Shown here one piece after another: positions 1-64,000 of a DNA stretch of 64,000 nt. Each line of letters begins with the position of its first letter. Within the stretch, counting starts at the first letter, position 1. Below the pieces are notes generated by a model, which was given only the letters and a program-made list of their open reading frames with translations, did no database searches and was not told the DNA's origin. The translations under genes were made by a program, and so were the position numbers. The stretch covers positions 606,001 through 670,000 of the forward strand of contig NZ_CP156081.1 of NCBI RefSeq assembly GCF_039830135.1, given 5' to 3'. Origin of the DNA: Defluviimonas sp. SAOS-178_SWC (GTDB lineage Bacteria > Pseudomonadota > Alphaproteobacteria > Rhodobacterales > Rhodobacteraceae).

Positions 1-528
1 GGATATCCCCTCCGCCTGCAATTCGCCCATGAAGACCGAGACCGCGTCGGGCATGACGATGGCAGAGCTTTCGGTGATCTCCAGGATCAGCCGTTCGGCC
101 AGGGTCGAGTCCGCCTTGAGCCCGCGCTTGAGCACGTGCTTCCAGCGCGGATAGGCGATCGAGCGCGCCGACATATTGATCGCGAGCCTGAGCGACGGAT
201 CCTGCTTGAGCGAGGTGAGCCCCATGTCGAGTGACAGGTAATCGACGATGCGCCCCAACTCCGTCGTTTCGATGGTATCGATGAAATCGTGGGCCGGGAT
301 GATCCGGCCGGTCTCGTCCAGCAGCCGGATCAGGCCCTCGTAGAAGGCCGGCCGGTCCGGACGCGTCGCCTGCACCACCGGCTGGAACGCCAGGAGCACG
401 TCGCGCCGCTCGACCGCCCGCTTTACCATGGCCAGGGTCGCGCGGTCGCGCAGGCTGACCGCCGCGCTCAGGGGGCTGTCCTCACTCGGGTCGCGGGGTG
501 GCTGTCCGTATCTGCGGCCGTCTCGCAT
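1..528 (-). CDS. EAL-domain cyclic-di-GMP phosphodiesterase, C-terminus off window
   Basis: N-terminal 176 codons of a protein that continues beyond base 1. It is predicted to hydrolyse c-di-GMP to pGpG. After about 30 residues the EAL fold begins: the signature reads YEGL (a common EAL variant), followed by NMSARS, which supplies a metal-ligand Asn, and LEITESS, which supplies the catalytic Glu of the ExTE motif. The catalytic residues seen so far are therefore intact. There is no GGDEF or PAS domain ahead of it, so this is a stand-alone EAL protein. The start is the ATG at 528, with AGGAG seven bases upstream; another ATG at 533 is in a different frame. It is divergent from tag. Confidence 0.85.
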   Translation of the reverse strand, partial: MRDGRRYGQPPRDPSEDSPLSAAVSLRDRATLAMVKRAVERRDVLLAFQPVVQATRPDRPAFYEGLIRLLDETGRIIPAHDFIDTIETTELGRIVDYLSLDMGLTSLKQDPSLRLAINMSARSIAYPRWKHVLKRGLKADSTLAERLILEITESSAIVMPDAVSVFMGELQAEGIS

Positions 529-633
529 CGCATTTCTCCTCGCCGTCCGGCGACAGATTGGGCAGAAGGGGATAAGAATCCGTAAACGCTTGCGGCCATT
601 TCACGGCCGGGCGCCGGAGTCCGGGAGGGCGAG

Positions 634-1203
634 ATGAACGAACGCTGCGGCTGGTGTGGGACCGAAGCCATCTATGTCGACTATCACGACACCGAATGGG
701 GCGTGCCGGAACGCGATGCGCGGGCGCTTTGGGAAAAGCTCATCCTCGACGGCTTCCAGGCCGGGCTTTCCTGGATCACGATCCTGAAGAAGCGCGACAA
801 TTTCCGGGTGGCGTTCGAAGGCTTCGACCCCGCGCTGATCGCCGGCTGGGGGGAGGACGAGGTGGCGCGGCTTCTCGCCGATCCCGGCATCGTGCGGTCG
901 CGCGCCAAGATCGAGGCAACGATCGGCAATGCCCGCGCCTATCTCGACATTGCCGGACGCGAGGGATTCGACAGCTTCCTCTGGCGCTACGTCGACGGAC
1001 AGCCGGTCCAGAACCGCTTCCGGACATTGGCGGAGGTGCCGGCCTCCACGCCGCTCTCGGATCAGATCTCGAAAGACCTGAAAAAGGCCGGATTCCGCTT
1101 CGCCGGGCCGACAATCGTCTACGCCTTCATGCAGGCGGTCGGCATGGTCAACGACCACCTCGTCACCTGCCCCGCGCACGGTCGGGTCGCCCTTCTCGGC
1201 TGA
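634..1203 (+). CDS. tag: DNA-3-methyladenine glycosylase I
   Basis: 189 aa, full length for the TAG family. It removes 3-methyladenine from alkylated DNA to start base-excision repair in the cytoplasm. The N-terminus MNERCGW and the DYHDTEWG motif are typical. The four zinc ligands of TAG are visible at Cys5, His18, His175 and Cys179, almost exactly the E. coli positions. The ATG at 634 follows a GGGAGG ribosome-binding site. It is a single gene, divergent from the EAL gene and convergent with the redoxin gene. The 93 bases between this gene and the redoxin gene hold no recognisable feature. Confidence 0.95.
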   Translation: MNERCGWCGTEAIYVDYHDTEWGVPERDARALWEKLILDGFQAGLSWITILKKRDNFRVAFEGFDPALIAGWGEDEVARLLADPGIVRSRAKIEATIGNARAYLDIAGREGFDSFLWRYVDGQPVQNRFRTLAEVPASTPLSDQISKDLKKAGFRFAGPTIVYAFMQAVGMVNDHLVTCPAHGRVALLG

Positions 1204-1296
1204 TCCCCTAAGGAGCAATGGCCCCGGGGGAGCCTTCGTTCCATCGAACAATGATCATGCACTGCCCCCGGCGGACCGGCCGATGCCGAAACCCGT

Positions 1297-1854
1297 TCAC
1301 TCCGCGGCGACAAGCGCCCCGACGATGGACCGGGCGCTTTCGCTGTCCCATTCCGCATCGCCCGTCATCCGCGCGATCTCCCGCCCCTCGCGGTCGAGGA
1401 TCACCGTCACGGGCAGCCCGAAGACCGCCATGTTGCGCGCCAGATCCTGCCCGGGGTCGAGAAGGACCGGCAGCGTCTCCACCCCGGTCTCGTCGAAGAG
1501 CCGCTCGATCGCGGGCAGGGGATTGCGCCCGGTGGCGATGGTCACGACCGCGAAGTCCGCGCCGCCAAGATCGCGGTTGAGCGCGTCGAGCGCCGGCAGT
1601 TCCTTCCGGCAGGGCGCACACCAGGTCGCCCAGAAATTCACCGCGACGATCTTGCCCTTCCAGTCCCCCAAGCGGTGTTCGCCGCCCGACGCATCCGTGA
1701 AGGCGATGTCGGAGACCGGGGCGGGCTCCGCCGCGAACATCAACTTCTTCATCGACCCGTCGCGCAAGGCCTCGATCTCGGCGGTGCCGGCCAAGGCGGC
1801 ATTTGCACCAAGGCCAAGGGCCGTGTAGAGGACGGCGAAGAGGAACCAGCGCAT
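1297..1854 (-). CDS. TlpA-like thiol:disulfide redoxin, exported
   Basis: 185 aa. An N-terminal hydrophobic signal segment (residues 1-22, ending ANAALAG) precedes a thioredoxin-fold domain with the active site WCAPC at residues 78-82 and a cis-Pro region (FGLPVTVI). Proteins of the TlpA/ResA type reduce disulfides in the periplasm, often for cytochrome c or cytochrome oxidase assembly. I start at the ATG at 1854 because GGAGG lies seven bases upstream; an ATG six codons earlier has no such site. The gene is divergent from argH with only 20 bases between start codons, so the promoters overlap, an arrangement I recall in other Rhodobacteraceae. The exact substrate cannot be read from sequence. 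Confidence 0.85.
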   Translation of the reverse strand: MRWFLFAVLYTALGLGANAALAGTAEIEALRDGSMKKLMFAAEPAPVSDIAFTDASGGEHRLGDWKGKIVAVNFWATWCAPCRKELPALDALNRDLGGADFAVVTIATGRNPLPAIERLFDETGVETLPVLLDPGQDLARNMAVFGLPVTVILDREGREIARMTGDAEWDSESARSIVGALVAAE

Positions 1855-1874
1855 AAGAGCCTCCGGGGGCAAGA

Positions 1875-3266
1875 ATGACCGACAAGACCCAGAACGCGAT
1901 GTGGGGCGGGCGTTTCGCCGCCGGACCGGACGCGATCATGGAGGCGATCAACGCCTCGATCGGCTTCGACAGGCGGCTTCATGCCCAGGACATCGCAGGA
2001 TCCCGCGCCCATGCGGCGATGCTCGCCGCACAAGGCATCATCAGCGATAAAGACGCAGAGGCCATTCGGGAAGGGCTGCTCACGGTCTTGTCAGAGATCG
2101 AGGGCGGAAACTTCGCGTTTTCGACGGCGCTCGAGGATATCCACATGAATGTCGAGGCGCGGTTGAAGGAGGTGATCGGCGAACCGGCCGGCCGCCTCCA
2201 CACCGCGCGAAGCCGCAACGATCAGGTGGCCACCGACTTCCGGCTCTGGGTGCGCGACCAGGCGGATGCGGCGATTGCAGGGCTCGTCGCCCTGCAAAAG
2301 GCGCTTCTGGCGCAGGCGGAGGCCGGGGCGGACTGGGTGATGCCGGGCTTCACGCACCTCCAGACCGCGCAGCCGGTGACCTGGGGCCATCATATGATGG
2401 CCTATGTCGAGATGTTCGGCCGCGACCTCGGCCGCTTCCGCGACGCGCGGGCGCGGATGAACGAATGCCCGCTGGGCGCCGCCGCGTTGGCGGGCACGTC
2501 CTTCCCCATCGACCGCCACGCGACGGCACAGGCGCTCGGCTTCGACCGACCGATGGCCAATTCGCTCGACGCCGTCAGCGATCGCGACTTCGCGCTGGAA
2601 TTCCTCGCCGCCGCGTCGATCTGCGCCATGCACCTCTCGCGCTTTGCCGAGGAACTGGTGATCTGGTCCTCGGCCCAGTTCCGCTTCGTCGCGCTCTCGG
2701 ACCGGTTCTCGACCGGATCCTCGATCATGCCGCAGAAGAAGAATCCCGATGCCGCGGAACTGATTCGCGCCAAGATCGGCCGGATCATGGGGGCGACCGT
2801 CGCGCTGATGATGGTGCTGAAAGGTCTTCCCTTGGCCTATTCCAAGGACATGCAGGAAGACAAGGAGCAGGTCTTCGACGCCGCCGACAACCTGATGCTC
2901 GCGCTCGCCGCGATGGAGGGCATGGTGCGTGACATGACGGCGCAGGTCGCGAACCTCGAAAAGGCTGCCGCGTCGGGCTTTTCCACCGCGACCGACCTCG
3001 CCGACTGGCTGGTGCGGACGCTTGGCCTGCCGTTCCGCGACGCCCACCACGTCACCGGGGCCCTCGTCGCGGCGGCCGAGAAGAAGGGCTGCGATCTGCC
3101 GGAACTGTCACTCGACGAAATGAAATCCGCCCATCCCGGCATCACCGAGGCGGTCTATACCGTCCTCGGCGTCCACAATTCCGTCGCGAGCCGGCAGAGC
3201 TACGGCGGTACGGCGCCGGACCAGGTCCGGGCGCAGATCGCCCGCTGGAAGGACCGGCTCGGATGA
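1875..3266 (+). CDS. argH: Argininosuccinate lyase
   Basis: 463 aa, normal length. It cleaves argininosuccinate to arginine and fumarate, the last step of arginine synthesis. The fumarase/aspartase superfamily signature [11 protein letters not shown] is at residues 281-291, and the HTARSRND motif at 109-116 is also present. The ATG at 1875 is only 20 bases from the divergent redoxin start. The stop codon overlaps the start of a small lipoprotein gene (ATGA), so the downstream small genes are translationally coupled to it. Confidence 0.97.
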
Positions 3267-3418
3267 AGGCCGCAGGGCTGATGATCGCCTGTGCCGCGCT
3301 CCTTGGCTGCTCGCAACCCCGCGCCCATGCGGGTGTGCATGTCACACCGAAGGGCGTCCGCGTCGTGCCCTCCGTCTCCACCTCCATCGCCGGACTCGGC
3401 GTCACCGTGAGCGAATGA
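3263..3418 (+). CDS. Small lipoprotein downstream of argH
   Basis: 51 aa, starting with an ATG that overlaps the argH stop by four bases. The N-terminus is a short hydrophobic stretch ending LLGC, a good lipobox with Cys16 as the lipidated residue, followed by a short, mostly polar mature part with the segment KGVRVVP. Short lipoproteins next to argH/lysA are common in this bacterial group; their function is unknown to me. The following gene overlaps its stop. Confidence 0.6.
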
Positions 3419-3552
3419 TGCGCATTCTTGTCTCTCTTCTCTGTCTCGGCGTTCTTGCCTCCTGCGGCGCCGATGGCGCCCCGAACCCGCCGTCCGAGCC
3501 AGGGCTCACGGTCAGCGGCACGGTGAAGGTCGGGGTGGCCGGAAGCCTTTGA
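3418..3552 (+). CDS. Second small lipoprotein downstream of argH
   Basis: 44 aa from the ATG at 3418; an ATG at 3415 in the same frame would add one Met. The signal sequence ends LASC, a textbook lipobox (Cys16), and is followed by a proline-rich linker and a short TVSGTVKVGV segment. It overlaps the preceding lipoprotein gene, so three genes (argH and two lipoproteins) form one translationally coupled unit. The resemblance in size and layout to its neighbour suggests a pair of related small lipoproteins. Function unknown. Confidence 0.6.
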   Translation: MRILVSLLCLGVLASCGADGAPNPPSEPGLTVSGTVKVGVAGSL

Positions 3553-3601
3553 CCGTCCTGATCCGGCGGAGCGCGCGGTTCGCGCGCAAGATCCTCCTCT
3601 C

Positions 3602-3627
3602 ACCGCTTCCGCCAAGGCGAAAGCGGT
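3602..3627 (+). terminator. Hairpin after argH operon
   Basis: A stem of ACCGCTT/AAGCGGT plus CGCC/GGCG, with one C.A mismatch and an AA loop, 50 bases after the last lipoprotein stop. No T-run follows, so this is a possible rather than typical intrinsic terminator. Confidence 0.4.
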
Positions 3628-3644
3628 TCGGGTCGCTCCGCGGG

Positions 3645-3722
3645 GGGAGTATTTGAAAACAGAAGAAGGGGCCGTTGTTGGTTAGCGGCTAGCTAAGTAT
3701 ATAGGCCCCCAAAAATACTCCC
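3645..3722. repeat. Two facing GGGAGTATTT elements between convergent operons
   Basis: GGGAGTATTT at 3645-3654 and its reverse complement AAATACTCCC at 3713-3722 face each other across about 60 bases. Each lies downstream of an operon end (argH-lipoproteins on the left, the ABC exporter on the right), and each is preceded, in its own reading direction, by a CTCCG-rich run. From memory, elements of this kind recur at gene ends in Rhodobacteraceae; here one copy serves each convergent operon. The intervening DNA includes a TTAGC/GCTAA inverted repeat and a TATATA stretch. The rest of the gap from 3553 to 3791 shows no gene. Confidence 0.45.
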
Positions 3723-3791
3723 GCCGGAGGCAGATCGCACGAAGTGCCAGAAGGCGTGCGCGCGACGCGCGCTCAATCGGATCGCGCCGGT

Positions 3792-4928
3792 TCAGTCGAG
3801 CGTGCGGCGGAAGCGGAGGAGCGCCAGTGTCGCGTAGCCCGCGACGAAAAGCGCAAGCGCCGCCATCGGCTGGGCGATCCCTGCGTAATCCGCCCCCTTC
3901 AGCATCACCGCGCGGATGAGGCGCAGGAAATGCGTGAGCGGGAATATCTCGCCCAGCACCTGCGCCCAGCCGGGCATGCCGCGATAGGGGAACATGAAGC
4001 CCGAGAGAAGGAGCGACGGCAGGAAGAAGAAGAAGGTGAGCTGCATCGCCTGCATCTGCGTCCGCGCGGCGGTGGAGATGAGATAGCCGAGGATCACGAG
4101 CGAGGCGACGAAGACGAAGACCCCGGCCAGAAGCAGCGGCAAGGCGCCGACGAAGGGCACGGCGAAGATCAGCTTCGCGGCGACGAGGACCACGACGACC
4201 TGGACTGCGCCGACGCCGAGATAGGGCAGGACCTTGCCGAGCATGATCTCCAGGGGCGTCGCGGGCATGGAGAGAAGGTTCTCCATCGTCCCCCTCTCGA
4301 TCTCGCGTGTCAGCGCCATCGAGGTCATCATCACCATCGTCATCTGCAGGATCACGCCGAGAAGGCCCGGCACGATATTGTACTGGGTGAGGCCTTCGGG
4401 GTTGTAGCGCTTGTGGACGGTGACCTGGAGTTGCGACGCGGCACTGTCGGCGACCTGCGCCTCGGCCCCGCGTTCGCGCAAAAGCGCCTCGGCGGCAACA
4501 GTGCCAAGAGTCGAGATCGCGCCTGAGGCCACCGAGGGGTCGGTCGCGTCGGCCTCGATGAGGATCTGCGGATGGTCGCCGCGTTCGACCCGCCGGCCGA
4601 AATCCGAGGGCACGGTCACGGCGAAGGACACGTCGCCCCGGGTGATCAGCCGTTCGGCCTCGGCGGCGGAGGCGGCGGGATGGGTGAAGCGGTAGTAGCC
4701 GGTGAGCTCAAGCGCCGAGACGATGGCGCGGGTGTAGCGGTCCTGGGTCGGCGCGACGAGCGCGGCCGGAAGCCCCTTCGGATCGGAATTGATCGCGAAG
4801 CCGAAGAGGATGAGCTGGATGAGCGGGATGCCCAGCATCATCGCGAAGGTGATCCGGTCGCGGCGCATCTGGATCACTTCCTTCCTGAGAAGGGCCAGCA
4901 GCCGGCCGAGCGAGAAATAGCGGCTCAT
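3792..4928 (-). CDS. ABC-2 type permease of an exporter (YbhR/YbhS-like)
   Basis: 378 aa inner-membrane protein. A first transmembrane segment near the N-terminus (ITFAMMLGIPLIQLILFGFAI) is followed by a large periplasmic domain (about residues 50-180) and then five C-terminal transmembrane segments, the ABC2_membrane_3 layout. It should form the homodimeric pore of a drug or solvent exporter with the ATPase encoded just upstream. Its ATG overlaps the ATPase stop. E. coli ybhGFSR has two permeases; only one is present here. The substrate is unknown. Confidence 0.85.
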   Translation of the reverse strand: MSRYFSLGRLLALLRKEVIQMRRDRITFAMMLGIPLIQLILFGFAINSDPKGLPAALVAPTQDRYTRAIVSALELTGYYRFTHPAASAAEAERLITRGDVSFAVTVPSDFGRRVERGDHPQILIEADATDPSVASGAISTLGTVAAEALLRERGAEAQVADSAASQLQVTVHKRYNPEGLTQYNIVPGLLGVILQMTMVMMTSMALTREIERGTMENLLSMPATPLEIMLGKVLPYLGVGAVQVVVVLVAAKLIFAVPFVGALPLLLAGVFVFVASLVILGYLISTAARTQMQAMQLTFFFFLPSLLLSGFMFPYRGMPGWAQVLGEIFPLTHFLRLIRAVMLKGADYAGIAQPMAALALFVAGYATLALLRFRRTLD

Positions 4929-5851
4929 TCCATGTTGTCCTTCGCATCGCCCATGAGCTGGATGAACACGTCCTCGAGGCTCGTCTCGGCCTCGGCCATC
5001 CGGCAGCCGGTTTCCGTGGCGACCCGCGCGGCGGTGGCGCGCAGTGCCGCCCCGTCCTTTCCGACGACATGCAGCGTCGCGCCGAAGGGCGCTACCTGAT
5101 CGACGCCGGGGGCGCCGTTCAGAAGCTCCGCCGCTTTCGGGGTTGCGGCGCCTTCGAGAACAACGGTGGTCAGGCCGGCATTCCGCACCACCTCCGCCAC
5201 GGTCCCCTTGGCGACGAGCCGCCCGTAGGAGATGTAGTTGATCCGGTGGCAGCGCTCGGCCTCGTCCATGTAGTGGGTGGAGACGAGGACGGTCAGACCG
5301 TTCGCCGCGAGCCTGTGGATCTCGTCCCAGAAATCGCGGCGGGCCTTCGGGTCGACCCCGGCGGTCGGTTCGTCGAGCATGAGGAGTTGCGGCCGGTGCA
5401 TGATGCAGGCGGCAAGCGCCAGCCGCTGCTTCCAGCCGCCCGACAGCGACCCGGCAAGCTGATCCCGGCGCGCGGTCAGGCCAAGGTCGGCAAGCGTGTC
5501 GGCGACGAAACGGCGGGTGGGGCTGAGGCCGTACAGGCCCGCGACGAAGGTCAGGTTCTCCTCAATCGTCAGGTCTTCGTAGAAGGAGAACCGCTGGGTC
5601 ATGTAGCCCACCTCGCGCTTGATCGCGCGGCCCTCGGTCCGGATGTCGTGGCCAAGCACGCGGCCCTCGCCCGCATCGGGGGTCAGAAGGCCGCACATCA
5701 GGCGGATCGTCGTGGTCTTGCCCGATCCGTTCGGGCCGAGAAAGCCCGCGATCTCGCCGCGTTCGACGCTGAGCGAGACGTTGTCGACGACCGCCCGCCC
5801 ACCGTAGCGTTTGACGAGGCCCTGGACGGAGATCGCCGGGGCGGAGGTCAT
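4925..5851 (-). CDS. ABC exporter ATP-binding protein (YbhF-like)
   Basis: 308 aa. Walker A is GPNGSGKTT, the signature motif LSGGWKQR, and Walker B LLMLDEPTAGVD. The C-terminal region of about 80 residues fits the DUF4162-like tail of drug-export ATPases. It carries a single nucleotide-binding domain, whereas E. coli YbhF is a tandem of two. The reading frame stays open upstream, but I take the ATG at 5851 because it overlaps the stop of the membrane-fusion gene by four bases and begins a normal N-terminus (ISVQGLVKRYGG). It powers the permease encoded next to it. Confidence 0.88.
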   Translation of the reverse strand: MTSAPAISVQGLVKRYGGRAVVDNVSLSVERGEIAGFLGPNGSGKTTTIRLMCGLLTPDAGEGRVLGHDIRTEGRAIKREVGYMTQRFSFYEDLTIEENLTFVAGLYGLSPTRRFVADTLADLGLTARRDQLAGSLSGGWKQRLALAACIMHRPQLLMLDEPTAGVDPKARRDFWDEIHRLAANGLTVLVSTHYMDEAERCHRINYISYGRLVAKGTVAEVVRNAGLTTVVLEGAATPKAAELLNGAPGVDQVAPFGATLHVVGKDGAALRATAARVATETGCRMAEAETSLEDVFIQLMGDAKDNME

Positions 5852-6801
5852 TCGCCGGCCCCGGGCAGGCGCACGTCGACGATCTGCCCGGGTTTCAGCC
5901 CGGGCGCCTCGTCCGGGCGCGCCTCGACCAGATAGACGAGCTTCTGGCGGTTTTCGAGCGAGTAGATGACCGGCGGCGTGAATTCCGGCGCATCGGCGAC
6001 ATAGGTCACCACGGCGCCGAGGTCCGCTGCGCATCCGTCGCAATTCACCGAGAGGCGGGAGCCCGGCGCGATGGCCGAGATCGCCGTTTCAGAAACGTAA
6101 AGCCGAAGCTTCACCGCGCCGTCCGGCAGCATCGACACGACCGGGGCAGAGGGTCCGGCAAGCTCGCCCTGCGTGCGGATCACGTCGAAGACGGTGCCGT
6201 CCGCCGGCGCGGTCAGGCGCCGTTTGTCGAGGCTCCACATGGCCCGCGCCTTCGTCGCCACGGCGCCTTCGACGGCGGCTTCGGCGGCGGCGATTTCCTG
6301 TGGCCGGGCGGGCAGGCGGGCGACAGCAAGGCTCGCCTCGGCTTCGGCCACCTTGGCGCGGGCGACCGTGGCGGCGGTGGCGGCGTCGTCGGCCTGCGTC
6401 GCCGTCGCCGCGCCGCGCACGGCGAGGTTCTTCAGCCGGTCGGCGGCGCGCTCGGCCTCCGCCTCCTGCGCCCGCGCGGAAGCGAGAGTCGCCTCGATCA
6501 CGCGGATTTCCTCGGGGCGGCGGCCTTCGCGCAGGTTCGCAAGCTGGCTTTCGGCCTGCGCCAGCGCCGCTTCGGCCTCGGAGAGCGCGATCTCGGCGTC
6601 ACGCCGCTCCATCTCGACGAGCACATCGCCTGCCGCGACCCGGTCGCCCCTGGCCACGTTCAGCCGGTCGATCTGTGCCGTCGCGACGGGGGCGACGAGC
6701 ACGTAGTCGCCCTCGACATAGCCGGTGGCGAAGGGGGGCGGAGGAGAGCAGATGGACAAAAGCGCCGAGAGAAGCGGAACGGCGCAGATGAAGTCGGTCA
6801 T
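5848..6801 (-). CDS. HlyD-family membrane fusion protein (YbhG-like)
   Basis: 317 aa periplasmic adaptor. An N-terminal hydrophobic anchor or signal (residues 1-25) is followed by a lipoyl-like half (VAPVATAQIDRLNVARGD), a long Ala/Glu-rich coiled-coil hairpin (about residues 60-190), then the second lipoyl half and a beta-barrel domain. It links the inner-membrane ABC exporter to an outer-membrane channel not encoded here. It overlaps the TetR gene upstream and the ATPase gene downstream by four bases each, so the four genes form one operon. Confidence 0.85.
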   Translation of the reverse strand: MTDFICAVPLLSALLSICSPPPPFATGYVEGDYVLVAPVATAQIDRLNVARGDRVAAGDVLVEMERRDAEIALSEAEAALAQAESQLANLREGRRPEEIRVIEATLASARAQEAEAERAADRLKNLAVRGAATATQADDAATAATVARAKVAEAEASLAVARLPARPQEIAAAEAAVEGAVATKARAMWSLDKRRLTAPADGTVFDVIRTQGELAGPSAPVVSMLPDGAVKLRLYVSETAISAIAPGSRLSVNCDGCAADLGAVVTYVADAPEFTPPVIYSLENRQKLVYLVEARPDEAPGLKPGQIVDVRLPGAGE

Positions 6802-7442
6802 GTCAGACGCTCCCTTGCGAGGATCGAATGGAGATTGGCGACAAGGATGTCGGCGATGCGGTCGGCCTCGGCCGGGCCGAGCGCGTCCCAGCCCATGCGG
6901 CGGGTGACGATGGGCCGTCCGACGCGGAAGTAAAGCGCTTGCCCGACCAGCGTGAAGACCACGAGCCGCGTCGTCTCGCTTTCCGCTTCCTGCCCGGTGG
7001 CGACGGCCCAGAGCGCGCAGAGGCGGCGGTGCATCGGGTCGATCATCGTGTCGTAGACCGCGTCGAGAACGGGGCCGTTCTCGCCGACCTCGCGCAGCAT
7101 GAAGGCGGTCAGGTCATCGTTGTCGCGGGTGCCCGCCACGAAGGCGACCATCGCGCGCAGGATCGCCTCCATCTGCCGGTCGGCGGCGTCGGCGGAATGC
7201 GGAAGGGCCGGGGCGGCACTGCCGATGGCGGCGCCGATGCGGCGTGCGACCTCGGCTCCGCAGGCGCGGCGGAGACCGTCCTTACCGCCGAAGTGATAGG
7301 AGATGGAGGCGACATTGGTGCCCGCCTCGGCCGCGATCTCGCGCGTCGAGGTGGCGGCGAAGCCCTTGCGGCCAAAAAGCTTCAGCCCGGCGGCGACAAG
7401 TTGCGCGGCGGTGCCGTCCGGGGTGGGCGCGGGGTCGGACAT
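6798..7442 (-). CDS. TetR-family regulator of the ABC exporter (CecR/YbiH-like)
   Basis: 214 aa. The N-terminal helix-turn-helix reads GRKGFAATSTREIAAEAGTN, then ISYHFGGKDGL, the standard TetR/AcrR pattern. The C-terminal domain, probably of the DUF1956/CecR type, would bind the inducer. The open frame extends 100 codons further upstream across the promoter; the ATG at 7442 is chosen because it starts just before the HTH domain and follows an AT-rich operator. As first gene of the exporter operon it most likely represses its own operon. In E. coli the equivalent regulator CecR (YbiH) heads ybhGFSR. Confidence 0.85.
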   Translation of the reverse strand: MSDPAPTPDGTAAQLVAAGLKLFGRKGFAATSTREIAAEAGTNVASISYHFGGKDGLRRACGAEVARRIGAAIGSAAPALPHSADAADRQMEAILRAMVAFVAGTRDNDDLTAFMLREVGENGPVLDAVYDTMIDPMHRRLCALWAVATGQEAESETTRLVVFTLVGQALYFRVGRPIVTRRMGWDALGPAEADRIADILVANLHSILARERLT

Positions 7443-7464
7443 GAGTCCTCCAGGTGAGTCGCTA

Positions 7465-7488
7465 TTGATTTTAATCAAACGATTGATT
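7465..7488. promoter_or_regulatory. Probable TetR operator with three alternating half-sites
   Basis: TTGATT (7465-7470), AATCAA (7473-7478) and TTGATT (7483-7488) alternate in orientation, giving two overlapping perfect inverted repeats with spacers of 2 and 4 bases. The block is the only AT-rich stretch between the TetR and lysA genes and sits 23 bases before the TetR start. It most likely controls the exporter operon and may also affect lysA. Confidence 0.55.
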
Positions 7489-7585
7489 GAATGCAAATCC
7501 GCATTTTCCGGACGGTCATTGCCGCCTGCCGTGCGATGTTCTACATCGGCGAGAACCGACAGACCCTGCGCAAGGCCCCACGACG

Positions 7586-8851
7586 ATGGACCATTTCCTC
7601 TACCGCGACGGCGCGCTTTTCGCCGAGGACGTGGCGATCGCCGATATCGTCGCAGCTGTGGGGACGCCGTTTTACGTCTATTCGACGGCGACGCTGGAGC
7701 GGCATTACCGGCTGTTCGAAGAGGCGCTCGCGGGGCTGCCACATCTCATCTGCTTCGCGATGAAGTCGAACGGCAATCTCGCCGTGATCCGCACCTTGGC
7801 AGAACTTGGGGCTGGCATCGACGTCGTATCGGTTGGTGAATATCTCAAGGCCAGGGCCGCCGGCGTCCCCGGTGACCGCATCGTCTTTTCCGGCGTCGGC
7901 AAGACCCGCGAGGAGATGCGCGTGGCGCTTGAGGGCGGCATCCGCCAGTTCAACGTTGAGAGTGAGCCGGAACTTCACGCGCTGAACGAGGTGGCGCTGT
8001 CGATGGGCGTCCGGGCGCCGATCACCATCCGGGTGAACCCCGACGTGGATGCGAAGACGCATGAAAAGATCGCGACCGGCAAGAAGGAAAACAAGTTCGG
8101 CATCCCGATTTCGCGCGCTCGCGCGGTCTATGCCGAGGCGGCGGCGTTGAAAGGGATCGACGTCGTCGGCATCGACGTCCATATCGGCAGCCAGCTCACC
8201 GATCTCGAGCCGTTCGAGCAGGCTTACCTCAAGGTTGCGGACCTCACCCGGCAACTTCGTGCCGATGGCCACGATATCCGCCGGCTCGACCTCGGTGGCG
8301 GCCTTGGTATTCCCTACGAGCGGTCGAACTCCGCCCCACCGCTGCCGCTCGACTACGGCGCGGTCATCAAGCGGACGGTCGGCGATCTCGGCTGCGAGGT
8401 GGAGATCGAGCCGGGGCGGCTGATCTCCGGCAATGCCGGGCTGATGGTGAGCCGGGTGATCTACGTGAAGTCGGGGGAGGAGCGGGATTTCCTCATTCTC
8501 GACAGTGCGATGAACGATCTGGTGCGGCCGTCGATGTATGGCGCGCACCATGACATCGTGCCTGTGGTCGAGCCTGCGCCGGGCGCCGAGACGCGGCCCT
8601 ACGACGTGGTCGGTCCGGTCTGCGAGACCGGCGACACCTTCGCGCGCCAGCGCCCGCTTCCGCCCATGCAGGCCGGCGATCTCGTCGCGTTCCGCTCCGC
8701 CGGGGCTTACGGCGCGGTCATGGCCTCGGAATACAATGCCCGGCCGCTGATCCCCGAAGTGCTCGTGAAAGGGGATCAATTCGCTGTCATTCGCGCCCGT
8801 CCCACCTATGACGAGATGATAAACCGCGATACGATCCCGGTATGGCTCTGA
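7586..8851 (+). CDS. lysA: Diaminopimelate decarboxylase
   Basis: 421 aa, normal for LysA. This PLP enzyme converts meso-diaminopimelate to lysine. The alanine-racemase-like barrel includes the PLP Lys motif CFAMKSN and the glycine-rich phosphate-binding GGGLGIPY, and the C-terminal domain has the CETGDTFA motif that supplies the active-site Cys from the partner subunit. The frame is open from 7487, but the ATG at 7586 begins the conserved N-terminus (FLYRDGALFAEDV). In many relatives lysA follows argH and a lipoprotein directly; here the exporter cassette lies between them. Confidence 0.95.
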   Translation: MDHFLYRDGALFAEDVAIADIVAAVGTPFYVYSTATLERHYRLFEEALAGLPHLICFAMKSNGNLAVIRTLAELGAGIDVVSVGEYLKARAAGVPGDRIVFSGVGKTREEMRVALEGGIRQFNVESEPELHALNEVALSMGVRAPITIRVNPDVDAKTHEKIATGKKENKFGIPISRARAVYAEAAALKGIDVVGIDVHIGSQLTDLEPFEQAYLKVADLTRQLRADGHDIRRLDLGGGLGIPYERSNSAPPLPLDYGAVIKRTVGDLGCEVEIEPGRLISGNAGLMVSRVIYVKSGEERDFLILDSAMNDLVRPSMYGAHHDIVPVVEPAPGAETRPYDVVGPVCETGDTFARQRPLPPMQAGDLVAFRSAGAYGAVMASEYNARPLIPEVLVKGDQFAVIRARPTYDEMINRDTIPVWL

Positions 8852-8896
8852 CGCGCAATCCCGCGTGACGGGCTGTCGAGGAGGCCCGGACAAGGC

Positions 8897-11497
8897 GTGA
8901 CCCGGATCAAGGCCCTTCCGCACGAGGCGCTCCGCCGCCTCGTCTGGCCCGTGCGACTCACGCGGGCCGGGATGGCTGCCGAACGGATCACACGCGGCTT
9001 CTGGCCGGTCTGGACCCTGCTCTTCGCCGTCATTGCCGCCCTTGCCTTCGGCTTGCAGGACTGGCTGCCGCTCGAAGTGCTCTGGATCGGCGGCCTCCTG
9101 GTGCTTCTCGGCCTTCTCTGGGCGCTTTGGCACGGTATCCGCGGGTTTCGTTGGCCGACCCGGGCCGAGGCGCTGGAGCGGCTGGACCGGGCCTTGCCGG
9201 GACGACCCATCGCGGCCTTGTCGGACAGCCAGGCGCTGGGTGGCCATGATGCCGGATCGACGGCGGTCTGGCGGGCCCATGTGGCGCGAATGGCCGAACG
9301 GGCGGGCAAGGCCCGCGCCTCTGCGCCGGACCTGCGCATCGCGCGCCGCGATCCCTTCGCCCTGCGCTACGCGGCGCTCACGGCGGTCGTCATCGCGCTC
9401 CTCTTCGGTTCGCTCTGGCGTGTCGCGGAGGTGCGGGGACTGGTGCAGCCCGGCACGACCGCGAACGCCGCAGGCGGCCCGAGCTGGGAAGGTTGGGCCG
9501 AGCCGCCCGCCTATACCGGCCTGCCAAGCCTCTATCTCAACACGATTACCGCCGACCGGATCGACCTGCCGGAGGGCAGCCGCATCACCTTGCGCCTCTA
9601 CGGTGCGTCGGACGCGCTCGGGGTGGAGGAAAGCGTCTCGGGCCAGCCGCCCGCCGCTGGCGACGCCGCGCCGGTCGATACGGCGAGCGTTCGGGCGGTG
9701 GATATCGACGCCGTTCGCTCGGGCCGCATCGCGGTCACGGGGACGGGCGGGCGCGAATGGCGGGTGACGATCCTGCCCGACGATGCGCCCACCGTGACGA
9801 TCACCGGCGAGGTGATGCGCGAGGCCGACGGCACCATGTCGCAACCCTTCACGGCCACCGACGACTACGCTGTCACCGCCGGCCGGGCGGTGTTCGAACT
9901 GGACCTTGCCTCCATCGACCGCAGCTACGGCCTCGGCCCCGACCCGGAACCGCGCGAGCCGCTGGTCTACGACCTGCCGATGCCGATCACGGGCAGCCGC
10001 GCGGATTTTGCCGAGGCGCTGGTCGAGGACGCGTCGAAACATCCGTGGGCCAACCTACCGGTCAGGATGACATTCGAGGTGGCCGACGGTCGCGACCAGA
10101 CCGGGAAGAGCGAGACGGAGACATTGTCGCTGCCGGGCCGCCGGTTCTTCGATCCCGTCGCCGCGGCCGTGATCGAACTCAGGCGCGATCTTCTCTGGAC
10201 CCGCGACAACGGGCCGCGCGTCAGCCAGGTCCTGCATGCGCTGACCCATCGCCCCGAGGGTCTCTTGCGCAACGAACGCGCCTATCTGATGTTACGCGTC
10301 GCCATGCGGCGGCTCGATGCGGCGCTGGGGCAGGGGCGGCTTTCGGCCGAGATGCGCGACGAGCTTGCCGAGGATTTCTGGGCGATTGCCGAACTGATCG
10401 AGGATGGCGGGCTTGCCAACGCGCTCGAGCGGATGCAGCAGGCGCAGGAGCGGCTGTCGGAGGCGATCCGCAACGGCGCGACGCCCGAGGAGATCCAGAA
10501 GCTCATGGATGAACTTCGGCAGGCGACCGACGACTATGTCCGGCAACTGGCCGAGAACATGGAGCGCCGCGGCGCCGACGAGCCGAGCCAGCAGGCCGAG
10601 AACAACCAGCAGATCACCGGCGACCAGCTTCAGCAGATGATGGACGAAATCCAGCGCCTGATGGAGGAAGGCCGTATGGCCGAGGCGCAGGAGCTGCTCG
10701 ACCAGTTGTCGCGGATGATGGAAAATCTGCGCGTGACCGAAGGCCAGTCGGGCCAGGGTCAGCGCGGGCCCGGCGGGCAGGCGATGGAAGATCTGCGCCA
10801 GACGCTGCGCGACCAGCAGCAATTGTCGGACGAGGCGTTCCGCGATCTCCAGCAGAACGGCCAGCAAGGCAGCCAGCAACAGGGCCAGCAAGGCGATCCG
10901 CAGCAGGGCCAGCAGGGCGACGGGCAGGAGCAACAGGGACGGAACGGGGACGGCGAGGGCCGGGACACGAACGGCCTGCGCCCCGGCGAGGGTGGCGATC
11001 CGCGCAGCCTTGCCGACCGTCAGCGCTCGCTCCGCGAGACGCTGCGCCGGCAGGAAGGCGGATTGCCCGGCGATCCCTCGGACGAACGCGATGCCGCGCG
11101 CCGCTCTCTCTCCGATGCCGGCCGCGCGATGGACGGTGCCGAAGAGGCGCTGCGCCGCGGCGACACGGCCGACGCGCTCGAACGGCAGGCCGAGGCAATC
11201 GAGAACCTGCGCGAGGGCATGCGCAGCCTCGGCGAGGCGCTGGCGCAGAACCAGCCGAACCAGCCCGGCAATCAGGGCGAAGCCTTCGGCGAGGCGAACC
11301 GCGAGACACCGCGCGATCCCCTGGGCCGCACGACGGGCCAGTCGGGGCGGATCGGCACCGACGAGAACCTCTTGCAGGGCACCGATGTCTACCGCCGGGC
11401 GCGCGATCTTCTGGACGAAATCCGCCGACGCTCGGGCGAGCAGACGCGCCCGTCGCAGGAGCTCGATTACCTCAGGCGGTTGCTCGAACGGTTCTGA
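8897..11497 (+). CDS. TIGR02302 family membrane-anchored protein (DUF4175)
   Basis: 866 aa with a GTG start. Two transmembrane segments lie near the N-terminus (about residues 35-75) and a third near 155. A large periplasmic part follows, then a long helical, Gln/Met-rich coiled-coil-like region (about residues 480-620) and a striking Gln/Gly low-complexity stretch (about 650-690, repeats of QQGQQGD) before a helical C-terminus. The family is conserved in alphaproteobacteria and sits next to lysA. Function is unknown; the layout suggests an envelope structural role. It is 45 bases after lysA and probably co-transcribed. Confidence 0.88.
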   Translation: MTRIKALPHEALRRLVWPVRLTRAGMAAERITRGFWPVWTLLFAVIAALAFGLQDWLPLEVLWIGGLLVLLGLLWALWHGIRGFRWPTRAEALERLDRALPGRPIAALSDSQALGGHDAGSTAVWRAHVARMAERAGKARASAPDLRIARRDPFALRYAALTAVVIALLFGSLWRVAEVRGLVQPGTTANAAGGPSWEGWAEPPAYTGLPSLYLNTITADRIDLPEGSRITLRLYGASDALGVEESVSGQPPAAGDAAPVDTASVRAVDIDAVRSGRIAVTGTGGREWRVTILPDDAPTVTITGEVMREADGTMSQPFTATDDYAVTAGRAVFELDLASIDRSYGLGPDPEPREPLVYDLPMPITGSRADFAEALVEDASKHPWANLPVRMTFEVADGRDQTGKSETETLSLPGRRFFDPVAAAVIELRRDLLWTRDNGPRVSQVLHALTHRPEGLLRNERAYLMLRVAMRRLDAALGQGRLSAEMRDELAEDFWAIAELIEDGGLANALERMQQAQERLSEAIRNGATPEEIQKLMDELRQATDDYVRQLAENMERRGADEPSQQAENNQQITGDQLQQMMDEIQRLMEEGRMAEAQELLDQLSRMMENLRVTEGQSGQGQRGPGGQAMEDLRQTLRDQQQLSDEAFRDLQQNGQQGSQQQGQQGDPQQGQQGDGQEQQGRNGDGEGRDTNGLRPGEGGDPRSLADRQRSLRETLRRQEGGLPGDPSDERDAARRSLSDAGRAMDGAEEALRRGDTADALERQAEAIENLREGMRSLGEALAQNQPNQPGNQGEAFGEANRETPRDPLGRTTGQSGRIGTDENLLQGTDVYRRARDLLDEIRRRSGEQTRPSQELDYLRRLLERF

Positions 11498-11508
11498 TCA
11501 GGGGGCGG

Positions 11509-12549
11509 TCAGCCGCCGTTGCCACCGTGCTGAAGCGACTGGGTCAGCGATTTCATCTGACCGTCAAGCCAGATACGCACCGCATCGACACCGGCGACAT
11601 AGCCTGAGAGAATGGGCTCCGCAGCGGGGAAGTTCGCCGCGATCAGCGGCGCGAGCAGGTATAGCCCGAACAGAAGCACCGCGATCAGGATCGCCGTCGA
11701 AAAGCCCATGCGGAAGCTGCTGCGCCGCCGGGCGAGGGTTTCGGGCGCGTCGATGGCCGCCGGCTCTCCGTCGCGTTCCGACGTGGCGCGGAGGGTGGAG
11801 TTGATTTCCTCGATATCCGGCAGCAATTCGCGCCGCGACGCGCGCGACACCAGCGCGTCGTCGTCGAGATCGTGCTCGTCGCCGCGCACACGGGCCACGC
11901 GGTCGGGCTCCTCTGCAGCCGACGCGACGACCGCGCTGACGGTGGCCGCAAGCCCGAGGTCGGGCTGGGATTCCAGTGTGCTGCCCTCGGCCTGCCGGGC
12001 ACGCGTTTCGCGCTCGGCCTCTTCGCGCAGGACATTCTTTACCGCGTCATCAAGGGTCCGGCGCACGCGTTCGGGGGCCGGGGGTTCTTCCGCCATCGGC
12101 GCAGGCTGGTCGGCCTCTGCCTCGGCTTCGACGGGCGGTTCGGCAACAGCCTCTTCCTCCTCCGTCTCTTCGGCCTCCTCGCTCGTAGCCTCCTGCGTCG
12201 CTTCGGGTTCGGCTTCGGCCGGTTCCGGTTCGTCCACTTCTGGCGCAGGCGGCTCTTCCGGTTCGGGTTCCGGCTGTTCCGCTACTGCCGTTTCGGATTC
12301 CGGTTCTTCCGCCGCAGACGGTTCGGGTTCCGGTTGCTCCGCCGTCTCGGTCCCGATCTCGGGCTCCGCAACGGCAGGTGCGGCTTCCGTCGCCCGCGCC
12401 TCTTCCTCGGCCGCGGCGGTCAGTTGCCGCGCGGATCGTTGAAACCATGCGTGTCCGCAATTGGAACACTGGACATCCCGTCCGCCGTCGGGGATGACGC
12501 TTTCGTCCACTTCATATTGCGCGCCGCAGCTTGGGCAAATCAAACGCAT
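11509..12549 (-). CDS. Zinc-ribbon (MJ0042-type) membrane protein
   Basis: 346 aa. The first 40 residues form a zinc ribbon with CPSCG and CSNCG pairs, the MJ0042/zinc_ribbon_5 type. A very long acidic Glu/Pro/Ala-rich low-complexity stretch (about residues 45-165) follows, then a single transmembrane segment near residue 290 (FSTAILIAVLLFGLYLLAP) and a short C-terminal domain. The arrangement resembles PilZ-free zinc-finger proteins found near ftsE in this family. The role is unknown. It is convergent with the TIGR02302 gene (11-base gap) and divergent from ftsE. Confidence 0.75.
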   Translation of the reverse strand: MRLICPSCGAQYEVDESVIPDGGRDVQCSNCGHAWFQRSARQLTAAAEEEARATEAAPAVAEPEIGTETAEQPEPEPSAAEEPESETAVAEQPEPEPEEPPAPEVDEPEPAEAEPEATQEATSEEAEETEEEEAVAEPPVEAEAEADQPAPMAEEPPAPERVRRTLDDAVKNVLREEAERETRARQAEGSTLESQPDLGLAATVSAVVASAAEEPDRVARVRGDEHDLDDDALVSRASRRELLPDIEEINSTLRATSERDGEPAAIDAPETLARRRSSFRMGFSTAILIAVLLFGLYLLAPLIAANFPAAEPILSGYVAGVDAVRIWLDGQMKSLTQSLQHGGNGG

Positions 12550-12680
12550 GCTGTATCAACCCGCTCCACCAGCCACCCTAGGATTGTATCGGCCATTCTG
12601 GCCATTGTTGTTGGCGTGTTGTAGCAAGCAAAGGGTTTTCGTCCAAGCCTTTGTGGCCGAAACCGAAAAAACAGCGCCGA

Positions 12681-12702
12681 GGCATGGCACTTTCGCCATG
12701 CC
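12681..12702 (+). other. Stem-loop in ftsE leader
   Basis: GGCATGGC and GCCATGCC form a perfect 8-bp stem with a 6-base loop, 18 bases before the GTG start of ftsE and just ahead of its GGAGG ribosome-binding site. It could modulate translation initiation of ftsE or end a short upstream transcript. There is no T-run. Confidence 0.35.
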
Positions 12703-12720
12703 GGGCCGGAGGGCAGGGTC

Positions 12721-13392
12721 GTGATCGAGTTCCAGAACGTGGCGCATGGCTATGGCGGCAGCGCGCTCCTGTCGGACATGACGCTGACGCTGGCGCCGGG
12801 ATCGTTCCATTTCCTCACCGGCCCGTCCGGCGCGGGCAAGTCCACTTTCCTCAAGCTCTGCTACGGTGAACTGATCCCGGTGTCGGGCCGCATCAGCGCC
12901 TTTGGCCAGGACCGGGCGGAGATGTCGCGCGACGATGTCGCGAGGCTGCGCCGGCGGATCGGGGTGGTGCATCAGGACTGCCAGTTCCTCGATCATCTGC
13001 CACTCGACGAGAACGTGGCGCTGCCATTGACCGTCGCGGGCCGGGCCGCCGACGCGACCGAACTGAAGGAACTCATGTCCTGGGTCGGCCTTTCGGGGCA
13101 GTCCCGGTCGCTGCCCCCGTCGCTCTCGGGCGGCGAACGCCAGCGTGCCGCCCTCGCCCGGGCGGTGATCATGTCGCCGGACATGCTTCTGGCGGACGAA
13201 CCGACAGGCAACCTCGACTGGGAGATGTCGCTGCGCCTTCTGACGCTTCTGGTGGAGTTGAACCGGATGGGCACGGCGATCGTGGTCGCGACCCATGACC
13301 TCAACCTCATCCGGGCGGCCAAGGCGCAGGTCGCAACGCGGGTGCTGCGGATCAAGGGCGGGCAGGTGCAGATGGCGGGGGCCGAGCTGTGA
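12721..13392 (+). CDS. ftsE: Cell-division ATP-binding protein FtsE
   Basis: 223 aa, GTG start preceded by GGAGG. Walker A is GPSGAGKST, the signature LSGGERQR, and Walker B MLLADEPTGNLD; the fold belongs to the FtsE/LolD group. With FtsX it forms the FtsEX complex that activates peptidoglycan hydrolysis at the septum. The next gene begins at its stop codon, confirming the ftsEX operon. Confidence 0.93.
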   Translation: MIEFQNVAHGYGGSALLSDMTLTLAPGSFHFLTGPSGAGKSTFLKLCYGELIPVSGRISAFGQDRAEMSRDDVARLRRRIGVVHQDCQFLDHLPLDENVALPLTVAGRAADATELKELMSWVGLSGQSRSLPPSLSGGERQRAALARAVIMSPDMLLADEPTGNLDWEMSLRLLTLLVELNRMGTAIVVATHDLNLIRAAKAQVATRVLRIKGGQVQMAGAEL

Positions 13393-14294
13393 TGGCGTTT
13401 CTCAACCGGCTCGGCGCCCTTCTGACCGGCGATCCGCGGGCCGACCGGGTGGTGCCGCCGTCCGGCGCCGCGGCCTCACTTACGGTGCTGTCGGCCGGGG
13501 CGATGGCCTTCCTTGCCGTCTTCGCCCTCGCGCTGTCGCTCGCCACCGGACGGCTGGCGGACCGCTGGGCCGGGGCCCTGTCGCACGGCGCCACCGTGCG
13601 CATCTCGGCACCGGCCGAGCAGATGGCGGCGCAGACGCGGCTGGTGCTCGACATTCTCGCCGTGACACCCGGCGTCGGCTCGGCCCGCGCCCTCGACGCG
13701 GCCGAGACAAAGGCCTTGCTCGCGCCCTGGTTCGGGCCGGACCTGCCGGTCGAAAGCCTGCCGATCCCGCAGCTGATCGAGGTGACGGAAACCGGCGCCG
13801 GCTTCGATGCGGAGGGGCTGAGACTGCGCCTGTCGGCGGAGGTTCCGGGCGCGATGCTCGATGATCACCAGCGCTGGCGCCGGCCCCTCGTCACGGCGGC
13901 CGAGCGGTTGCGGACCCTCGGCCTTTTCTCGCTCGGCCTGATCGGCGGCGCGCTGGCGGCGATGGTGACGCTGGCGGCGCAGGCCGCCCTTGCCGCCAAC
14001 GGCCAGGTGATCCGCACCCTGCGCCTTGTCGGCGCCCGCGACATCTATATCGCCCGTGCCTTCGTGCGCCGGTTCACCTTGCGCGCGCTGGCCGGGGCGG
14101 CGGCGGGCACCGTCGCGGGGATGGCCGCCGTGGCACTCCTGCCTGCGGCGGAGGAGGCGGGCGGCTTCCTCACCGGGCTCGGCTTTGCGGGTACCGGATG
14201 GTTCTGGCCGCTGGCAATCCCGCCCTTTGCCGCTATCGTGGCCTTCTGGGCGACGCGCGCGGCGGCGCTTCGGACGCTGAGGGGGGTGCAATGA
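13392..14294 (+). CDS. ftsX: Cell-division permease-like protein FtsX
   Basis: 300 aa from the ATG at 13392 (one-base overlap with the ftsE stop, TGATG); an in-frame GTG one codon earlier at 13389 is an alternative. The topology is one N-terminal transmembrane helix (about residues 28-50), a periplasmic loop that in FtsX recruits septal hydrolase activators, and three C-terminal helices (about 175-195, 225-250, 265-290). The sequence is short and divergent as usual for alphaproteobacterial FtsX. It overlaps the acyltransferase gene by four bases. Confidence 0.88.
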   Translation: MAFLNRLGALLTGDPRADRVVPPSGAAASLTVLSAGAMAFLAVFALALSLATGRLADRWAGALSHGATVRISAPAEQMAAQTRLVLDILAVTPGVGSARALDAAETKALLAPWFGPDLPVESLPIPQLIEVTETGAGFDAEGLRLRLSAEVPGAMLDDHQRWRRPLVTAAERLRTLGLFSLGLIGGALAAMVTLAAQAALAANGQVIRTLRLVGARDIYIARAFVRRFTLRALAGAAAGTVAGMAAVALLPAAEEAGGFLTGLGFAGTGWFWPLAIPPFAAIVAFWATRAAALRTLRGVQ

Positions 14295-15025
14295 GGCTGG
14301 CGCTGCAATACGTCCTGTCGGTGATCTTCATCGCCCAGATGTATCTGGCGATGGCGCTCTACGCGCTTTTCTGGACGCCCTTCGTGCTGATGCGGCGCGA
14401 GGCGGTTTTCGACGCGGTCCATGCCTATTGCCGCTGGGTCCGGGCATCGGCAGCCGTTCTTGTCGGCCTGCGGTCCGAGATCCGCGGCGAGGTGCCGACC
14501 GACGAGGTCGTGATCGGCGCCAAGCATCAGAGCTTCTTTGACATCATCATGATCGTCTCGGTCGTGCCAAGGCCGAAGTTCATCATGAAGAAGGAGCTTC
14601 TCTGGGCGCCTATCGTCGGCTGGTACGCCAAGCGGCTCGGCTGCATTCCGGTCGATCGCGGCAAGCGGGGGCAGGCGGTGACGCGGATGGTGGCCGACGT
14701 GAAGGCCGGCACGGCCTGGCCCGGACAGCTGATCATCTATCCCCAAGGAACCCGTGTCGCGGCGGGGGCGAAGCGGCCCTACAAGGTCGGGGTCGGGGTT
14801 CTTTACAGCCAGCTTGGCCAGGACTGCGTTCCTGCCGCGACGAATGTCGGCGTCTTCTGGCCGCGCCACGGGGTTCTGCGCAAACCCGGTCTCGCGGTGG
14901 TGGAGTTCCTGCCGCGTATCGCGGCGGGGCAGCCGGTCGAGGCGTTCATGGCCCGGATCGAGCCGGAAATCGAAGGGGCCTCCGACCGGCTGATGGCCGA
15001 GGCCGGGTTCGTCGCGAAAGGTTGA
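14291..15025 (+). CDS. 1-acyl-glycerol-3-phosphate acyltransferase family protein (PlsC-like)
   Basis: 244 aa. An N-terminal membrane helix is followed by the acyltransferase block HQSFFD (the HX4D catalytic motif) and PQGTR, a variant of the substrate-binding EGTR motif. Such enzymes acylate lysophosphatidic acid or related lysolipids at the inner membrane. The frame is open upstream, but the ATG at 14291 overlaps the ftsX stop (ATGA) and gives the natural N-terminus. Co-transcription with ftsEX ties it to envelope growth. The exact acceptor is not determinable. Confidence 0.85.
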   Translation: MRLALQYVLSVIFIAQMYLAMALYALFWTPFVLMRREAVFDAVHAYCRWVRASAAVLVGLRSEIRGEVPTDEVVIGAKHQSFFDIIMIVSVVPRPKFIMKKELLWAPIVGWYAKRLGCIPVDRGKRGQAVTRMVADVKAGTAWPGQLIIYPQGTRVAAGAKRPYKVGVGVLYSQLGQDCVPAATNVGVFWPRHGVLRKPGLAVVEFLPRIAAGQPVEAFMARIEPEIEGASDRLMAEAGFVAKG

Positions 15026-15028
15026 GCC

Positions 15029-15634
15029 ATGGAGTTCATCGAGACGCCCGCCGCGCTTGAGCGTCTTTACGGCACGCCGGGCGCGGCGTCGCTGGTGAAG
15101 GTGGCGCGGCGGATGACGCCCGCCTACCGCGCCTGGATCGGCCGGTCGCGACTTTGCATCCTCTCGACGGTTGGACCCGAGGGCACCGATGCAAGCCCGC
15201 GCGGCGATGACGGCCCCGTGGTGCGCGAGGTCGATCCCGGCACGCTGGCCCTGCCGGACTGGCGCGGCAACGAGCGCATCGATTCCTTGCGCAACATCGT
15301 CCGCGATCCGCGCGTGAGCCTCATATTCCTCGTCGCCGGGTCGAACAACGTGGTCCGCGTGAACGGCCGAGCGAAGGTCACGGCCGACGCGGCGTTGCGC
15401 GAGAGTTTCGCCCGCGACGGCAAGCTGCCGCGCACGGTGATCCTGATCGGGATCGAGGAGATCTATTCGCAATGCGCCCGCGCGCTGATGCGGGCGCGGA
15501 TCTGGACGGACGGGGACCGGTCCGCCGGCCTGCCGACCGTCGGCGACATGCTCGCCGAGCTGAGCCGGGGCGCTATCGACGGAGCTGCCTACGACGCGGA
15601 GTGGCCCGGCCGGGCCGCGAAGACGCTTTGGTAA
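15029..15634 (+). CDS. Pyridoxamine 5'-phosphate oxidase family (MSMEG_1061-type) flavoprotein
   Basis: 201 aa. A split-barrel FMN-binding fold is suggested by the segments [18 protein letters not shown] and [11 protein letters not shown], which match the MSMEG_1061 group of PPOX-like proteins. These use FMN or F420 for redox reactions on unknown small molecules; true PdxH activity is unlikely. The ATG lies three bases after the acyltransferase stop, so it is in the same operon, and its end overlaps the next gene by seven bases. Confidence 0.8.
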
Positions 15635-16191
15635 GCCGGACGCGCCTGCCCTGGCTTCTCGTCGTGTTGACGCTGGTCGCGGCCGCGTTGATCCTCTTCA
15701 TGATGGGGCGGGTGCCGATCTGCACATGCGGCTACGTCAAGCTCTGGCACGGCGAAACGATGTCGAGCGAGAACTCTCAGCACCTGACCGACTGGTACAC
15801 GCCCTCGCATATCATCCACGGCATCCTGTTCTACGCCGCGCTCCGGGTCGTGGCGCCGCGCATGAAGCTGGGGTGGAGGCTTCTGATCGCGACACTTGTC
15901 GAGGCGGGCTGGGAGATCCTCGAGAACTCGCCCATGATCATCGACCGCTACCGGGCCGTTACCATTTCGCTCGACTACTACGGCGACAGCGTCATCAACT
16001 CGGTCTTCGACATCCTCGCCATGTTCGCGGGATTCTGGCTGGCGCGGAAGGCCCCGGTCTGGGTCAGCGTCGCGGTGGTCATCGGCTTCGAAGCGCTGAC
16101 GACATGGCTGATCCGCGACGGTCTCGCGCTCAACATCCTCATGCTGCTGTGGCCGCTTGATGCGGTCCGGGACTGGCAGGGCGCCCTTTAG
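15628..16191 (+). CDS. DUF2585 (UPF0314) membrane protein
   Basis: 187 aa if translation starts at the TTG at 15628, the only plausible start codon close to the conserved N-terminus; the frame is open further upstream but overlaps the PPOX gene there. There are four or five transmembrane helices, and the conserved segments [11 protein letters not shown] and [15 protein letters not shown] are typical of DUF2585. Function unknown. Overlap with the PPOX gene implies translational coupling. Its TAG stop overlaps the TAA stop of the convergent accA, leaving no room for an intergenic terminator. Confidence 0.75.
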
Positions 16192-17147
16192 GCGGCGAGC
16201 CCCTTCGAGCCCATGGCAAGGAACTTTTCGCGCCGGTCCTTGATCAGCTCGGCCGGTTTCTTGCCGGACAGTTCCTTCAGCATCGCTCCGATCGCCTTGC
16301 CGACACTGTCGATCGCCTCGTCGCGCTTGCGCTGGGCGCCGCCGAGAGGTTCGGGAATGATCTGGTCGATCACGCCGAGCTTGTGAAGATCCTGCGCCGT
16401 CAGCCGCAGCGCGTTCGCGGCCTCGCGCATGCGCTCGGCATCCTTCCACAGGATCGAGGCGCAACCCTCGGGCGTGATCACCGAATAGATCGAATGTTCC
16501 AGCATCGCGACCCGGTTCGCGGTTGCGAAGGCCACCGCGCCGCCCGAGCCGCCCTCTCCGATGACGACCGAGATCAGCGGCACCCCGATCTGCAGGCACT
16601 TTTCGGTGGAGCGTGCGATCGCCTCGCTCTGCCCGCGCTCCTCGGCGCCTTTGCCGGGATAGGCGCCGGGCGTGTCGACCAGGGTGATGACCGGCAGCCG
16701 GAATCGATGGGCGAGGTCCATCAGCCGGATCGCCTTGCGGTAGCCCTCGGGCCGGGCCATCCCGAAATTGCGCTCGATCCGCGTCTTGGTGTCGGAGCCC
16801 TTTTCCTGCCCGATGATCACCACCGGATGGTCCTCGAACCGGGCGAGGCCGCCCATCACCGCGTGATCGTCGGCGAAGTTGCGATCCCCGGCGAGCGTGG
16901 TGAACTCGGTGAAGAGCCGGTCGATGTAATCCTTGCAGTGCGGCCGGTCGGGATGCCGCGCGACCTGGCATTTACGCCAGGGATCGAGGCTCTTGTAGAG
17001 GTCGCGGAGCATGTCCGCCGCCTTCTTGTCGAGCGCTGACGCTTCCTTCGAGACGTCCATACCTTCGTTCTTCCGCGCGAGGGCCCGGAGTTCCTCCGCC
17101 TTGCCTTCGATCTCGGCGAGGGGTTTTTCGAATTCGAGGTAGTTCAT
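16188..17147 (-). CDS. accA: Acetyl-CoA carboxylase carboxyltransferase subunit alpha
   Basis: 319 aa, normal length. It forms the carboxyltransferase with AccD and transfers the carboxyl group from biotin to acetyl-CoA, giving malonyl-CoA for fatty-acid synthesis. Typical segments include [12 protein letters not shown] at the N-terminus, [12 protein letters not shown], and the crotonase-fold stretch [20 protein letters not shown]. It is a monocistronic-looking gene, convergent with DUF2585. Confidence 0.96.
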
Positions 17148-17255
17148 GGCGCTCTCCCGGAAGGGTTACCGGCCTATATGACGGCAGGCACCGGGCATTG
17201 CAACTCCGCAGCACCGATGGACAAGGGGTGGGGTGGCGGATAGCGTCGCGCCGTC

Positions 17256-18470
17256 ATGACCAGCATCGCCAGCCTTGACGGCCGCGCCTCCTGGATCCGG
17301 TTGGGGATATCGCTCCTCGTCGGGGTCGTCGGCAATGTCGGCATGTGGGTGATCATCCTGATCCTGCCGGCGGTGCAGACTGAATTCGCGGTCGACCGCG
17401 CCGATGCCTCTCTGCCCTATACGGTGACGATGGTCGGTTTCGCGCTCGGCAATTTCTATATCGGGCGGGCAGTCGACCGGTTCGGCATGGGCATCGCGCT
17501 GATCGGGTCGGCGATCCTGATCGCGGCGGGTTACGGCTTCGCGGCGATGGCCGGGTCGGTGGCGATGCTGTCGGTGGCGCAGTTCGTGATCGGCTTCGGC
17601 GCCTCGGCCAGTTTCGGTCCGCTGATCGCCGACGCCTCGCAATGGTTCCAGAGGCGGCGCGGCATTGCGATCGGGTTGGTGGCGAGCGGCAACTACCTCT
17701 CTGGCGCGATCTGGCCGATCGTTCTCTCCGGCGTTCTGGCGAGCGATGGCTGGCGCGTGGTCTACCTGCTGCTCGCCGCGCTGACGCTCGTCGTGGTGAT
17801 CCCGCTCGCCCTGCTTCTGCGCCTCGGCCTGCCGGAGGCGATGTCGGCGCAGACGACGCGGCTGGTCGCCGACCGGGCGGCGACGACGGGGCTCAGCCCG
17901 CGCGCACTCCAATGGCTCCTGGCTCTTGCCGGCGTGGCCTGTTGCGTCGCGATGTCGATGCCTCAGGTCCATATCGTCGCCTATTGCGTCGACCTCGGTT
18001 TCGGCCCGGCGATCGGGGCGGAGATGCTGTCGCTGATGCTGCTTGGCGGCGTCGCCTCGCGCATCGTCTCGGGGCTCCTCGCGGATGTGCTTGGTGGGGT
18101 GCGGACGCTGTTGATCGGGTCCGCCTTGCAGGGTGTGGCGCTGATCCTCTACCTGCCGTCGGCGGGATTGACGTCGCTTTACGTCGTCAGCTTGATCTTC
18201 GGCCTTTCGCAGGGCGGAATCGTGCCCTCCTACGCGCTGATCGTGCGGGAATACCTGCCGGCGAAGGAGGCCGGCGCGCGGGTCGGGTTCGTGATCATGG
18301 CGACCATCGCCGGCATGGCGCTCGGCGGCTGGATGTCGGGCTGGATCTACGACCTCACCGGGTCTTACCGGATGGCGTTCCTCAACGGCATCGGCTGGAA
18401 CGTGATGAACCTCGGCATTGTTCTAATGGTGTTCCTGCGGTCGCGGCCGCGTTTGCCGGCGGCGGCGTGA
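17256..18470 (+). CDS. MFS transporter, monocarboxylate/oxalate-carrier-like
   Basis: 404 aa with 12 predicted transmembrane helices in two halves around a central loop near residue 200. The motif GRAVDRFGMG after helix 2 is the MFS motif A equivalent. Overall it resembles the oxalate/formate and monocarboxylate porter branch. The substrate is not readable. The neighbour mcl1, a malyl-CoA lyase of organic-acid assimilation, makes a small carboxylate plausible, but the genes are convergent rather than co-transcribed. Confidence 0.8.
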   Translation: MTSIASLDGRASWIRLGISLLVGVVGNVGMWVIILILPAVQTEFAVDRADASLPYTVTMVGFALGNFYIGRAVDRFGMGIALIGSAILIAAGYGFAAMAGSVAMLSVAQFVIGFGASASFGPLIADASQWFQRRRGIAIGLVASGNYLSGAIWPIVLSGVLASDGWRVVYLLLAALTLVVVIPLALLLRLGLPEAMSAQTTRLVADRAATTGLSPRALQWLLALAGVACCVAMSMPQVHIVAYCVDLGFGPAIGAEMLSLMLLGGVASRIVSGLLADVLGGVRTLLIGSALQGVALILYLPSAGLTSLYVVSLIFGLSQGGIVPSYALIVREYLPAKEAGARVGFVIMATIAGMALGGWMSGWIYDLTGSYRMAFLNGIGWNVMNLGIVLMVFLRSRPRLPAAA

Positions 18471-18483
18471 GGGGGACCGCCTC

Positions 18484-18535
18484 GGGGGGCATCGAGCCCC
18501 CCTCGCCGGGCGGCGCGCGATGCGCGCCGCCCGGC
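18484..18535. terminator. Two strong hairpins between convergent genes
   Basis: First hairpin: GGGGGGC/GCCCCCC with loop ATCGA (18484-18502). Second: a 14-bp perfect stem GCCGGGCGGCGCGC with a GAT loop (18505-18535). They fill the gap between the MFS stop and the mcl1 stop and would end transcription from both sides. Neither is followed by a long T-run. Confidence 0.6.
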
Positions 18536-18536
18536 C

Positions 18537-19493
18537 TCAGCCGCCGATCATCTCGGATTGCCGCACGATCACCTCGGCCTGCCGGATCGAGGCGATATCG
18601 ACGAGACGCCCCTTGTAGACCGTGGCTCCGGCGCCGTCCTTCTTGGCCTGTTCCATCGCGGCGAGGATCTCGCGCGCCTCGGCGACCTGTTCGGCGGACG
18701 GGGTGAAGACCTCGTTCGCGAGCGCCACCTGCTTGGGATGGATCGCCCATTTGCCGACCATGCCGAGCGTCGCCGAGCGCTTCGCCTGGGCGATGAAACC
18801 CTCGTCGTCGGAGAAATCGCCGAACGGCCCGTCGACCGGCAGGACGCCGTGGGTGCGGCAGGCGGCGACGATGGCGGCCTGGGCCCAGTGCCAGGGGTCG
18901 GACCAGTATTTCTGGCCTTCGCGGGCCATGTAGTAATTCTCCTGCGTGCCGCCGATGCCGGTGGTCTGCATGCCCATCGAAGCGGCGAAGTCGGCGGCGC
19001 CAAGGCTCATCGCCTGAAGCCGGGGCGAGGACGCCGCGATCTCCTCGACATGGGCGATGCCGGCCGCCGTCTCGATGATCACTTCGAGGCTGATCGGCTT
19101 CGTCCGGCCCTTCGCGCGTTCCACCGCCGTCACCAGCGCGTCGACCGCGTAGACATCCGCAGCGCAGCCGACTTTCGGGATCATGATCTGGTTGATGCGG
19201 TCGCCCGCTTCTTCCAACACCTCGACGACATCACGGTACCAGTAGGGGGTGTCGAGGCCGTTGATGCGGACCGAGAGATACTTCGTGCCCCAGTCGATGT
19301 CGTTGATCGCCTCGATGATGTTCCTGCGGGCCTGCGGCTTGTCGTCCGGGGCGACCGAATCCTCGAGGTCGAGGTTGATCACGTCCGCGGCGCTTGTCGC
19401 CATCTTCTCGAAGATCGCAGGGCGGGAACCAGGGCCGAAAAGCTGGCAGCGGTTCGGACGGGCGGGGGCGGCGGGCTGGAGGCGGAAGCTCAT
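18537..19493 (-). CDS. mcl1: L-malyl-CoA/beta-methylmalyl-CoA lyase
   Basis: 318 aa, the same length as the Rhodobacter sphaeroides enzyme as I recall it, with near-identical blocks (NRCQLFGPGSRP, NLDLEDSVAPDD, LGAADFAASMGMQ, GKWAIHPKQV). A CitE/HpcH aldolase-barrel enzyme, it cleaves beta-methylmalyl-CoA to glyoxylate and propionyl-CoA and makes or breaks malyl-CoA in the ethylmalonyl-CoA pathway of acetate assimilation. Metal-binding Glu (EVIIE) and Asp (AADF) are in place. The start ATG at 19493 begins MSFRLQ; the open frame further upstream is not coding. Confidence 0.95.
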   Translation of the reverse strand: MSFRLQPAAPARPNRCQLFGPGSRPAIFEKMATSAADVINLDLEDSVAPDDKPQARRNIIEAINDIDWGTKYLSVRINGLDTPYWYRDVVEVLEEAGDRINQIMIPKVGCAADVYAVDALVTAVERAKGRTKPISLEVIIETAAGIAHVEEIAASSPRLQAMSLGAADFAASMGMQTTGIGGTQENYYMAREGQKYWSDPWHWAQAAIVAACRTHGVLPVDGPFGDFSDDEGFIAQAKRSATLGMVGKWAIHPKQVALANEVFTPSAEQVAEAREILAAMEQAKKDGAGATVYKGRLVDIASIRQAEVIVRQSEMIGG

Positions 19494-19547
19494 GGCGCGA
19501 CCTTTCGGCAATGAAGTTTCGTGTGGATTTGGAATTTGGATAGAATA

Positions 19548-19565
19548 TTGCGCTGCGCTGCGCAA
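19548..19565. promoter_or_regulatory. Inverted repeat upstream of mcl1
   Basis: TTGCGC and GCGCAA separated by six bases, about 55 bases before the mcl1 start, in an otherwise less GC-rich gap. It is positioned for regulator binding. Nearby TGCAA-type half-sites recall the short-chain-acyl regulators (ScfR/RamB family) known for such genes, but the match is only partial. Confidence 0.35.
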
Positions 19566-19630
19566 GGCGGCTTTTGCAGGTGCAGAAAAAAGCACCACAT
19601 TGCAGGTTCTGCCCAACGGTCAGCCGGGGA

Positions 19631-20086
19631 TCAGAGCCCCGCAAGCGGCATCGTGTAGGTCGTCGCGGTTCCGGTCAGGCAAACCTCTCCGGCGCCGTTG
19701 CGGACTTCGGTCAGGAGCTTACAGATCGGCTTGTCGTGCCGCACCTCCGCCACTTCGACGCGGCCGGTGATCTTCTCGTCGATACCCACCGCTTTCACGA
19801 ACTTCCATTCGACCGACAGGAACACCGTGCCCGGTCCCGGCAAATCCTCTGCGACCACGGCGTTGAGGATGCCGGTCGTCACCCCTCCCTGAACGATCAG
19901 CTTGCCGAAGGGGGTCTTTTCCGCCAGCTCCCGGTCGTAATGGACCGGATTGCGGTCACCGGTCATGTCGGTGAAGGCGTGGATGTCCGCCATCCGGGTC
20001 GTCCGGCTGCGTTCGGCCGACTGCCCGATCTCGGGCCTGCCCTTTATGGTGCCGGCCCAGCCGTCCGTGGTGTCGCTCATGTCCAT
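19631..20086 (-). CDS. MaoC-family hydratase (R-specific enoyl-CoA hydratase-like)
   Basis: 151 aa, the size of a single hot-dog-fold PhaJ-type hydratase. The motif TGDRNPVHYD supplies the catalytic Asp and His of (R)-hydratases. It would hydrate trans-2-enoyl-CoA to (R)-3-hydroxyacyl-CoA, either for PHA precursors or for a CoA-ester pathway. It lies upstream of mcl1 in the same direction with a 137-base gap. It is too short to be the two-domain mesaconyl-CoA hydratase (Mch). An alternative ATG two codons in (20080) fits the GGAGG spacing about as well. Confidence 0.82.
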   Translation of the reverse strand: MDMSDTTDGWAGTIKGRPEIGQSAERSRTTRMADIHAFTDMTGDRNPVHYDRELAEKTPFGKLIVQGGVTTGILNAVVAEDLPGPGTVFLSVEWKFVKAVGIDEKITGRVEVAEVRHDKPICKLLTEVRNGAGEVCLTGTATTYTMPLAGL

Positions 20087-20207
20087 TGCCCTCCCCAGCG
20101 GGCCGCAGCATAGGATGATCGGGGCCCGCAGTCATCCGCCGGATCTCCCGGGCTTGACGTTGCGGCTGCGAGGCGTGAAGAAGCCTCATCTTGCCAGGAG
20201 AGCGATC

Positions 20208-21071
20208 ATGAGCCGGACCGTCTATGTAAACGGGGCGTACCTGCCCGAGGAGGAAGCAAAGATCTCGGTCTTCGACAGGGGCTTCCTGATGGCCGACGCG
20301 GTCTACGAGGTGACGAGCGTCCTCGGCGGCAAGCTGATCGACTTCGACGGCCACGCGGCGCGGCTCGCGCGGTCGCTCTCAGAACTCGACATGCAAAGCC
20401 CCGTGACCCGCGATGAGCTTCTGGCGATCCACCGCGAGATGGTGGCGCGGAACGGGATCGAGGACGGGCTCGTCTACCTACAGGTCACGCGCGGTAATCC
20501 CGGTGACCGGGATTTTGCCTTTCCGGATCCCGCGAAGGTGCCGTCGGGCATCGTGCTTTTCACGCAGTCGAAGCCTGGCCTCGCGGACAATCCGGCGGCG
20601 AAGGTGGGGATGAAGGTGATCTCGATCCCCGACATCCGCTGGGGCCGGCGCGACATCAAGACGGTGCAGCTCCTTTATCCCTCGATGGGCAAGATGATGG
20701 CGAAGAAGGCCGGCTGCGACGACGCATGGTTCACCGAGGATGGCGCGGTGACCGAGGGCACCTCGAACAACGCCTACATCGTGAAGGGCGGCACGATCAT
20801 CACGCGGCAACTGTCGGAGGACATTCTGCACGGCATCACCCGCGCGGCCGTGCTGCGCTTTGCCAACGAAGCGCAGATGATCGTCGAGGAACGGCCCTTC
20901 ACCATCGACGAGGCGAAAGCGGCCGACGAGGCCTTCGTGACCTCGGCCTCGGCCTTCGTGATGCCGGTGGTGGAGATCGACGGCGTCAAGCTCGGTTCCG
21001 GCAAGCCCGGCCCGGTCGCCACGCGCCTGCGGGAGATCTATCTGGACGAAAGCCGCAAGACGGCGGTCTGA
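20208..21071 (+). CDS. D-amino-acid aminotransferase (class IV PLP enzyme)
   Basis: 287 aa. Fold type IV motifs are visible: the N-terminal VYVNGAYLPEEEAKISVFDRGFL, the PLP lysine in the segment RRDIKTVQLLYPSM, and the phosphate-binding TEGTSNNAY. The enzyme would interconvert D-amino acids and 2-oxo acids, supplying D-Glu or D-Ala for the cell wall or catabolising D-amino acids. The ATG at 20208 has CAGGAG upstream; the longer open frame is not coding. A branched-chain transaminase is less likely because the sequence follows the D-transaminase pattern. Confidence 0.85.
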   Translation: MSRTVYVNGAYLPEEEAKISVFDRGFLMADAVYEVTSVLGGKLIDFDGHAARLARSLSELDMQSPVTRDELLAIHREMVARNGIEDGLVYLQVTRGNPGDRDFAFPDPAKVPSGIVLFTQSKPGLADNPAAKVGMKVISIPDIRWGRRDIKTVQLLYPSMGKMMAKKAGCDDAWFTEDGAVTEGTSNNAYIVKGGTIITRQLSEDILHGITRAAVLRFANEAQMIVEERPFTIDEAKAADEAFVTSASAFVMPVVEIDGVKLGSGKPGPVATRLREIYLDESRKTAV

Positions 21072-21075
21072 CCGT

Positions 21076-21612
21076 CTAGCCGGCCGCGTCCCAATAACCC
21101 GGATAGTGCGTGACGGCGCCGAAGCGGTCGACGGTCAGATCGGTCTCGAATCCGTGGTCGGGCGAGCTGTAGCGGTAGCGATCGGCGTCGAGGCGCGTGT
21201 AGATCTGGCGCAGGGGTTTCAGTTTCCGGTCGGCGGGATCGAGCCAGGCCACGACGATGTCGGCGGACCCGCCAACGGCCAGGCCGAGCCGGCGGATCGG
21301 CAGCGCGTTCGTCGCGGGCGTGAAGCCGAGGTCGATATCGACCGCGCCCGCCACTTCGGGCACCTCCCTGCCGTTCATCACCCAGCGGCCGGCCGGGTCG
21401 CGCTCGATCAGGCGGTTTTCGACCCGGCTGGTGATCCGGGCGCGGCGGGTGATCCCCGACGGTTCCGCCCGGACACGGTAACGCCTGGTCATGTCGCCGG
21501 TGCGGCTTGACCCCTCGATCACGAGGCCGCGACTGTTCAGCGCGAAGCGGCACGCATCGTTGCCCGACGGCTGATGGGCAAGCCACATCACGACATGGGA
21601 TCCCGCGATCAT
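21076..21612 (-). CDS. Putative glycolipid-binding domain protein (PF06475-like)
   Basis: 178 aa, single domain. The opening VVMWLAHQPSGNDACRFALNSRGLVIEGS and the later DPAGRWVMNGREVPEVAGAVDIDLGFTPATN pattern (written here in parts) match the putative glycolipid-binding family, whose biological role is not established. No signal peptide. It is convergent with the D-transaminase gene, only four bases apart. Confidence 0.7.
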   Translation of the reverse strand: MIAGSHVVMWLAHQPSGNDACRFALNSRGLVIEGSSRTGDMTRRYRVRAEPSGITRRARITSRVENRLIERDPAGRWVMNGREVPEVAGAVDIDLGFTPATNALPIRRLGLAVGGSADIVVAWLDPADRKLKPLRQIYTRLDADRYRYSSPDHGFETDLTVDRFGAVTHYPGYWDAAG

Positions 21613-21777
21613 GACCCTGGCCCGCTCTTCGCCCTCGGGCGGTCAGAACCGGGCACACTCCGCGTCTGCTGTTCCATTCGCCCCTCCTTTAAGCAAAGGA
21701 TCGGATTCCGCGCGCCTCTCGTCAAGCGATCCCTGAAGGCGGCGGGGGATCGCGCATCCACCCCGGCGGCGATCCGG

Positions 21778-22431
21778 TCAGGCGGCGTGCTGGACGACGT
21801 GCAGGGTGACGGCGGCATAGAAGACGAGGCTCGCCGCGAGAACGAAGACGTGCCAGATCGTGTAGTGGAAGGGTAGCCGGTCGAGAAGGTAGAAGACCAC
21901 CCCGGCCGAGTAGAGCCCCCCACCGACGAGAATCAGCACGAAAACCGGCGTCGAGAGGGCGCCGAGGACGCTGCCGCCGGCGAAGAGCCCGGCCCACCCC
22001 ATCAGGAGGTAAAGCCCCACAGCCGCCAGCCGGAACCGCCCCGGCGCGGCGATCTTGAGTCCGATCCCGGCGAGCGCGACCGCCCAGAGCCCGGCGAGAA
22101 GCCAGGTTCCCTGCCCGCCCAGCAGGGTGAAGGGCGTGTAGGTGCCGGCGATCTTCGCGTAGATCGCGGAATGGTCGAGCCGCTGCAAGAGCCCCAACCA
22201 ATCGGGATGCGGCACCATGTTGTAGAGCGCCGAACAGAGGATCATCGCGACAAGGGTCGCGCCATAAACCGAGATCGCGAAGAGCGATGCGAAATCGCCG
22301 CGCAGAAAGGCGGTCACGGTGATCAGCGCCGGAACCGCGATCAGAACTACGACAATGCCCGAGACATGGATCACCGCATCCGAAAGGTTTTCGGCGCGGG
22401 AATAGTCCGTGCGGGGTTCGAGAAGCGGCAT
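21778..22431 (-). CDS. Hemolysin III family (PAQR-like) membrane protein
   Basis: 217 aa from the ATG at 22431; another ATG eight codons upstream is possible. There are seven predicted transmembrane helices with the conserved LCSALYNM near helix 2, RLDHSAIYAKIAGTYTPF, and the C-terminal HYTIWHVFVLAAS. The three His residues that bind zinc in PAQR receptors are represented (RLDHS, HYTIWH). Despite the name, haemolytic activity is unlikely; the bacterial role is unclear. It is divergent from a broken LysR gene. Confidence 0.85.
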   Translation of the reverse strand: MPLLEPRTDYSRAENLSDAVIHVSGIVVVLIAVPALITVTAFLRGDFASLFAISVYGATLVAMILCSALYNMVPHPDWLGLLQRLDHSAIYAKIAGTYTPFTLLGGQGTWLLAGLWAVALAGIGLKIAAPGRFRLAAVGLYLLMGWAGLFAGGSVLGALSTPVFVLILVGGGLYSAGVVFYLLDRLPFHYTIWHVFVLAASLVFYAAVTLHVVQHAA

Positions 22432-22505
22432 GGCGCAATGGTACCAGAACCGCATCCGAAGTCGGATGAAGATACTGTGAAAGGTTTGTTACGCCTTCAG
22501 GGACA

Positions 22506-23288
22506 GTGCGCCCGGTCCGGGTCCTCGAAACCCATCTCGGAAAGCGGCTATTCCTTCGACAGGGCAATCGGATCACGCTGACGGATGCGGGCCGCGCGAT
22601 CTATCCGCGGATCGAACTCGCGCTCACCGACCTTGGCGCCGTGACCGAGGATCTGCGCGAGGGGCGCCATCGACCGAGGCTCGTCGTGTCGGTCCTCCCG
22701 TCGGTGGCGGAACTGTGGCTGGCGCCCGTTATGTCGGGATTCGCGCCGCTTGGCGGTATCGAGATCCGGGTCGAGGACGACCCCGTCTCGTTTGCCCGGG
22801 GCGCGGTGGACCTGCGCGTCACCTATGGCGGGCACTATTATCCCGATCACGAGGTCGAACGGCTGCTCCGTGATCGCATCGTCGCGGTGGCGGCACCGGG
22901 CTTCGCGGTGTCCGGTGGTGGCCTCGACGCGGCGCCCGACGGGATGTTCATCCATACGGACTGGGGCCCCGCCTTCGCCACGCAACCCTCCTGGGCCGCG
23001 TGGTTCGCGTCAAGGCGATCGGCGCGCCGACCAGACGCGCAGGATGGCATCCGCGTCGACCGGACCGGATTTGCCGCCGCGGCCGCGCGCAATGGCCTCG
23101 GCGTCGCGCTGGTGCCGGAACGGATCGTCGGCGCCGATCTTGCGGCGGGCCGTCTGGTACTTGCCGATCCGCACGGGCTGGCGATGTCTTGGGACTATGT
23201 CATGGTCTGGCCGAAGGCGATCGGCCGGCGGCCATTGCTTCGCGCCCTGACCGCGCATCTGCGCGCGGCCGCCCTCAGCTCTCCTTGA
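22506..23288 (+). pseudogene. LysR-family regulator lacking most of its DNA-binding domain
   Basis: The readable frame (GTG, 260 aa) begins within the recognition part of the LysR helix-turn-helix: VRVLETHLGKRLFLRQGNRITLTDAG (in parts) aligns with the usual V-R-x-L-E-x-H-L-G stretch. Ten codons upstream in the same frame VTPSG is still recognisable as the eroded VTPSAVSR of the HTH, but a TGA stop lies fourteen codons upstream of the GTG and no start is left. The first 35-40 residues of the HTH are gone, replaced by the start region of the hemolysin III gene. The effector-binding domain looks intact. Expression is possible but DNA binding is doubtful. It overlaps the end of DUF1244 by 14 bases. 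Confidence 0.65.
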
Positions 23289-23595
23289 CGTCGCCGACAT
23301 TCTCGCGGAACGCGACCTCGAAGGCGGCCTTCTTGGCCGCGTCCGCCTCGGTCTGGTTCTGCGCGCGCCACTCTTCGTAGGGCATGCCGTAATAAATCTC
23401 GCGCGCCTCGTCCTTGGTCATCGCGATGCCGCGCTCGTTCGCGGCCTCCTGCACCCAGCGCGCAAGGCAGTTGCGGCAGAAGCCGGCGAGGTTCATCAGG
23501 TCGATATTCTGCACATCCGTCCGCTTTTCCATCAGGTGATGGCGCAGCGCACGGAAAGCGGCGGCTTCGATCTCGATACGGGTCTGGTCGTCCAT
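23275..23595 (-). CDS. DUF1244 domain protein
   Basis: 106 aa, the normal size of this all-helical family. The conserved segments AAFRALRHHLMEKRTDVQNIDLMNLAGFCRNCL (in parts) and IYYGMPYEEW identify it; the paired Cys in FCRNCL are conserved. The function is unknown. It lies 15 bases after the N-formylglutamate hydrolase gene in the same direction, so it is probably co-transcribed. Confidence 0.88.
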   Translation of the reverse strand: MDDQTRIEIEAAAFRALRHHLMEKRTDVQNIDLMNLAGFCRNCLARWVQEAANERGIAMTKDEAREIYYGMPYEEWRAQNQTEADAAKKAAFEVAFRENVGDVKES

Positions 23596-23610
23596 GGGTA
23601 TCCTCCGGGT

Positions 23611-24354
23611 TCAGAGATTGGAGGCGGCGAGCGCTTCTTCAAGGATCGGGGCAAGCCGGTCGGCCCAGGCGATCTGGCCGTCCTCGGCCCGGATCAGGTC
23701 GTGACGGATCTCGATCAGTACGTTCGGCCGTCCGGGGCGCAGCGCGTGGCGGTCGATGGAATCGCCGTCGAGATGGCCGCCATAGGGCTCGTTCTCGCCC
23801 ACCGTCAGGTCCGGCTCGGCGCGGAGCCGGTCGAGCAGATGCAGCGCCAGTTTCGGGTCGACATGAGAATAAAGCACCCCAACCTGCCACGGCCGGTCGG
23901 CGCGGCCGAAAAGCCGCGGCGTAAAGCTGTGGATGGCGCAGATCACCGTATCGTCGCGGCGCGCGGCAAGGGATTCCAGCGCCGCGTGATAGGGCCGGTG
24001 GAAGGTGGCAAGCCGGCGCTCCGTCTCCGCCGCGTCGACATGGCGGTTCACCGGGATCATCGTCGAGTCGTATAGCTTCATGATCAGCGTCGGATCGTCC
24101 TCGCCCCGGTTGGGGTCGATGACGAGGCGCGAGAAGTCGCTGAAGACCGCCGGGGCGTTCAGCTTCTCGGCCAGCCGCTTCGTGACCCCGGCCGCGCCGA
24201 TATCGTAGGCGATGTGGCGCTCCATATCCTCGGGCGCGATGCCAAGCGATCCGCCGCCGATGCAGTCCGGCACCCGGTTGGTCGCGTGGTCGCACGTCAG
24301 CAGCCAGCGGGAGGGGCGGTCGTCGCCGAGAATGTGAAAGGGCAGGTCCGTCAT
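23611..24354 (-). CDS. N-formylglutamate amidohydrolase family protein
   Basis: 247 aa. Motifs of the FGase family are present: LLTCDHATN, DIGAAGVTKRLAEKL, SRLVIDPNRG, CAIHSFTP and EIRHDLI. The family hydrolyses N-formyl-L-glutamate in histidine degradation, but no hut genes are nearby, so the physiological substrate is uncertain. It forms a small operon with DUF1244 and is divergent from pyk. Confidence 0.88.
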   Translation of the reverse strand: MTDLPFHILGDDRPSRWLLTCDHATNRVPDCIGGGSLGIAPEDMERHIAYDIGAAGVTKRLAEKLNAPAVFSDFSRLVIDPNRGEDDPTLIMKLYDSTMIPVNRHVDAAETERRLATFHRPYHAALESLAARRDDTVICAIHSFTPRLFGRADRPWQVGVLYSHVDPKLALHLLDRLRAEPDLTVGENEPYGGHLDGDSIDRHALRPGRPNVLIEIRHDLIRAEDGQIAWADRLAPILEEALAASNL

Positions 24355-24455
24355 GAGATTTTCATCGTTCCGCGATCAAAGATCGTTTAGACGAGGGCGC
24401 AGGAAAGCGCCAGTTGCCGTCGCGGGCTAATTCGTCCATATAGCGCGCAGGATCA

Positions 24456-24470
24456 ATGGTAGCGCAAACA
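24456..24470 (+). promoter_or_regulatory. LacI-type sugar-regulator-like box upstream of pyk
   Basis: ATGGTAGCGCAAACA lies about 20 bases before the pyk start and resembles the TGTTAGCGCTAACA-type palindromes used by LacI-family sugar regulators, with two or three mismatches. The position over or just after the promoter would suit control of pyruvate kinase by carbon supply. This is a visual match only. Confidence 0.3.
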
Positions 24471-24489
24471 CCACTGGGGGAACGGCAGG

Positions 24490-25938
24490 ATGAGACGGTT
24501 GCGAAATGTGAAGATCGTGGCGACCCTCGGCCCGTCATCCAGCAGCTACGAGACGATCCGGGCGCTCTTCGATGCCGGTGCGGACGTCTTCCGCCTGAAC
24601 ATGAGCCACGGCAGCCACGAGGAACAGGCCGCTCGCCACGCGATCATCCGCAAGGTGGAGGCCGATGTCGGCCGCCCCATCGCCATCCTCGCCGACCTTC
24701 AGGGGCCGAAGCTCAGGGTCGGGACCTTCGTCGCCGGCGCGCATGAGCTCAACGAGGGCGAGACGTTCCGCTTCGATCTCGACCCCGCCGAAGGCGACGG
24801 TCGCCGGGTATGCCTGCCGCATCCGGAGATCTTCGCCGCCCTCGAACCCGGCTCGCGGCTTCTGGTCAATGACGGCAAGATCCGCCTGACGGTCGAAGAC
24901 TGCGGGCCTGATTTCGCCGATTGCAAGGTGACGGCGGGGGGCACGATCTCCAACCGAAAGGGCGTGAACGTGCCTGACGTGGTGCTGCCGCTCGCGGCGC
25001 TCTCGGACAAGGACCGCGCCGATCTCGAATTCGCCTGCGAGTTGGGCGTCGACTGGCTCGCCCTCTCCTTCGTGCAGCGCCCCGAGGACGTGATGGAGGC
25101 GCGGGCCCTCGCCAAGGGCCGCGCGTCGATCCTGTCGAAGATCGAGAAGCCCGCGGCGGTGAAGGCCTATCCCGAAATCCTCGAAGCCTCCGACGGGATC
25201 ATGGTGGCGCGCGGCGATCTCGGCGTCGAACTTCCGGTCCATTCCGTCCCGCCGATCCAGAAGCGGCTGGTGCGCGGCGCCCGCACCGCGGCCAAGCCCG
25301 TCATCGTCGCCACCCAGATGCTCGAAAGCATGATCGAAAGCCCGATGCCGACGCGGGCCGAGGTCTCCGACGTCGCCACCGCGATCTACGAGGGCGCCGA
25401 CGCCGTCATGCTCTCGGCCGAAAGCGCCGCCGGCCAGTATCCGGTGCAGGCGGTCGAGACGATGGACAACGTCGCGAAATCGGTCGAGAGCGATCCGACC
25501 TACCGCGAGGTGATCGAGGCGTCGCGCAAGGTGGCGCGCAACAGCATCGCCGACGGCATCGTCGCCGCCGCGCGCGAGATCGCCGAGGCGACCGACATCC
25601 ACGCGATCTGCTGCTTCACCCAGTCGGGCACCACGGCCAGCCTCGTCGCGCGGGAACGGCCATCCGTGCCGATCATCGCGCTGAGCCCGATGCTCGCGAC
25701 GGTGCGGCGGCTGTCGCTGACCTGGGGTGTGCACTGCGTGCAGACCCACGATCCGGTCGACCGCTTCAAGATGGCCGTCGTCAACGCTGCCAAGGCCGCC
25801 CGCGAATACGGCTTCGCGACCGAGAAGGACCAGATCGTCGTCACCGCCGGCGTGCCCTTCAACGTCAAGGGCACGACGAACATCCTGCGCGTGGCGCCCT
25901 GTGACGAGCGGCTGATCTTCCGCACCGATCCGGAATAA
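24490..25938 (+). CDS. pyk: Pyruvate kinase
   Basis: 482 aa, normal length. It makes pyruvate and ATP from phosphoenolpyruvate, the last step of glycolysis. The N-terminal KIVATLGPSS, the catalytic Lys segment ILSKIEKPAAV, MVARGDLGVELP and the cation-site MLESMI...TRAEVSDVA are all present, followed by the regulatory C-domain. Start ATG 24490 with GGCAGG just upstream. Core metabolic gene; the Rhs scar begins directly after its stop. Confidence 0.97.
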   Translation: MRRLRNVKIVATLGPSSSSYETIRALFDAGADVFRLNMSHGSHEEQAARHAIIRKVEADVGRPIAILADLQGPKLRVGTFVAGAHELNEGETFRFDLDPAEGDGRRVCLPHPEIFAALEPGSRLLVNDGKIRLTVEDCGPDFADCKVTAGGTISNRKGVNVPDVVLPLAALSDKDRADLEFACELGVDWLALSFVQRPEDVMEARALAKGRASILSKIEKPAAVKAYPEILEASDGIMVARGDLGVELPVHSVPPIQKRLVRGARTAAKPVIVATQMLESMIESPMPTRAEVSDVATAIYEGADAVMLSAESAAGQYPVQAVETMDNVAKSVESDPTYREVIEASRKVARNSIADGIVAAAREIAEATDIHAICCFTQSGTTASLVARERPSVPIIALSPMLATVRRLSLTWGVHCVQTHDPVDRFKMAVVNAAKAAREYGFATEKDQIVVTAGVPFNVKGTTNILRVAPCDERLIFRTDPE

Positions 25939-26199
25939 TCAGCCCCGGTGGGTCCGGTGGGCGGAGTATAATTCGCCCGGATCGTGCTGGGGTGAACAGT
26001 CGCGCATCCAGTTCTGGTGCAAGCCGCTTTCGGCCTGGAACCACTGTCCCGGGAAGCGGAGGTCGATGCCACCCGTCGCCACATGCACCCCGCCGAAGGG
26101 CAGGTAGCTCGCCTCCCAGACCTTCACCCCGAGGTCGTTGGTGGCGAAGACCGTCCGCCTAATCATGAAAGGCGTTGCTTTCGCCGTTACCGAAAATAA
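25939..26199 (-). pseudogene. Rhs core fragment, broken at both ends
   Basis: A 75-codon open frame (plus a few codons upstream) reads like the last part of an Rhs beta-shell: RRTVFATNDLGVKVWEASY, LPFGGV, LRFPGQWFQAESGLHQNWMRD. In an intact Rhs protein MRD is followed by YDPTTGRY and the toxin tip; here the sequence diverges immediately after MRD and stops 20 codons later, two bases after the pyk stop. No N-terminal Rhs, PAAR or secretion domain is present. It is probably the remains of a displaced Rhs tip module, and the DNA upstream is visibly poorer in G+C than the core genes. Confidence 0.7.
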
Positions 26200-26243
26200 C
26201 GCTCAGCCCGGGTCACTCGAGTGTTGCTATTCAGGTAAGGGCG

Positions 26244-26465
26244 TCATTCTTTCAAAGCCGTAGCAAGTAATATTGTGCCTAGAGAACTTGGGTGCTCAAC
26301 AAAACGCACGATGCTGCGTGGCGGAAATTCCCAGGTTTCTATTTCTGTATTGTACCCACCATCTGGTTCAAGGAGCTCAAACCTCCCATTCCCCAAGTCC
26401 TTGACCTTTACAGGTCGGTACATAGAACCATCCTCATCGAATATGCGCACATATCGTATTTTCAT
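26244..26465 (-). CDS. Small immunity-protein candidate for the adjacent Rhs tip
   Basis: 73 aa, starting nine bases after the stop of the Rhs toxin tip on the same strand, the usual place for the cognate immunity gene. The sequence (VKVKDLGNGRFELLEP, WEFPPRSIVRFVEH) belongs, by recall, to a common family of small proteins with a W-E-F-x-P-G/R-S-V/I-V-R core found next to polymorphic toxins, including E5-like ones. A small beta-rich protein that blocks the toxin active site is the likely role. The low G+C and short length mark it as acquired. The ORF is intact, so it may still protect the cell. Confidence 0.6.
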   Translation of the reverse strand: MKIRYVRIFDEDGSMYRPVKVKDLGNGRFELLEPDGGYNTEIETWEFPPRSIVRFVEHPSSLGTILLATALKE

Positions 26466-26474
26466 TTTTCTTGC

Positions 26475-27122
26475 CTAGTCAAAACCAAACCCGGGTCCGC
26501 CAACTTGCAGGACTCCATTCGTAGTAGAGTCAATAACTACCGACTGCCCGGTCTCGGGGTGTATACAGCGCTTTGCGCCGTTTTCCGGAAAGGGCTTGTT
26601 GGGTGCTTCGACACATTCTCCACAATACACCGCCTTTGAAATCATGTCGTGGGTCCAACCACGGTCAAGCATTTGCCGCTCAAGTTTCGCCTGAGATTTC
26701 TTTCCACCGACCTTCCAGATTATTCCTTTTGGCGCCTCGCACCCGTCAGTACACCACTTGTACACCTCATATCCGACGTATCCTATGACACCGCCGATAA
26801 TAGCACCAACTACCGCACCGACCGGTCCCGCTACGCCTGCTCCTACATAACCACCCGCCGCCGCATTTTCGCCCCTCGGATCCACCCACCTCCCCGGGTT
26901 CTGCCGCGCGTAGCCATAGACGCTCGCCCCATCCACCAACCCCAGCGGGTCGGCCTCTAGGTACCGCCCGGTCGTCGGATCGTAGTCTCGCATCCAGTTC
27001 TGGTGCAAGCCGGCGCCGGCACCGAACGTATCTACAGCCGTAGCTACGGATAACCTACGGGAGAACGACGGACCTCCGACGCCGGGCCTACGGCGGTTCG
27101 GCCCCGTTCCACCCCTTGCCAA
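26475..27122 (-). pseudogene. Rhs C-terminal toxin tip (colicin-E5-like RNase), upstream core missing
   Basis: The 215-codon open frame contains, from about residue 36, the Rhs hallmark GLHQNWMRDYDPTTGRYLEADPLGL (in parts) and VYGYARQNPGRWVDPRGE, then a Gly/Val-rich hydrophobic linker (about residues 85-125) and a C-terminal toxin domain. The last 75 residues (ending HPETGQSVVIDSTTNGVLQVGGPGF in parts) resemble the colicin-E5-related RNase group, which cuts anticodons of certain tRNAs. The first 35 residues are not Rhs, so the core has been lost and this is an orphan tip. Whether it is translated is unclear. Confidence 0.62.
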
Positions 27123-27221
27123 ATCCGCCCGGCCCGTCTATACGCCGCCTCTCGAATACCCCGCGGGGCCGGCCATGTGGCATGCCGAGTCGCGCGTTCA
27201 CTCTCGACCAAGGAGATGAAA

Positions 27222-27422
27222 ATGCCCAAGATGAAGACCAAATCGGCCGCGAAGAAGCGGTTCAAGATGACGGCCTCGGGCCGCGTCAAGGCTGGTGTCG
27301 CCGGCAAGCGTCACGGCATGATCAAACGCTCGACGGACTTCATCCGCAAGGCCACCGGCACAATGCTGCTGGCCGATGCGGACGCGAAGATCGTCAAGAA
27401 ATACATGCCGTACAACCGCTGA
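27222..27422 (+). CDS. rpmI: 50S ribosomal protein L35
   Basis: 66 aa, standard length. The N-terminus [19 protein letters not shown] is diagnostic. The ATG at 27222 follows AAGGAGATGAAA; the frame is open further upstream but that part is leader. It forms the conserved rpmI-rplT unit with the next gene (12-base gap). The short gap to the Rhs tip (about 100 bases) must contain its promoter. Confidence 0.97.
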
Positions 27423-27434
27423 GGAGACTGACAC

Positions 27435-27797
27435 ATGGCTCGCGTTAAATCCGGCGTCGTCACCCACGCCCGTCACCGCAAGGTCATCAAGGCCGCGAAA
27501 GGCTACTACGCCGCGCGTTCGACCAACTTCCGCACCGCCACCCAGGCCGTCGACAAGGCGAACCAGTACGCCACCCGCGACCGCAAGACCCGCAAGCGCA
27601 ATTTCCGCGCGCTGTGGATCCAGCGGATCAACGCCGCGGTGCGCGCCATCGACGAGTCGATGACCTATTCGCGTTTCGTGAACGCCCTCGGCAAGGCCGG
27701 GATCGAGGTGGACCGCAAGGTTCTCGCCGATCTCGCCGTGCATGAGCCGGCGGCGTTCGGGGCCATCGTCGAAAAGGCGAAGGCCGCGCTCGCGTAA
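27435..27797 (+). CDS. rplT: 50S ribosomal protein L20
   Basis: 120 aa, standard length. Binds 23S rRNA early in 50S assembly and in many bacteria autoregulates the rpmI-rplT operon. The basic N-terminus ([24 protein letters not shown] in parts) and [21 protein letters not shown] (in parts) are diagnostic. A good terminator hairpin follows 26 bases after the stop. Confidence 0.97.
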
Positions 27798-27823
27798 CTC
27801 CTCTCCGCCAGAGGGACAGTTGG

Positions 27824-27865
27824 AACCCCGCGAGCGCCGCAAAGGCGCTTCGCGGGGTTTTTCTT
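27824..27865 (+). terminator. Intrinsic terminator after rplT
   Basis: AACCCCGCGAGCGCC pairs with GGCGCTTCGCGGGGTT, leaving a short loop, and is followed by a TTTTTCTTT run. A textbook rho-independent terminator separating rpmI-rplT from pheS. Confidence 0.9.
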
Positions 27866-27928
27866 TGGTGCCTTGCAAAGACGGGGCGCCGTGGGTAGCA
27901 CGAGGTCCGAATGGGACCGGAGGGTCAG

Positions 27929-29011
27929 ATGGACGTATTGGACGCGCTGAAGGGCAAGTATCTGGGCGGGATCGCCGGGGCGGGCGACGAGGCCGCGCTG
28001 GAGGAGATCCGGCTGGCGGCGCTTGGCAAGAAGGGCGAGATTTCCCTGAAGATGCGCGAGCTTGGCCAGATGGCGCCGGAGGCGCGGCAGGCGGCCGGCG
28101 CGGCGCTGAACGCGCTGAAGGACGAGATCGACACCGCGCTTCGCGCCAGGAAGGCGGGGCTGGCCGACGCCGCGCTCGACGAGCGGCTGAAGGCCGAGTG
28201 GCTTGACGTGACGATGCCGGGTCGGCCCCGGCGGCAGGGGACGATCCATCCCGTCAGCCAGGTGACCGAGGAAGTCACCGCGATCTTCGCCGACATGGGC
28301 TTTTCGGTCGCCGAGGGACCGCAGATCGAAAGCGACTGGTACAATTTCGACGCGCTCAACATCCCGCCGGAGCACCCCGCGCGGCAGGAGCATGACACCT
28401 TCTTCATGGCGCGCGAGGCGGGCGACAACCGGCCGCCGCATGTGCTGCGCACCCATACCTCGCCGGTGCAGATCCGGTCGATGCAGACCCACGGCGCGCC
28501 CCTGCGCGTCATCGCGCCGGGCCGCGTCTACCGGATGGACATGGACCAGACCCATGCGCCGATGTTCCACCAGATCGAGGGCCTCGCCATCGACCGCGAC
28601 ATCTCCATGGCCAACCTCAAATGGGTGCTGGAGGAGTTCTGCCGCGCGTTCTTCGAGGTCGATCACGTCGAACTGCGCTTCCGCGCCTCGCACTTCCCCT
28701 TCACCGAACCTTCGGCCGAGGTCGACATCCGCTATTCCAATGTCGGTGGCGCGCTGAAGATCGGCGAGGGCGACAAGTGGATGGAGATCCTCGGCTCCGG
28801 CATGGTGCATCCGAAAGTGCTGGCGGCGGCGGGGGTGAACCCCGACGAATGGCAGGGCTTTGCCTTCGGGCTCGGCATCGACCGGATTGCGATGCTGAAA
28901 TACGGGATTCCGGATCTCAGGGCGTTCTTCGAGTCTGACCTGCGGTGGCTTAGGCACTACGGCTTCGCGAGCCTCGACATGCCGACGGTGGCCGGGGGGC
29001 TGAGCAGGTGA
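27929..29011 (+). CDS. pheS: Phenylalanyl-tRNA synthetase alpha subunit
   Basis: 360 aa from the ATG at 27929 (GGAGGGTC upstream); an in-frame ATG six codons earlier is possible. The catalytic subunit of the alpha2-beta2 enzyme that charges tRNA-Phe. An N-terminal coiled-coil arm is followed by class II motifs: motif 1 around [10 protein letters not shown], motif 2 [18 protein letters not shown] (in parts), motif 3 [17 protein letters not shown] (in parts). The PheRS Ser/His/Trp phenylalanine-pocket region is normal. Its TGA overlaps the GTG of an unrelated inserted ORF. Confidence 0.97.
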
Positions 29012-29496
29012 CAATCGCCAATTGGCTTGCGGTGTTCGTGCCGTTCATTGGTTTGGTCGGTGGTGCCATCGTTTACATGGTTCAGAAGGGTGTTGACCGT
29101 CAGAACCAGATTCGGAGTGAAAGAAGAGAGCTGTATCGAAAGCTCGTTGTCGACTTCAACAACGTGAATGTCAGTATCCTCAGAAGTGGTAGGTCTGCCG
29201 ACGGTTTAGACAAGCTCGTTCAATATAAGAACACTGAGGCTGAAATCCTCGTATGCGCGCCCGATCCAGTTATCTCTGCCCTCGAGGGTTTGTCGCCAAA
29301 AATAAGCATTTTTGCGAAGCATTCAAACAGTGAGAAAGCAGAAAAAGACGCAGCGTTTAACGACCTGAAAGAAAGCTATGAAGCGGCCGTCGCCGCTATG
29401 CGAAAGGACGTTTTGGGCGATACTGAGGTCACAAAGCGTGTAGTTCAGAAGTTTGCTGAAGGCTTCTGGCTGTCTGTTGGAAGGTTCCCACTATGA
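29008..29496 (+). CDS. Membrane-anchored hypothetical protein inserted between pheS and pheT
   Basis: 162 aa, GTG start. One N-terminal transmembrane helix (about residues 5-25), then a charged helical cytoplasmic part ([21 protein letters not shown]) and two helical stretches to the C-terminus. No family recognised. Codon use and base composition are clearly lower in G+C than pheS and pheT on either side, indicating foreign origin. It overlaps pheS by four bases (GTGA) and pheT by four bases (ATGA), so its translation is locked to a housekeeping operon. The ORF has no internal breaks, implying selection. The role could be host-defence or mobile-element related, but that is inference from context only. 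Confidence 0.75.
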
Positions 29497-31901
29497 AATT
29501 CACCCTCTCCTGGCTGAAAGACCATCTCGAGACCGAGGAAAGCCTCGACGAGATCCTCTATGCGCTGACCGATCTTGGCCTTGAGGTCGAGGAGGTCGAG
29601 GATCGCGGGGCGCGGCTCAGCACCTTCACGCTCGCCAAGGTCCTCCACGCGGAACAGCATCCCGATGCCGACAAGCTCCGGGTCTGCCGGGTGCTGACCG
29701 ACGAGGGCGAAAAGCAGATCGTTTGCGGCGCGCCGAACGCGCGGGCGGGGATCACGGTCGTCCTCTGCAAGCCCGGCGATTACGTCCCCGGCATCGACGT
29801 GACGCTCGGCGTCGGCAAGATCCGCGGCGTCGAAAGCCACGGGATGATGGCCTCCGAACGCGAGCTGGAGCTGTCGGACGAGCATAACGGAATCATCGAG
29901 CTGCCGTCCGGCGAAGTCGGCGAGAGGTTCGTGGACTGGCTCGCGAAGAACCGCCCCGACACCGTCGACCCGATGATCTACATCAAGATCACCCCGAACC
30001 GCCCCGATGCGCTCGGCGTGCGGGGCCTTGCCCGCGATCTGGCGGCTCGGGGCCTCGGGCGGCTGAAGCCGCAGGCGATCGAGCCGGTGAAGGGCAGCTT
30101 CCAGAGCCCGATCGGCGTCACCATCGACGCGAGCCTGAAGGAGACGGGCTGCCCCCTCTTCGCCGGGCGTCTGATCCGGGGCGTGAAGAACGGCCCCTCG
30201 CCCGAATGGCTCCAGCATCGGCTGAAGGCGATCGGGCTCCGGCCGATCTCGGCGCTGGTGGACATCACCAACTTCTTCACCTTCGATCAGAACCGGCCCT
30301 TGCACGTCTTCGACGCCGACAAGGTCAAGGGCGGCCTGCGCATCCATCCCGCGACGGGCGGCGAGGTGCTGGAGGCGCTCGACGAGCGGAGCTATACGTT
30401 CCGGCCCGGCATGATGGTGATCTCGGACGATCAGGGGCCGGAAAGCATCGCGGGCGTGATGGGCGGGGCGCCGTCGGGCTGTTCGGAGGAGACGGTGAAC
30501 GTCTTCCTCGAAAGCGCCTACTGGGATCCGATCACCATCGCGACGACGGGCCGGGCGCTGAAGATCCATTCCGACGCGCGCTACCGGTTCGAACGCGGAG
30601 TCGATCCGGAATTCACCCTGCCGGGGCTGGAACTGGCGACGCGGATGATCCTCGACCTCTGCGGCGGCGAGGCTTCCGACGTGGTGATGGACGGCGCGGT
30701 GCCGGTGGTGAATCGTTCCTACCGGCTCGACCCCGAGCGGGTGGTGTCGCTGGTCGGCATGAATATCCCGGAAGGCGAGCAGCGCGCGACGCTTGAGGCT
30801 TTGGGCTTCACCCTGAAGGGCGACATGGCCACGCCGCCGTCCTGGCGGCCGGACATCCAGGGCGAGGCGGACCTGATCGAGGAGGTGGCGCGGATCGCGT
30901 CGCTGACGAAGCTCGAGGGCAAGCCGATGCGGCGGGCGCGGCCGGGCGTCCCGAAGCCGATCCTGACGCCGATGCAGATGCGCGAGAAGGCGGCGCGGCG
31001 GATGCTCGCCGGGCTCGGCTACAACGAATGCGTGACCTATTCGTTCATCGACGGCGCCTCGGCCGCCCTCTTTGGCGGCGGGGCGGCGGCGACGCGGATC
31101 GAGAACCCGATCTCGTCCGAGATGACGCATATGCGCCCCGACCTCCTGCCCGGCCTCTTGCAGGCGGCGGCACGGAACCAGGCGCGCGGCTTCGCGGATC
31201 TCGCGCTCTTCGAGGTGGGGCCGGCCTTTTCCGGCGGCGAGCCGGGCGATCAGGCGCTTCAGGCGACGGGTCTTCTCGTCGGGGCCACGGCGCCGCGCGA
31301 CCCGTATGGTTCTCGCCGGGTGGCCGATATCTACGACGCCAAGGCCGATGCCGAGGCGGTTCTGGCCGCGCTCGGCGCGCCGGCGCGCATGCAGATCACC
31401 CGCAAGGTCGCGGACTGGTGGCATCCGGGGCGGTCCGGTGTGATGGGGCTTGGCCCGAACGCGCTCTGCGCCTTCGGCGAGGTGCATCCGAAGGTTCTTC
31501 GCGCGATGGATGTGAAGGGACCGGCGGTCGCCTTCACCGTCTTCGTCGACGCGGTTCCCTTCCCTAAGGCGAAGACCGCGACGCGCGCGGCGCTCGGCAT
31601 GTCCGACCTGCAGGCGGTCGAACGCGATTTCGCCTTTGTCGTCGGCAAGGACGTGGAAGCGCTGGCGCTGGTCAACGCCGCCCAAGGCGCCGACAAGGCG
31701 CTGATCGAGGCGGTGCGGGTCTTCGACGAGTTCTCGGGCGAGAAGGCGGAGGCGCAGATGGGGGCGGGGAAGAAGTCGCTTGCCATCACGGTGCGGTTGC
31801 AGCCGCGCGACAAGACCCTGACCGACGAGCAGATCGAGGCTGTGTCGGCGAAGATCGTCGAGAAGGTGGCGAAGGCCACGGGCGGCGCCTTGCGCGGATA
31901 A
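29493..31901 (+). CDS. pheT: Phenylalanyl-tRNA synthetase beta subunit
   Basis: 802 aa, normal. Domain order: B1/tRNA-binding EMAP-like domain (residues about 40-150), B3/B4 editing domain (about 210-390), B5 (about 400-470), catalytic-like domain B6/B7 (about 480-690), and the C-terminal FDX-ACB anticodon-binding domain (about 705-800). Start ATG overlaps the inserted ORF. It is the last core gene before the degenerate accessory island. Confidence 0.97.
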   Translation: MKFTLSWLKDHLETEESLDEILYALTDLGLEVEEVEDRGARLSTFTLAKVLHAEQHPDADKLRVCRVLTDEGEKQIVCGAPNARAGITVVLCKPGDYVPGIDVTLGVGKIRGVESHGMMASERELELSDEHNGIIELPSGEVGERFVDWLAKNRPDTVDPMIYIKITPNRPDALGVRGLARDLAARGLGRLKPQAIEPVKGSFQSPIGVTIDASLKETGCPLFAGRLIRGVKNGPSPEWLQHRLKAIGLRPISALVDITNFFTFDQNRPLHVFDADKVKGGLRIHPATGGEVLEALDERSYTFRPGMMVISDDQGPESIAGVMGGAPSGCSEETVNVFLESAYWDPITIATTGRALKIHSDARYRFERGVDPEFTLPGLELATRMILDLCGGEASDVVMDGAVPVVNRSYRLDPERVVSLVGMNIPEGEQRATLEALGFTLKGDMATPPSWRPDIQGEADLIEEVARIASLTKLEGKPMRRARPGVPKPILTPMQMREKAARRMLAGLGYNECVTYSFIDGASAALFGGGAAATRIENPISSEMTHMRPDLLPGLLQAAARNQARGFADLALFEVGPAFSGGEPGDQALQATGLLVGATAPRDPYGSRRVADIYDAKADAEAVLAALGAPARMQITRKVADWWHPGRSGVMGLGPNALCAFGEVHPKVLRAMDVKGPAVAFTVFVDAVPFPKAKTATRAALGMSDLQAVERDFAFVVGKDVEALALVNAAQGADKALIEAVRVFDEFSGEKAEAQMGAGKKSLAITVRLQPRDKTLTDEQIEAVSAKIVEKVAKATGGALRG

Positions 31902-31919
31902 AGCGCAGGCGCCGGCCTC

Positions 31920-32150
31920 TCAGCCGGTCTGGTCGCCGGCGCCGTCCGGCATGGGCTGTGACCTGAGACCCGAGGTCCCTCCAGCCCTTGGGAGAATCCG
32001 TCGGTTGCGCGGCTGCCCGTGGCTCTCGTGGTGGAAGCGTTTGACGGTCAGCGAGAAAACGATCCCGCGGACCGTTTTCTGATCCGCTTCACCTTCCTTG
32101 ATCATGTGGTTCATCCGCGCGACCTGGCCATCGGTCCAGGTATGGTGGCT
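31920..32150 (-). mobile_element. IS481-type transposase remnant with an internal insertion
   Basis: In one minus-strand frame the sequence reads TWTDGQVARMNHMIKE, then 15 unrelated residues, then TVKRFHHESHGQPR. The two parts match the adjoining conserved stretch W-T-N-G-Q-V-E-R-M-N-R-T-I-K ... T-V-K-R-F-H-Y-x-S-H of DDE integrase-core IS481 transposases. The insert of about 45 bases contains an imperfect palindrome (GAAAACG ... CGTTTTC around CCGCGG). A stop codon lies just upstream and the C-terminus is unrelated, so only about 40 residues survive. No terminal repeats were found. It marks the left edge of the island. Confidence 0.6.
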
Positions 32151-32169
32151 TGCTCAGGACACATCGGTG

Positions 32170-33123
32170 TCATTCCCTGGCGTCGAGCGCATCCTTTGCT
32201 GTGTGAAAGGCAACGCTGTGCCGTGCGGTCTCGTCAACGCGAAGCCGGAACACATCGGGGCGGGCATAATGGCCAACGACGTCGAAATCGTAGCGCGCTC
32301 GTGCGATATCGTCGCGGTCACATTCCGCCAGCAGCAGCCCCTTGGTCCCGCGCAGAGGCCCTGCCAGAACATCGCCCAAGGGCCCCAGGATAACGCTGCC
32401 GCCGGAAATTAGATCCTCGTCCTCGGGCCAGTTGGCGACCGTCTTGCCCGACACCAGCGGCGCGGGCTGGAACTGGCAGGCGCTGACCACGAAACAGCGG
32501 CCTTCCAGCGCGATATGTTGCATCGTCGACTGCCAGGCATCGCGAGCGTCCACGGTCGGCGCGCACCAGATCTCCACACCGTTGGCGTAAAGCGCGGTGC
32601 GAAACAGCGGCATGTAGTTTTCCCAGCAAATTGCGGCGGCGGTACCCGCAGGGGTTTCGACCGCGGGCAGGGTCGATCCATCACCTTGGCCCCAAATCAG
32701 CCGTTCGGTTCCCGTGGGCATCAACTTTCGATGCATGGCGGCCAGCCCGTTGGCGGGGTCGATAAAGACGGCGGTGCAGTACAACGTGCTCGCCTCGCGT
32801 TCGATCACACCCGCGACGATCGTTGTGCCTGTGCGTGCGGACAAGCCGCAGAGCGCGCCGATCTCAGGGCCGTCCAGATCCATCGCCGCCGCGAAATACC
32901 GGCGAAATGCCTCGCGCCCTTCGGGCCTACGGAACTCCAGTTGCGTTCCGAAGTCGTCGCCTTTGGGATAGCCGCCCAGGATCGCTTCGGGCAGGACGAG
33001 GATATCGGGCCGCGCCGCGGCAATCTCTTCCTCGAACGAAAGAATGTCGTCCAGCGTCGCCTGCGGACCGGCGGGCGACGCGCCGATTTGCAGTGCGGCA
33101 AGGCGGATTGTCGATGAGATCAC
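32170..33123 (-). CDS. Nitrilase (carbon-nitrogen hydrolase superfamily)
   Basis: 317 aa. The catalytic triad is complete: Glu46 (LPEAILGG), Lys133 (HRKLMPTGTERLIWGQGDG in parts) and Cys166 (CWENYMP). The PTGTER-WGQGDG and CWEN motifs are those of true nitrilases (nitrile to carboxylate and ammonia), rather than amidases. The start is a GTG at 33123 with TAGGAG upstream. It is the last gene of an operon with an M20 amidohydrolase and amino-acid ABC parts, which suggests uptake and breakdown of an amide- or nitrile-bearing nitrogen compound. Confidence 0.88.
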   Translation of the reverse strand: MISSTIRLAALQIGASPAGPQATLDDILSFEEEIAAARPDILVLPEAILGGYPKGDDFGTQLEFRRPEGREAFRRYFAAAMDLDGPEIGALCGLSARTGTTIVAGVIEREASTLYCTAVFIDPANGLAAMHRKLMPTGTERLIWGQGDGSTLPAVETPAGTAAAICWENYMPLFRTALYANGVEIWCAPTVDARDAWQSTMQHIALEGRCFVVSACQFQPAPLVSGKTVANWPEDEDLISGGSVILGPLGDVLAGPLRGTKGLLLAECDRDDIARARYDFDVVGHYARPDVFRLRVDETARHSVAFHTAKDALDARE

Positions 33124-33138
33124 GGGGATTGTCTCCTA

Positions 33139-34311
33139 TCAGGCGGTCAGGAACCGTTCGGCCAATCGCGCCCAAAGGGCTGCGCCGGTCGTCAGGCTGG
33201 CGTCGTTGAAATCATAGGACGGATTGTGAAGCGGGGCGGATCCTTCGCCGTTGCCCAGCCGGATGAAACAGCCGGGCTTGTGCGCCAGGTAGTGCGAGAA
33301 ATCCTCACTTCCCGGGATCAGGGGGCATTCGGACACGTTGTCGGCCCCGACCAGTTCCCGAGCGACGTCGGTCGCGAAGGCGGTTTCCTCGGGGGCGTTG
33401 AACACGACGGGATGACCGCTGTCATACTCGATCTCGGCCCGCGCGCCCCATGAGGCGGCCTGCGCCTCGACGATGCTGTAAATGCGTTCCTTGATTAGCG
33501 CGCGGGTTTCTGCCGTGAAGGTGCGCACGCTCAATGTGAGCCTCGCCTCTTGGGCGATGACATTGGTGGCGGTGCCGCCGTGGAAGGTTGCCACTGTTAC
33601 GACGGCAGTTTCAGTCGAATCCACGCTTCGCGAAATGATCGTCTGCAAGGCCATGACCAGTGCGGCACCCGCGACGACGGGATCGATGCACAGATGCGGT
33701 CGCGCCGCGTGCCCGCCCTTGCCGTACAGAGTAATGGCTACGGTATCGGCGGCAGCCATGAGCGGTCCCGACCGCATCAACACGGTGCCGGCTGGCGCTC
33801 CGGGGTGGTTGTGCAGGCCGAATATCGCGTCGCAGGGGAACCTTTCGAACAGACCGTCCGCGATCATGGCGGGGGCGCCGCTTTGCGCACCCGCTTCTTC
33901 GGCAGGCTGAAAGGTCAGGTTCAGCGTGCCCGAAAAGTTACGGTTGCGCGCAAGATATTCCGCCGCGCCCAGCAACATGGTCGTGTGTCCGTCGTGGCCA
34001 CAGGCATGCATTACCCCGGGTACGGTACTTGCGTGGGGCTTGGATTGGGCCTCGTGAATGGGCAGGGCATCCATGTCCGCACGGATCGCGATTGACCGGT
34101 TCCCGTCTCCGACCTGCAAGCGGCCCACCACTCCATGTCCGCCCACGTTGCGCGTTACTTCGTAGCCCAAGCCTTCCAGCTTCTCCGCGACGAATGCGGC
34201 TGTATTCGCTTCGTGAAACGACAGTTCGGGGTGCGCGTGCAGGTGATGGCGCATGCCGAACATGTCCGCCTCGGCGTCCTTGAAATCTTTGATCGCGGCA
34301 TATTTGGTCAT
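33139..34311 (-). CDS. M20-family amidohydrolase (aminoacylase/hippurate hydrolase type)
   Basis: 390 aa. Metal-binding motifs are present: RADMDALPI, HACGHDGH and QPAEEAG, plus HNHPG and the C-terminal SEDFSHYL. Enzymes of this group remove N-acyl groups from amino acids (hippurate, N-acetyl amino acids) or act on IAA conjugates. The dimerisation lid domain (about residues 185-300) is intact. A stem-loop (GGCCGCG/CGCGGCC, 34321-34339) sits just upstream of its start. It lies between the ABC ATPase and the nitrilase in one operon. Confidence 0.88.
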   Translation of the reverse strand: MTKYAAIKDFKDAEADMFGMRHHLHAHPELSFHEANTAAFVAEKLEGLGYEVTRNVGGHGVVGRLQVGDGNRSIAIRADMDALPIHEAQSKPHASTVPGVMHACGHDGHTTMLLGAAEYLARNRNFSGTLNLTFQPAEEAGAQSGAPAMIADGLFERFPCDAIFGLHNHPGAPAGTVLMRSGPLMAAADTVAITLYGKGGHAARPHLCIDPVVAGAALVMALQTIISRSVDSTETAVVTVATFHGGTATNVIAQEARLTLSVRTFTAETRALIKERIYSIVEAQAASWGARAEIEYDSGHPVVFNAPEETAFATDVARELVGADNVSECPLIPGSEDFSHYLAHKPGCFIRLGNGEGSAPLHNPSYDFNDASLTTGAALWARLAERFLTA

Positions 34312-34360
34312 GAGCGTTCAGGCCGCGCTCTGCGCGGCCCGCCTTTCTTCGTTAATCAAA

Positions 34361-35110
34361 TTAAAGTACGCGGCGTAGAAATTCGCGGGTGCGTGCACGC
34401 TGCGGGTTGACCAAAATGTCCTCCGGCTTGCCCTGCTCCACGATGTGACCGCCGTCCATGAAGACGACGCGATCCGCGGCTTCACGCGCAAAGCCGATCT
34501 CGTGAGTCACGACGATCATCGTAAGCCCCTGTTCGGCCAGCCCGTTCATCGTAGCCAGCACCTCTCCCACCAACTCCGGGTCCAGTGCCGAGGTCGGCTC
34601 GTCGAACAACAGTATCTTGGGCTTCACGGCCAACGCTCGGGCTATCGCCACGCGTTGCTGTTGCCCGCCCGACAATTGCCTGGGATAGGCATTCAGCTTG
34701 TTGGCCAGCCCCACGCGTTCTATCAGGGCGGTCGCCAACTCGATTGCGTCACGCCGCTTGACACCGTGAACCCCGACGGGTGCTTCGATGACGTTTTGCA
34801 GAACGGTCATGTGCGGAAACAGGTTGAAGCGTTGGAACACCATGCCGATCTGGCTGCGCTGCCGGGCAATCGCCGCCGACCCTAAAGCCACCAGCCCGTT
34901 GCCATGCAGCTTGTAGCCGATCTGTTCGCCATCCACTTCGATGAAACCCTTGTCGATTTCTTCTAGCCGGTTGATGCAACGCAGCAGCGTGGATTTTCCG
35001 GAGCCGGATGGGCCAAGGATGGCGACGACTTCGCTCGGAGCGACGTCCAGGTCGATGCCCTTGAGAACGTCGTTGCCGCCGAACGACTTGTGGACGTTGC
35101 GCGCCCGCAA
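34361..35110 (-). CDS. Polar-amino-acid ABC transporter ATP-binding protein, native start deleted
   Basis: About 249 aa if a TTG at 35110 is used. All ATPase motifs are intact: [29 protein letters not shown] and the switch His (VTHEIGF). It matches GlnQ/HisP-type ATPases. Immediately upstream, without any permease gene, comes the middle of a solute-binding-protein gene in another frame, so a deletion has fused the two. The ATPase has probably lost its native initiation codon; the TTG precedes RARNVHKSF, the expected N-terminal strand. Without a permease it has no known partner here. Confidence 0.75.
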
Positions 35111-35129
35111 GATCGCGGCCCGTGTCTGC

Positions 35130-35524
35130 GGGGTTGCCCTTCTGCACGGCAAATACGACGTATTCCTGCACCCAGTCCACGAAGTCGTTCGCATCGCGGC
35201 GTTTGGGGAAGTCGCCGACCGGGCCCATGGCGAACTGATACCGGTTCGAGCCGATCCCGGTCAGCAGAGCGGGCAGGCCTGCAACCGTGGCATGCTCGAT
35301 CTCGACGCCAAGGATCTGAGAGATTTCCTTTGCCAGATCGGCAGTGGCCCCAGTGTGCTCCTGGCCTTCGACGAATTCATAGGGAGGAAAGGATCCGTTG
35401 GTCACGGCGATCATGGATCCCGCCTCACGAATTTCCTCGGGTAGACGCGCGTTCAGTTCGGCGCTGATTCCGAACAGGAATACAGCGCCGAAAGCGCCAG
35501 GCTGAGTATTGGTAGTTTGTTCAT
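35130..35524 (-). pseudogene. Amino-acid ABC solute-binding protein fragment, frameshifted and 3'-deleted
   Basis: An ATG at 35524 with AAGGGAG upstream starts a signal peptide (MNKLPILSLALSAL), which runs into a stop after 24 codons. A second frame picks up inside the signal peptide and continues through NARLPEEIREAGSMIAVTNG, PPYEFVEGQEHTGATADLAKEI (in parts) and [12 protein letters not shown], a typical SBP_bac_3 N-terminal lobe. Shortly after QKGNP the coding sequence is replaced by the ATPase gene. So the gene carries a frameshift in the signal peptide and has lost its C-terminal lobe, together with the permease(s) that would have followed. Confidence 0.75.
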
Positions 35525-35549
35525 GGTCTTCTCCCTTTAGGCAATAAGG

Positions 35550-36482
35550 TTAGGCGACCATCCTCGCGGAACTCGTGGAACCGAATACCTCCTCGACGTC
35601 CAGCAATCTTGGCAAAATTGCCTGCTCGTGCATCTGACTGATGAAGTCGGATATCATCTTGCGGTTCGCCTCAAGGCTGCTCGCATCCCAAGATGCGGGC
35701 AGGGCTTTTGCCGTGAACAACATTTCCTCCAACATGAAGGGTGTCGTATCGGCGTATCGGCGGCGTTTGGCCGTCCACATCTCGCGCGAACGGTCGATCA
35801 GGTCGCTCAGCGCCTGCGGGGCCCAAGGATGGGCCTGCGCAAGAGCGCGATCCATGGTCAGAACGTGAATGCCGGGAACATAACCGACAGCATCGAAATT
35901 GGCCAGCTGCGCGGCCCGGCAATCGGGAATCGATTGGCGAAACTCGGAACTCCGCGAGAAGAAGCCTGCCGGCATGAAAGGCGTGAACACCGCGTCCAGC
36001 CATCCACGCGACAAGCTGTCCATCATCGGCTCTTCGTTCGGCATAGGCTCGATCCGGCCTGGCAGGCCAAACCTGCCCAAGCGATCTTGTATCGGATGGT
36101 CGGCGGTCAGGCGTCCGGCATACCAGTAGGCATCCTCCGTCTGGATGCCCGCATGCCGCAGGATCGCCCGGGTCCACGTATTGCCGGTGTCCTGCCATCC
36201 GGTCACACCAATACGACAACCGGCAAGGGACTCGATCGTCGTCAACGGACTGTCGGCCCGGGTTATGATGCACGCATGGCGGAAGCCGCGCATAAGAAAG
36301 TTGGGGATGGCGTCGGTGGTGGCCTCACCCTGCGCCAAGGTCGTCAGATGGCGGCTGAAAGAAGCTTCGCCCGCGTTGTAGGGCGATGCGCCACCGATCT
36401 CGACTGGCATGGTCGCGATGCGATCCACCTCGACCGTCAGATCGGGCGACTTCACATCGCCCAGAATCAGCGGTGCCAGCAT
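35550..36482 (-). CDS. Orphan substrate-binding protein (phthalate-decarboxylase/NMT1-like fold)
   Basis: 310 aa from the ATG at 36482. Segments such as YNAGEASFSRHL, PNFLMRGFRHACIITRADSPL (in parts) and GVTGWQDTGNTWTRAILRH (in parts) resemble the 4,5-dihydroxyphthalate decarboxylase-like and NMT1/nitrate-type binding proteins. No signal peptide is visible, suggesting a cytoplasmic enzyme or a truncated N-terminus; the open frame upstream runs through the neighbouring gene's antisense and is not coding. First gene of the degenerate minus-strand operon, 25 bases before the broken amino-acid binding-protein gene. Confidence 0.65.
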   Translation of the reverse strand: MLAPLILGDVKSPDLTVEVDRIATMPVEIGGASPYNAGEASFSRHLTTLAQGEATTDAIPNFLMRGFRHACIITRADSPLTTIESLAGCRIGVTGWQDTGNTWTRAILRHAGIQTEDAYWYAGRLTADHPIQDRLGRFGLPGRIEPMPNEEPMMDSLSRGWLDAVFTPFMPAGFFSRSSEFRQSIPDCRAAQLANFDAVGYVPGIHVLTMDRALAQAHPWAPQALSDLIDRSREMWTAKRRRYADTTPFMLEEMLFTAKALPASWDASSLEANRKMISDFISQMHEQAILPRLLDVEEVFGSTSSARMVA

Positions 36483-36501
36483 AGCGCCCCGCCCTTTTCG
36501 G

Positions 36502-37578
36502 GTGTCGGCCCAGGGGCACTTTTCTCCCAGTACGCGCAACCTGACGCTGTCGGTGCCAGACCTGGCGTTGCTGCCAGAACTGGATCGCGCGCTGTTGCAC
36601 GGCGCGCGATCAGAGAACCTCAACAGCTACGAACGGGTGCGCACTCTGCCCGAACTCGAACAGGCGCTCAGACCGTCATGGCCATTCAAATCGGCGGCCA
36701 TGCTTGCGACCAACGGCGGCTACAATGCCGTTTACCTGTCGCTACACGCGCTCGTTCCGCCCGGCTCCGCGGTTGCGGTGGAGATGCCCGCCTCCATGCG
36801 GCTGCTGGACATTCTGGAAGATCTGGGCGCGCGGATCATTCCAGTCGCAAGCGATCGGTTCGGCCCTGAACCGGCAGCGCTCGGGACCGCCCTGGCGCAG
36901 GATCCGGTGGCGTTCGTATTCCAGCCCGTCCTCAGCTCTGTGACGGGACATTACTGCACTGTGGAACGGTTGAGCGAATTGGGCGACGTTCTGGCCGCCA
37001 GCGAAACCTTGATCATTGAGGACGACGGGCCGGGTGACATCGCGATGGCGCCGTCCCAGTCGCTGGGTGACCGTTTGCCGGATCGGGTCATACATATCCG
37101 TTCGTTCTCCAAATCCTACGGGCCGGATTTGCGGATGGCGGTTCTGTCCGCCTCCGAAACGTTGGTGGATCAGGTGCAGTCCTATCGTGCTTTCAGTGCC
37201 GGCTGGACCAGTCGCATCCTGCAATCGGCCGTGGCCTGGCTCGTGGGCGATGAGGCGACGCGCAGCGCAGTCCGAACGGCCGGACAGATTTACCGCAATC
37301 GGCGAAACATGTTTGCGCAGGCCCTACGCGACCGCGGTATCGACGTGCCCGATGGCGGCGGGCTCAGCATTTATCTGCCGGTCCATGCCGAAACCTTCGC
37401 GCTGATCACCCTGGCAGCCCACGGCGTCTCCGCCCTTCCGGGCGAAAGCTTTTCACTTGCCCCGACGGGGCATGTACGGCTGGCGACCGGGCGGCTGACC
37501 CAAGCAGAATTACCGGCGTTGGCCGATATCGCCCGCCTTGCCGCCGCCGAACCCTTCGAGATCGGCACGAGTCCCTAG
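36502..37578 (+). pseudogene. MocR-type regulator remnant: aminotransferase domain without HTH
   Basis: The frame (GTG at 36502, about 358 aa) encodes a class I aminotransferase-like domain typical of MocR/GntR regulators: NLTLSVPDLALLPELDRAL, SYERVRTLPELEQAL, MLATNGGYNAVYLSLHAL, and IRSFSKSYGPDLRM around the PLP lysine. The winged-helix GntR domain and linker that should precede it (about 100 residues) are missing, and the 5' end abuts the start of the divergent binding-protein gene. It is therefore probably a truncated MocR regulator of the divergent operon. A free-standing aminotransferase is less likely because it begins abruptly within the domain. Confidence 0.65.
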
Positions 37579-37590
37579 CTGTCTGATCCC

Positions 37591-37624
37591 ATGGATCAAT
37601 GGTTCGATCCATTCGCTTGAATGG
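37591..37624. promoter_or_regulatory. Two overlapping inverted repeats after the MocR remnant
   Basis: ATGGATC...GATCCAT (37591-37612, 8-base spacer) overlaps CCATTC-GCTT-GAATGG (37609-37624, perfect). They lie 13-46 bases after the MocR stop. They may be an operator or a degenerate terminator. The rest of the gap to 38048 (about 420 bases) shows no convincing gene. Confidence 0.3.
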
Positions 37625-38048
37625 AAGGAAGCACCAAGGGGCAAGGTCGTCACGGCTGCGCCATGACAAAGCATGCGATCAGAGCAACCGTACGGGGATC
37701 GCAAGTCTCGACCGCAGCGATAAGCCGGGAGTTGGACAACAATCCGAAGGCCGTCGCCAAGTGACGGCTCCGTTAAACAATACGGGGGATACCCTTGCCC
37801 TATCCGGTTTTCAGGGGCGCACGGAATCGCAAGCGGTATTGTTGGCTCTGTCGGAAGAACCTGGGTTTAGCCGGGGCAGGGCGCCAGCTGGTGTTCAGGC
37901 TCGGTCAAGCCCAGACCCATTGAGTGGTTCAAGGCACGCCGATCCGGCATGTCCCGTCAACGGCCGGGTTTGCCAGACGAGCGGCGACGCACTAACCTAT
38001 CCGGCGAGGAGGCCCGGAATCTCGAAGAAGAAGAACCATATCGATACC

Positions 38049-38975
38049 GTGGTCAAGGCGGTGACATCCGGTTCGGCGGCGGCGCGGTCGGGCTTGGCGG
38101 CGTCGTGGCACCGGTCGATGGAACACCATCATCTCGACCCGGCGCGTGTGCAATCGGCGCGGCGGCTCGGCGGGGAGGAACTGGACGAGCGCCGCGCCCG
38201 GCTTGACCGGTTCCTGCTGGTCGCGGCGCCCAAGCTCGACCATCTCTTCGGGCTCGTCGGCAATTCCGGTTGCGGTGTGCTCCTGACCGACGAAAGCGGT
38301 ATCGTTCTGGATCAGCGCTGCACCGACGCGGATGCGTCGGTTTTCGATAGCTGGGGCCTGTCACTCGGCGCCGACTGGAGCGAGGCGAGCGAGGGCACGA
38401 ACGGGATCGGCACCTGCCTGACCGAGCGGCGACAGATCACCATCCACCGCGACGAACATTTCCTCGCCCGCAACATCGGGATGAGCTGCATCGACGCGCC
38501 GATCTTTGGCGACGACGGCCGGCTCCTTGCCGCGCTCGACGTCTCGTCCGCGCGGGCCGATCAGACGGCGTCTTACAACCGGCTGATCGGCGCGATGGTC
38601 GCGCAAACCGCCCGCGCGATCGAGGCCGATTATTTCCGGGCGTCCTTTCCCAGGACTCGGATCGTGGTCGCCGACGGCGGCGATGCGGATGCCGCCGTCT
38701 TGCTGGCGCTGGACGGCGACGATCTGGTTGTCGGCGCGACACGCGCCGCACGTCGCGTCTTCGGGCTCGAGGCGCAGGGAGACCTGCGGCCACGCCCGGC
38801 CTCCGACCTTCTTGGCCGCGACGATGGCCCCTCGGGGTTCGAAAAGGCCGAACGGGCCGCGGTGATGCGCGCGCTCGCACGCGCCGACGGCAACGTTTCC
38901 GAAGCGGCGCGGGCGCTTGGCGTCGGCCGCGCAACGCTGTACCGGCGCATGAAACGGCTCGGCATCGCGGATTGA
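38049..38975 (+). CDS. AcoR/Fis-type regulator: GAF domain plus HTH_8, without AAA domain
   Basis: 308 aa from a GTG. An N-terminal helical segment (SWHRSMEHHHLDP) precedes a GAF-like sensor (about residues 50-200, with EGTNGIGTCL and NIGMSCIDAPIFGDDG in parts) and, after a linker, a Fis/HTH_8 DNA-binding domain at the C-terminus (NVSEAARALGVGRATLYRRM in parts). The central sigma54-interacting AAA domain of full AcoR regulators is absent, so it should act with the housekeeping sigma factor. Homologues begin a few residues further upstream; no ATG survives there, so the start is uncertain. It is followed by an operator-like palindrome and the aldehyde dehydrogenase gene. Confidence 0.8.
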   Translation: MVKAVTSGSAAARSGLAASWHRSMEHHHLDPARVQSARRLGGEELDERRARLDRFLLVAAPKLDHLFGLVGNSGCGVLLTDESGIVLDQRCTDADASVFDSWGLSLGADWSEASEGTNGIGTCLTERRQITIHRDEHFLARNIGMSCIDAPIFGDDGRLLAALDVSSARADQTASYNRLIGAMVAQTARAIEADYFRASFPRTRIVVADGGDADAAVLLALDGDDLVVGATRAARRVFGLEAQGDLRPRPASDLLGRDDGPSGFEKAERAAVMRALARADGNVSEAARALGVGRATLYRRMKRLGIAD

Positions 38976-38985
38976 TCCGGCGGCC

Positions 38986-39003
38986 TGTCTCAGTTCTGAG
39001 ACA
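38986..39003. promoter_or_regulatory. Perfect 18-base palindrome, probable AcoR/Fis operator
   Basis: TGTCTCAG-TT-CTGAGACA, 11 bases after the regulator stop and about 100 bases before the dehydrogenase start. Fis-type HTH domains of AcoR-like proteins bind short dyads of this kind. It most likely activates the aldehyde dehydrogenase in response to the regulator's GAF ligand. Confidence 0.6.
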
Positions 39004-39103
39004 GGTTCGACATACCGGCCCCTCCCGCCCGGCTGACAGGAAAGGACCGATTCGACAAATCTCCCCCATCCGGGCCGAGGACCCGGTTTAAGGAGGAGAT
39101 CCC

Positions 39104-40624
<1,521 letters not shown>

Positions 40625-40639
40625 GGCCGCCGGGAAAAT

Positions 40640-40669
40640 ATCGGGATGCGCCTGAAAGCGCATCCCGAT
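40640..40669 (+). terminator. Terminator-like hairpin after aldehyde dehydrogenase
   Basis: ATCGGGATGCGC pairs perfectly with GCGCATCCCGAT around a CTGAAA loop. Flanking GAAAATA (40634-40640) and TATTTTC (40675-40681) could extend the stem. It starts 16 bases after the stop codon; the T-run is weak. The remaining 240 bases to the next gene probably hold the promoter of the kinase operon, but no clear box is visible. Confidence 0.7.
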
Positions 40670-40907
40670 TCCAGTATTTTCATGTCGGCCCGGACCGGCA
40701 TGCAAGAGTTGCGGCGACGAAGCTCAACTGACGGCTCGAAGCTGGACAGACGCGCACCAATCGGAAGAGTTTTTGCGATTTTGTTCCCGGCTGGCCAACA
40801 TTCACCAGTTTGTTGCCATCATTCGGGCGCATTTCCTGACGACTGTGGCGAATAGTTGACGGCCTCCGGGCATCGCATTTCTGTCACCACGCATCCAGGG
40901 AACAGAA

Positions 40908-42275
40908 TTGGACAAGTCGCCGAACAAAGACGTTGTCGATCAACCCGATATCTTCGGGGACGAGTTGTCGCCGGGAACGGAACTGTGCGGCGGGCAATAC
41001 ACGATCGACTCCTATCTGAATTCCGGCGGATTCGGGGTCACCTACCTTGCGCGCGACAGCCTCGGCCGGAAAATCGTCATCAAGGAGTGTTTCCCCGGAG
41101 CGATCTGCTGCCGTACGCGGCAGACCGTGCGGCTTCGCTCGAAGGGCGGGGAGCAGGAATTCGGCAAGATCCTCGAGCTTTTTGAAAAGGAAGCGCGCGC
41201 CCTGTCGGAACTGCAGCATCCCTACATCGTCGGCGTCCACCAGATCTTCAAGGACAACGACACCGCCTACATGGCGCTCGACTTCATCGACGGGCGCGAC
41301 CTCCTCCAGGTGATCGAGACGGAGCCGGGCCGGCTGAGCCCCGCAGTGATCAAGGATCTCCTGCTCAAGGTGCTCGATGCCGTAGCTTATATGCACGACA
41401 ACGACATACTGCACCGCGACATTTCCCCCGACAACATCCTGCTCGAAGCCGACAATTCGCCGGTCCTGATCGATTTTGGCGCGGCGCGCGAAAGCGCGAC
41501 GCAAGTGAGCCGGGTGCTCTCGAAGGTGCTGACCGTCAAGGACGGCTACTCGCCGCAGGAATTCTACCTTGCCGGCAGCGAACAGGCCTATTCCAGCGAT
41601 CTCTACGCGCTGGCCGCGACATTCTATCACCTGGTGTCGGGCAAGGCACCGCCCAGCAGCCAGGTGCGGCTTGCTGCGGCGGCGAAAAAGCAGAAAGACC
41701 CGCTCGAACCGCTGACCCCGCAAACCGTCAGGGGCTATGACCGCTATTTCCTCGAGGCCATCAACCGTTGCCTCAGCATATTCCCGGCCGAACGGCTCCA
41801 GAATGCGCGGGAATGGCGCGACCTGATCGACACTGAACGTCGCAAGCGCCTGCTGCTGGAACAGGCCCAGAACGACCGCGAGATGGAAAAGCGGGTTGCG
41901 CAACTCGTGCAGGATTTCGAGCATCAGGCGCAGTTGGAGCCGTCTGTTGCCGCGCCGCGTGAATCATCCGAGCCACGGGCCGGGGCGGGCGTTACGGCCC
42001 GGCGGGTGCTGGCGACCTCCGGACGCGGCAGCGCCCGGGAAGACAAAACCGCTCGTGGCAAAACCGATCCGGAGCCGGAGACCTATGCGGACATTCCGGC
42101 TTCGTCGATGTGGAATGTCGTCCCGGTCGACGATCCGGCCGATGAGCCAGAGATCGAAGAAGTCGAAAGCCCAGAACTCCCAGATACGGCGTTCAACCGT
42201 TTCTTCGCCGGCTCACGTGTTTTGCGCATCTTCGGGGTCACCGTCGGCCCAAGACTGAAAGAGGTGAGAAGGTGA
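40908..42275 (+). CDS. Ser/Thr protein kinase, first gene of the GTPase operon
   Basis: 455 aa, TTG start preceded by CCAGGG. A Hanks-type kinase domain spans residues 30-315: Gly loop LNSGGFGVTY, Lys59 (VIKECFP), Glu95, HRD at 169-171 with Asn176, and DFG at 189-191, so it should be active. A basic/coiled linker (about 320-350) and an acidic tail follow, with the segment MWNVVPVDDP and a short C-terminal RVLRIFGVTVGPR. No transmembrane helix is evident, so it is probably cytoplasmic or recruited. Four-base overlap with the FHA gene. Its targets are probably the neighbouring FHA protein and the GTPases, by analogy with kinase/FHA/PP2C triads. Confidence 0.9.
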   Translation: MDKSPNKDVVDQPDIFGDELSPGTELCGGQYTIDSYLNSGGFGVTYLARDSLGRKIVIKECFPGAICCRTRQTVRLRSKGGEQEFGKILELFEKEARALSELQHPYIVGVHQIFKDNDTAYMALDFIDGRDLLQVIETEPGRLSPAVIKDLLLKVLDAVAYMHDNDILHRDISPDNILLEADNSPVLIDFGAARESATQVSRVLSKVLTVKDGYSPQEFYLAGSEQAYSSDLYALAATFYHLVSGKAPPSSQVRLAAAAKKQKDPLEPLTPQTVRGYDRYFLEAINRCLSIFPAERLQNAREWRDLIDTERRKRLLLEQAQNDREMEKRVAQLVQDFEHQAQLEPSVAAPRESSEPRAGAGVTARRVLATSGRGSAREDKTARGKTDPEPETYADIPASSMWNVVPVDDPADEPEIEEVESPELPDTAFNRFFAGSRVLRIFGVTVGPRLKEVRR

Positions 42276-43144
42276 GATCTCTGAGGGACGTCATCGTGCG
42301 CAAACGACCCCTGCCGCCGTCCGAGAAGACGCGCGATACGGGTGATGCGGAACAGGTTTCCGATTTCTTCGATCTCGTTGCCATGCGCGAGAAGCTCCAG
42401 GAACCCGACGGCGCCGGGGAACAGACGACGGGGTCGCGTGCCGATCCGCCGCAGGAGGAGGCGTCGGTAGAGGCCGAAGCGCCCGCCAGCCCCGCCACGA
42501 AGAAGCAGATATGGGACATCGAGCCGGACGAACGCGACGAGGATACGGCCCGCTTGGCGCAAAGGCCGCAGAGGCGTGCGCCCGAGGGTCGGCATGCGGA
42601 TGAAATGCTGCCGGCACGGGCCCTGACGGGGCTGGAACGCGACGGCGGCAAAGGCCCCGCGCTCACTGGCGCGGCGCGGGTGAAGACGCGGATCATCGGT
42701 TTCCACGCCGGCGGCGCTGAAAACGACGTCTTCGCCGCCGACCGGGCAACGCCGTCCGCGAGAGGCCAATATCCGGTCGGCTGGCTGGTGGTGGTCGACG
42801 GTCCGGGACGGGGCGCGTCGTTCACGATCGGGACGGGCGTCTCGACCATCGGTCGTGGCGCGGACCAGACGGTTTGCCTCGATTTCGGCGACACCAGCGT
42901 CTCGCGCGAGAACCACGCCCTGGTCGCCTACGATGACGAGCAGAACAAGTTCTTCGTCGGACATGGCGGCAAGTCGAACATCGTTCGCCGGAACGGCAAC
43001 CCCGTGTTGGCGACCGAAGATCTCGCCGATGCCGACCTGATTCGGATCGGCAAGACGACCCTTCGTTTCGTGGCTTTGTGCGGACCGGATTTCACCTGGG
43101 GCCCGACGGAAGACAGGCAGGAAACCGATGCCCGGGAAGACTGA
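42272..43144 (+). CDS. FHA-domain protein
   Basis: 290 aa, GTG start overlapping the kinase stop. A long polar, probably disordered N-terminal region (residues 1-165) contains VSDFFDLVAMREKL, IWDIEPDERDED and TRIIGFHAG; the C-terminal FHA domain (170-270) has the STIGRG, SVSRENHALV and GKTTLRF strands that bind phosphothreonine peptides. It is likely the phospho-dependent adaptor of the operon, possibly phosphorylated in its tail by the kinase. The IWDIEP motif echoes MWNVVP in the kinase tail. It overlaps the phosphatase gene by 17 bases. Confidence 0.88.
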   Translation: MRSLRDVIVRKRPLPPSEKTRDTGDAEQVSDFFDLVAMREKLQEPDGAGEQTTGSRADPPQEEASVEAEAPASPATKKQIWDIEPDERDEDTARLAQRPQRRAPEGRHADEMLPARALTGLERDGGKGPALTGAARVKTRIIGFHAGGAENDVFAADRATPSARGQYPVGWLVVVDGPGRGASFTIGTGVSTIGRGADQTVCLDFGDTSVSRENHALVAYDDEQNKFFVGHGGKSNIVRRNGNPVLATEDLADADLIRIGKTTLRFVALCGPDFTWGPTEDRQETDARED

Positions 43145-44024
43145 GATTGCGATCGACGCCGCGTCGGCGCTGTGTCTCGGCGCGCGGTCTCGTCAGGAGG
43201 ACGCGCTCGCGACCTCGTTCTCGCTGGGCTCCGAACTCGGTTTTGCGGTGCTGTCGGACGGTATGGGCGGACATGCCGCCGGGGATGTGGCGAGCCGGAT
43301 CATCGTCGCCGAGATCTTCGCCGAGCTGACGCTCGGGGTTGACGATCCCGGCTTGGCCGAAGCCGAATTGCCGGAGCTTCTGCGCAGCGCGGCAAACGTC
43401 GCGAACCGCCGCATCCGCGCGCGGATCGACGCGGCGCCCGAGACCGCCGGGATGGGCGGCACGGTGATCGTGGTCGTTGTGATCGAGGACCGTCTCTACT
43501 GGCTGTCGGTCGGGGATTCGCCGCTCTATCTGTTTCGCGACGGGCAGCTCACGCGCCTGAACGACGACCATTCGCTTGCTCCGCAGATCGACCTGATGGT
43601 CAGGGAGGGCCTGATCGACCCGGAAGTGGGCCGCAATCACCCTCAGCGCAATTGCCTGACCTCCGCGCTGATCGGCGGCGAGATCCCTTCGATAGATTGC
43701 CCGGACCAGCCGTTCACGTTGCGGAGCGGCGATCTGGTGCTGGTCGCCAGCGACGGCCTCCAGTACCTGCCCGACGATCGGATCGCGGCGGTGCTCGGGC
43801 GGACGGGCGGCGAGCCCAGCGCCACGATTGCCGGCGCCCTGATGGCGGGTGTCACGGGGCTGGCCGACCCGGAACAAGACAACATCTCGGTCATCGTGCT
43901 GAAGGCGACCGACACGGCGGCTGAACGGCGTCTGGCGCCGATCGCCTGGTTGTCACCAGCGACCATACTGCGTGCATGGACCGGCGCGATCGCACCGGCG
44001 CGGCACCTCGGGACAAGGAGCTGA
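43128..44024 (+). CDS. PP2C-family protein phosphatase
   Basis: 298 aa. The metal-binding motifs of PPM phosphatases are present: RQED (22-25), LSDGMGGHAAGDV (from residue 42), LSVGDSPLYLF, ASDGLQYL and DNISVIVL. It should remove phosphates from Ser/Thr residues placed by the kinase, making the switch reversible. Soluble except for a slightly hydrophobic C-terminal stretch (LAPIAWLSPATILRAW). Part of the eight-gene operon; its TGA is five bases before the next start. Confidence 0.92.
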   Translation: MPGKTEIAIDAASALCLGARSRQEDALATSFSLGSELGFAVLSDGMGGHAAGDVASRIIVAEIFAELTLGVDDPGLAEAELPELLRSAANVANRRIRARIDAAPETAGMGGTVIVVVVIEDRLYWLSVGDSPLYLFRDGQLTRLNDDHSLAPQIDLMVREGLIDPEVGRNHPQRNCLTSALIGGEIPSIDCPDQPFTLRSGDLVLVASDGLQYLPDDRIAAVLGRTGGEPSATIAGALMAGVTGLADPEQDNISVIVLKATDTAAERRLAPIAWLSPATILRAWTGAIAPARHLGTRS

Positions 44025-44028
44025 TCCC

Positions 44029-45249
44029 GTGGCATCGCTCGCGCCCTGCACCTGGAAGACGCTGGACGAACTCGAGGCTGTGCTCGGCTCTGCAGCGATT
44101 CCCCCGCGGATTGCCCGAAGCTGCGAAGAGCTTGTCGAGAGACTGCGCCGTCCGGTCCGGGTGGGGCTAATCGGGTTCGAAGCCCGGCAGCGCAAGCGCC
44201 TTCTCGGCGCGCTTCTCGGGATCGAGGTTCTGCCGGACCGGATGACATGGCCCACCGTCGAGATCGGCTTTGCCGAGCGGCCGCACACCAGGGCAACGCT
44301 GGCCGACGGAAGTACCCTCGCCGCCGAAGGACTGCCGCGCGCCGAACTTCTCGGGCAGGAGCCGGTCTTCCTGAAGATCGGGGCTCCTGTCGACGCGCTG
44401 CGGCGCATGACGTTTCTTCACCTCGCGGCCGGCGAAGACGCGGAGGAACAGTCGGCTGCCTTGCGCTGGGCGGCGCGCCGGATCGACTTTGCCCTCTGGT
44501 GTACCCGCGACTTCTCCGCGCTCGAGGCCCGGATTTGGAACGCGGCCGCGCCTGAACTGAAGAACCACGCCTATCTTGTTGCCTTCGCGCCGGAAGCCGG
44601 GGCCGGCAGTCTCGGTGCCCGAACGCCGCCGGATTTCGAACGGGTGGTGTTCCTGCCGGACGAAAACGCCAATCGCGGATCCGATGATGCGGATATGAAG
44701 GCCGGCGCCCGCAGGCTTTTCGATAAGCTCGCCGCCGATATAGATGATGCCGTTGCAGAAGACCTCGATGCCGCGCGTTTGCTGCTGCGTCAGTGCGATC
44801 AGGGGATCGCCGCGCCGGGGCCGGATGCGGGCCCGACGCCCGTCGATGTCGATCGCCCGTCCCCGGTGACGGCGGATCGATCGGACATACCCGCATCGTC
44901 CGACCTCGCCGGGCTTCTTTCCGAACCGCTCCTCTATCTCAGGCGTACCTCGCGCGACCTCTTCGAGGCTTTGGAATGGCACGACGCGGACTCCCCCGAC
45001 TGGGCGGGCGACGTCCTGGAACGCTGCTGCGAAGTCACTGACGGGCTTCGGGACCGCGCTGCGGACTGGCCGGAAGACGAAGAGCCGGTGCTGGCGCTCC
45101 GGGGGATGATCGACGATGCCGCCGATATGGCGACGCTGCTCCAGATCGAGGGCGGCCCCGAGCAGGCGCAGGACGCGGCCGCGCTCCTGCTTCAACTCCG
45201 TTCCGCGTTCGAGGCAAGCCTGGTGCGTTCCGCAATGCCCCTGAATTGA
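44029..45249 (+). CDS. Degenerate GTPase-like protein (pseudo-GTPase)
   Basis: 406 aa, GTG start with AAGGAG nine bases upstream. The first 190 residues follow the pattern of the intact small GTPase encoded two genes later: RVGLIGFEARQRKRLLGALLG (in parts) sits where that protein has the P-loop GEFSAGKST, LHLAAG replaces DMPG, and FALWCTRDFSALEARIW matches AVIWCTPATQAWRQSEAAL. The Lys-Ser of the P-loop, the DxxG and the N/TKxD motif are all lost, so nucleotide hydrolysis is not expected. The C-terminal half is helical and acidic. A scaffold or regulatory partner of the real GTPases is likely. The homology is judged by eye. Confidence 0.7.
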   Translation: MASLAPCTWKTLDELEAVLGSAAIPPRIARSCEELVERLRRPVRVGLIGFEARQRKRLLGALLGIEVLPDRMTWPTVEIGFAERPHTRATLADGSTLAAEGLPRAELLGQEPVFLKIGAPVDALRRMTFLHLAAGEDAEEQSAALRWAARRIDFALWCTRDFSALEARIWNAAAPELKNHAYLVAFAPEAGAGSLGARTPPDFERVVFLPDENANRGSDDADMKAGARRLFDKLAADIDDAVAEDLDAARLLLRQCDQGIAAPGPDAGPTPVDVDRPSPVTADRSDIPASSDLAGLLSEPLLYLRRTSRDLFEALEWHDADSPDWAGDVLERCCEVTDGLRDRAADWPEDEEPVLALRGMIDDAADMATLLQIEGGPEQAQDAAALLLQLRSAFEASLVRSAMPLN

Positions 45250-45260
45250 GGAGATCGACG

Positions 45261-47339
45261 ATGAATGCCGAACGAGATACCGCAGGGGCAGTCGACGTAC
45301 CCGAGGGCGACCTGATCCGGTCGGCGTTTTCCGGACTGCAATCATTCGCGGAACGTATCCAGAAACTCGATACCGCGGTGGACGCGATCGCCGATGCCGG
45401 CGGAGACACCGCCCGCGCTGCGACGCGGAAGCTCAAGCGTCAGATCCGGAGCTTCGAGCCTTCGGTGACGATGATCGGACAGGTCAAGGCCGGCAAGACC
45501 ACCTTGGTCAACGCACTGGCGGGCTGGCCCGGCCTCTTGCCAGCCGACATCAATCCGTGGACCTCGGTTGTGACCTCGCTCCACCTCGATCCCGCAACCC
45601 GCACGGGTTCGGGAAAGGCGAAGTTCCGATTTTTCGACGAAGAGGAATGGGCCCGGCTGCTCAACAGGGGCGGGCGCGTGGGGGAACTTGCGGCCCGCGC
45701 CGGCGCCCACAAGGAACTCGAGAAGGTGCGGCGCCAGCTTGAGGAGATGCGCGAGAAGTCGCGCCAAAGGCTCGGCCGGAAGTTCGAGATGCTCATGGGG
45801 CAGGAGCACGAATACGGCTATGTCGACGAGGAACTTGTGCAGCGCTACGTCTGCCTCGGTGACGATGCCGGCGACCAGGGCGGCGCCAGCCAGCAGCAGG
45901 GCCGGTTCGCCGACATCACGAAGTCGGCCGACCTCTATCTCGGGCAACCCGACCTGCCGCATCGGCTCTGCATCCGCGACACACCCGGTGTGAACGACAC
46001 GTTCATGATCCGCGAGCAGATCACCGTCAATGCCATCCGCGAGAGCCGGCTGTGCGTCGTGGTGCTGTCCGCGCACCAGACCCTGTCGACCGTCGACATG
46101 GCGCTGATCCGCCTGATCTCCAACATCCGCTCGCGCGAGGTGATCATCTTCGTCAACCGGATCGACGAACTGAACGATCCCGTTCGGGAGACGGAAGAAA
46201 TCCGCAAGAGCATCGTTTCCACCCTCGACGCGCTCAACGGTCCGACCGATGCGGAAATCATCTTCGGCAGCGCGTACTGGGCGGTCCACGCCTTGGCGCA
46301 GACCTACAAGGATCTGGGCAAGGCGAGTTCGAAGGCGCTGATCGACTGGGCGGAACACCGGCTGAACTCCGGCGAGGTTCCCGGAACGGTGCAAGAGACG
46401 ATCTGGAAGATCTCGGGCATTCCGGCGCTCTGCGCGGCGATCTCCTCCCGGATCGATTCCGGCGAGGGGGCCGAGTTCGAGGAGCGCATCGTCCGCTCTG
46501 CGCGGAACGTCGCGACCAGCATCGAGGCGTCTCGGCAAGTCACGGCGAAACGCATCGACGGCGATGCGGTGGCGCCCGTCGCGCCCGCCGATATCGGCCG
46601 TGAACTCGACGCCATAGCCGCGCGCAGCCTCGGTCTTCTTGATGCCGAGATGGGCAAGCTGATCTCTGGGCTCGACAGCCGTCTCGCGGGCGCGCGCCGA
46701 TCCTTCCTTGGCCGCGCGACAGCCTCTCTGATCCGCCACCTCGAAGACTTCGGCGATCACGAGATCTGGCAGTACGATCCGGCGGGGCTGCGGCTCCTCC
46801 TGAGCTCGGCCTACCGGGTCTTTTCGGCAAAGGCGGTGAACACCAGCGAGAAGATCTTCGCGACCACCGCCGACGAGATCCGGACACTCTATATCAGGGC
46901 GTTCCAGATTTCCGAAGACACCGCGGCGATCGAGGCCCCCGTGGTGCAAAACCCGCCTCCGCCGGTCATCCTCGGCAGTACGATCGCGCTGGATGTAAAG
47001 GGGAACTGGTGGACGAGCTGGTGGCGTCGCCGGAGAAGTTACCAGATGTTTGCCGAGGAGTACTCGGCGCTGATCGACGCCGAGATCGAGCCCTTCCTGG
47101 TCTCTCTCCGCGCCGATCATGCGGAGACCTTTTCTCTCGCCACCAGGCAGATCCTCACGGAATTCATCGACGCCCAGCGGGCGCACCTTCTCGAACTCGC
47201 GAACCAGACCGAGATCGGGGTCGACAAGCTCAGGCAGCGCGCCGAAGCGGCCGCGACGGATCGACGGAACACGCTCAACGACACCGTCGTGTTCCTGTCC
47301 GAATTGAAACCGCGAAGCGAATGGAGGGCTGCGGAATGA
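45261..47339 (+). CDS. Dynamin-family large GTPase
   Basis: 692 aa. The start ATG at 45261 is chosen over an upstream in-frame TTG because AGGAG precedes it. GTPase motifs are complete: GQVKAGKTT (from residue 73), DTPGVND (240-246), NRID (299-302). A coiled-coil stretch (about 150-175) interrupts the G domain; the long helical remainder resembles bacterial dynamin-like proteins, with a Trp/Arg-rich patch (WWTSWWRRRRSY) about two thirds along that could touch membrane. Such proteins fuse or remodel membranes. The stop overlaps the next GTPase gene. Bacterial dynamins often work as pairs, which fits this arrangement. Confidence 0.85.
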   Translation: MNAERDTAGAVDVPEGDLIRSAFSGLQSFAERIQKLDTAVDAIADAGGDTARAATRKLKRQIRSFEPSVTMIGQVKAGKTTLVNALAGWPGLLPADINPWTSVVTSLHLDPATRTGSGKAKFRFFDEEEWARLLNRGGRVGELAARAGAHKELEKVRRQLEEMREKSRQRLGRKFEMLMGQEHEYGYVDEELVQRYVCLGDDAGDQGGASQQQGRFADITKSADLYLGQPDLPHRLCIRDTPGVNDTFMIREQITVNAIRESRLCVVVLSAHQTLSTVDMALIRLISNIRSREVIIFVNRIDELNDPVRETEEIRKSIVSTLDALNGPTDAEIIFGSAYWAVHALAQTYKDLGKASSKALIDWAEHRLNSGEVPGTVQETIWKISGIPALCAAISSRIDSGEGAEFEERIVRSARNVATSIEASRQVTAKRIDGDAVAPVAPADIGRELDAIAARSLGLLDAEMGKLISGLDSRLAGARRSFLGRATASLIRHLEDFGDHEIWQYDPAGLRLLLSSAYRVFSAKAVNTSEKIFATTADEIRTLYIRAFQISEDTAAIEAPVVQNPPPPVILGSTIALDVKGNWWTSWWRRRRSYQMFAEEYSALIDAEIEPFLVSLRADHAETFSLATRQILTEFIDAQRAHLLELANQTEIGVDKLRQRAEAAATDRRNTLNDTVVFLSELKPRSEWRAAE

Positions 47340-48337
47340 CGGCCGAGTTCATGTCCGTAAACCCGGTATTGCGCCGGAAACCCCGGATCGTCCTGATGGG
47401 CGAATTCTCCGCAGGCAAGAGTACCCTGGCAAACCTGTTGATGAACGATGACTATTCGCCCGTGCAGGTGACGGCGACACAGATGCCGCCGGTCTGGTAT
47501 GCGCAAGGTGACGGCCCCGCGCTTCGCATCGCGATGGACGGGTCGGAAGAACCGCTCGACTCCGATGAGGCCGGCGCGATCTCGGTCCGCAACACCCGCG
47601 CGATCCGGAAGTTCGTGGCGGCCGAAATTCTCGAAGCCTGCGACATCATCGACATGCCCGGCAGTTCCGACCCGAACATCACCGAAGACATCTGGCAGCG
47701 CATGTTGCCGCTGGCCGACGCGGTGATCTGGTGTACGCCCGCCACACAGGCCTGGCGCCAGTCCGAGGCGGCGCTGTGGGAGGAAGCGCCGGGGCGCCTG
47801 TTCCCGCGAAGTCTGCTTCTGATCACCCGTATCGACAAGGTCTTGTCCGAGGCGGACCAGCGGCGCCTGATTGGCCGCGTTCAACGGGAGGCGGGCCCGA
47901 TGTTTCGCGAGGTCATCCCGGTGTCTCTCATCGAGGCACAGGACGCCGTCGACGACCCGGACGCATGGCGTTCATCCGGTGTGGAGGCCGTACTGGCCGG
48001 GCTGGGGGAGATCATCGCCGAGGTCGAACGGGGCCTCGCCTTAGAGCCGCAGACCGATCCTTCGGACCTGTTCGCCGCGAACCCGGTGGAACCCGATGAG
48101 GTCGGCGCGGAGGCGCCCATGCAAATCCATCCCGCACCCGTTGAGCCTGCGCCTGTTGCGCCCGCACCCGACGATGCCGACACCGTCGCATCCGCTCCGG
48201 ATGCGGCCGCCGCCATGCCTGAAGCCGCGGAGGAGGCGCCGACCGTCCGGGTGGTGCCGAGGCGCGTCGTGGCGCGAACGGGCGGGCAGGCGCAGAGCCA
48301 ACGGCCCCGCCGGGCTGCAACCGGTTCGCTGATCTAG
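47336..48337 (+). CDS. Small dynamin-type/Era-like GTPase with acidic Pro-rich tail
   Basis: 333 aa. The ATG at 47336 overlaps the dynamin stop; the open frame before it is antisense-free dynamin sequence in another frame. Motifs are intact: P-loop GEFSAGKS (22-29), DMPGSSDPN (from 106), TRIDKV (164-169). The G domain (about residues 15-230) resembles the GTPase head of dynamin-like proteins but lacks the long stalk. A Glu/Pro/Ala-rich tail (about 240-310) ends in a basic segment. It is probably the partner of the large GTPase, and the closest relative of the degenerate GTPase two genes upstream. Confidence 0.85.
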   Translation: MTAEFMSVNPVLRRKPRIVLMGEFSAGKSTLANLLMNDDYSPVQVTATQMPPVWYAQGDGPALRIAMDGSEEPLDSDEAGAISVRNTRAIRKFVAAEILEACDIIDMPGSSDPNITEDIWQRMLPLADAVIWCTPATQAWRQSEAALWEEAPGRLFPRSLLLITRIDKVLSEADQRRLIGRVQREAGPMFREVIPVSLIEAQDAVDDPDAWRSSGVEAVLAGLGEIIAEVERGLALEPQTDPSDLFAANPVEPDEVGAEAPMQIHPAPVEPAPVAPAPDDADTVASAPDAAAAMPEAAEEAPTVRVVPRRVVARTGGQAQSQRPRRAATGSLI

Positions 48338-48428
48338 CCGCGTGGTCCGCGGCGGTCCGGGCTTGTCGCGACCGGCCGGTTGACGCAAGATCGCGCTCTG
48401 ACACCAGAGGAAGCCAATCGGCCAGCCG

Positions 48429-48782
48429 ATGACCCCAACTGCACTCAATGCCTTTCGCCGGAATGTCCGGGACTGTGAACTCGCGGTCTACGTGGATCTG
48501 GACTCGCGGACCGTGCTCAGTTCCGACGGCGCCTTGCAGTTCCCGCAGGAATACCTCGACGCGCTGTGCGCCTGCGCCGCCGACCTGTTTGACGCGGCAC
48601 CGAAAGGCGAGGGGCCGGTCGAACATGTGCTGTTCCTGTCGCCAACAGGCAGCCGGAGCTTCTTCCGGAACCTGGCAGAACCGAACGAGGCGTTGTGCTG
48701 CATGTGCGCGGCCGAGGTCGCCGTGGAAACGCTGATCGAAAACGCCCGCGCGGCCCTTGCCGGCGGAGCGTCCGCGCAATGA
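48429..48782 (+). CDS. Small Roadblock/LC7-like protein
   Basis: 117 aa. The alternation of strand and helix (AVYVDLDSRTVLSS, HVLFLSPTGSRSFFRN, VAVETLIENARAAL) is compatible with a Roadblock fold, a common regulator of small GTPases in bacteria (for example MglB). A specific family was not recognised. It begins 91 bases after the GTPase gene, the largest gap inside the operon, and its stop overlaps the next gene by four bases. Confidence 0.6.
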   Translation: MTPTALNAFRRNVRDCELAVYVDLDSRTVLSSDGALQFPQEYLDALCACAADLFDAAPKGEGPVEHVLFLSPTGSRSFFRNLAEPNEALCCMCAAEVAVETLIENARAALAGGASAQ

Positions 48783-49585
48783 GCGATTTCGGACGGGTGA
48801 AGGCAACGCTCAGGCGGGCGGCGCGGGACGGAGCCGGGCAATCGGGCCGGGTCGAGTATGTGACCGCGCGGGACGGTGTCGCGCGCATCCTCGACGAGGT
48901 CGATGTTTCGGTCCTTGGCCAGCGCCTCGGTTTCGAGTTCGACGACGGGTCGTGCCTGCGCTGCGAAGCGTCGGGGCGACGGTTGCTGCGGTTGCTGGCG
49001 CCACGCCCACCGGGCTTGACGAAAGAGCAGATGGCGCTCTTCGACCGCGATGAACTGGCCGCCGACACCGCGCCGGTGCTTTCCAGCCTCTTCGTCCGCC
49101 TCTGCGAAAGAGGCGCCGGATTTTCCCGCACCGCAGAACCGATCGGCGGGGGAGCCGACCCTGCGCCGGGCGGCGTCGAGCCGGCGGCGATCGCCGAGGC
49201 GGCGGGCTTGCCGGTCGGATCTGTGCCCGAAACAGGCGAGGCCACGCCGCACGCGGCGTTCCTCGACGCGCTCCGACCGATGTTGCGGGCCGCGATCCTG
49301 ATCGACGGCGACGATTCCTCGCTGATCCTCGGCGGGGAGGAGGAGGCGGCGTTGCTCGTCGACTGGGTCGAGAATTCCCTTGTGAACCTGCTGTCACCCG
49401 GCTTTGCTTTGCTTGGAACACTCGAAACGAACGGGATTCTGGTCTTCGACTTGTCCGAAGCGGCCGGACGCCACATGCTGGTGGCCGGCCGGCGCGGCAG
49501 CCTCCTGGTTGCGACGGTGAAGGGCGGCGACGCGGCGGCGACCCTCAATCTCTGGCGGACGCACTCCCGATCAAGGTCCGCTTGA
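48779..49585 (+). CDS. Hypothetical protein, last gene of the GTPase operon
   Basis: 268 aa, ATG overlapping the preceding stop (ATGA). The N-terminal half has a compact region (VLGQRLGFEFDDGSCLRCEASG in parts); the C-terminal half (AILIDGDDSSLIL through VFDLSEAAGRHMLVAGRRGSLLV in parts) again has the strand-helix pattern of a Roadblock-like domain. No signal peptide or transmembrane helix. Family not recognised. Translational coupling to the Roadblock-like gene makes a shared complex with the GTPases plausible. Confidence 0.6.
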   Translation: MSDFGRVKATLRRAARDGAGQSGRVEYVTARDGVARILDEVDVSVLGQRLGFEFDDGSCLRCEASGRRLLRLLAPRPPGLTKEQMALFDRDELAADTAPVLSSLFVRLCERGAGFSRTAEPIGGGADPAPGGVEPAAIAEAAGLPVGSVPETGEATPHAAFLDALRPMLRAAILIDGDDSSLILGGEEEAALLVDWVENSLVNLLSPGFALLGTLETNGILVFDLSEAAGRHMLVAGRRGSLLVATVKGGDAAATLNLWRTHSRSRSA

Positions 49586-49627
49586 GGCGGGCAAAGGTAT
49601 TATTGGCGGCCGCGCCGGCCCGTATCC

Positions 49628-50270
49628 TCAACCGCGCAATCTTGCGCCCGCCGGGTCGAATGCCGGTTCGGCGAGGATGACCCCGCGATGCGGCCGCCCC
49701 AGGACGGCCACCGACACCGCGGTTCCGGCGACCGCGCTTGGCGTCTTGATGAAGCCGAGCGCAAGCGACTTGCCGACCGAGAAGCCATAGGCGCCGGAAC
49801 TGACCGGGCCGGCCGGCGAACTGTCGGGCAGTAAGATCGGCTCACCGCCCGAAGCGTCGGCGATATCCGCCTCCACCTCGATCATCACGAGTTTTTCGCG
49901 CGGGGCCTTTTCGGCCAGCGCGGCATAGGCCGCCTTGCAGAGGAAGTCGGGCTTGTCCATCTTGATCAGCCGGTCGAGGCCCACTTTCGGCGGACAGTAT
50001 TCGGGGCTGTATTCGCGGTCCCATGCCCCCGTATCCCGTCTCCGCCTCAAGCTCCTTGTAGAGCTTCATCATGCAATACCGGATCTTGGAGATGTTGTTG
50101 TTGTCGTGCAGGCCCTGGATGTTCGCAGCCGCGTCGCAGGCGGAGCCCGAAGTGAGTTTGTCGCGCTCCAGCAGCACCACATCGGTCCAGCCGAGCTTGG
50201 CGAGATGGTAGAGGATCGAACATCCGACCAACCCGCCACCGATCACGACCGCCTGTGCATGCGTCTTCAT
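49628..50270 (-). pseudogene. Dimethylglycine/sarcosine dehydrogenase gene with large internal deletion
   Basis: The ATG at 50270 starts a normal FAD-dependent oxidoreductase N-terminus: AVVIGGGLVGCSILYHLAKLG (in parts) with the GxGxxG dinucleotide motif, continuing to about residue 80. At about 50035 the sequence jumps, in another frame, to the C-terminal GcvT-like domain (CPPKVGLDRLIKMDKPDFL, SSGAYGFSVGKSLALGF, PHRGVILAEPAFDP). An intact enzyme of this type has about 800 residues, so some 600 have been deleted. It is non-functional. Both halves are otherwise well preserved, so the deletion looks recent. Confidence 0.8.
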
Positions 50271-50437
50271 CGCAAGCTCCCGCGAGTTGAGACGCCACGA
50301 TCATATCCAATGGCTTCACGCCGAAATCCAGTCGTCTTTGTGCGATCGGCCAGATGATTGGCGAAACTCCGTTCAGCCCGCGCACTGGCTTGTGCCGCTT
50401 CCCGGTCAGCCGTCGGCTGAGGCAAGATGTCCGGCAC

Positions 50438-50640
50438 TCATGGGCGAAACCCCCAGATCGAAACCATCCCCTCGTCAGGCGCGGACAGCCCGATCACGAC
50501 GATCACCGCCACTCCGCTCAGAAGGTAGTAGGCCGCGCAGGGGTCGGAAATGCCGAGCGCGAATGGCAGCACCAGGAACAAGACGCCGACGTTCGGAATG
50601 AACGGCGTCACGACAAGCGACAAGGTGACGGGATCGTTGA
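50438..50640 (-). pseudogene. Fragment of a multi-pass membrane transporter (TctA-like?)
   Basis: The frame reads VVTPFIPNVGVLFLVLPFALG and ISDPCAAYYLLSGVAVIVV, resembling a helix-turn-helix hairpin of tripartite tricarboxylate (TctA) permeases (L-P-F-x-x-G-x-D-P-x-x-A). The upstream part is missing and the downstream part ends in unrelated residues. No complete gene is present. Family assignment is tentative. It lies in the wreckage next to the broken dehydrogenase; the bases from 50271 to 50437 hold nothing recognisable. Confidence 0.4.
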
Positions 50641-50655
50641 GTCAGGTGCGAACGG

Positions 50656-51612
50656 TCAGCCGCGCAGCGTCGCGTCTTCCCCGGCCTGACGAAAGGCGGC
50701 GGGGGAAACGCCAACTTCCTTCTTGAACACCCGGCTGAACGCGGATTCCGAGGCGTAGCCGGCAACGTCGGCCGCTTCCGCCACGCTCGCGCCGCGCGCC
50801 GCCAGAGCGTCCCGCGCGATCTGCATCCGCCATGATGTGACATAGGCCATAGGCGTGATGCCCAGCCGCGCCGAAAAGCGTTCGGCAAAACCGGTGCGGG
50901 ACAGGCCCGCCTCGCGGGCGAGCTTCTCCACGCTCCAATCCGCCGCCGGCGCCCGGTGGAACCCCGCAAGCGCGCGGGCGAGGTGCGGGTCCGCGAAACC
51001 CGCTACCCCATCTTCACCGGACGCGGTCTGCTCGATATGGGCACGGATCGCCTGCGCAAAGATCGCCTCGGACATCTTCAGTGCGATCAGATCCCCGCCA
51101 AGCCGCGCCCCGCCGGCCTCTGCCCCGATCACGCGTAGAGTGGCCTCGAGCCAGGAACCGGCTTCGTCGCCGTAGCCGCGCAGGTGAATGAACGGGGGGA
51201 GGCGTTCGAAGAGGATATGCCTTGACCCCTCGGCCAGCGCGAAATGTCCGCAGATGAGCTGGGTGTCGCGCGGCGCCCCGTCGCCTCCCCAGACCAGCGT
51301 CCCGTGCCCCGGAAACCCCGACTGCGACAGAACGTCATCGAGTGGCAGCGCCTCGTCCGGGCCGGTGTGACGGCACGACAGCACATGGGCGGCGCCGTGC
51401 GGGATGATGATCAGATCGCCCTGTGCGAGGATCACCGGGTCTGGCTGACCCGCGACGCGCACCATCGCCTCGCCCCTGTGGGCGAAGTGAAATCGCGCAA
51501 CGTTACGAAAGGCCGGGACCCGCACGCCCCACGGCTCGGTGAAGCTCGTGCGGAAATAGAGCGTGCCGCGCAACGACAGGCGCGTGAAAATATCGCTGAG
51601 CAGGTCCAACAT
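50656..51612 (-). CDS. AraC-family transcriptional regulator with N-terminal cupin
   Basis: 318 aa from the ATG at 51612. The N-terminal cupin (cupin_6/AraC_binding type: VARFHFAHRGEAMVRVAGQ, GDLIIIPHGAAHVL in parts) likely binds an effector; the C-terminal AraC domain has two HTH motifs (VEKLAREAGLSRTGFAERF and VAEAADVAGYASESAFSRVFKKEVG in parts). The adjacent downstream metal-chelate ABC operon, transcribed in the same direction toward it, is a possible target. No signal sequence. Confidence 0.88.
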   Translation of the reverse strand: MLDLLSDIFTRLSLRGTLYFRTSFTEPWGVRVPAFRNVARFHFAHRGEAMVRVAGQPDPVILAQGDLIIIPHGAAHVLSCRHTGPDEALPLDDVLSQSGFPGHGTLVWGGDGAPRDTQLICGHFALAEGSRHILFERLPPFIHLRGYGDEAGSWLEATLRVIGAEAGGARLGGDLIALKMSEAIFAQAIRAHIEQTASGEDGVAGFADPHLARALAGFHRAPAADWSVEKLAREAGLSRTGFAERFSARLGITPMAYVTSWRMQIARDALAARGASVAEAADVAGYASESAFSRVFKKEVGVSPAAFRQAGEDATLRG

Positions 51613-51690
51613 GCGGACGAGGCTAGTCTGCTTTCGACACACGCGTCCAGCAGGCTGGACGATCTCACAGATATTCCGGACGTTCCCGCA

Positions 51691-52473
51691 TCAGGCGGCC
51701 GGGATGGCGCCGGTCCGGCCGGGGGCGGAATGGGGGACGATGAGCAGGTTGGCGTCGCGGTCGCGCAGAAGTTCAGGGGCGATCTGCCAGTATCTGGCGA
51801 CGACCTCCGGTGCGAACGCGGCATCGGGGCTGTCCTGGCAGATCAGCCGGCCCTCGGCGAGCAGTACGATCCGGCCGCAGAAGCGCGCGGCCAGGCTCAG
51901 GTCGTGGAGCGCGGCGATAACCGCGGTCCCGGTTTGGCGTGCGTGGGTGCGCAATGCCTCGAGCGCCGCGAGCTGGTGGTGAAGATCGAGCGCCGAGGTC
52001 GGCTCATCCAGTGCCAGAAGGGCGCTGCCGCGAAAGATCCGCTGGACCAGAAGAACGCGCTGTTGCTGTCCGCCCGACAGCGCCTGCATCGGTCGCGCCG
52101 AGAGTGTATCGAGACCGAACCGCGCAAGGATGGCCTCCGCCTCGGTGATGGCGCCGGACGGAATGCGCCAGCCGATCTCTTCCCGCCGCCCGAGAAGCAC
52201 GCAGTCGAGCACGCTGAGTTCAGAGCGCACCTCGAACGCCTGTGGCAGAAAGCCGATCTCCCGTCGTCCGAGAACACGCGCCCCGTCACGCACCGTGACC
52301 CGTTCGCCGGCAAGCCCGGCGATGGCACGCAAGAGCGTCGACTTGCCGGCGCCGTTCGGACCGACGATCGCGGTCAACCCCCCGCGCGGCACGCTGAGTT
52401 GCATCCCCTCCAGCACCGTCTGTCGGCTCCGCCGCAGCGCCGGAGCGTCGATCTCGAACACGGGGCGGTTCAT
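51691..52473 (-). CDS. Iron/metal-chelate ABC transporter ATP-binding protein (FecE-like)
   Basis: 260 aa. Walker A GPNGAGKST, signature LSGGQQQR, Walker [13 protein letters not shown], switch His in AALHDLSL. Typical of the FecE/BtuD/FhuC ATPases for siderophore, haem or cobalamin import. The start directly abuts the permease stop. Third gene of the SBP-permease-ATPase operon. Confidence 0.9.
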   Translation of the reverse strand: MNRPVFEIDAPALRRSRQTVLEGMQLSVPRGGLTAIVGPNGAGKSTLLRAIAGLAGERVTVRDGARVLGRREIGFLPQAFEVRSELSVLDCVLLGRREEIGWRIPSGAITEAEAILARFGLDTLSARPMQALSGGQQQRVLLVQRIFRGSALLALDEPTSALDLHHQLAALEALRTHARQTGTAVIAALHDLSLAARFCGRIVLLAEGRLICQDSPDAAFAPEVVARYWQIAPELLRDRDANLLIVPHSAPGRTGAIPAA

Positions 52474-53532
52474 CTAGGTTTCCTTGTGTTTCAGGATGAC
52501 GAGGGCAAGCATCGGAATGCCTGCGATGGCGGTCACGATTCCGACGGGGATCGCGGCGCCGGTGGACAGAAGTTTTGCCGCAACCGAAGCGGACGACAGG
52601 ATCACGGCACCGGTGATCGCCGCGAGCGGAAGCGCGTAGCGATGGTCTTCGCCCACGATGGCGCGGGCGACATGGGGTGCGATCAGCCCGACGAAGCCGA
52701 TGGTCCCGGTGAAGGATACGGCGGCGGCGGTCAGCGCGGCAGTGATCAGGAAGACCCGGCGGCGCAGCGCGTCGGTATCGAGGCCAAGGCTCTCGGCATT
52801 CGCCTCGCCCATGCGCAAAGTGGTCAGCGCCCAGGTCTCCCGCGCGATGAAGGGCAGGCAGAGCGCGACGATGACGCCCGAGACCTTGACGGCCGTCCAG
52901 TTGGCCTTGAGGAGCGACCCGAACAGCCAGAACACGATCTGCTGCAGCACTTCGGGCGACGCCATGAACTGGACCAGCGACTGGAGCGACTGAAAGAAGA
53001 AGAGCACGGAGATGCCCGCGAGGACAAGGATCTCAGGGGCGCTGCCCTTGAGGCGGGAAACGACCCAGACGAGTACAGTCGCGAGCAGGGTGGACGCGAA
53101 GGCGCAGGCTGGGGTCAGGAGCCATCCCGGCACCGGCAGCGCCAGTGCCGAGCCGAACATGAGCGCCAGCGCCGCACCAAAGCCCGCTGCCGCCGAGAAT
53201 CCGAGCGTGAACGGCGAGGCGAGCGGGTTGGCGAGGATCGTCTGCATCATCAGCCCCGCGAGGCCGAGCGCACCGCCGACGATCAGCGACATCACCGTCT
53301 GCGGCAGGCGAATCTGAAACAGGATCGCGGCCGCGGCGCGGTCGGCGCCTTGGGGCCCGGAGAGTGCGGTTCGCCACAGGTCATGCGCCGACATGCCGGA
53401 CGGGCCAGTCATCAGATCGACCAGCACGAGCGCGCAAAGCGCGAGGAGGGCGACGGCCAGCGCCGCCCCCCGGTATCGCGCCCGCGCCCGCCAAGCGGTG
53501 GATGCGGCCGGTGCAGGCCCGGATAGGCTCAT
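52474..53532 (-). CDS. FecCD-family permease of a metal-chelate ABC importer
   Basis: 352 aa with about nine or ten transmembrane helices. The FecCD signature is clear (LGLAGLMMQTILANPLASPFTLG in parts; GTIGFVGLIAPHVARAIVG in parts, the ATPase-contact loop). The frame is open upstream, but the ATG at 53532 overlaps the binding-protein stop (ATGA). It forms the membrane pore, presumably as a homodimer because only one permease gene is present. Confidence 0.92.
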   Translation of the reverse strand: MSLSGPAPAASTAWRARARYRGAALAVALLALCALVLVDLMTGPSGMSAHDLWRTALSGPQGADRAAAAILFQIRLPQTVMSLIVGGALGLAGLMMQTILANPLASPFTLGFSAAAGFGAALALMFGSALALPVPGWLLTPACAFASTLLATVLVWVVSRLKGSAPEILVLAGISVLFFFQSLQSLVQFMASPEVLQQIVFWLFGSLLKANWTAVKVSGVIVALCLPFIARETWALTTLRMGEANAESLGLDTDALRRRVFLITAALTAAAVSFTGTIGFVGLIAPHVARAIVGEDHRYALPLAAITGAVILSSASVAAKLLSTGAAIPVGIVTAIAGIPMLALVILKHKET

Positions 53533-54620
53533 TTCAGCTGCGTCACGAACTGGCCGTCGGCCGTGACCGGCATCCATTTGCCATAGTAATCGGCCAGTTC
53601 CTGCGCCGGATCGACATCGGCAAAGGCCACGGGGTAAAGCGCCTTGGCGATCATCCTCGCATACACGAAATCCGACAGCGTACGGTTGCCGCCGTGGTAG
53701 ATGCCGTAGACCTGCTTGTTGCGGATCGCGGGCAGGTCGGACCAGCCGGCGCGGTTCGCATAGGCCGCCATCTTGGGCTGCGCCGCCTCGTCGCTCGTGC
53801 CGAAACCGAGCAGGACCGCCTCGGGCTTTCCAACCCATTCGGACCCGGCGAGCAGGATCACGTCAGGCTGTTGGGCGATGACGTATTCCGGGGAAAGCGG
53901 GCCCCAGTTCTCGATCTGACCTTTTGCGATATTCTCGCCGCCCACGAGGTCGATCACGCCGGCCCACATGCCCTTGCCGTAGCTGTTGCCAATCTCGCCG
54001 GGGCCTTTCTGCGCCAGCTCGACATAGATCTTCTTGTGCGAGGGACCGGCCTTGGCGACACGGGAGAGCGTGTCCTCGGTCTTGGCCTGATACATCGCGG
54101 CCAGCGCCTCGGCCCGCTCGGGCTGGCCCATCACAGCGCCGAGGACGCGGGTCGACATCATGTGCCGGTCCAGCGTCTGGGCATTGTAGTCGAGCGCCAC
54201 GACCTTGATGCCCGCGGCCTCGATCTGCGCCAAGCCCGCCTCTCCGAGGGCGGCGGTCTGCCAGCTTGACAGGACCGCGACCTCGGGCCGCGCCGCGATC
54301 AGCGCTTCGACCGAGAAGGTGTTGTCGTCTGAATTTCCGAAGTCGGGCAGGGTTGCGAGTTGGGGGAACCGGGCAGTATAGACCGCCCACTGTCCGGGGC
54401 GCCAATCGGCCCAGGGCGCCCGCGAAAGCGCCACGATCTTGTCGGCGCCCTCCGCCCCCGCCACGGCAAGGTAGTCTTCATAGTAGAAGCCGAGCGCCAC
54501 CCGGTCGGGAACATGATCGAGAGTGACAATGCGTCCGTCGAGGTCGGTTACGGATATCTCGGCGCGGGCGGGAGCGGCGAGAAGAAGGGCGGCAAGGGCC
54601 GCGAAAGTTGCGAGTTTCAT
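53529..54620 (-). CDS. Periplasmic iron/metal-chelate binding protein
   Basis: 363 aa. Signal peptide residues 1-20 (ending APARA). The mature part has the helical-backbone class III fold of FecB/BtuF-like proteins: YVELAQKGPGEIGNSYGKGMW, VIDLVGGENIA, PDVILLAG. The start ATG at 54620 gives the natural signal peptide; the open frame upstream is leader. It delivers a chelate to the FecCD permease encoded downstream. The ligand is not determined. A 198-base gap without features separates it from the DUF2946 gene. Confidence 0.9.
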   Translation of the reverse strand: MKLATFAALAALLLAAPARAEISVTDLDGRIVTLDHVPDRVALGFYYEDYLAVAGAEGADKIVALSRAPWADWRPGQWAVYTARFPQLATLPDFGNSDDNTFSVEALIAARPEVAVLSSWQTAALGEAGLAQIEAAGIKVVALDYNAQTLDRHMMSTRVLGAVMGQPERAEALAAMYQAKTEDTLSRVAKAGPSHKKIYVELAQKGPGEIGNSYGKGMWAGVIDLVGGENIAKGQIENWGPLSPEYVIAQQPDVILLAGSEWVGKPEAVLLGFGTSDEAAQPKMAAYANRAGWSDLPAIRNKQVYGIYHGGNRTLSDFVYARMIAKALYPVAFADVDPAQELADYYGKWMPVTADGQFVTQLK

Positions 54621-54818
54621 GATCGTCTCCAATGGGTGGACGTCGCGCCGCGCATGGCGGCGGCGAACGGTCGGAAAGGTCAGGCCGGGGCCCGACACGA
54701 GCCGGAAGAGATGCGGGATCGGTGGCGCCGCGCGGCAATCCGCCCGCGCAACGCGCCCGCGGGCGCGATGCGATCGGGCGACGCCGCGGACATCGCTGGG
54801 GCGGCAAGCCCCGATTGG

Positions 54819-55187
54819 TCAGAGAATTGGCGGTCCGCGCGGTTGCGCAGGGCGCCATGCGGCCTCCAGAACTGGCCGCGCCGCGCTGTGGCCGGGGACA
54901 AAGGCGCTGAACTCGGCCGGTCGATGCAGGCCGGTGGCGTCACTTTGCGCGCCCATGAGCGCGAGCGTCACCGCGAGGCATTTTCCGACTTCGTGATTGC
55001 GTTCAGGCAGGGGGCCCTGCTCGCGCAGTGTTCCGTCCACGCCCATCCAGATATCGCGCGGCCCGTCTTCGGTGCAGAGCATAAGACGCGTGCCGTCGCC
55101 GCCCGCCACGCGCATCATGCCTTGCGGAACGACGCCGGATAGCCACAGCGACAGCACGAGGAGTGCAGGTAGCAGCCGCGCGAACAT
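54819..55187 (-). CDS. DUF2946-like exported protein
   Basis: 122 aa. An N-terminal signal or anchor (ARLLPALLVLSLWLSGVVPQG in parts), then GDGTRLMLCTEDGP and a short H-x-V-G-K-C-L-A segment with two conserved Cys, the layout of DUF2946 proteins often found near copper- or iron-handling genes. First gene upstream of the ABC importer in the same direction. Function unknown. An FNR-like site lies upstream. Confidence 0.6.
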   Translation of the reverse strand: MFARLLPALLVLSLWLSGVVPQGMMRVAGGDGTRLMLCTEDGPRDIWMGVDGTLREQGPLPERNHEVGKCLAVTLALMGAQSDATGLHRPAEFSAFVPGHSAARPVLEAAWRPAQPRGPPIL

Positions 55188-55293
55188 CTATAGCCCCTCG
55201 CTTATGCATGGGCCCGCTGCCTGCCCGGGTCGAATGCGGTGTGCGTACCACAACGTCATGCGCTCTCCTTACCCGACAGCGTAATGCAAGAGT

Positions 55294-55307
55294 TTGATTT
55301 TTCTCAA
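55294..55307 (-). promoter_or_regulatory. FNR/CRP-type box upstream of the DUF2946-ABC operon
   Basis: TTGAGAAAAATCAA on the minus strand matches the consensus TTGAT-N4-ATCAA at nine of ten positions. It lies about 107 bases before the DUF2946 start, in a locally AT-rich patch. In Rhodobacteraceae such sites bind FnrL or DNR-type oxygen/nitric-oxide regulators. Control of iron uptake by oxygen is the inferred meaning. Confidence 0.4.
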
Positions 55308-55373
55308 GCCATTGCAATTCAGACCGGGCTGCGTCCCGACGCCGCAACCCGGCCCACGGGTCGGCGTCGACCG

Positions 55374-56594
55374 TCAGCCGCGAAAGGCCCGCTCCACGGC
55401 GTGAATTCCGTCGAGCGCCTGAAGGAGGAGCGGCGTGCTGGTGAAATCCGGCCAGGTCGACACCTTCACCGCGACAAGGCCGGCATCGGGGGCGACGTAG
55501 ATCATCTGTCCGAAGATTCCGAGGCAGAGGTGGCGCGGGCGGTCGCGATCCTCGATCCAGAACTGGTTCCGGTAGCAACCGTTCGGGAACTCCACGCGCG
55601 CACTGTCGTCGAAAAGCCCGTGCGCGCCGTGCCGCACATCCTCGACCCAGGCGCGCGGGATCACGTGGCGACCCTCGACCATCCCGTCGTTCAGAAGCGC
55701 CAGCGCGAACCGGGCGAGGTCGCGGAGCGAGGCGCTGATCCCGCCGCAGGCCAGACCGTAGCCGGCGGAATCGACGGTGATGTTGGCGTCCTCCTCGCAG
55801 CCGAGCGGTTGCCAGAGCCGTCGGGAAATGATCTGCGGCAGGCGCTGGCCGGTCACGCGTTCGACCGCATGGCCGAAGACGTCCGTCTCGATGGAGCGGT
55901 AGCTGAACCGCGCCCCGTGCTCGGCTTCGGCGACGGTGAGGCCGAGGATCTGCTCCCACATGCATGCGGGCCAGTCCGAGACATCAACCCCCTCCGGAGC
56001 CGGCTTCCAGCCGGAGGCATAGTCCATCTTGCCGACATCGCTGTCGCGGGCGGCGTAGGTTTCGTCGAAGCGCACACCGGAGGTCATGTCGAGGACATGC
56101 TGCACTGTCGCCCCGGCCCAGGCGGTTCCGGCCAGTTCGGGCAGGTAATGGGTGATCGGCGCCGCCGGGTCGATCAGGCCCTCGGAGAAGAGCCCGGCAG
56201 CGGCGGTCGCCGTGATCGACTTCGACACCGACTGCAACAGGTGCAGCGAGCGCGGCCCCATGCCGTTGTGATAGCTCTCATGGACGATGCGGCCATCCAC
56301 CGCGACCAGCATCGCGTCGGTATAGGTCTCATCGAGCATCTGGCCGAAGCTCGTGGTGGTGCCGTGGCGGTCGCTATAGGTCAGGTCATCGAGCCGGCCC
56401 GCGCCGGCGGGTAGCGGCGACACCGTCTCGCCGCGCCGGATCGGGGCGGTCGGCATCATTTCCGTCACGCGCTGGAAGGTCCACCGGTTCCAGGGCGGCC
56501 GGTCCCAGTCGATGCGGGGCACGCGCCATTCGGGCGGCGGCGGCGCACCCAGCATGATCGGCGGGGTCGGGTCCGAATTCCGGTAGCTCGTCAT
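55374..56594 (-). CDS. Class C beta-lactamase-fold serine hydrolase
   Basis: 406 aa. The catalytic tetrad SVSK is at residues 122-125 and a Tyr-containing motif YRS follows about 100 residues later; the layout matches the beta-lactamase/6-aminohexanoate-dimer hydrolase (NylB)-like family. No signal peptide, so it is probably cytoplasmic, and not a resistance beta-lactamase. It likely hydrolyses an ester or amide; the substrate is unknown. It stands alone, divergent from the spermidine-synthase-like gene; the 104-base gap holds both promoters. Confidence 0.85.
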   Translation of the reverse strand: MTSYRNSDPTPPIMLGAPPPPEWRVPRIDWDRPPWNRWTFQRVTEMMPTAPIRRGETVSPLPAGAGRLDDLTYSDRHGTTTSFGQMLDETYTDAMLVAVDGRIVHESYHNGMGPRSLHLLQSVSKSITATAAAGLFSEGLIDPAAPITHYLPELAGTAWAGATVQHVLDMTSGVRFDETYAARDSDVGKMDYASGWKPAPEGVDVSDWPACMWEQILGLTVAEAEHGARFSYRSIETDVFGHAVERVTGQRLPQIISRRLWQPLGCEEDANITVDSAGYGLACGGISASLRDLARFALALLNDGMVEGRHVIPRAWVEDVRHGAHGLFDDSARVEFPNGCYRNQFWIEDRDRPRHLCLGIFGQMIYVAPDAGLVAVKVSTWPDFTSTPLLLQALDGIHAVERAFRG

Positions 56595-56698
56595 CGCGTC
56601 AGTCTCCTCCTGCCCGGCTCGGCCCCCGCGGTCTTCGCCTCATTCTCAGCAAATTTCCGCGCTAAGGAAGCCCCGGTCACAAGAAAACGGGCAGAGAC

Positions 56699-58894
56699 AT
56701 GTTCCAGGCCGAGAGCAGAGCCGCAACGGGGCCGGGGATCATGATCCCGGTGATCTTCACCGCGACGATCTTTCTCAGCGCGTCGCTTCTTTTCTTCGTG
56801 CAGCCGCTTTTCGCCAGGATCGTGCTGCCGCAGATCGGCGGGGCTCCGGCGGTCTGGACCACGGCGATGCTCTTTTTTCAAAGCGTGTTGATCGGCGGCT
56901 ATCTCTACGCGCATCTCGTGACCCGCTATCTGCCGGTGCCGGCACAGATCGCGGTGCATCTGCTCTTGTGGGTTTCCGCCCTCTGCTTCCTGCCGCTTGC
57001 GATCCCGGAGGGCTGGCGATACGAGCCGGGAACGCCGGCGGTCTGGCAGACACTGGCGCTCTTCGGGCTCGGCGTCGGGGTGCCGTTCGCGGTCCTCTCC
57101 GCCAACGCGCCCCTGATCCAGTTCTGGTATGCCCGAAGCGACGGGCCGTCATCCGACGATCCCTATTTCCTCTACGGTGCGAGCAACCTCGGATCGCTCG
57201 CAGCCCTTCTCGCGTTCCCGCTTGTGGCCGAACCGCTCTTCGGCGCGACGCTGATCGGGAAAGGCTGGGCTATGGGCTTCGTCGCGCTCGGCGCTTTCCT
57301 CCTGGCCAGCGGGGTCAGCGCTACGCGGGGCAGCGGCTGGACCCCAGTTCGGGCCGAGGCGCCTGCCGCGCCGGTCGGTCTTGGCCAGATCGGGCGCTGG
57401 ACGCTCCTGGCGTTCATACCGTCTTCGATGATGCTGGCTGTGACAACGAAGATCAGCACCGATATTGGCGCGATCCCGCTTGTCTGGGTCATCCCGCTGT
57501 CGCTCTATCTCCTGAGCTTCGTGCTGACCTTCACCCGCCGCCCGCTGATGTCCCTTGGCGTCCTGCGCATCTTTTATCTTGCCGCCCTCGGCTGGCTTGG
57601 CGCGGTCTTTACGGGCCTGAGCGGCGCGCATGTGAACCTTTATGGCGTCGCCGGCCTGATCGCGGCCTTTTTCGCGGTGGCGATGTTCGCCCATACGAGG
57701 CTCTACGACGCGCGGCCCGACGGACGGCACCTGACGCTCTTCTATCTCGTCATGTCCGTGGGGGGCGCGCTGGGCGGGCTCTTCAACTCCATCATCGCGC
57801 CGGTCGTCTTCGACAGTCTCGCCGAGGGCGGAGTGACAACGCTTCTCGCGGCGACGCTCGTTCTCAGCAAGGAAATGCGCCTGACGCGGGGCCTCGCGAC
57901 GCGGGGCGCGGTGGCGGGCGCCATCGCGGCGCTGCCGCTGATCCTTGCCGTGACGGTGTTCGGCATCGCCGACTGGCTCACCCTGAAGCTGGTGATGTTC
58001 GGTCTTGCCGCCGTCGTTGCGGTCCTTCTGCGCCGCACGGTGCCGGCCGCAGCGCTTGCCGCCGGGATCGTGACGGTCAGTGGAACCTACCTGATCCCCG
58101 ACGGTGATATCTTCCGCGATCGCAGCTTCTTCGGGACCCATCGTGTCATGGACGGGGACGGGATGCGCCACTACGCGAACGGCACCACGATCCACGGGGC
58201 CGAGCGGCTGTCCGATTACAGCAGGGCGAAGCCTCAGCCGCTCTTCTACTACCACCCGAACGCACCGATGGCGCGGGTTCTGACCTCGGATATCGGCCGG
58301 TCCGCGAAGAGCGTCGGCATCGTCGGGCTCGGTGTCGGATCGCTGGCCTGCTACCGGAACGAAGGTCAGGATTGGCAGTTCTACGAAATTGACGCGGTGG
58401 TGGACCGCATCGCCCGCAATCCCGATTATTTCACCTTCATGTCGGCCTGTGCCGGGGATGCCCCCACGCATCTCGGTGATGCCCGGATGGTGTTGGCCGC
58501 GCAGGAGGGGCTGAAATACGACATCCTGATCATCGACGCCTATGGCTCCGACGCCGTGCCGATGCATCTGACCACGCATGAGGCGATGCAGCTTTACCTC
58601 GACCGGCTGGCTCCGGACGGCGTGCTCCTCTACCACATCACGAACCGCTACTACGCGATCCAGCGGCCGCTGGCGCGGAGCGCCGAGGCGCTCGGCCTGG
58701 TGGCGCGGATCGAGAACCATCCGGGCCGTCCCGACGTCGATCCCGGCGATACGGCGTCGCGTGTCGTGATGCTCGCCCGGAGCGAGGCGGCGCTGGGCGA
58801 CATGGCGTCCGACGCGCGATGGCAGGAACTGCGCTCCGACGGAGAACGACTCTGGACGGACGACTTCGCGAACCTTCTTTCGATCCTCGAATAG
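56699..58894 (+). CDS. Membrane-fused spermidine-synthase-like protein
   Basis: 731 aa. About 13 predicted transmembrane helices (residues 15-470) precede a soluble SAM-binding Rossmann domain with VGIVGLGVGSLACY (motif I), YEID, and DAYGSDAVPMHL, typical of the spermidine-synthase-like fused family. The family is widespread but its product is not known; aminopropyl transfer at the membrane is inferred. Full length and intact. A single gene. Confidence 0.82.
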   Translation: MFQAESRAATGPGIMIPVIFTATIFLSASLLFFVQPLFARIVLPQIGGAPAVWTTAMLFFQSVLIGGYLYAHLVTRYLPVPAQIAVHLLLWVSALCFLPLAIPEGWRYEPGTPAVWQTLALFGLGVGVPFAVLSANAPLIQFWYARSDGPSSDDPYFLYGASNLGSLAALLAFPLVAEPLFGATLIGKGWAMGFVALGAFLLASGVSATRGSGWTPVRAEAPAAPVGLGQIGRWTLLAFIPSSMMLAVTTKISTDIGAIPLVWVIPLSLYLLSFVLTFTRRPLMSLGVLRIFYLAALGWLGAVFTGLSGAHVNLYGVAGLIAAFFAVAMFAHTRLYDARPDGRHLTLFYLVMSVGGALGGLFNSIIAPVVFDSLAEGGVTTLLAATLVLSKEMRLTRGLATRGAVAGAIAALPLILAVTVFGIADWLTLKLVMFGLAAVVAVLLRRTVPAAALAAGIVTVSGTYLIPDGDIFRDRSFFGTHRVMDGDGMRHYANGTTIHGAERLSDYSRAKPQPLFYYHPNAPMARVLTSDIGRSAKSVGIVGLGVGSLACYRNEGQDWQFYEIDAVVDRIARNPDYFTFMSACAGDAPTHLGDARMVLAAQEGLKYDILIIDAYGSDAVPMHLTTHEAMQLYLDRLAPDGVLLYHITNRYYAIQRPLARSAEALGLVARIENHPGRPDVDPGDTASRVVMLARSEAALGDMASDARWQELRSDGERLWTDDFANLLSILE

Positions 58895-58935
58895 GGCTTG
58901 CCCGCCCCGAGTTTGGGTGAGTTGGTAGCCGTCGG

Positions 58936-59862
58936 CTATACGGTTGATGGCAGAAAGCTGCCCTTCTCGGCGTCGATGAAGTTCCACACCGTTCGCATCG
59001 CCCCCGTCAGCGCGTGATCTTCGCGGTGAAGAAGGAACCAGTGCCGCATGATCGGCAGGCCGGGCACGTCGAGGGTGATGAGCCGTCCGGCCTTCAACTC
59101 CTCCGTCACCGTGTGCTGCGAGATCATCGCGATGCCGAGCCCGGCGATCACGGCCTGCTTGATCGTCTCGTTCGAACCCATCTCGGTCGTCTCATAGGGT
59201 CGCCCCTCGCCGATCCGGTCGAGGTACCGCGTTGCGAGGATCCGAGTGCCCGAGCCCGGTTCGCGCATGATGATCGTTTCGGAGAGGAGATCTTCCGGCC
59301 TCAGATTGGTCGCGCGCGCCAGCCGGTGCCCGGGCGGCGCGATCAGCACATGCGGGTGCTCGCCGATCGGCACGGCGACGACCGGGGGATCGCGCGGCGG
59401 GCGGCCCATGATCGCAAGGTCGATGGCGCTCTCATGAAGGGCCGAGATGATCGACGTGCGATTGCCGATCCTCAGGACGATCTCGATATCGGGATAGACC
59501 TCTCGCAGGCGGGCGACGAGGCCGGGGGCGAAGTATTTGCCGGTCGACACGACCCCAAGGATGACCGTTCCGGTGAACCCTTTCTGCAATCCGTCGATTC
59601 TGTGGATTGCCAGCTCGAAACCGGATTGCGCCCGGTGGAACGCGGTCAGAAGCGCCTCGCCCTCGGCGGTGCTTTCGAAGCCGGTCTGTCCCTTCCGCGA
59701 CAATAGCGCGCAGCCGAAGTTGTCTTCGAGGGCCTTGAGTTGACTGTGCACGGCAGGTGCCGTCAGGCCCAATTCCTCAGCAGCGTGGCTGATTGAGCCG
59801 GTTCTGGCCACTGCATCGAGGGCCCTGAGCTGCTTGAATGTTAGAGCCGAAAGCCTCTTCAT
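58936..59862 (-). CDS. cbbR: LysR-type regulator of the Calvin cycle operon
   Basis: 308 aa, full length. HTH at residues 10-65 ([24 protein letters not shown] in parts), followed by a LysR substrate-binding domain. The sequence and the position divergent from cbbF identify CbbR, which activates cbb genes in response to metabolites such as RuBP or NADPH. The start ATG at 59862 is 99 bases from cbbF. Confidence 0.92.
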
Positions 59863-59892
59863 TCACTTTTTCCTAATCACAAGACAGAAAGT

Positions 59893-59905
59893 TTAAATTT
59901 TCTTA
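59893..59905 (+). promoter_or_regulatory. CbbR-type binding half-site pair in the cbbR-cbbF gap
   Basis: TTA-N7-TTA within a conspicuously AT-rich stretch of the 99-base divergent gap fits the TNA-N7/8-TNA pattern described for CbbR operators. It lies about 57 bases before the cbbF ATG. Confidence 0.45.
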
Positions 59906-59961
59906 TAGACACCAATAACCATGATCAAGCCTGTGTTTCACGTTGGGGAGAGGAGGCCCTG

Positions 59962-60969
59962 ATGACGGATCGCAGCGCCCTTGAAGTGACAGACGGTATT
60001 CCGGCGGACCTCGCCGCGCCGATGAAAGCGCTCGCGGCGGTTGCCCGCGACCTCTCCATCCGGATCGCGCGCGGCCCGCTCGGCGGGGCGCTCGGCCAGC
60101 ATGTTGGCGAGAATACCGATGGCGACCGTCAGAAGGCGCTCGACGTCATCGCCGACGAGGAATTCGCCGAGGCGCTGAAGGGCACCGGCATCCGCTGGTA
60201 TGCCTCCGAGGAGCGTGACAATGTCATCCCGCTCGATGCAGACGGCGCCTACGCACTGGCGATCGATCCCCTTGACGGATCCTCGAATATCGACGTCAAC
60301 GTTTCCATCGGCACGATTTTCGCGATGTTCGAGGCGAAGGATAATGCCGAGGCATCGTTCCTGCGCCCCGGACGCGAACAGGTCGCGGCGGGCTACTTCA
60401 TCTACGGGCCGCAGACCGCGCTTCTCGTCACCTTCGGCGATGGCGTTCTGCACTTCGTGCTCGACCCCATGAACAGGGAATTCACCCTCGTGGACCGCGC
60501 GCAAAAAATGCCCGCCGCCTCGAGCGAGTTCGCGATCAATGCGTCCAACTACCGCCACTGGTCGAAGCCTGTCCGGGCCTATATCGACGACTGCCTTGCC
60601 GGTGATCAGGGGCCCGGCGCCAAGAATTTCAACATGCGCTGGGTGGCGTCGCTTGTCGCCGAGACCCACCGCATCCTGACCCGGGGGGGCATCTTCCTTT
60701 ACCCCTCCGACAGCCGCCCCGGCTACGAGCGGGGCCGGCTGCGCATGGTCTACGAATGCGCGCCGATCGCGATGCTGATCGAACAGGCTGGCGGCCACGC
60801 CACCGATGGCAGCGATCGCATCCTCGGTCAGGCCGCGACCAGCCTGCATGCCCGAACCCCCTTCGTCTTCGGCACCGCCGACCAGGTCGACCGGGTCTGC
60901 GCCTATCACGATCTGCCCGACCAAGAGGTATCCGCCCTGTTCGGCACACGCGGCCTTTTCCGCGCCTGA
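59962..60969 (+). CDS. cbbF: Fructose-1,6-bisphosphatase class I
   Basis: 335 aa. The metal/phosphate motif [19 protein letters not shown] (residues about 108-126) and the C-terminal GGIFLYPSD...[11 protein letters not shown] stretch are diagnostic. Regenerates fructose-6-phosphate in the Calvin cycle (also acting on sedoheptulose bisphosphate in related enzymes). ATG at 59962 after AGGAGG. First gene of the operon; eight bases separate it from cbbP. Confidence 0.96.
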
Positions 60970-60977
60970 GAGGATCC

Positions 60978-61850
60978 ATGAGCAAGAAACATCCCATCAT
61001 TTCGGTCACCGGTTCGTCAGGCGCGGGCACGACGACGGTAAAGTCCACCTTCGACCAGATATTCCGCCGCGAGGGGATCAAGGCGGTGTCGATCGAGGGC
61101 GATGCCTTCCACCGCTACGACCGCGCCGCGATGAAGGCCGAGCTGGAGCGGCGCAAGGCGGAGGGCGACCAGACATTCTCGCATTTCTCCTACGAGGCCA
61201 ACGAGCTTGAGAAGCTCGAGGACGTCTTCCGCAAGTATGGAGAGACGGGGAAGGGCGAAACCCGCCACTACGTCCATGACAACGCGGAGTCCGAACGCTA
61301 CGGCGTGCCGCCGGGCGAGTTCACCGGCTGGGAGGCCTTCGCCGACGGGTCTGACCTTCTTTTCTACGAGGGGCTGCACGGTGCGGTGGTTAACGACACC
61401 GTCAACCTTGCCGCGCATGCGGACCTGAAGATCGGTGTCGTGCCGGTCATCAACCTCGAATGGATCCAGAAGATCCATCGCGACCGGGCAAGTCGCGGCT
61501 ACTCGACCGAGGCGGTGACCGACGTGATCCTGCGCCGGATGCACGCCTATGTGCACTGCATCTGCCCGCAGTTCACCGAGACCGACATCAATTTCCAGCG
61601 CGTGCCGGTGGTCGATACCTCGGACCCCTTCATCGCGCGCTGGATCCCGACGGCGGACGAAAGCCTTGTCGTGATCCGGTTCAAGAGCCCCCGCGGCATC
61701 GACTTCCCCTACCTCACCTCGATGATCCACGGGTCATGGATGAGCCGGGCGAACTCCATCGTCATCCCGGGCGGCAAGATGGACCTCGCGATGCAACTCA
61801 TCTTCACGCCGATGGTCCACCGGCTCGTCCATGAATCGAAGCGCAGCTGA
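60978..61850 (+). CDS. cbbP: Phosphoribulokinase
   Basis: 290 aa. P-loop [11 protein letters not shown] near the N-terminus; the prokaryotic PRK motifs [18 protein letters not shown] and [14 protein letters not shown] are present. It converts ribulose-5-phosphate to RuBP, the Rubisco substrate, so an active Calvin cycle is implied. ATG at 60978 with AGGA just upstream; the open frame before it belongs to another frame of cbbF. Confidence 0.97.
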
Positions 61851-61860
61851 GGAGAAGACG

Positions 61861-63867
61861 ATGAACCGGCCCGTTACGATGACGATGACCGCCGAGGACC
61901 GGATGGCGAACGCGATCCGGGCGCTGACGATGGACGCCGTGCAGGCGGCCAATTCCGGCCATCCGGGCGCGCCGATGGGCATGGCCGACGTCGCCACCGT
62001 GCTCTTCAACCGCTTCATCCGGATCGACCCTTCCGATCCCGTCTGGCCCGACCGTGACCGCTTCGTGATGTCGGCTGGTCATGGCTCCATGCTCGTCTAC
62101 GCCATCCATCACCTGATCGGCTACGACGATATGGGGATGGATCAGATCAGAAACTTCCGCCAGATGGGCTACCGTACTGCCGGGCACCCCGAATACGGCC
62201 ATGCCAAGGGGATCGAGACGACGACCGGCCCCCTCGGGCAGGGCATTTCCACCGCCGTCGGCATGGCGCTGGCCGAGCGGATGCAGAACGCGCGGTTCGG
62301 CGACGACCTGGTCGGCCACTTCACCTATGTCATCGCGGGCGACGGCTGCCTTATGGAGGGAATCAGCCACGAGGCGATCGACCTTGCGGGGCATCTGGGC
62401 CTCGGTCGGATGATCGTCTTCTGGGATGACAACGGCATCACCATCGACGGCAGCACGGATCTCTCCACCTCAACGGACCAGAAGGCGCGGTTCGCCGCTG
62501 CCGGCTGGCACGTTCAGGCCGCAGACGGTCATGACAAGGAGGCGATTGCCGCGGCAATCGGGGCCGCGCAGGCCGATCCACGCCCCTCGCTCATCGCCTG
62601 CAAGACGGTCATCGGCTACGGCGCGCCGAACAAGCAGGGCAGCCATTCTGTCCACGGCGCCCCGCTCGGCGCCGAAGAGGTGGCGGCGGCGCGCGCCATT
62701 CTCGGCTGGAACGCGGCGCCGTTCGAGGTGCCGCAGGACATCTACGAAAGCTGGCACGCCGTCGCCCGGCGCGGCCGCGCGGCGCGTGAGGAGTGGGCAA
62801 AGCGGCTCGAAGCCAACGAAAAAGCGGATGCCTTCCGCGCCAGCCTCGCAGCGCCTGATGCCCGCGCGCTCGACGCCGCGATCACCGCTTACAAGCAAAG
62901 GCTGTCCTCCCAGACGCCGAAGGTCGCGACGCGGAAGGCCAGCGAGATGGCGCTTGAGGTGGTGAACGCCACACTGCCGAACGCCATCGGCGGCTCCGCC
63001 GACCTCACCGGGTCGAACCTGACCCGCACGAAGGGGATGGAACCGATCACACCGGGAAGTTTCGGCGGCAACTACATCCACTACGGCATCCGCGAACATG
63101 GGATGGCCGCCGCGATGAACGGGATCGCGCTGCACGGAGGCTTCCGGCCCTATGGCGGCACCTTCCTCGCCTTCGCCGACTATTGCCGCCCGGCGATGCG
63201 GCTGTCGGCGCTGATGGGTGTGCCCGTCGTCTATGTCATGACCCACGATTCCATCGGACTGGGAGAGGACGGTCCGACCCACCAGCCCGTCGAGCAGATC
63301 GCGAGCTTGCGGGCCATGCCCAACATGCTCGTCTTCCGCCCCGCCGACGCGGTCGAAACCGCCGAGGCCTGGCAGATCGCCATTACCGAGGGGGCGGCGC
63401 CCTCCGTCCTCTGCCTCTCGCGGCAGAACCTGCCGACGGTACGCACGCACGATTCGGGCGAAAACCTCACGGCGCGCGGCGCCTATCTGCTGCGCGAAAC
63501 GACGGGCCCACGCGACGTCACGCTCATCGCGACCGGATCGGAGGTCGAGATCGCGCTGGCCGCTGCCGACCTGCTTGCCGCCGAAGGCGTCGCGGCGGCG
63601 GTCGTCTCTGCCCCTTGCTTCGAGCTTTTCGCCAATCAGGATGCCGCGACCCGTGCCGAGGTCCTGGGCACGGCCCCGCGTGTCGGCGTCGAGGCCGCGA
63701 TTCGGCAGGGCTGGGACGCGTTTCTGCGGCCCGAGGACGGGTTCGTCGGCATGACCGGCTTCGGCGCCTCGGCGCCGGCAGAGGTTCTCTACCGGCATTT
63801 CGGCATCACGGCAGAAGCCGTGGCGGAGGCGGCGAAAGGGCTGGTAGGCGAAAGGGAGCAGGCATGA
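61861..63867 (+). CDS. cbbT: Transketolase
   Basis: 668 aa from the ATG at 61861 (GAGGAGAAGACG upstream). TPP-binding motif GDGCLMEG...NNG-like [10 protein letters not shown], the N-terminal SGHPGAPMG, and the central [16 protein letters not shown] [12 protein letters not shown] are all present, with a normal C-terminal domain. Transfers two-carbon units in the regenerative phase of the Calvin cycle. Its TGA overlaps the next gene (ATGA). Confidence 0.97.
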
Positions 63868-64000
63868 CGGTGAAGGTGGCGATCAACGGGTTCGGGCGGA
63901 TCGGGCGGAACGTCCTGAGGGCGATCGTCGAGTCTGGGCGCAAGGATATCGAGGTCGTGGCGATCAACGATCTCGGCCCGGTGGAGACCAACGCCCATCT
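63864..64000 (+). CDS. cbbG: Glyceraldehyde-3-phosphate dehydrogenase, N-terminus only
   Basis: Only the first 45 codons are in the window: [19 protein letters not shown] and [16 protein letters not shown] are the NAD(P)-binding Rossmann start of GAPDH. Placement after cbbT with a four-base overlap indicates the Calvin-cycle copy (cbbG/gapB). The gene continues beyond base 64000. Confidence 0.93.

Follow-up and report, generated by a model that had tools for sequence, protein, structure and literature searches.

A conserved kinase, FHA, PP2C, dynamin and Roadblock gene set in Rhodobacteraceae with a possible role in dynamin control at the cell envelope

Gene content of the locus

The window, that is, the whole stretch of 64,000 nucleotides that was analysed, carries eight same-strand genes at 40908..49585 on the plus strand, in the order KIN, FHA, PP2C, GT4, DYN, SGT, RB7 and RB8. 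Six of the seven junctions overlap or leave no more than 11 bases, and SGT and RB7 are separated by a gap of 91 bases, which confirms the uninterrupted and mostly tight plus-strand run reported in the preliminary description. Pfam matches were obtained for the kinase, the FHA protein, the phosphatase and both dynamins (DYN and SGT). No Pfam match was found for GT4, RB7 or RB8. A consensus scan of the operon stretch showed no excess of promoter-like sites (1 versus 0.8 in shuffled sequence) or of terminator-like sites (5 versus 6.4).

The first gene, KIN (40908..42275, plus strand, as are all eight), has a TTG start and encodes a Ser/Thr protein kinase of 455 aa (Pkinase, 1.6e-31). The HRD and DFG motifs are kept in 75 of 77 orthologues. 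A simple hydropathy test identified no TM-like stretch in the window copy, which is thus predicted to be soluble. The FHA protein (42272..43144; 290 aa; FHA, 1.2e-5) carries the motif RVKTRIIGF, N-terminal to its FHA domain. The pattern of this motif is present in 67 of 76 orthologues, and its threonine, Thr139, is invariant in the FHA-protein alignment (24/24 rows). In NCBIfam, the protein scored 30.4 bits against OdhI and 31.8 bits against FhaB, both under the cut-off. OdhI and GarA are FHA proteins whose own FHA domain reads their N-terminal phosphothreonine; by analogy with these proteins, and because the motif is so widely kept, Thr139 is a candidate switch site. The PP2C-type phosphatase (43128..44024; 298 aa; PP2C_2, 5e-11) retains DGMGGH in 82 of 84 orthologues.

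The fourth gene, GT4 (44029..45249), encodes a dynamin-related GTPase of 406 aa. It had been described as degenerate, which holds for the window copy, where the P-loop is gone, and for only a part of the family, since 59 of 82 orthologues keep it. DYN (45261..47339) encodes a large bacterial dynamin of 692 aa (Dynamin_N, 1.1e-11; 45.5 bits over a 27-bit cut-off), with profile matches to the C. jejuni DLP (5owv, 4.9e-9) and the Nostoc BDLP (2j68, 1.7e-7). The P-loop and DTPG are present in all 98 DYN orthologues. A conserved Trp-rich basic segment lies near residue 583, with WWxxWW in 91 of the 98; this segment and the dynamin family membership suggest that DYN acts on the membrane. SGT (47336..48337; 333 aa), previously taken for a small GTPase, is corrected to a short second dynamin (Dynamin_N, 2.1e-9; 38.1 bits), and the P-loop is present in 83 of 85 orthologues. 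In relatives, tblastn gave cross-matches between the GT4 and SGT queries. None of the Ras, Arf and Roc families exceeded its Pfam cut-off in any of the eight proteins, the best being Roc in SGT (13.5 of 27 bits).

The last two genes had both been put forward as small Roadblock-like proteins. For RB7 (48429..48782; 117 aa), this agrees with a predicted Roadblock/LC7 fold that is MglB-like. For RB8 (48779..49585; 268 aa), it applies to half of the protein at best, as residues ~150-268 are weakly Roadblock-like and the N-terminal half carries no assignment.

Directly past RB8, on the minus strand (49628-50270), two ORFs overlap in different frames. The first carries an N-terminal portion of an FAD-dependent oxidoreductase (DAO), and the second a glycine-cleavage T-protein C-terminal domain. 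The pair looks like what is left of a disrupted and strongly shortened gene bordering the operon. Elsewhere in the window, the G+C content falls to ~0.60-0.64 in parts of 26000-38000, a stretch that includes phenylalanyl-tRNA synthetase genes and an ABC transporter and looks ordinary.

Conservation, distribution and mobility

One genome per species was scanned with DYN, and the best 80 of at least 486 relatives were kept. By title, these belong to Rhodobacteraceae, to Rhodobacterales or to genera placed there, except for one that is given only as Alphaproteobacteria. The exact eight-gene order was present in 58 of the 63 loci among these best 80 that had enough flank to be assessed; KIN, FHA, PP2C, GT4, DYN and SGT were each present in 63/63, RB7 in 61 and RB8 in 60. 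As the best 80 had been picked by closeness, a draw of one locus per genus, spread evenly over the order Rhodobacterales, was added (33 loci fetched, 31 assessable). The exact order was observed in 21 of these 31. Five genera had DYN and SGT alone (L133, L135, L139, L140 and L147), so the pair can presumably work without the regulators. The other non-exact loci comprised one without RB8, one without KIN, one reordered with all eight genes, and two with a second DYN, a different order, and FHA/PP2C missing within the stretch. Overall, the kinase, FHA, PP2C and a Roadblock gene accompany the dynamin pair in 24 of the 31 genera. The exact order was also found in five of seven further loci and in seven of the 16 assessable among 20 nearer-relative loci. 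SGT lay beside DYN in every assessable locus of the four sets (63/63, 31/31, 7/7 and 16/16).

GT4 and RB7 were jointly present or absent in all 31 one-per-genus loci and in all seven further loci; in the other two sets, they were present in 63 and 61 of 63 loci and in 11 and 12 of 16 loci, respectively. Based on the joint presence and absence in the former sets, the Roadblock protein may bind GT4, which would be its likeliest client among the GTPases.

Across 244 genomes of the order, DYN was present in 83 (35 of 100 genera) and the FHA family in 79. Both were present in 76 genomes, DYN without FHA in seven and FHA without DYN in three (Fisher p ~1e-50, kinship not corrected for). Where both were present, they lay within 15 kb of each other in 73 genomes and within 5 kb in 59. 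The neighbourhood check proposed in the preliminary description therefore finds the kinase triad and the GTPase genes usually together. When compared across 49 loci, the pairwise distances of the eight proteins were correlated at 0.62-0.92 (mean 0.80), against at most 0.15 in 100 label shuffles; vertical descent by itself would produce such a correlation too. A chance gene run was rejected on the conservation of gene order and the co-occurrence of DYN and FHA, and it is well supported that the eight genes travel and are inherited as one unit. A constant ninth member was sought and rejected, as no outside gene cluster within 3 kb was shared by more than 16 of the 80 loci on the upstream side or 11 on the downstream side.

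A DYN search of a draw of 289 genomes of the class gave two matches, and a draw of 299 genomes of the phylum gave eight; all were in the window's family, Rhodobacteraceae, with the window's own genome counted in. On these draws, the eight-gene unit is confined to this one family, where it is often carried. L021 and L022, the closest carriers, have none of the genes that flank the operon in the window, at the threshold used and over 3-6 kb on each side, and in 5/5 relatives the aldehyde dehydrogenase and regulator genes that neighbour it in the window occurred without an adjoining operon. The operon changes place between near relatives. On plasmids, DYN has matches in 18 records (Leisingera 12, Ruegeria 5 and Rhodobacter 1), and the eight-gene order was present in three Leisingera loci among four plasmid loci examined. 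In the annotations of these three Leisingera plasmids, RB7 and RB8 are hypothetical, and GT4 is hypothetical in two and zeta toxin family in one. The latter (L185, 12607-13842, Leisingera sp. S132 plasmid) is named 'zeta toxin family protein' in RefSeq, probably from the P-loop alone; its place among the eight genes speaks for a GTPase.

Envelope-linked variants and proposed mechanism

A TM-like segment was identified by the simple hydropathy test in 25 of 87 kinase ORFs, and the TM-like variants inspected have a large C-terminal part past this segment. One such C-terminal part was scanned with Pfam and gave solely sub-threshold PDZ matches. LysM/SBP_bac_3-family proteins, up to three consecutively, were present beside the set in eight of the 20 nearer-relative loci (L025, L026, L028, L030, L032, L033, L035 and L037), where they adjoin the kinase, FHA and PP2C genes. 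Five such proteins were scanned; the cut-off for LysM was passed by three of them and that for SBP_bac_3 by one. These genes are almost restricted to the genus of the window plus two loci elsewhere, with no match in L121-L160. The membrane-spanning kinases and LysM/solute-binding partners of these variants point to envelope sensing. A single query found no LysM partner in the window's own genome and, as the window kinase is soluble, the envelope link of the window copy is made via its relatives alone.

On the reading that we favour, the unit would be a heterotypic dynamin machine that responds to the state of the envelope, is controlled by phosphorylation and by a Roadblock protein, and protects or repairs the envelope under stress; we consider the chances of this reading to be even. 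The complex would consist of DYN with SGT, plus GT4, and its assembly at the inner membrane would be switched by Ser/Thr phosphorylation. KIN would sense a signal from the envelope or the membrane. The membrane-spanning variants with exported LysM/solute-binding partners would do so directly, and the soluble window version indirectly. KIN would then phosphorylate its partners; in the FHA protein, Thr139 is a plausible target, which an FHA domain would read in cis or in trans, and this reading would recruit or free the DYN/SGT pair. RB7, perhaps with RB8, would bind the GTPases as a platform or as a GTPase activator, with GT4 as the likeliest client. DYN would cluster on the membrane via its Trp-rich basic segment and remodel or tether it, and PP2C would reset the switch. 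We infer every arrow between the operon proteins, as well as the envelope role. The reading is favoured by the conserved order, the co-occurrence of DYN and FHA, the correlated protein distances, the constancy of SGT, the joint presence or absence of GT4 and RB7, the retained motifs, the predicted Roadblock fold and the TM-kinase/LysM variants, and also by the profile matches of DYN, which are nearest to membrane-tethering and membrane-remodelling dynamins. The missing P-loop of the window GT4 counts against it, as do the five genera with the dynamin pair alone, the soluble window kinase with no LysM partner found in its genome, the near restriction of LysM/SBP genes to one genus, and the fact that vertical descent could also account for the distance correlation.

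In a stronger form, which is tentative and which we rather doubt, the operon would be a dedicated dynamin control unit, in which envelope signals pass through the kinase/FHA/PP2C switch to a Ragulator-like Roadblock platform and on to two to four dynamin-type GTPases. If true, this would be a bacterial counterpart of eukaryotic signal-controlled dynamin action and a class of its own. To our knowledge, little is known about what switches bacterial dynamins on or off. The operon offers candidate dynamin regulators that can be deleted singly in culturable marine bacteria, and it places a Roadblock protein beside dynamins rather than Ras-like GTPases.

Competing explanations and described systems

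The main rival is a phage-defence system, in which KIN would detect an infection and the dynamins would gather on the membrane, either delaying lysis or harming the membrane so that the infected cell dies. The patchy presence of the set (83/244 genomes), its differing flanks and its plasmid carriage are usual for defence genes, and B. subtilis DynA, a bacterial dynamin, is tied to membrane surveillance and to delayed phage lysis (PMC8844932). DynA itself differs in being two dynamins fused in one protein (PMC6104087), and none is fused here. In PADLOC, KIN matched MAD6 (2.2e-45) and PD-T4-6 (4e-44), and DYN matched LeoA (5.2e-12). However, the KIN matches reflect a widespread domain (126 bits in NCBIfam MAD6 against a cut-off of 460), and DYN scored 11.9 bits in the LeoA family NF041922 against a cut-off of 325, so that the PADLOC and NCBIfam matches are domain-level only and a named defence system was rejected. 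Furthermore, Pfam identified no effector nuclease, TIR, NADase or toxin domain among the eight proteins, the flanks of four annotated plasmid loci hold metabolic and transport genes with no defence gene names, and the LysM/SBP partners are a better fit to envelope sensing. We therefore regard phage defence as unlikely. An origin as a phage gene set was also rejected, as a phage collection gave no DYN match at E<=1e-5. A PHROGs search with six of the eight proteins yielded a single weak match (RB7, 0.0054).

A module for polarity, division or vesicle formation, in which the Roadblock protein and GTPases place the dynamins at the poles or septum and phosphorylation provides the timing, seems more doubtful still. 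RB7, with its predicted MglB-like fold, lies beside GTPase genes, as in the MglA/MglB (RomY) and Ragulator/Rag systems, and MglB is the GAP of MglA and is stimulated by another protein, RomY (PMC9481161), an arrangement reminiscent of RB7 with RB8. The GTPases here are, however, dynamin-related, with no Ras- or Rag-like protein recognised and no Ras-like MglA-type domain at the Pfam cut-off among the eight, and the set is accessory, unlike housekeeping division genes.

The kinase, FHA protein and phosphatase are the three regulator types of T6SS threonine-phosphorylation control (PpkA, Fha and PppA), and the triad could be a post-translational T6SS regulation cassette beside unrelated GTPase genes; that cassette likewise holds the three within one operon. 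VipB, used as the single T6SS marker, was present in 16 of 36 dynamin-bearing genomes, some of them with the dynamin pair alone. It was absent from the other 20 and from the window's own genome, the completeness of which is given as 100, with the search control positive in E. coli. The nearest VipB sharing a contig with DYN was ~61 kb away, and the adjacent T6SS locus raised in the preliminary description was thus not found by this marker. The interpretation given there survived both of its refuting conditions and is supported in part. The triad and the dynamins also co-occur and correlate, and the unit adds dynamins and a Roadblock gene. The cassette reading was rejected on VipB; it is largely refuted and retains a very small probability.

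Among described systems, the proposed dynamin machine resembles the paired dynamins (C. jejuni DLP1/DLP2, Nostoc BDLP1 and LeoABC), in which a large and a second dynamin adjoin in one operon. For C. jejuni DLP1/DLP2, pairing and membrane tethering have been shown and a repair role speculated (PMC6104087). The present unit differs in that a kinase, FHA, PP2C, third GTPase and Roadblock gene are part of it in most loci, whereas the C. jejuni operon is described with a beta-lactamase-like gene instead (same source). Some actinobacterial GAP1-N2 loci of the GAP1-N1/N2 conflict systems contain an active kinase and PP2C (PMC7159879), but these systems are built on GAP1, and 'dynamin' is absent from the text of that paper. 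No GAP1 match was found among the eight proteins in Pfam. The earlier failure to match the whole set to a named system was borne out by the PADLOC, NCBIfam and literature searches. The gene set is not described in the titles and abstracts that these searches listed from open-licence literature, which is not the same as absence in print. The parts are of known kinds; as far as the searches reach, no description exists of a phospho-switch and a Roadblock gene that regularly accompany a dynamin pair.

Tandem dynamin pairs, arranged as DYN-SGT-DYN-SGT or with another SGT-like gene, were observed in L029, L135, L139, L147 and L154. These lack the kinase, GT4 and Roadblock genes and represent a simpler relative of the system. 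By annotation and position, a twelve-gene enlarged form was identified on plasmid pTHAF33_a of Ruegeria sp. THAF33 (L186, 13267-29373), in the order hypothetical, two dynamins, two hypotheticals, two dynamins, kinase, FHA, PP2C and two substrate-binding proteins.
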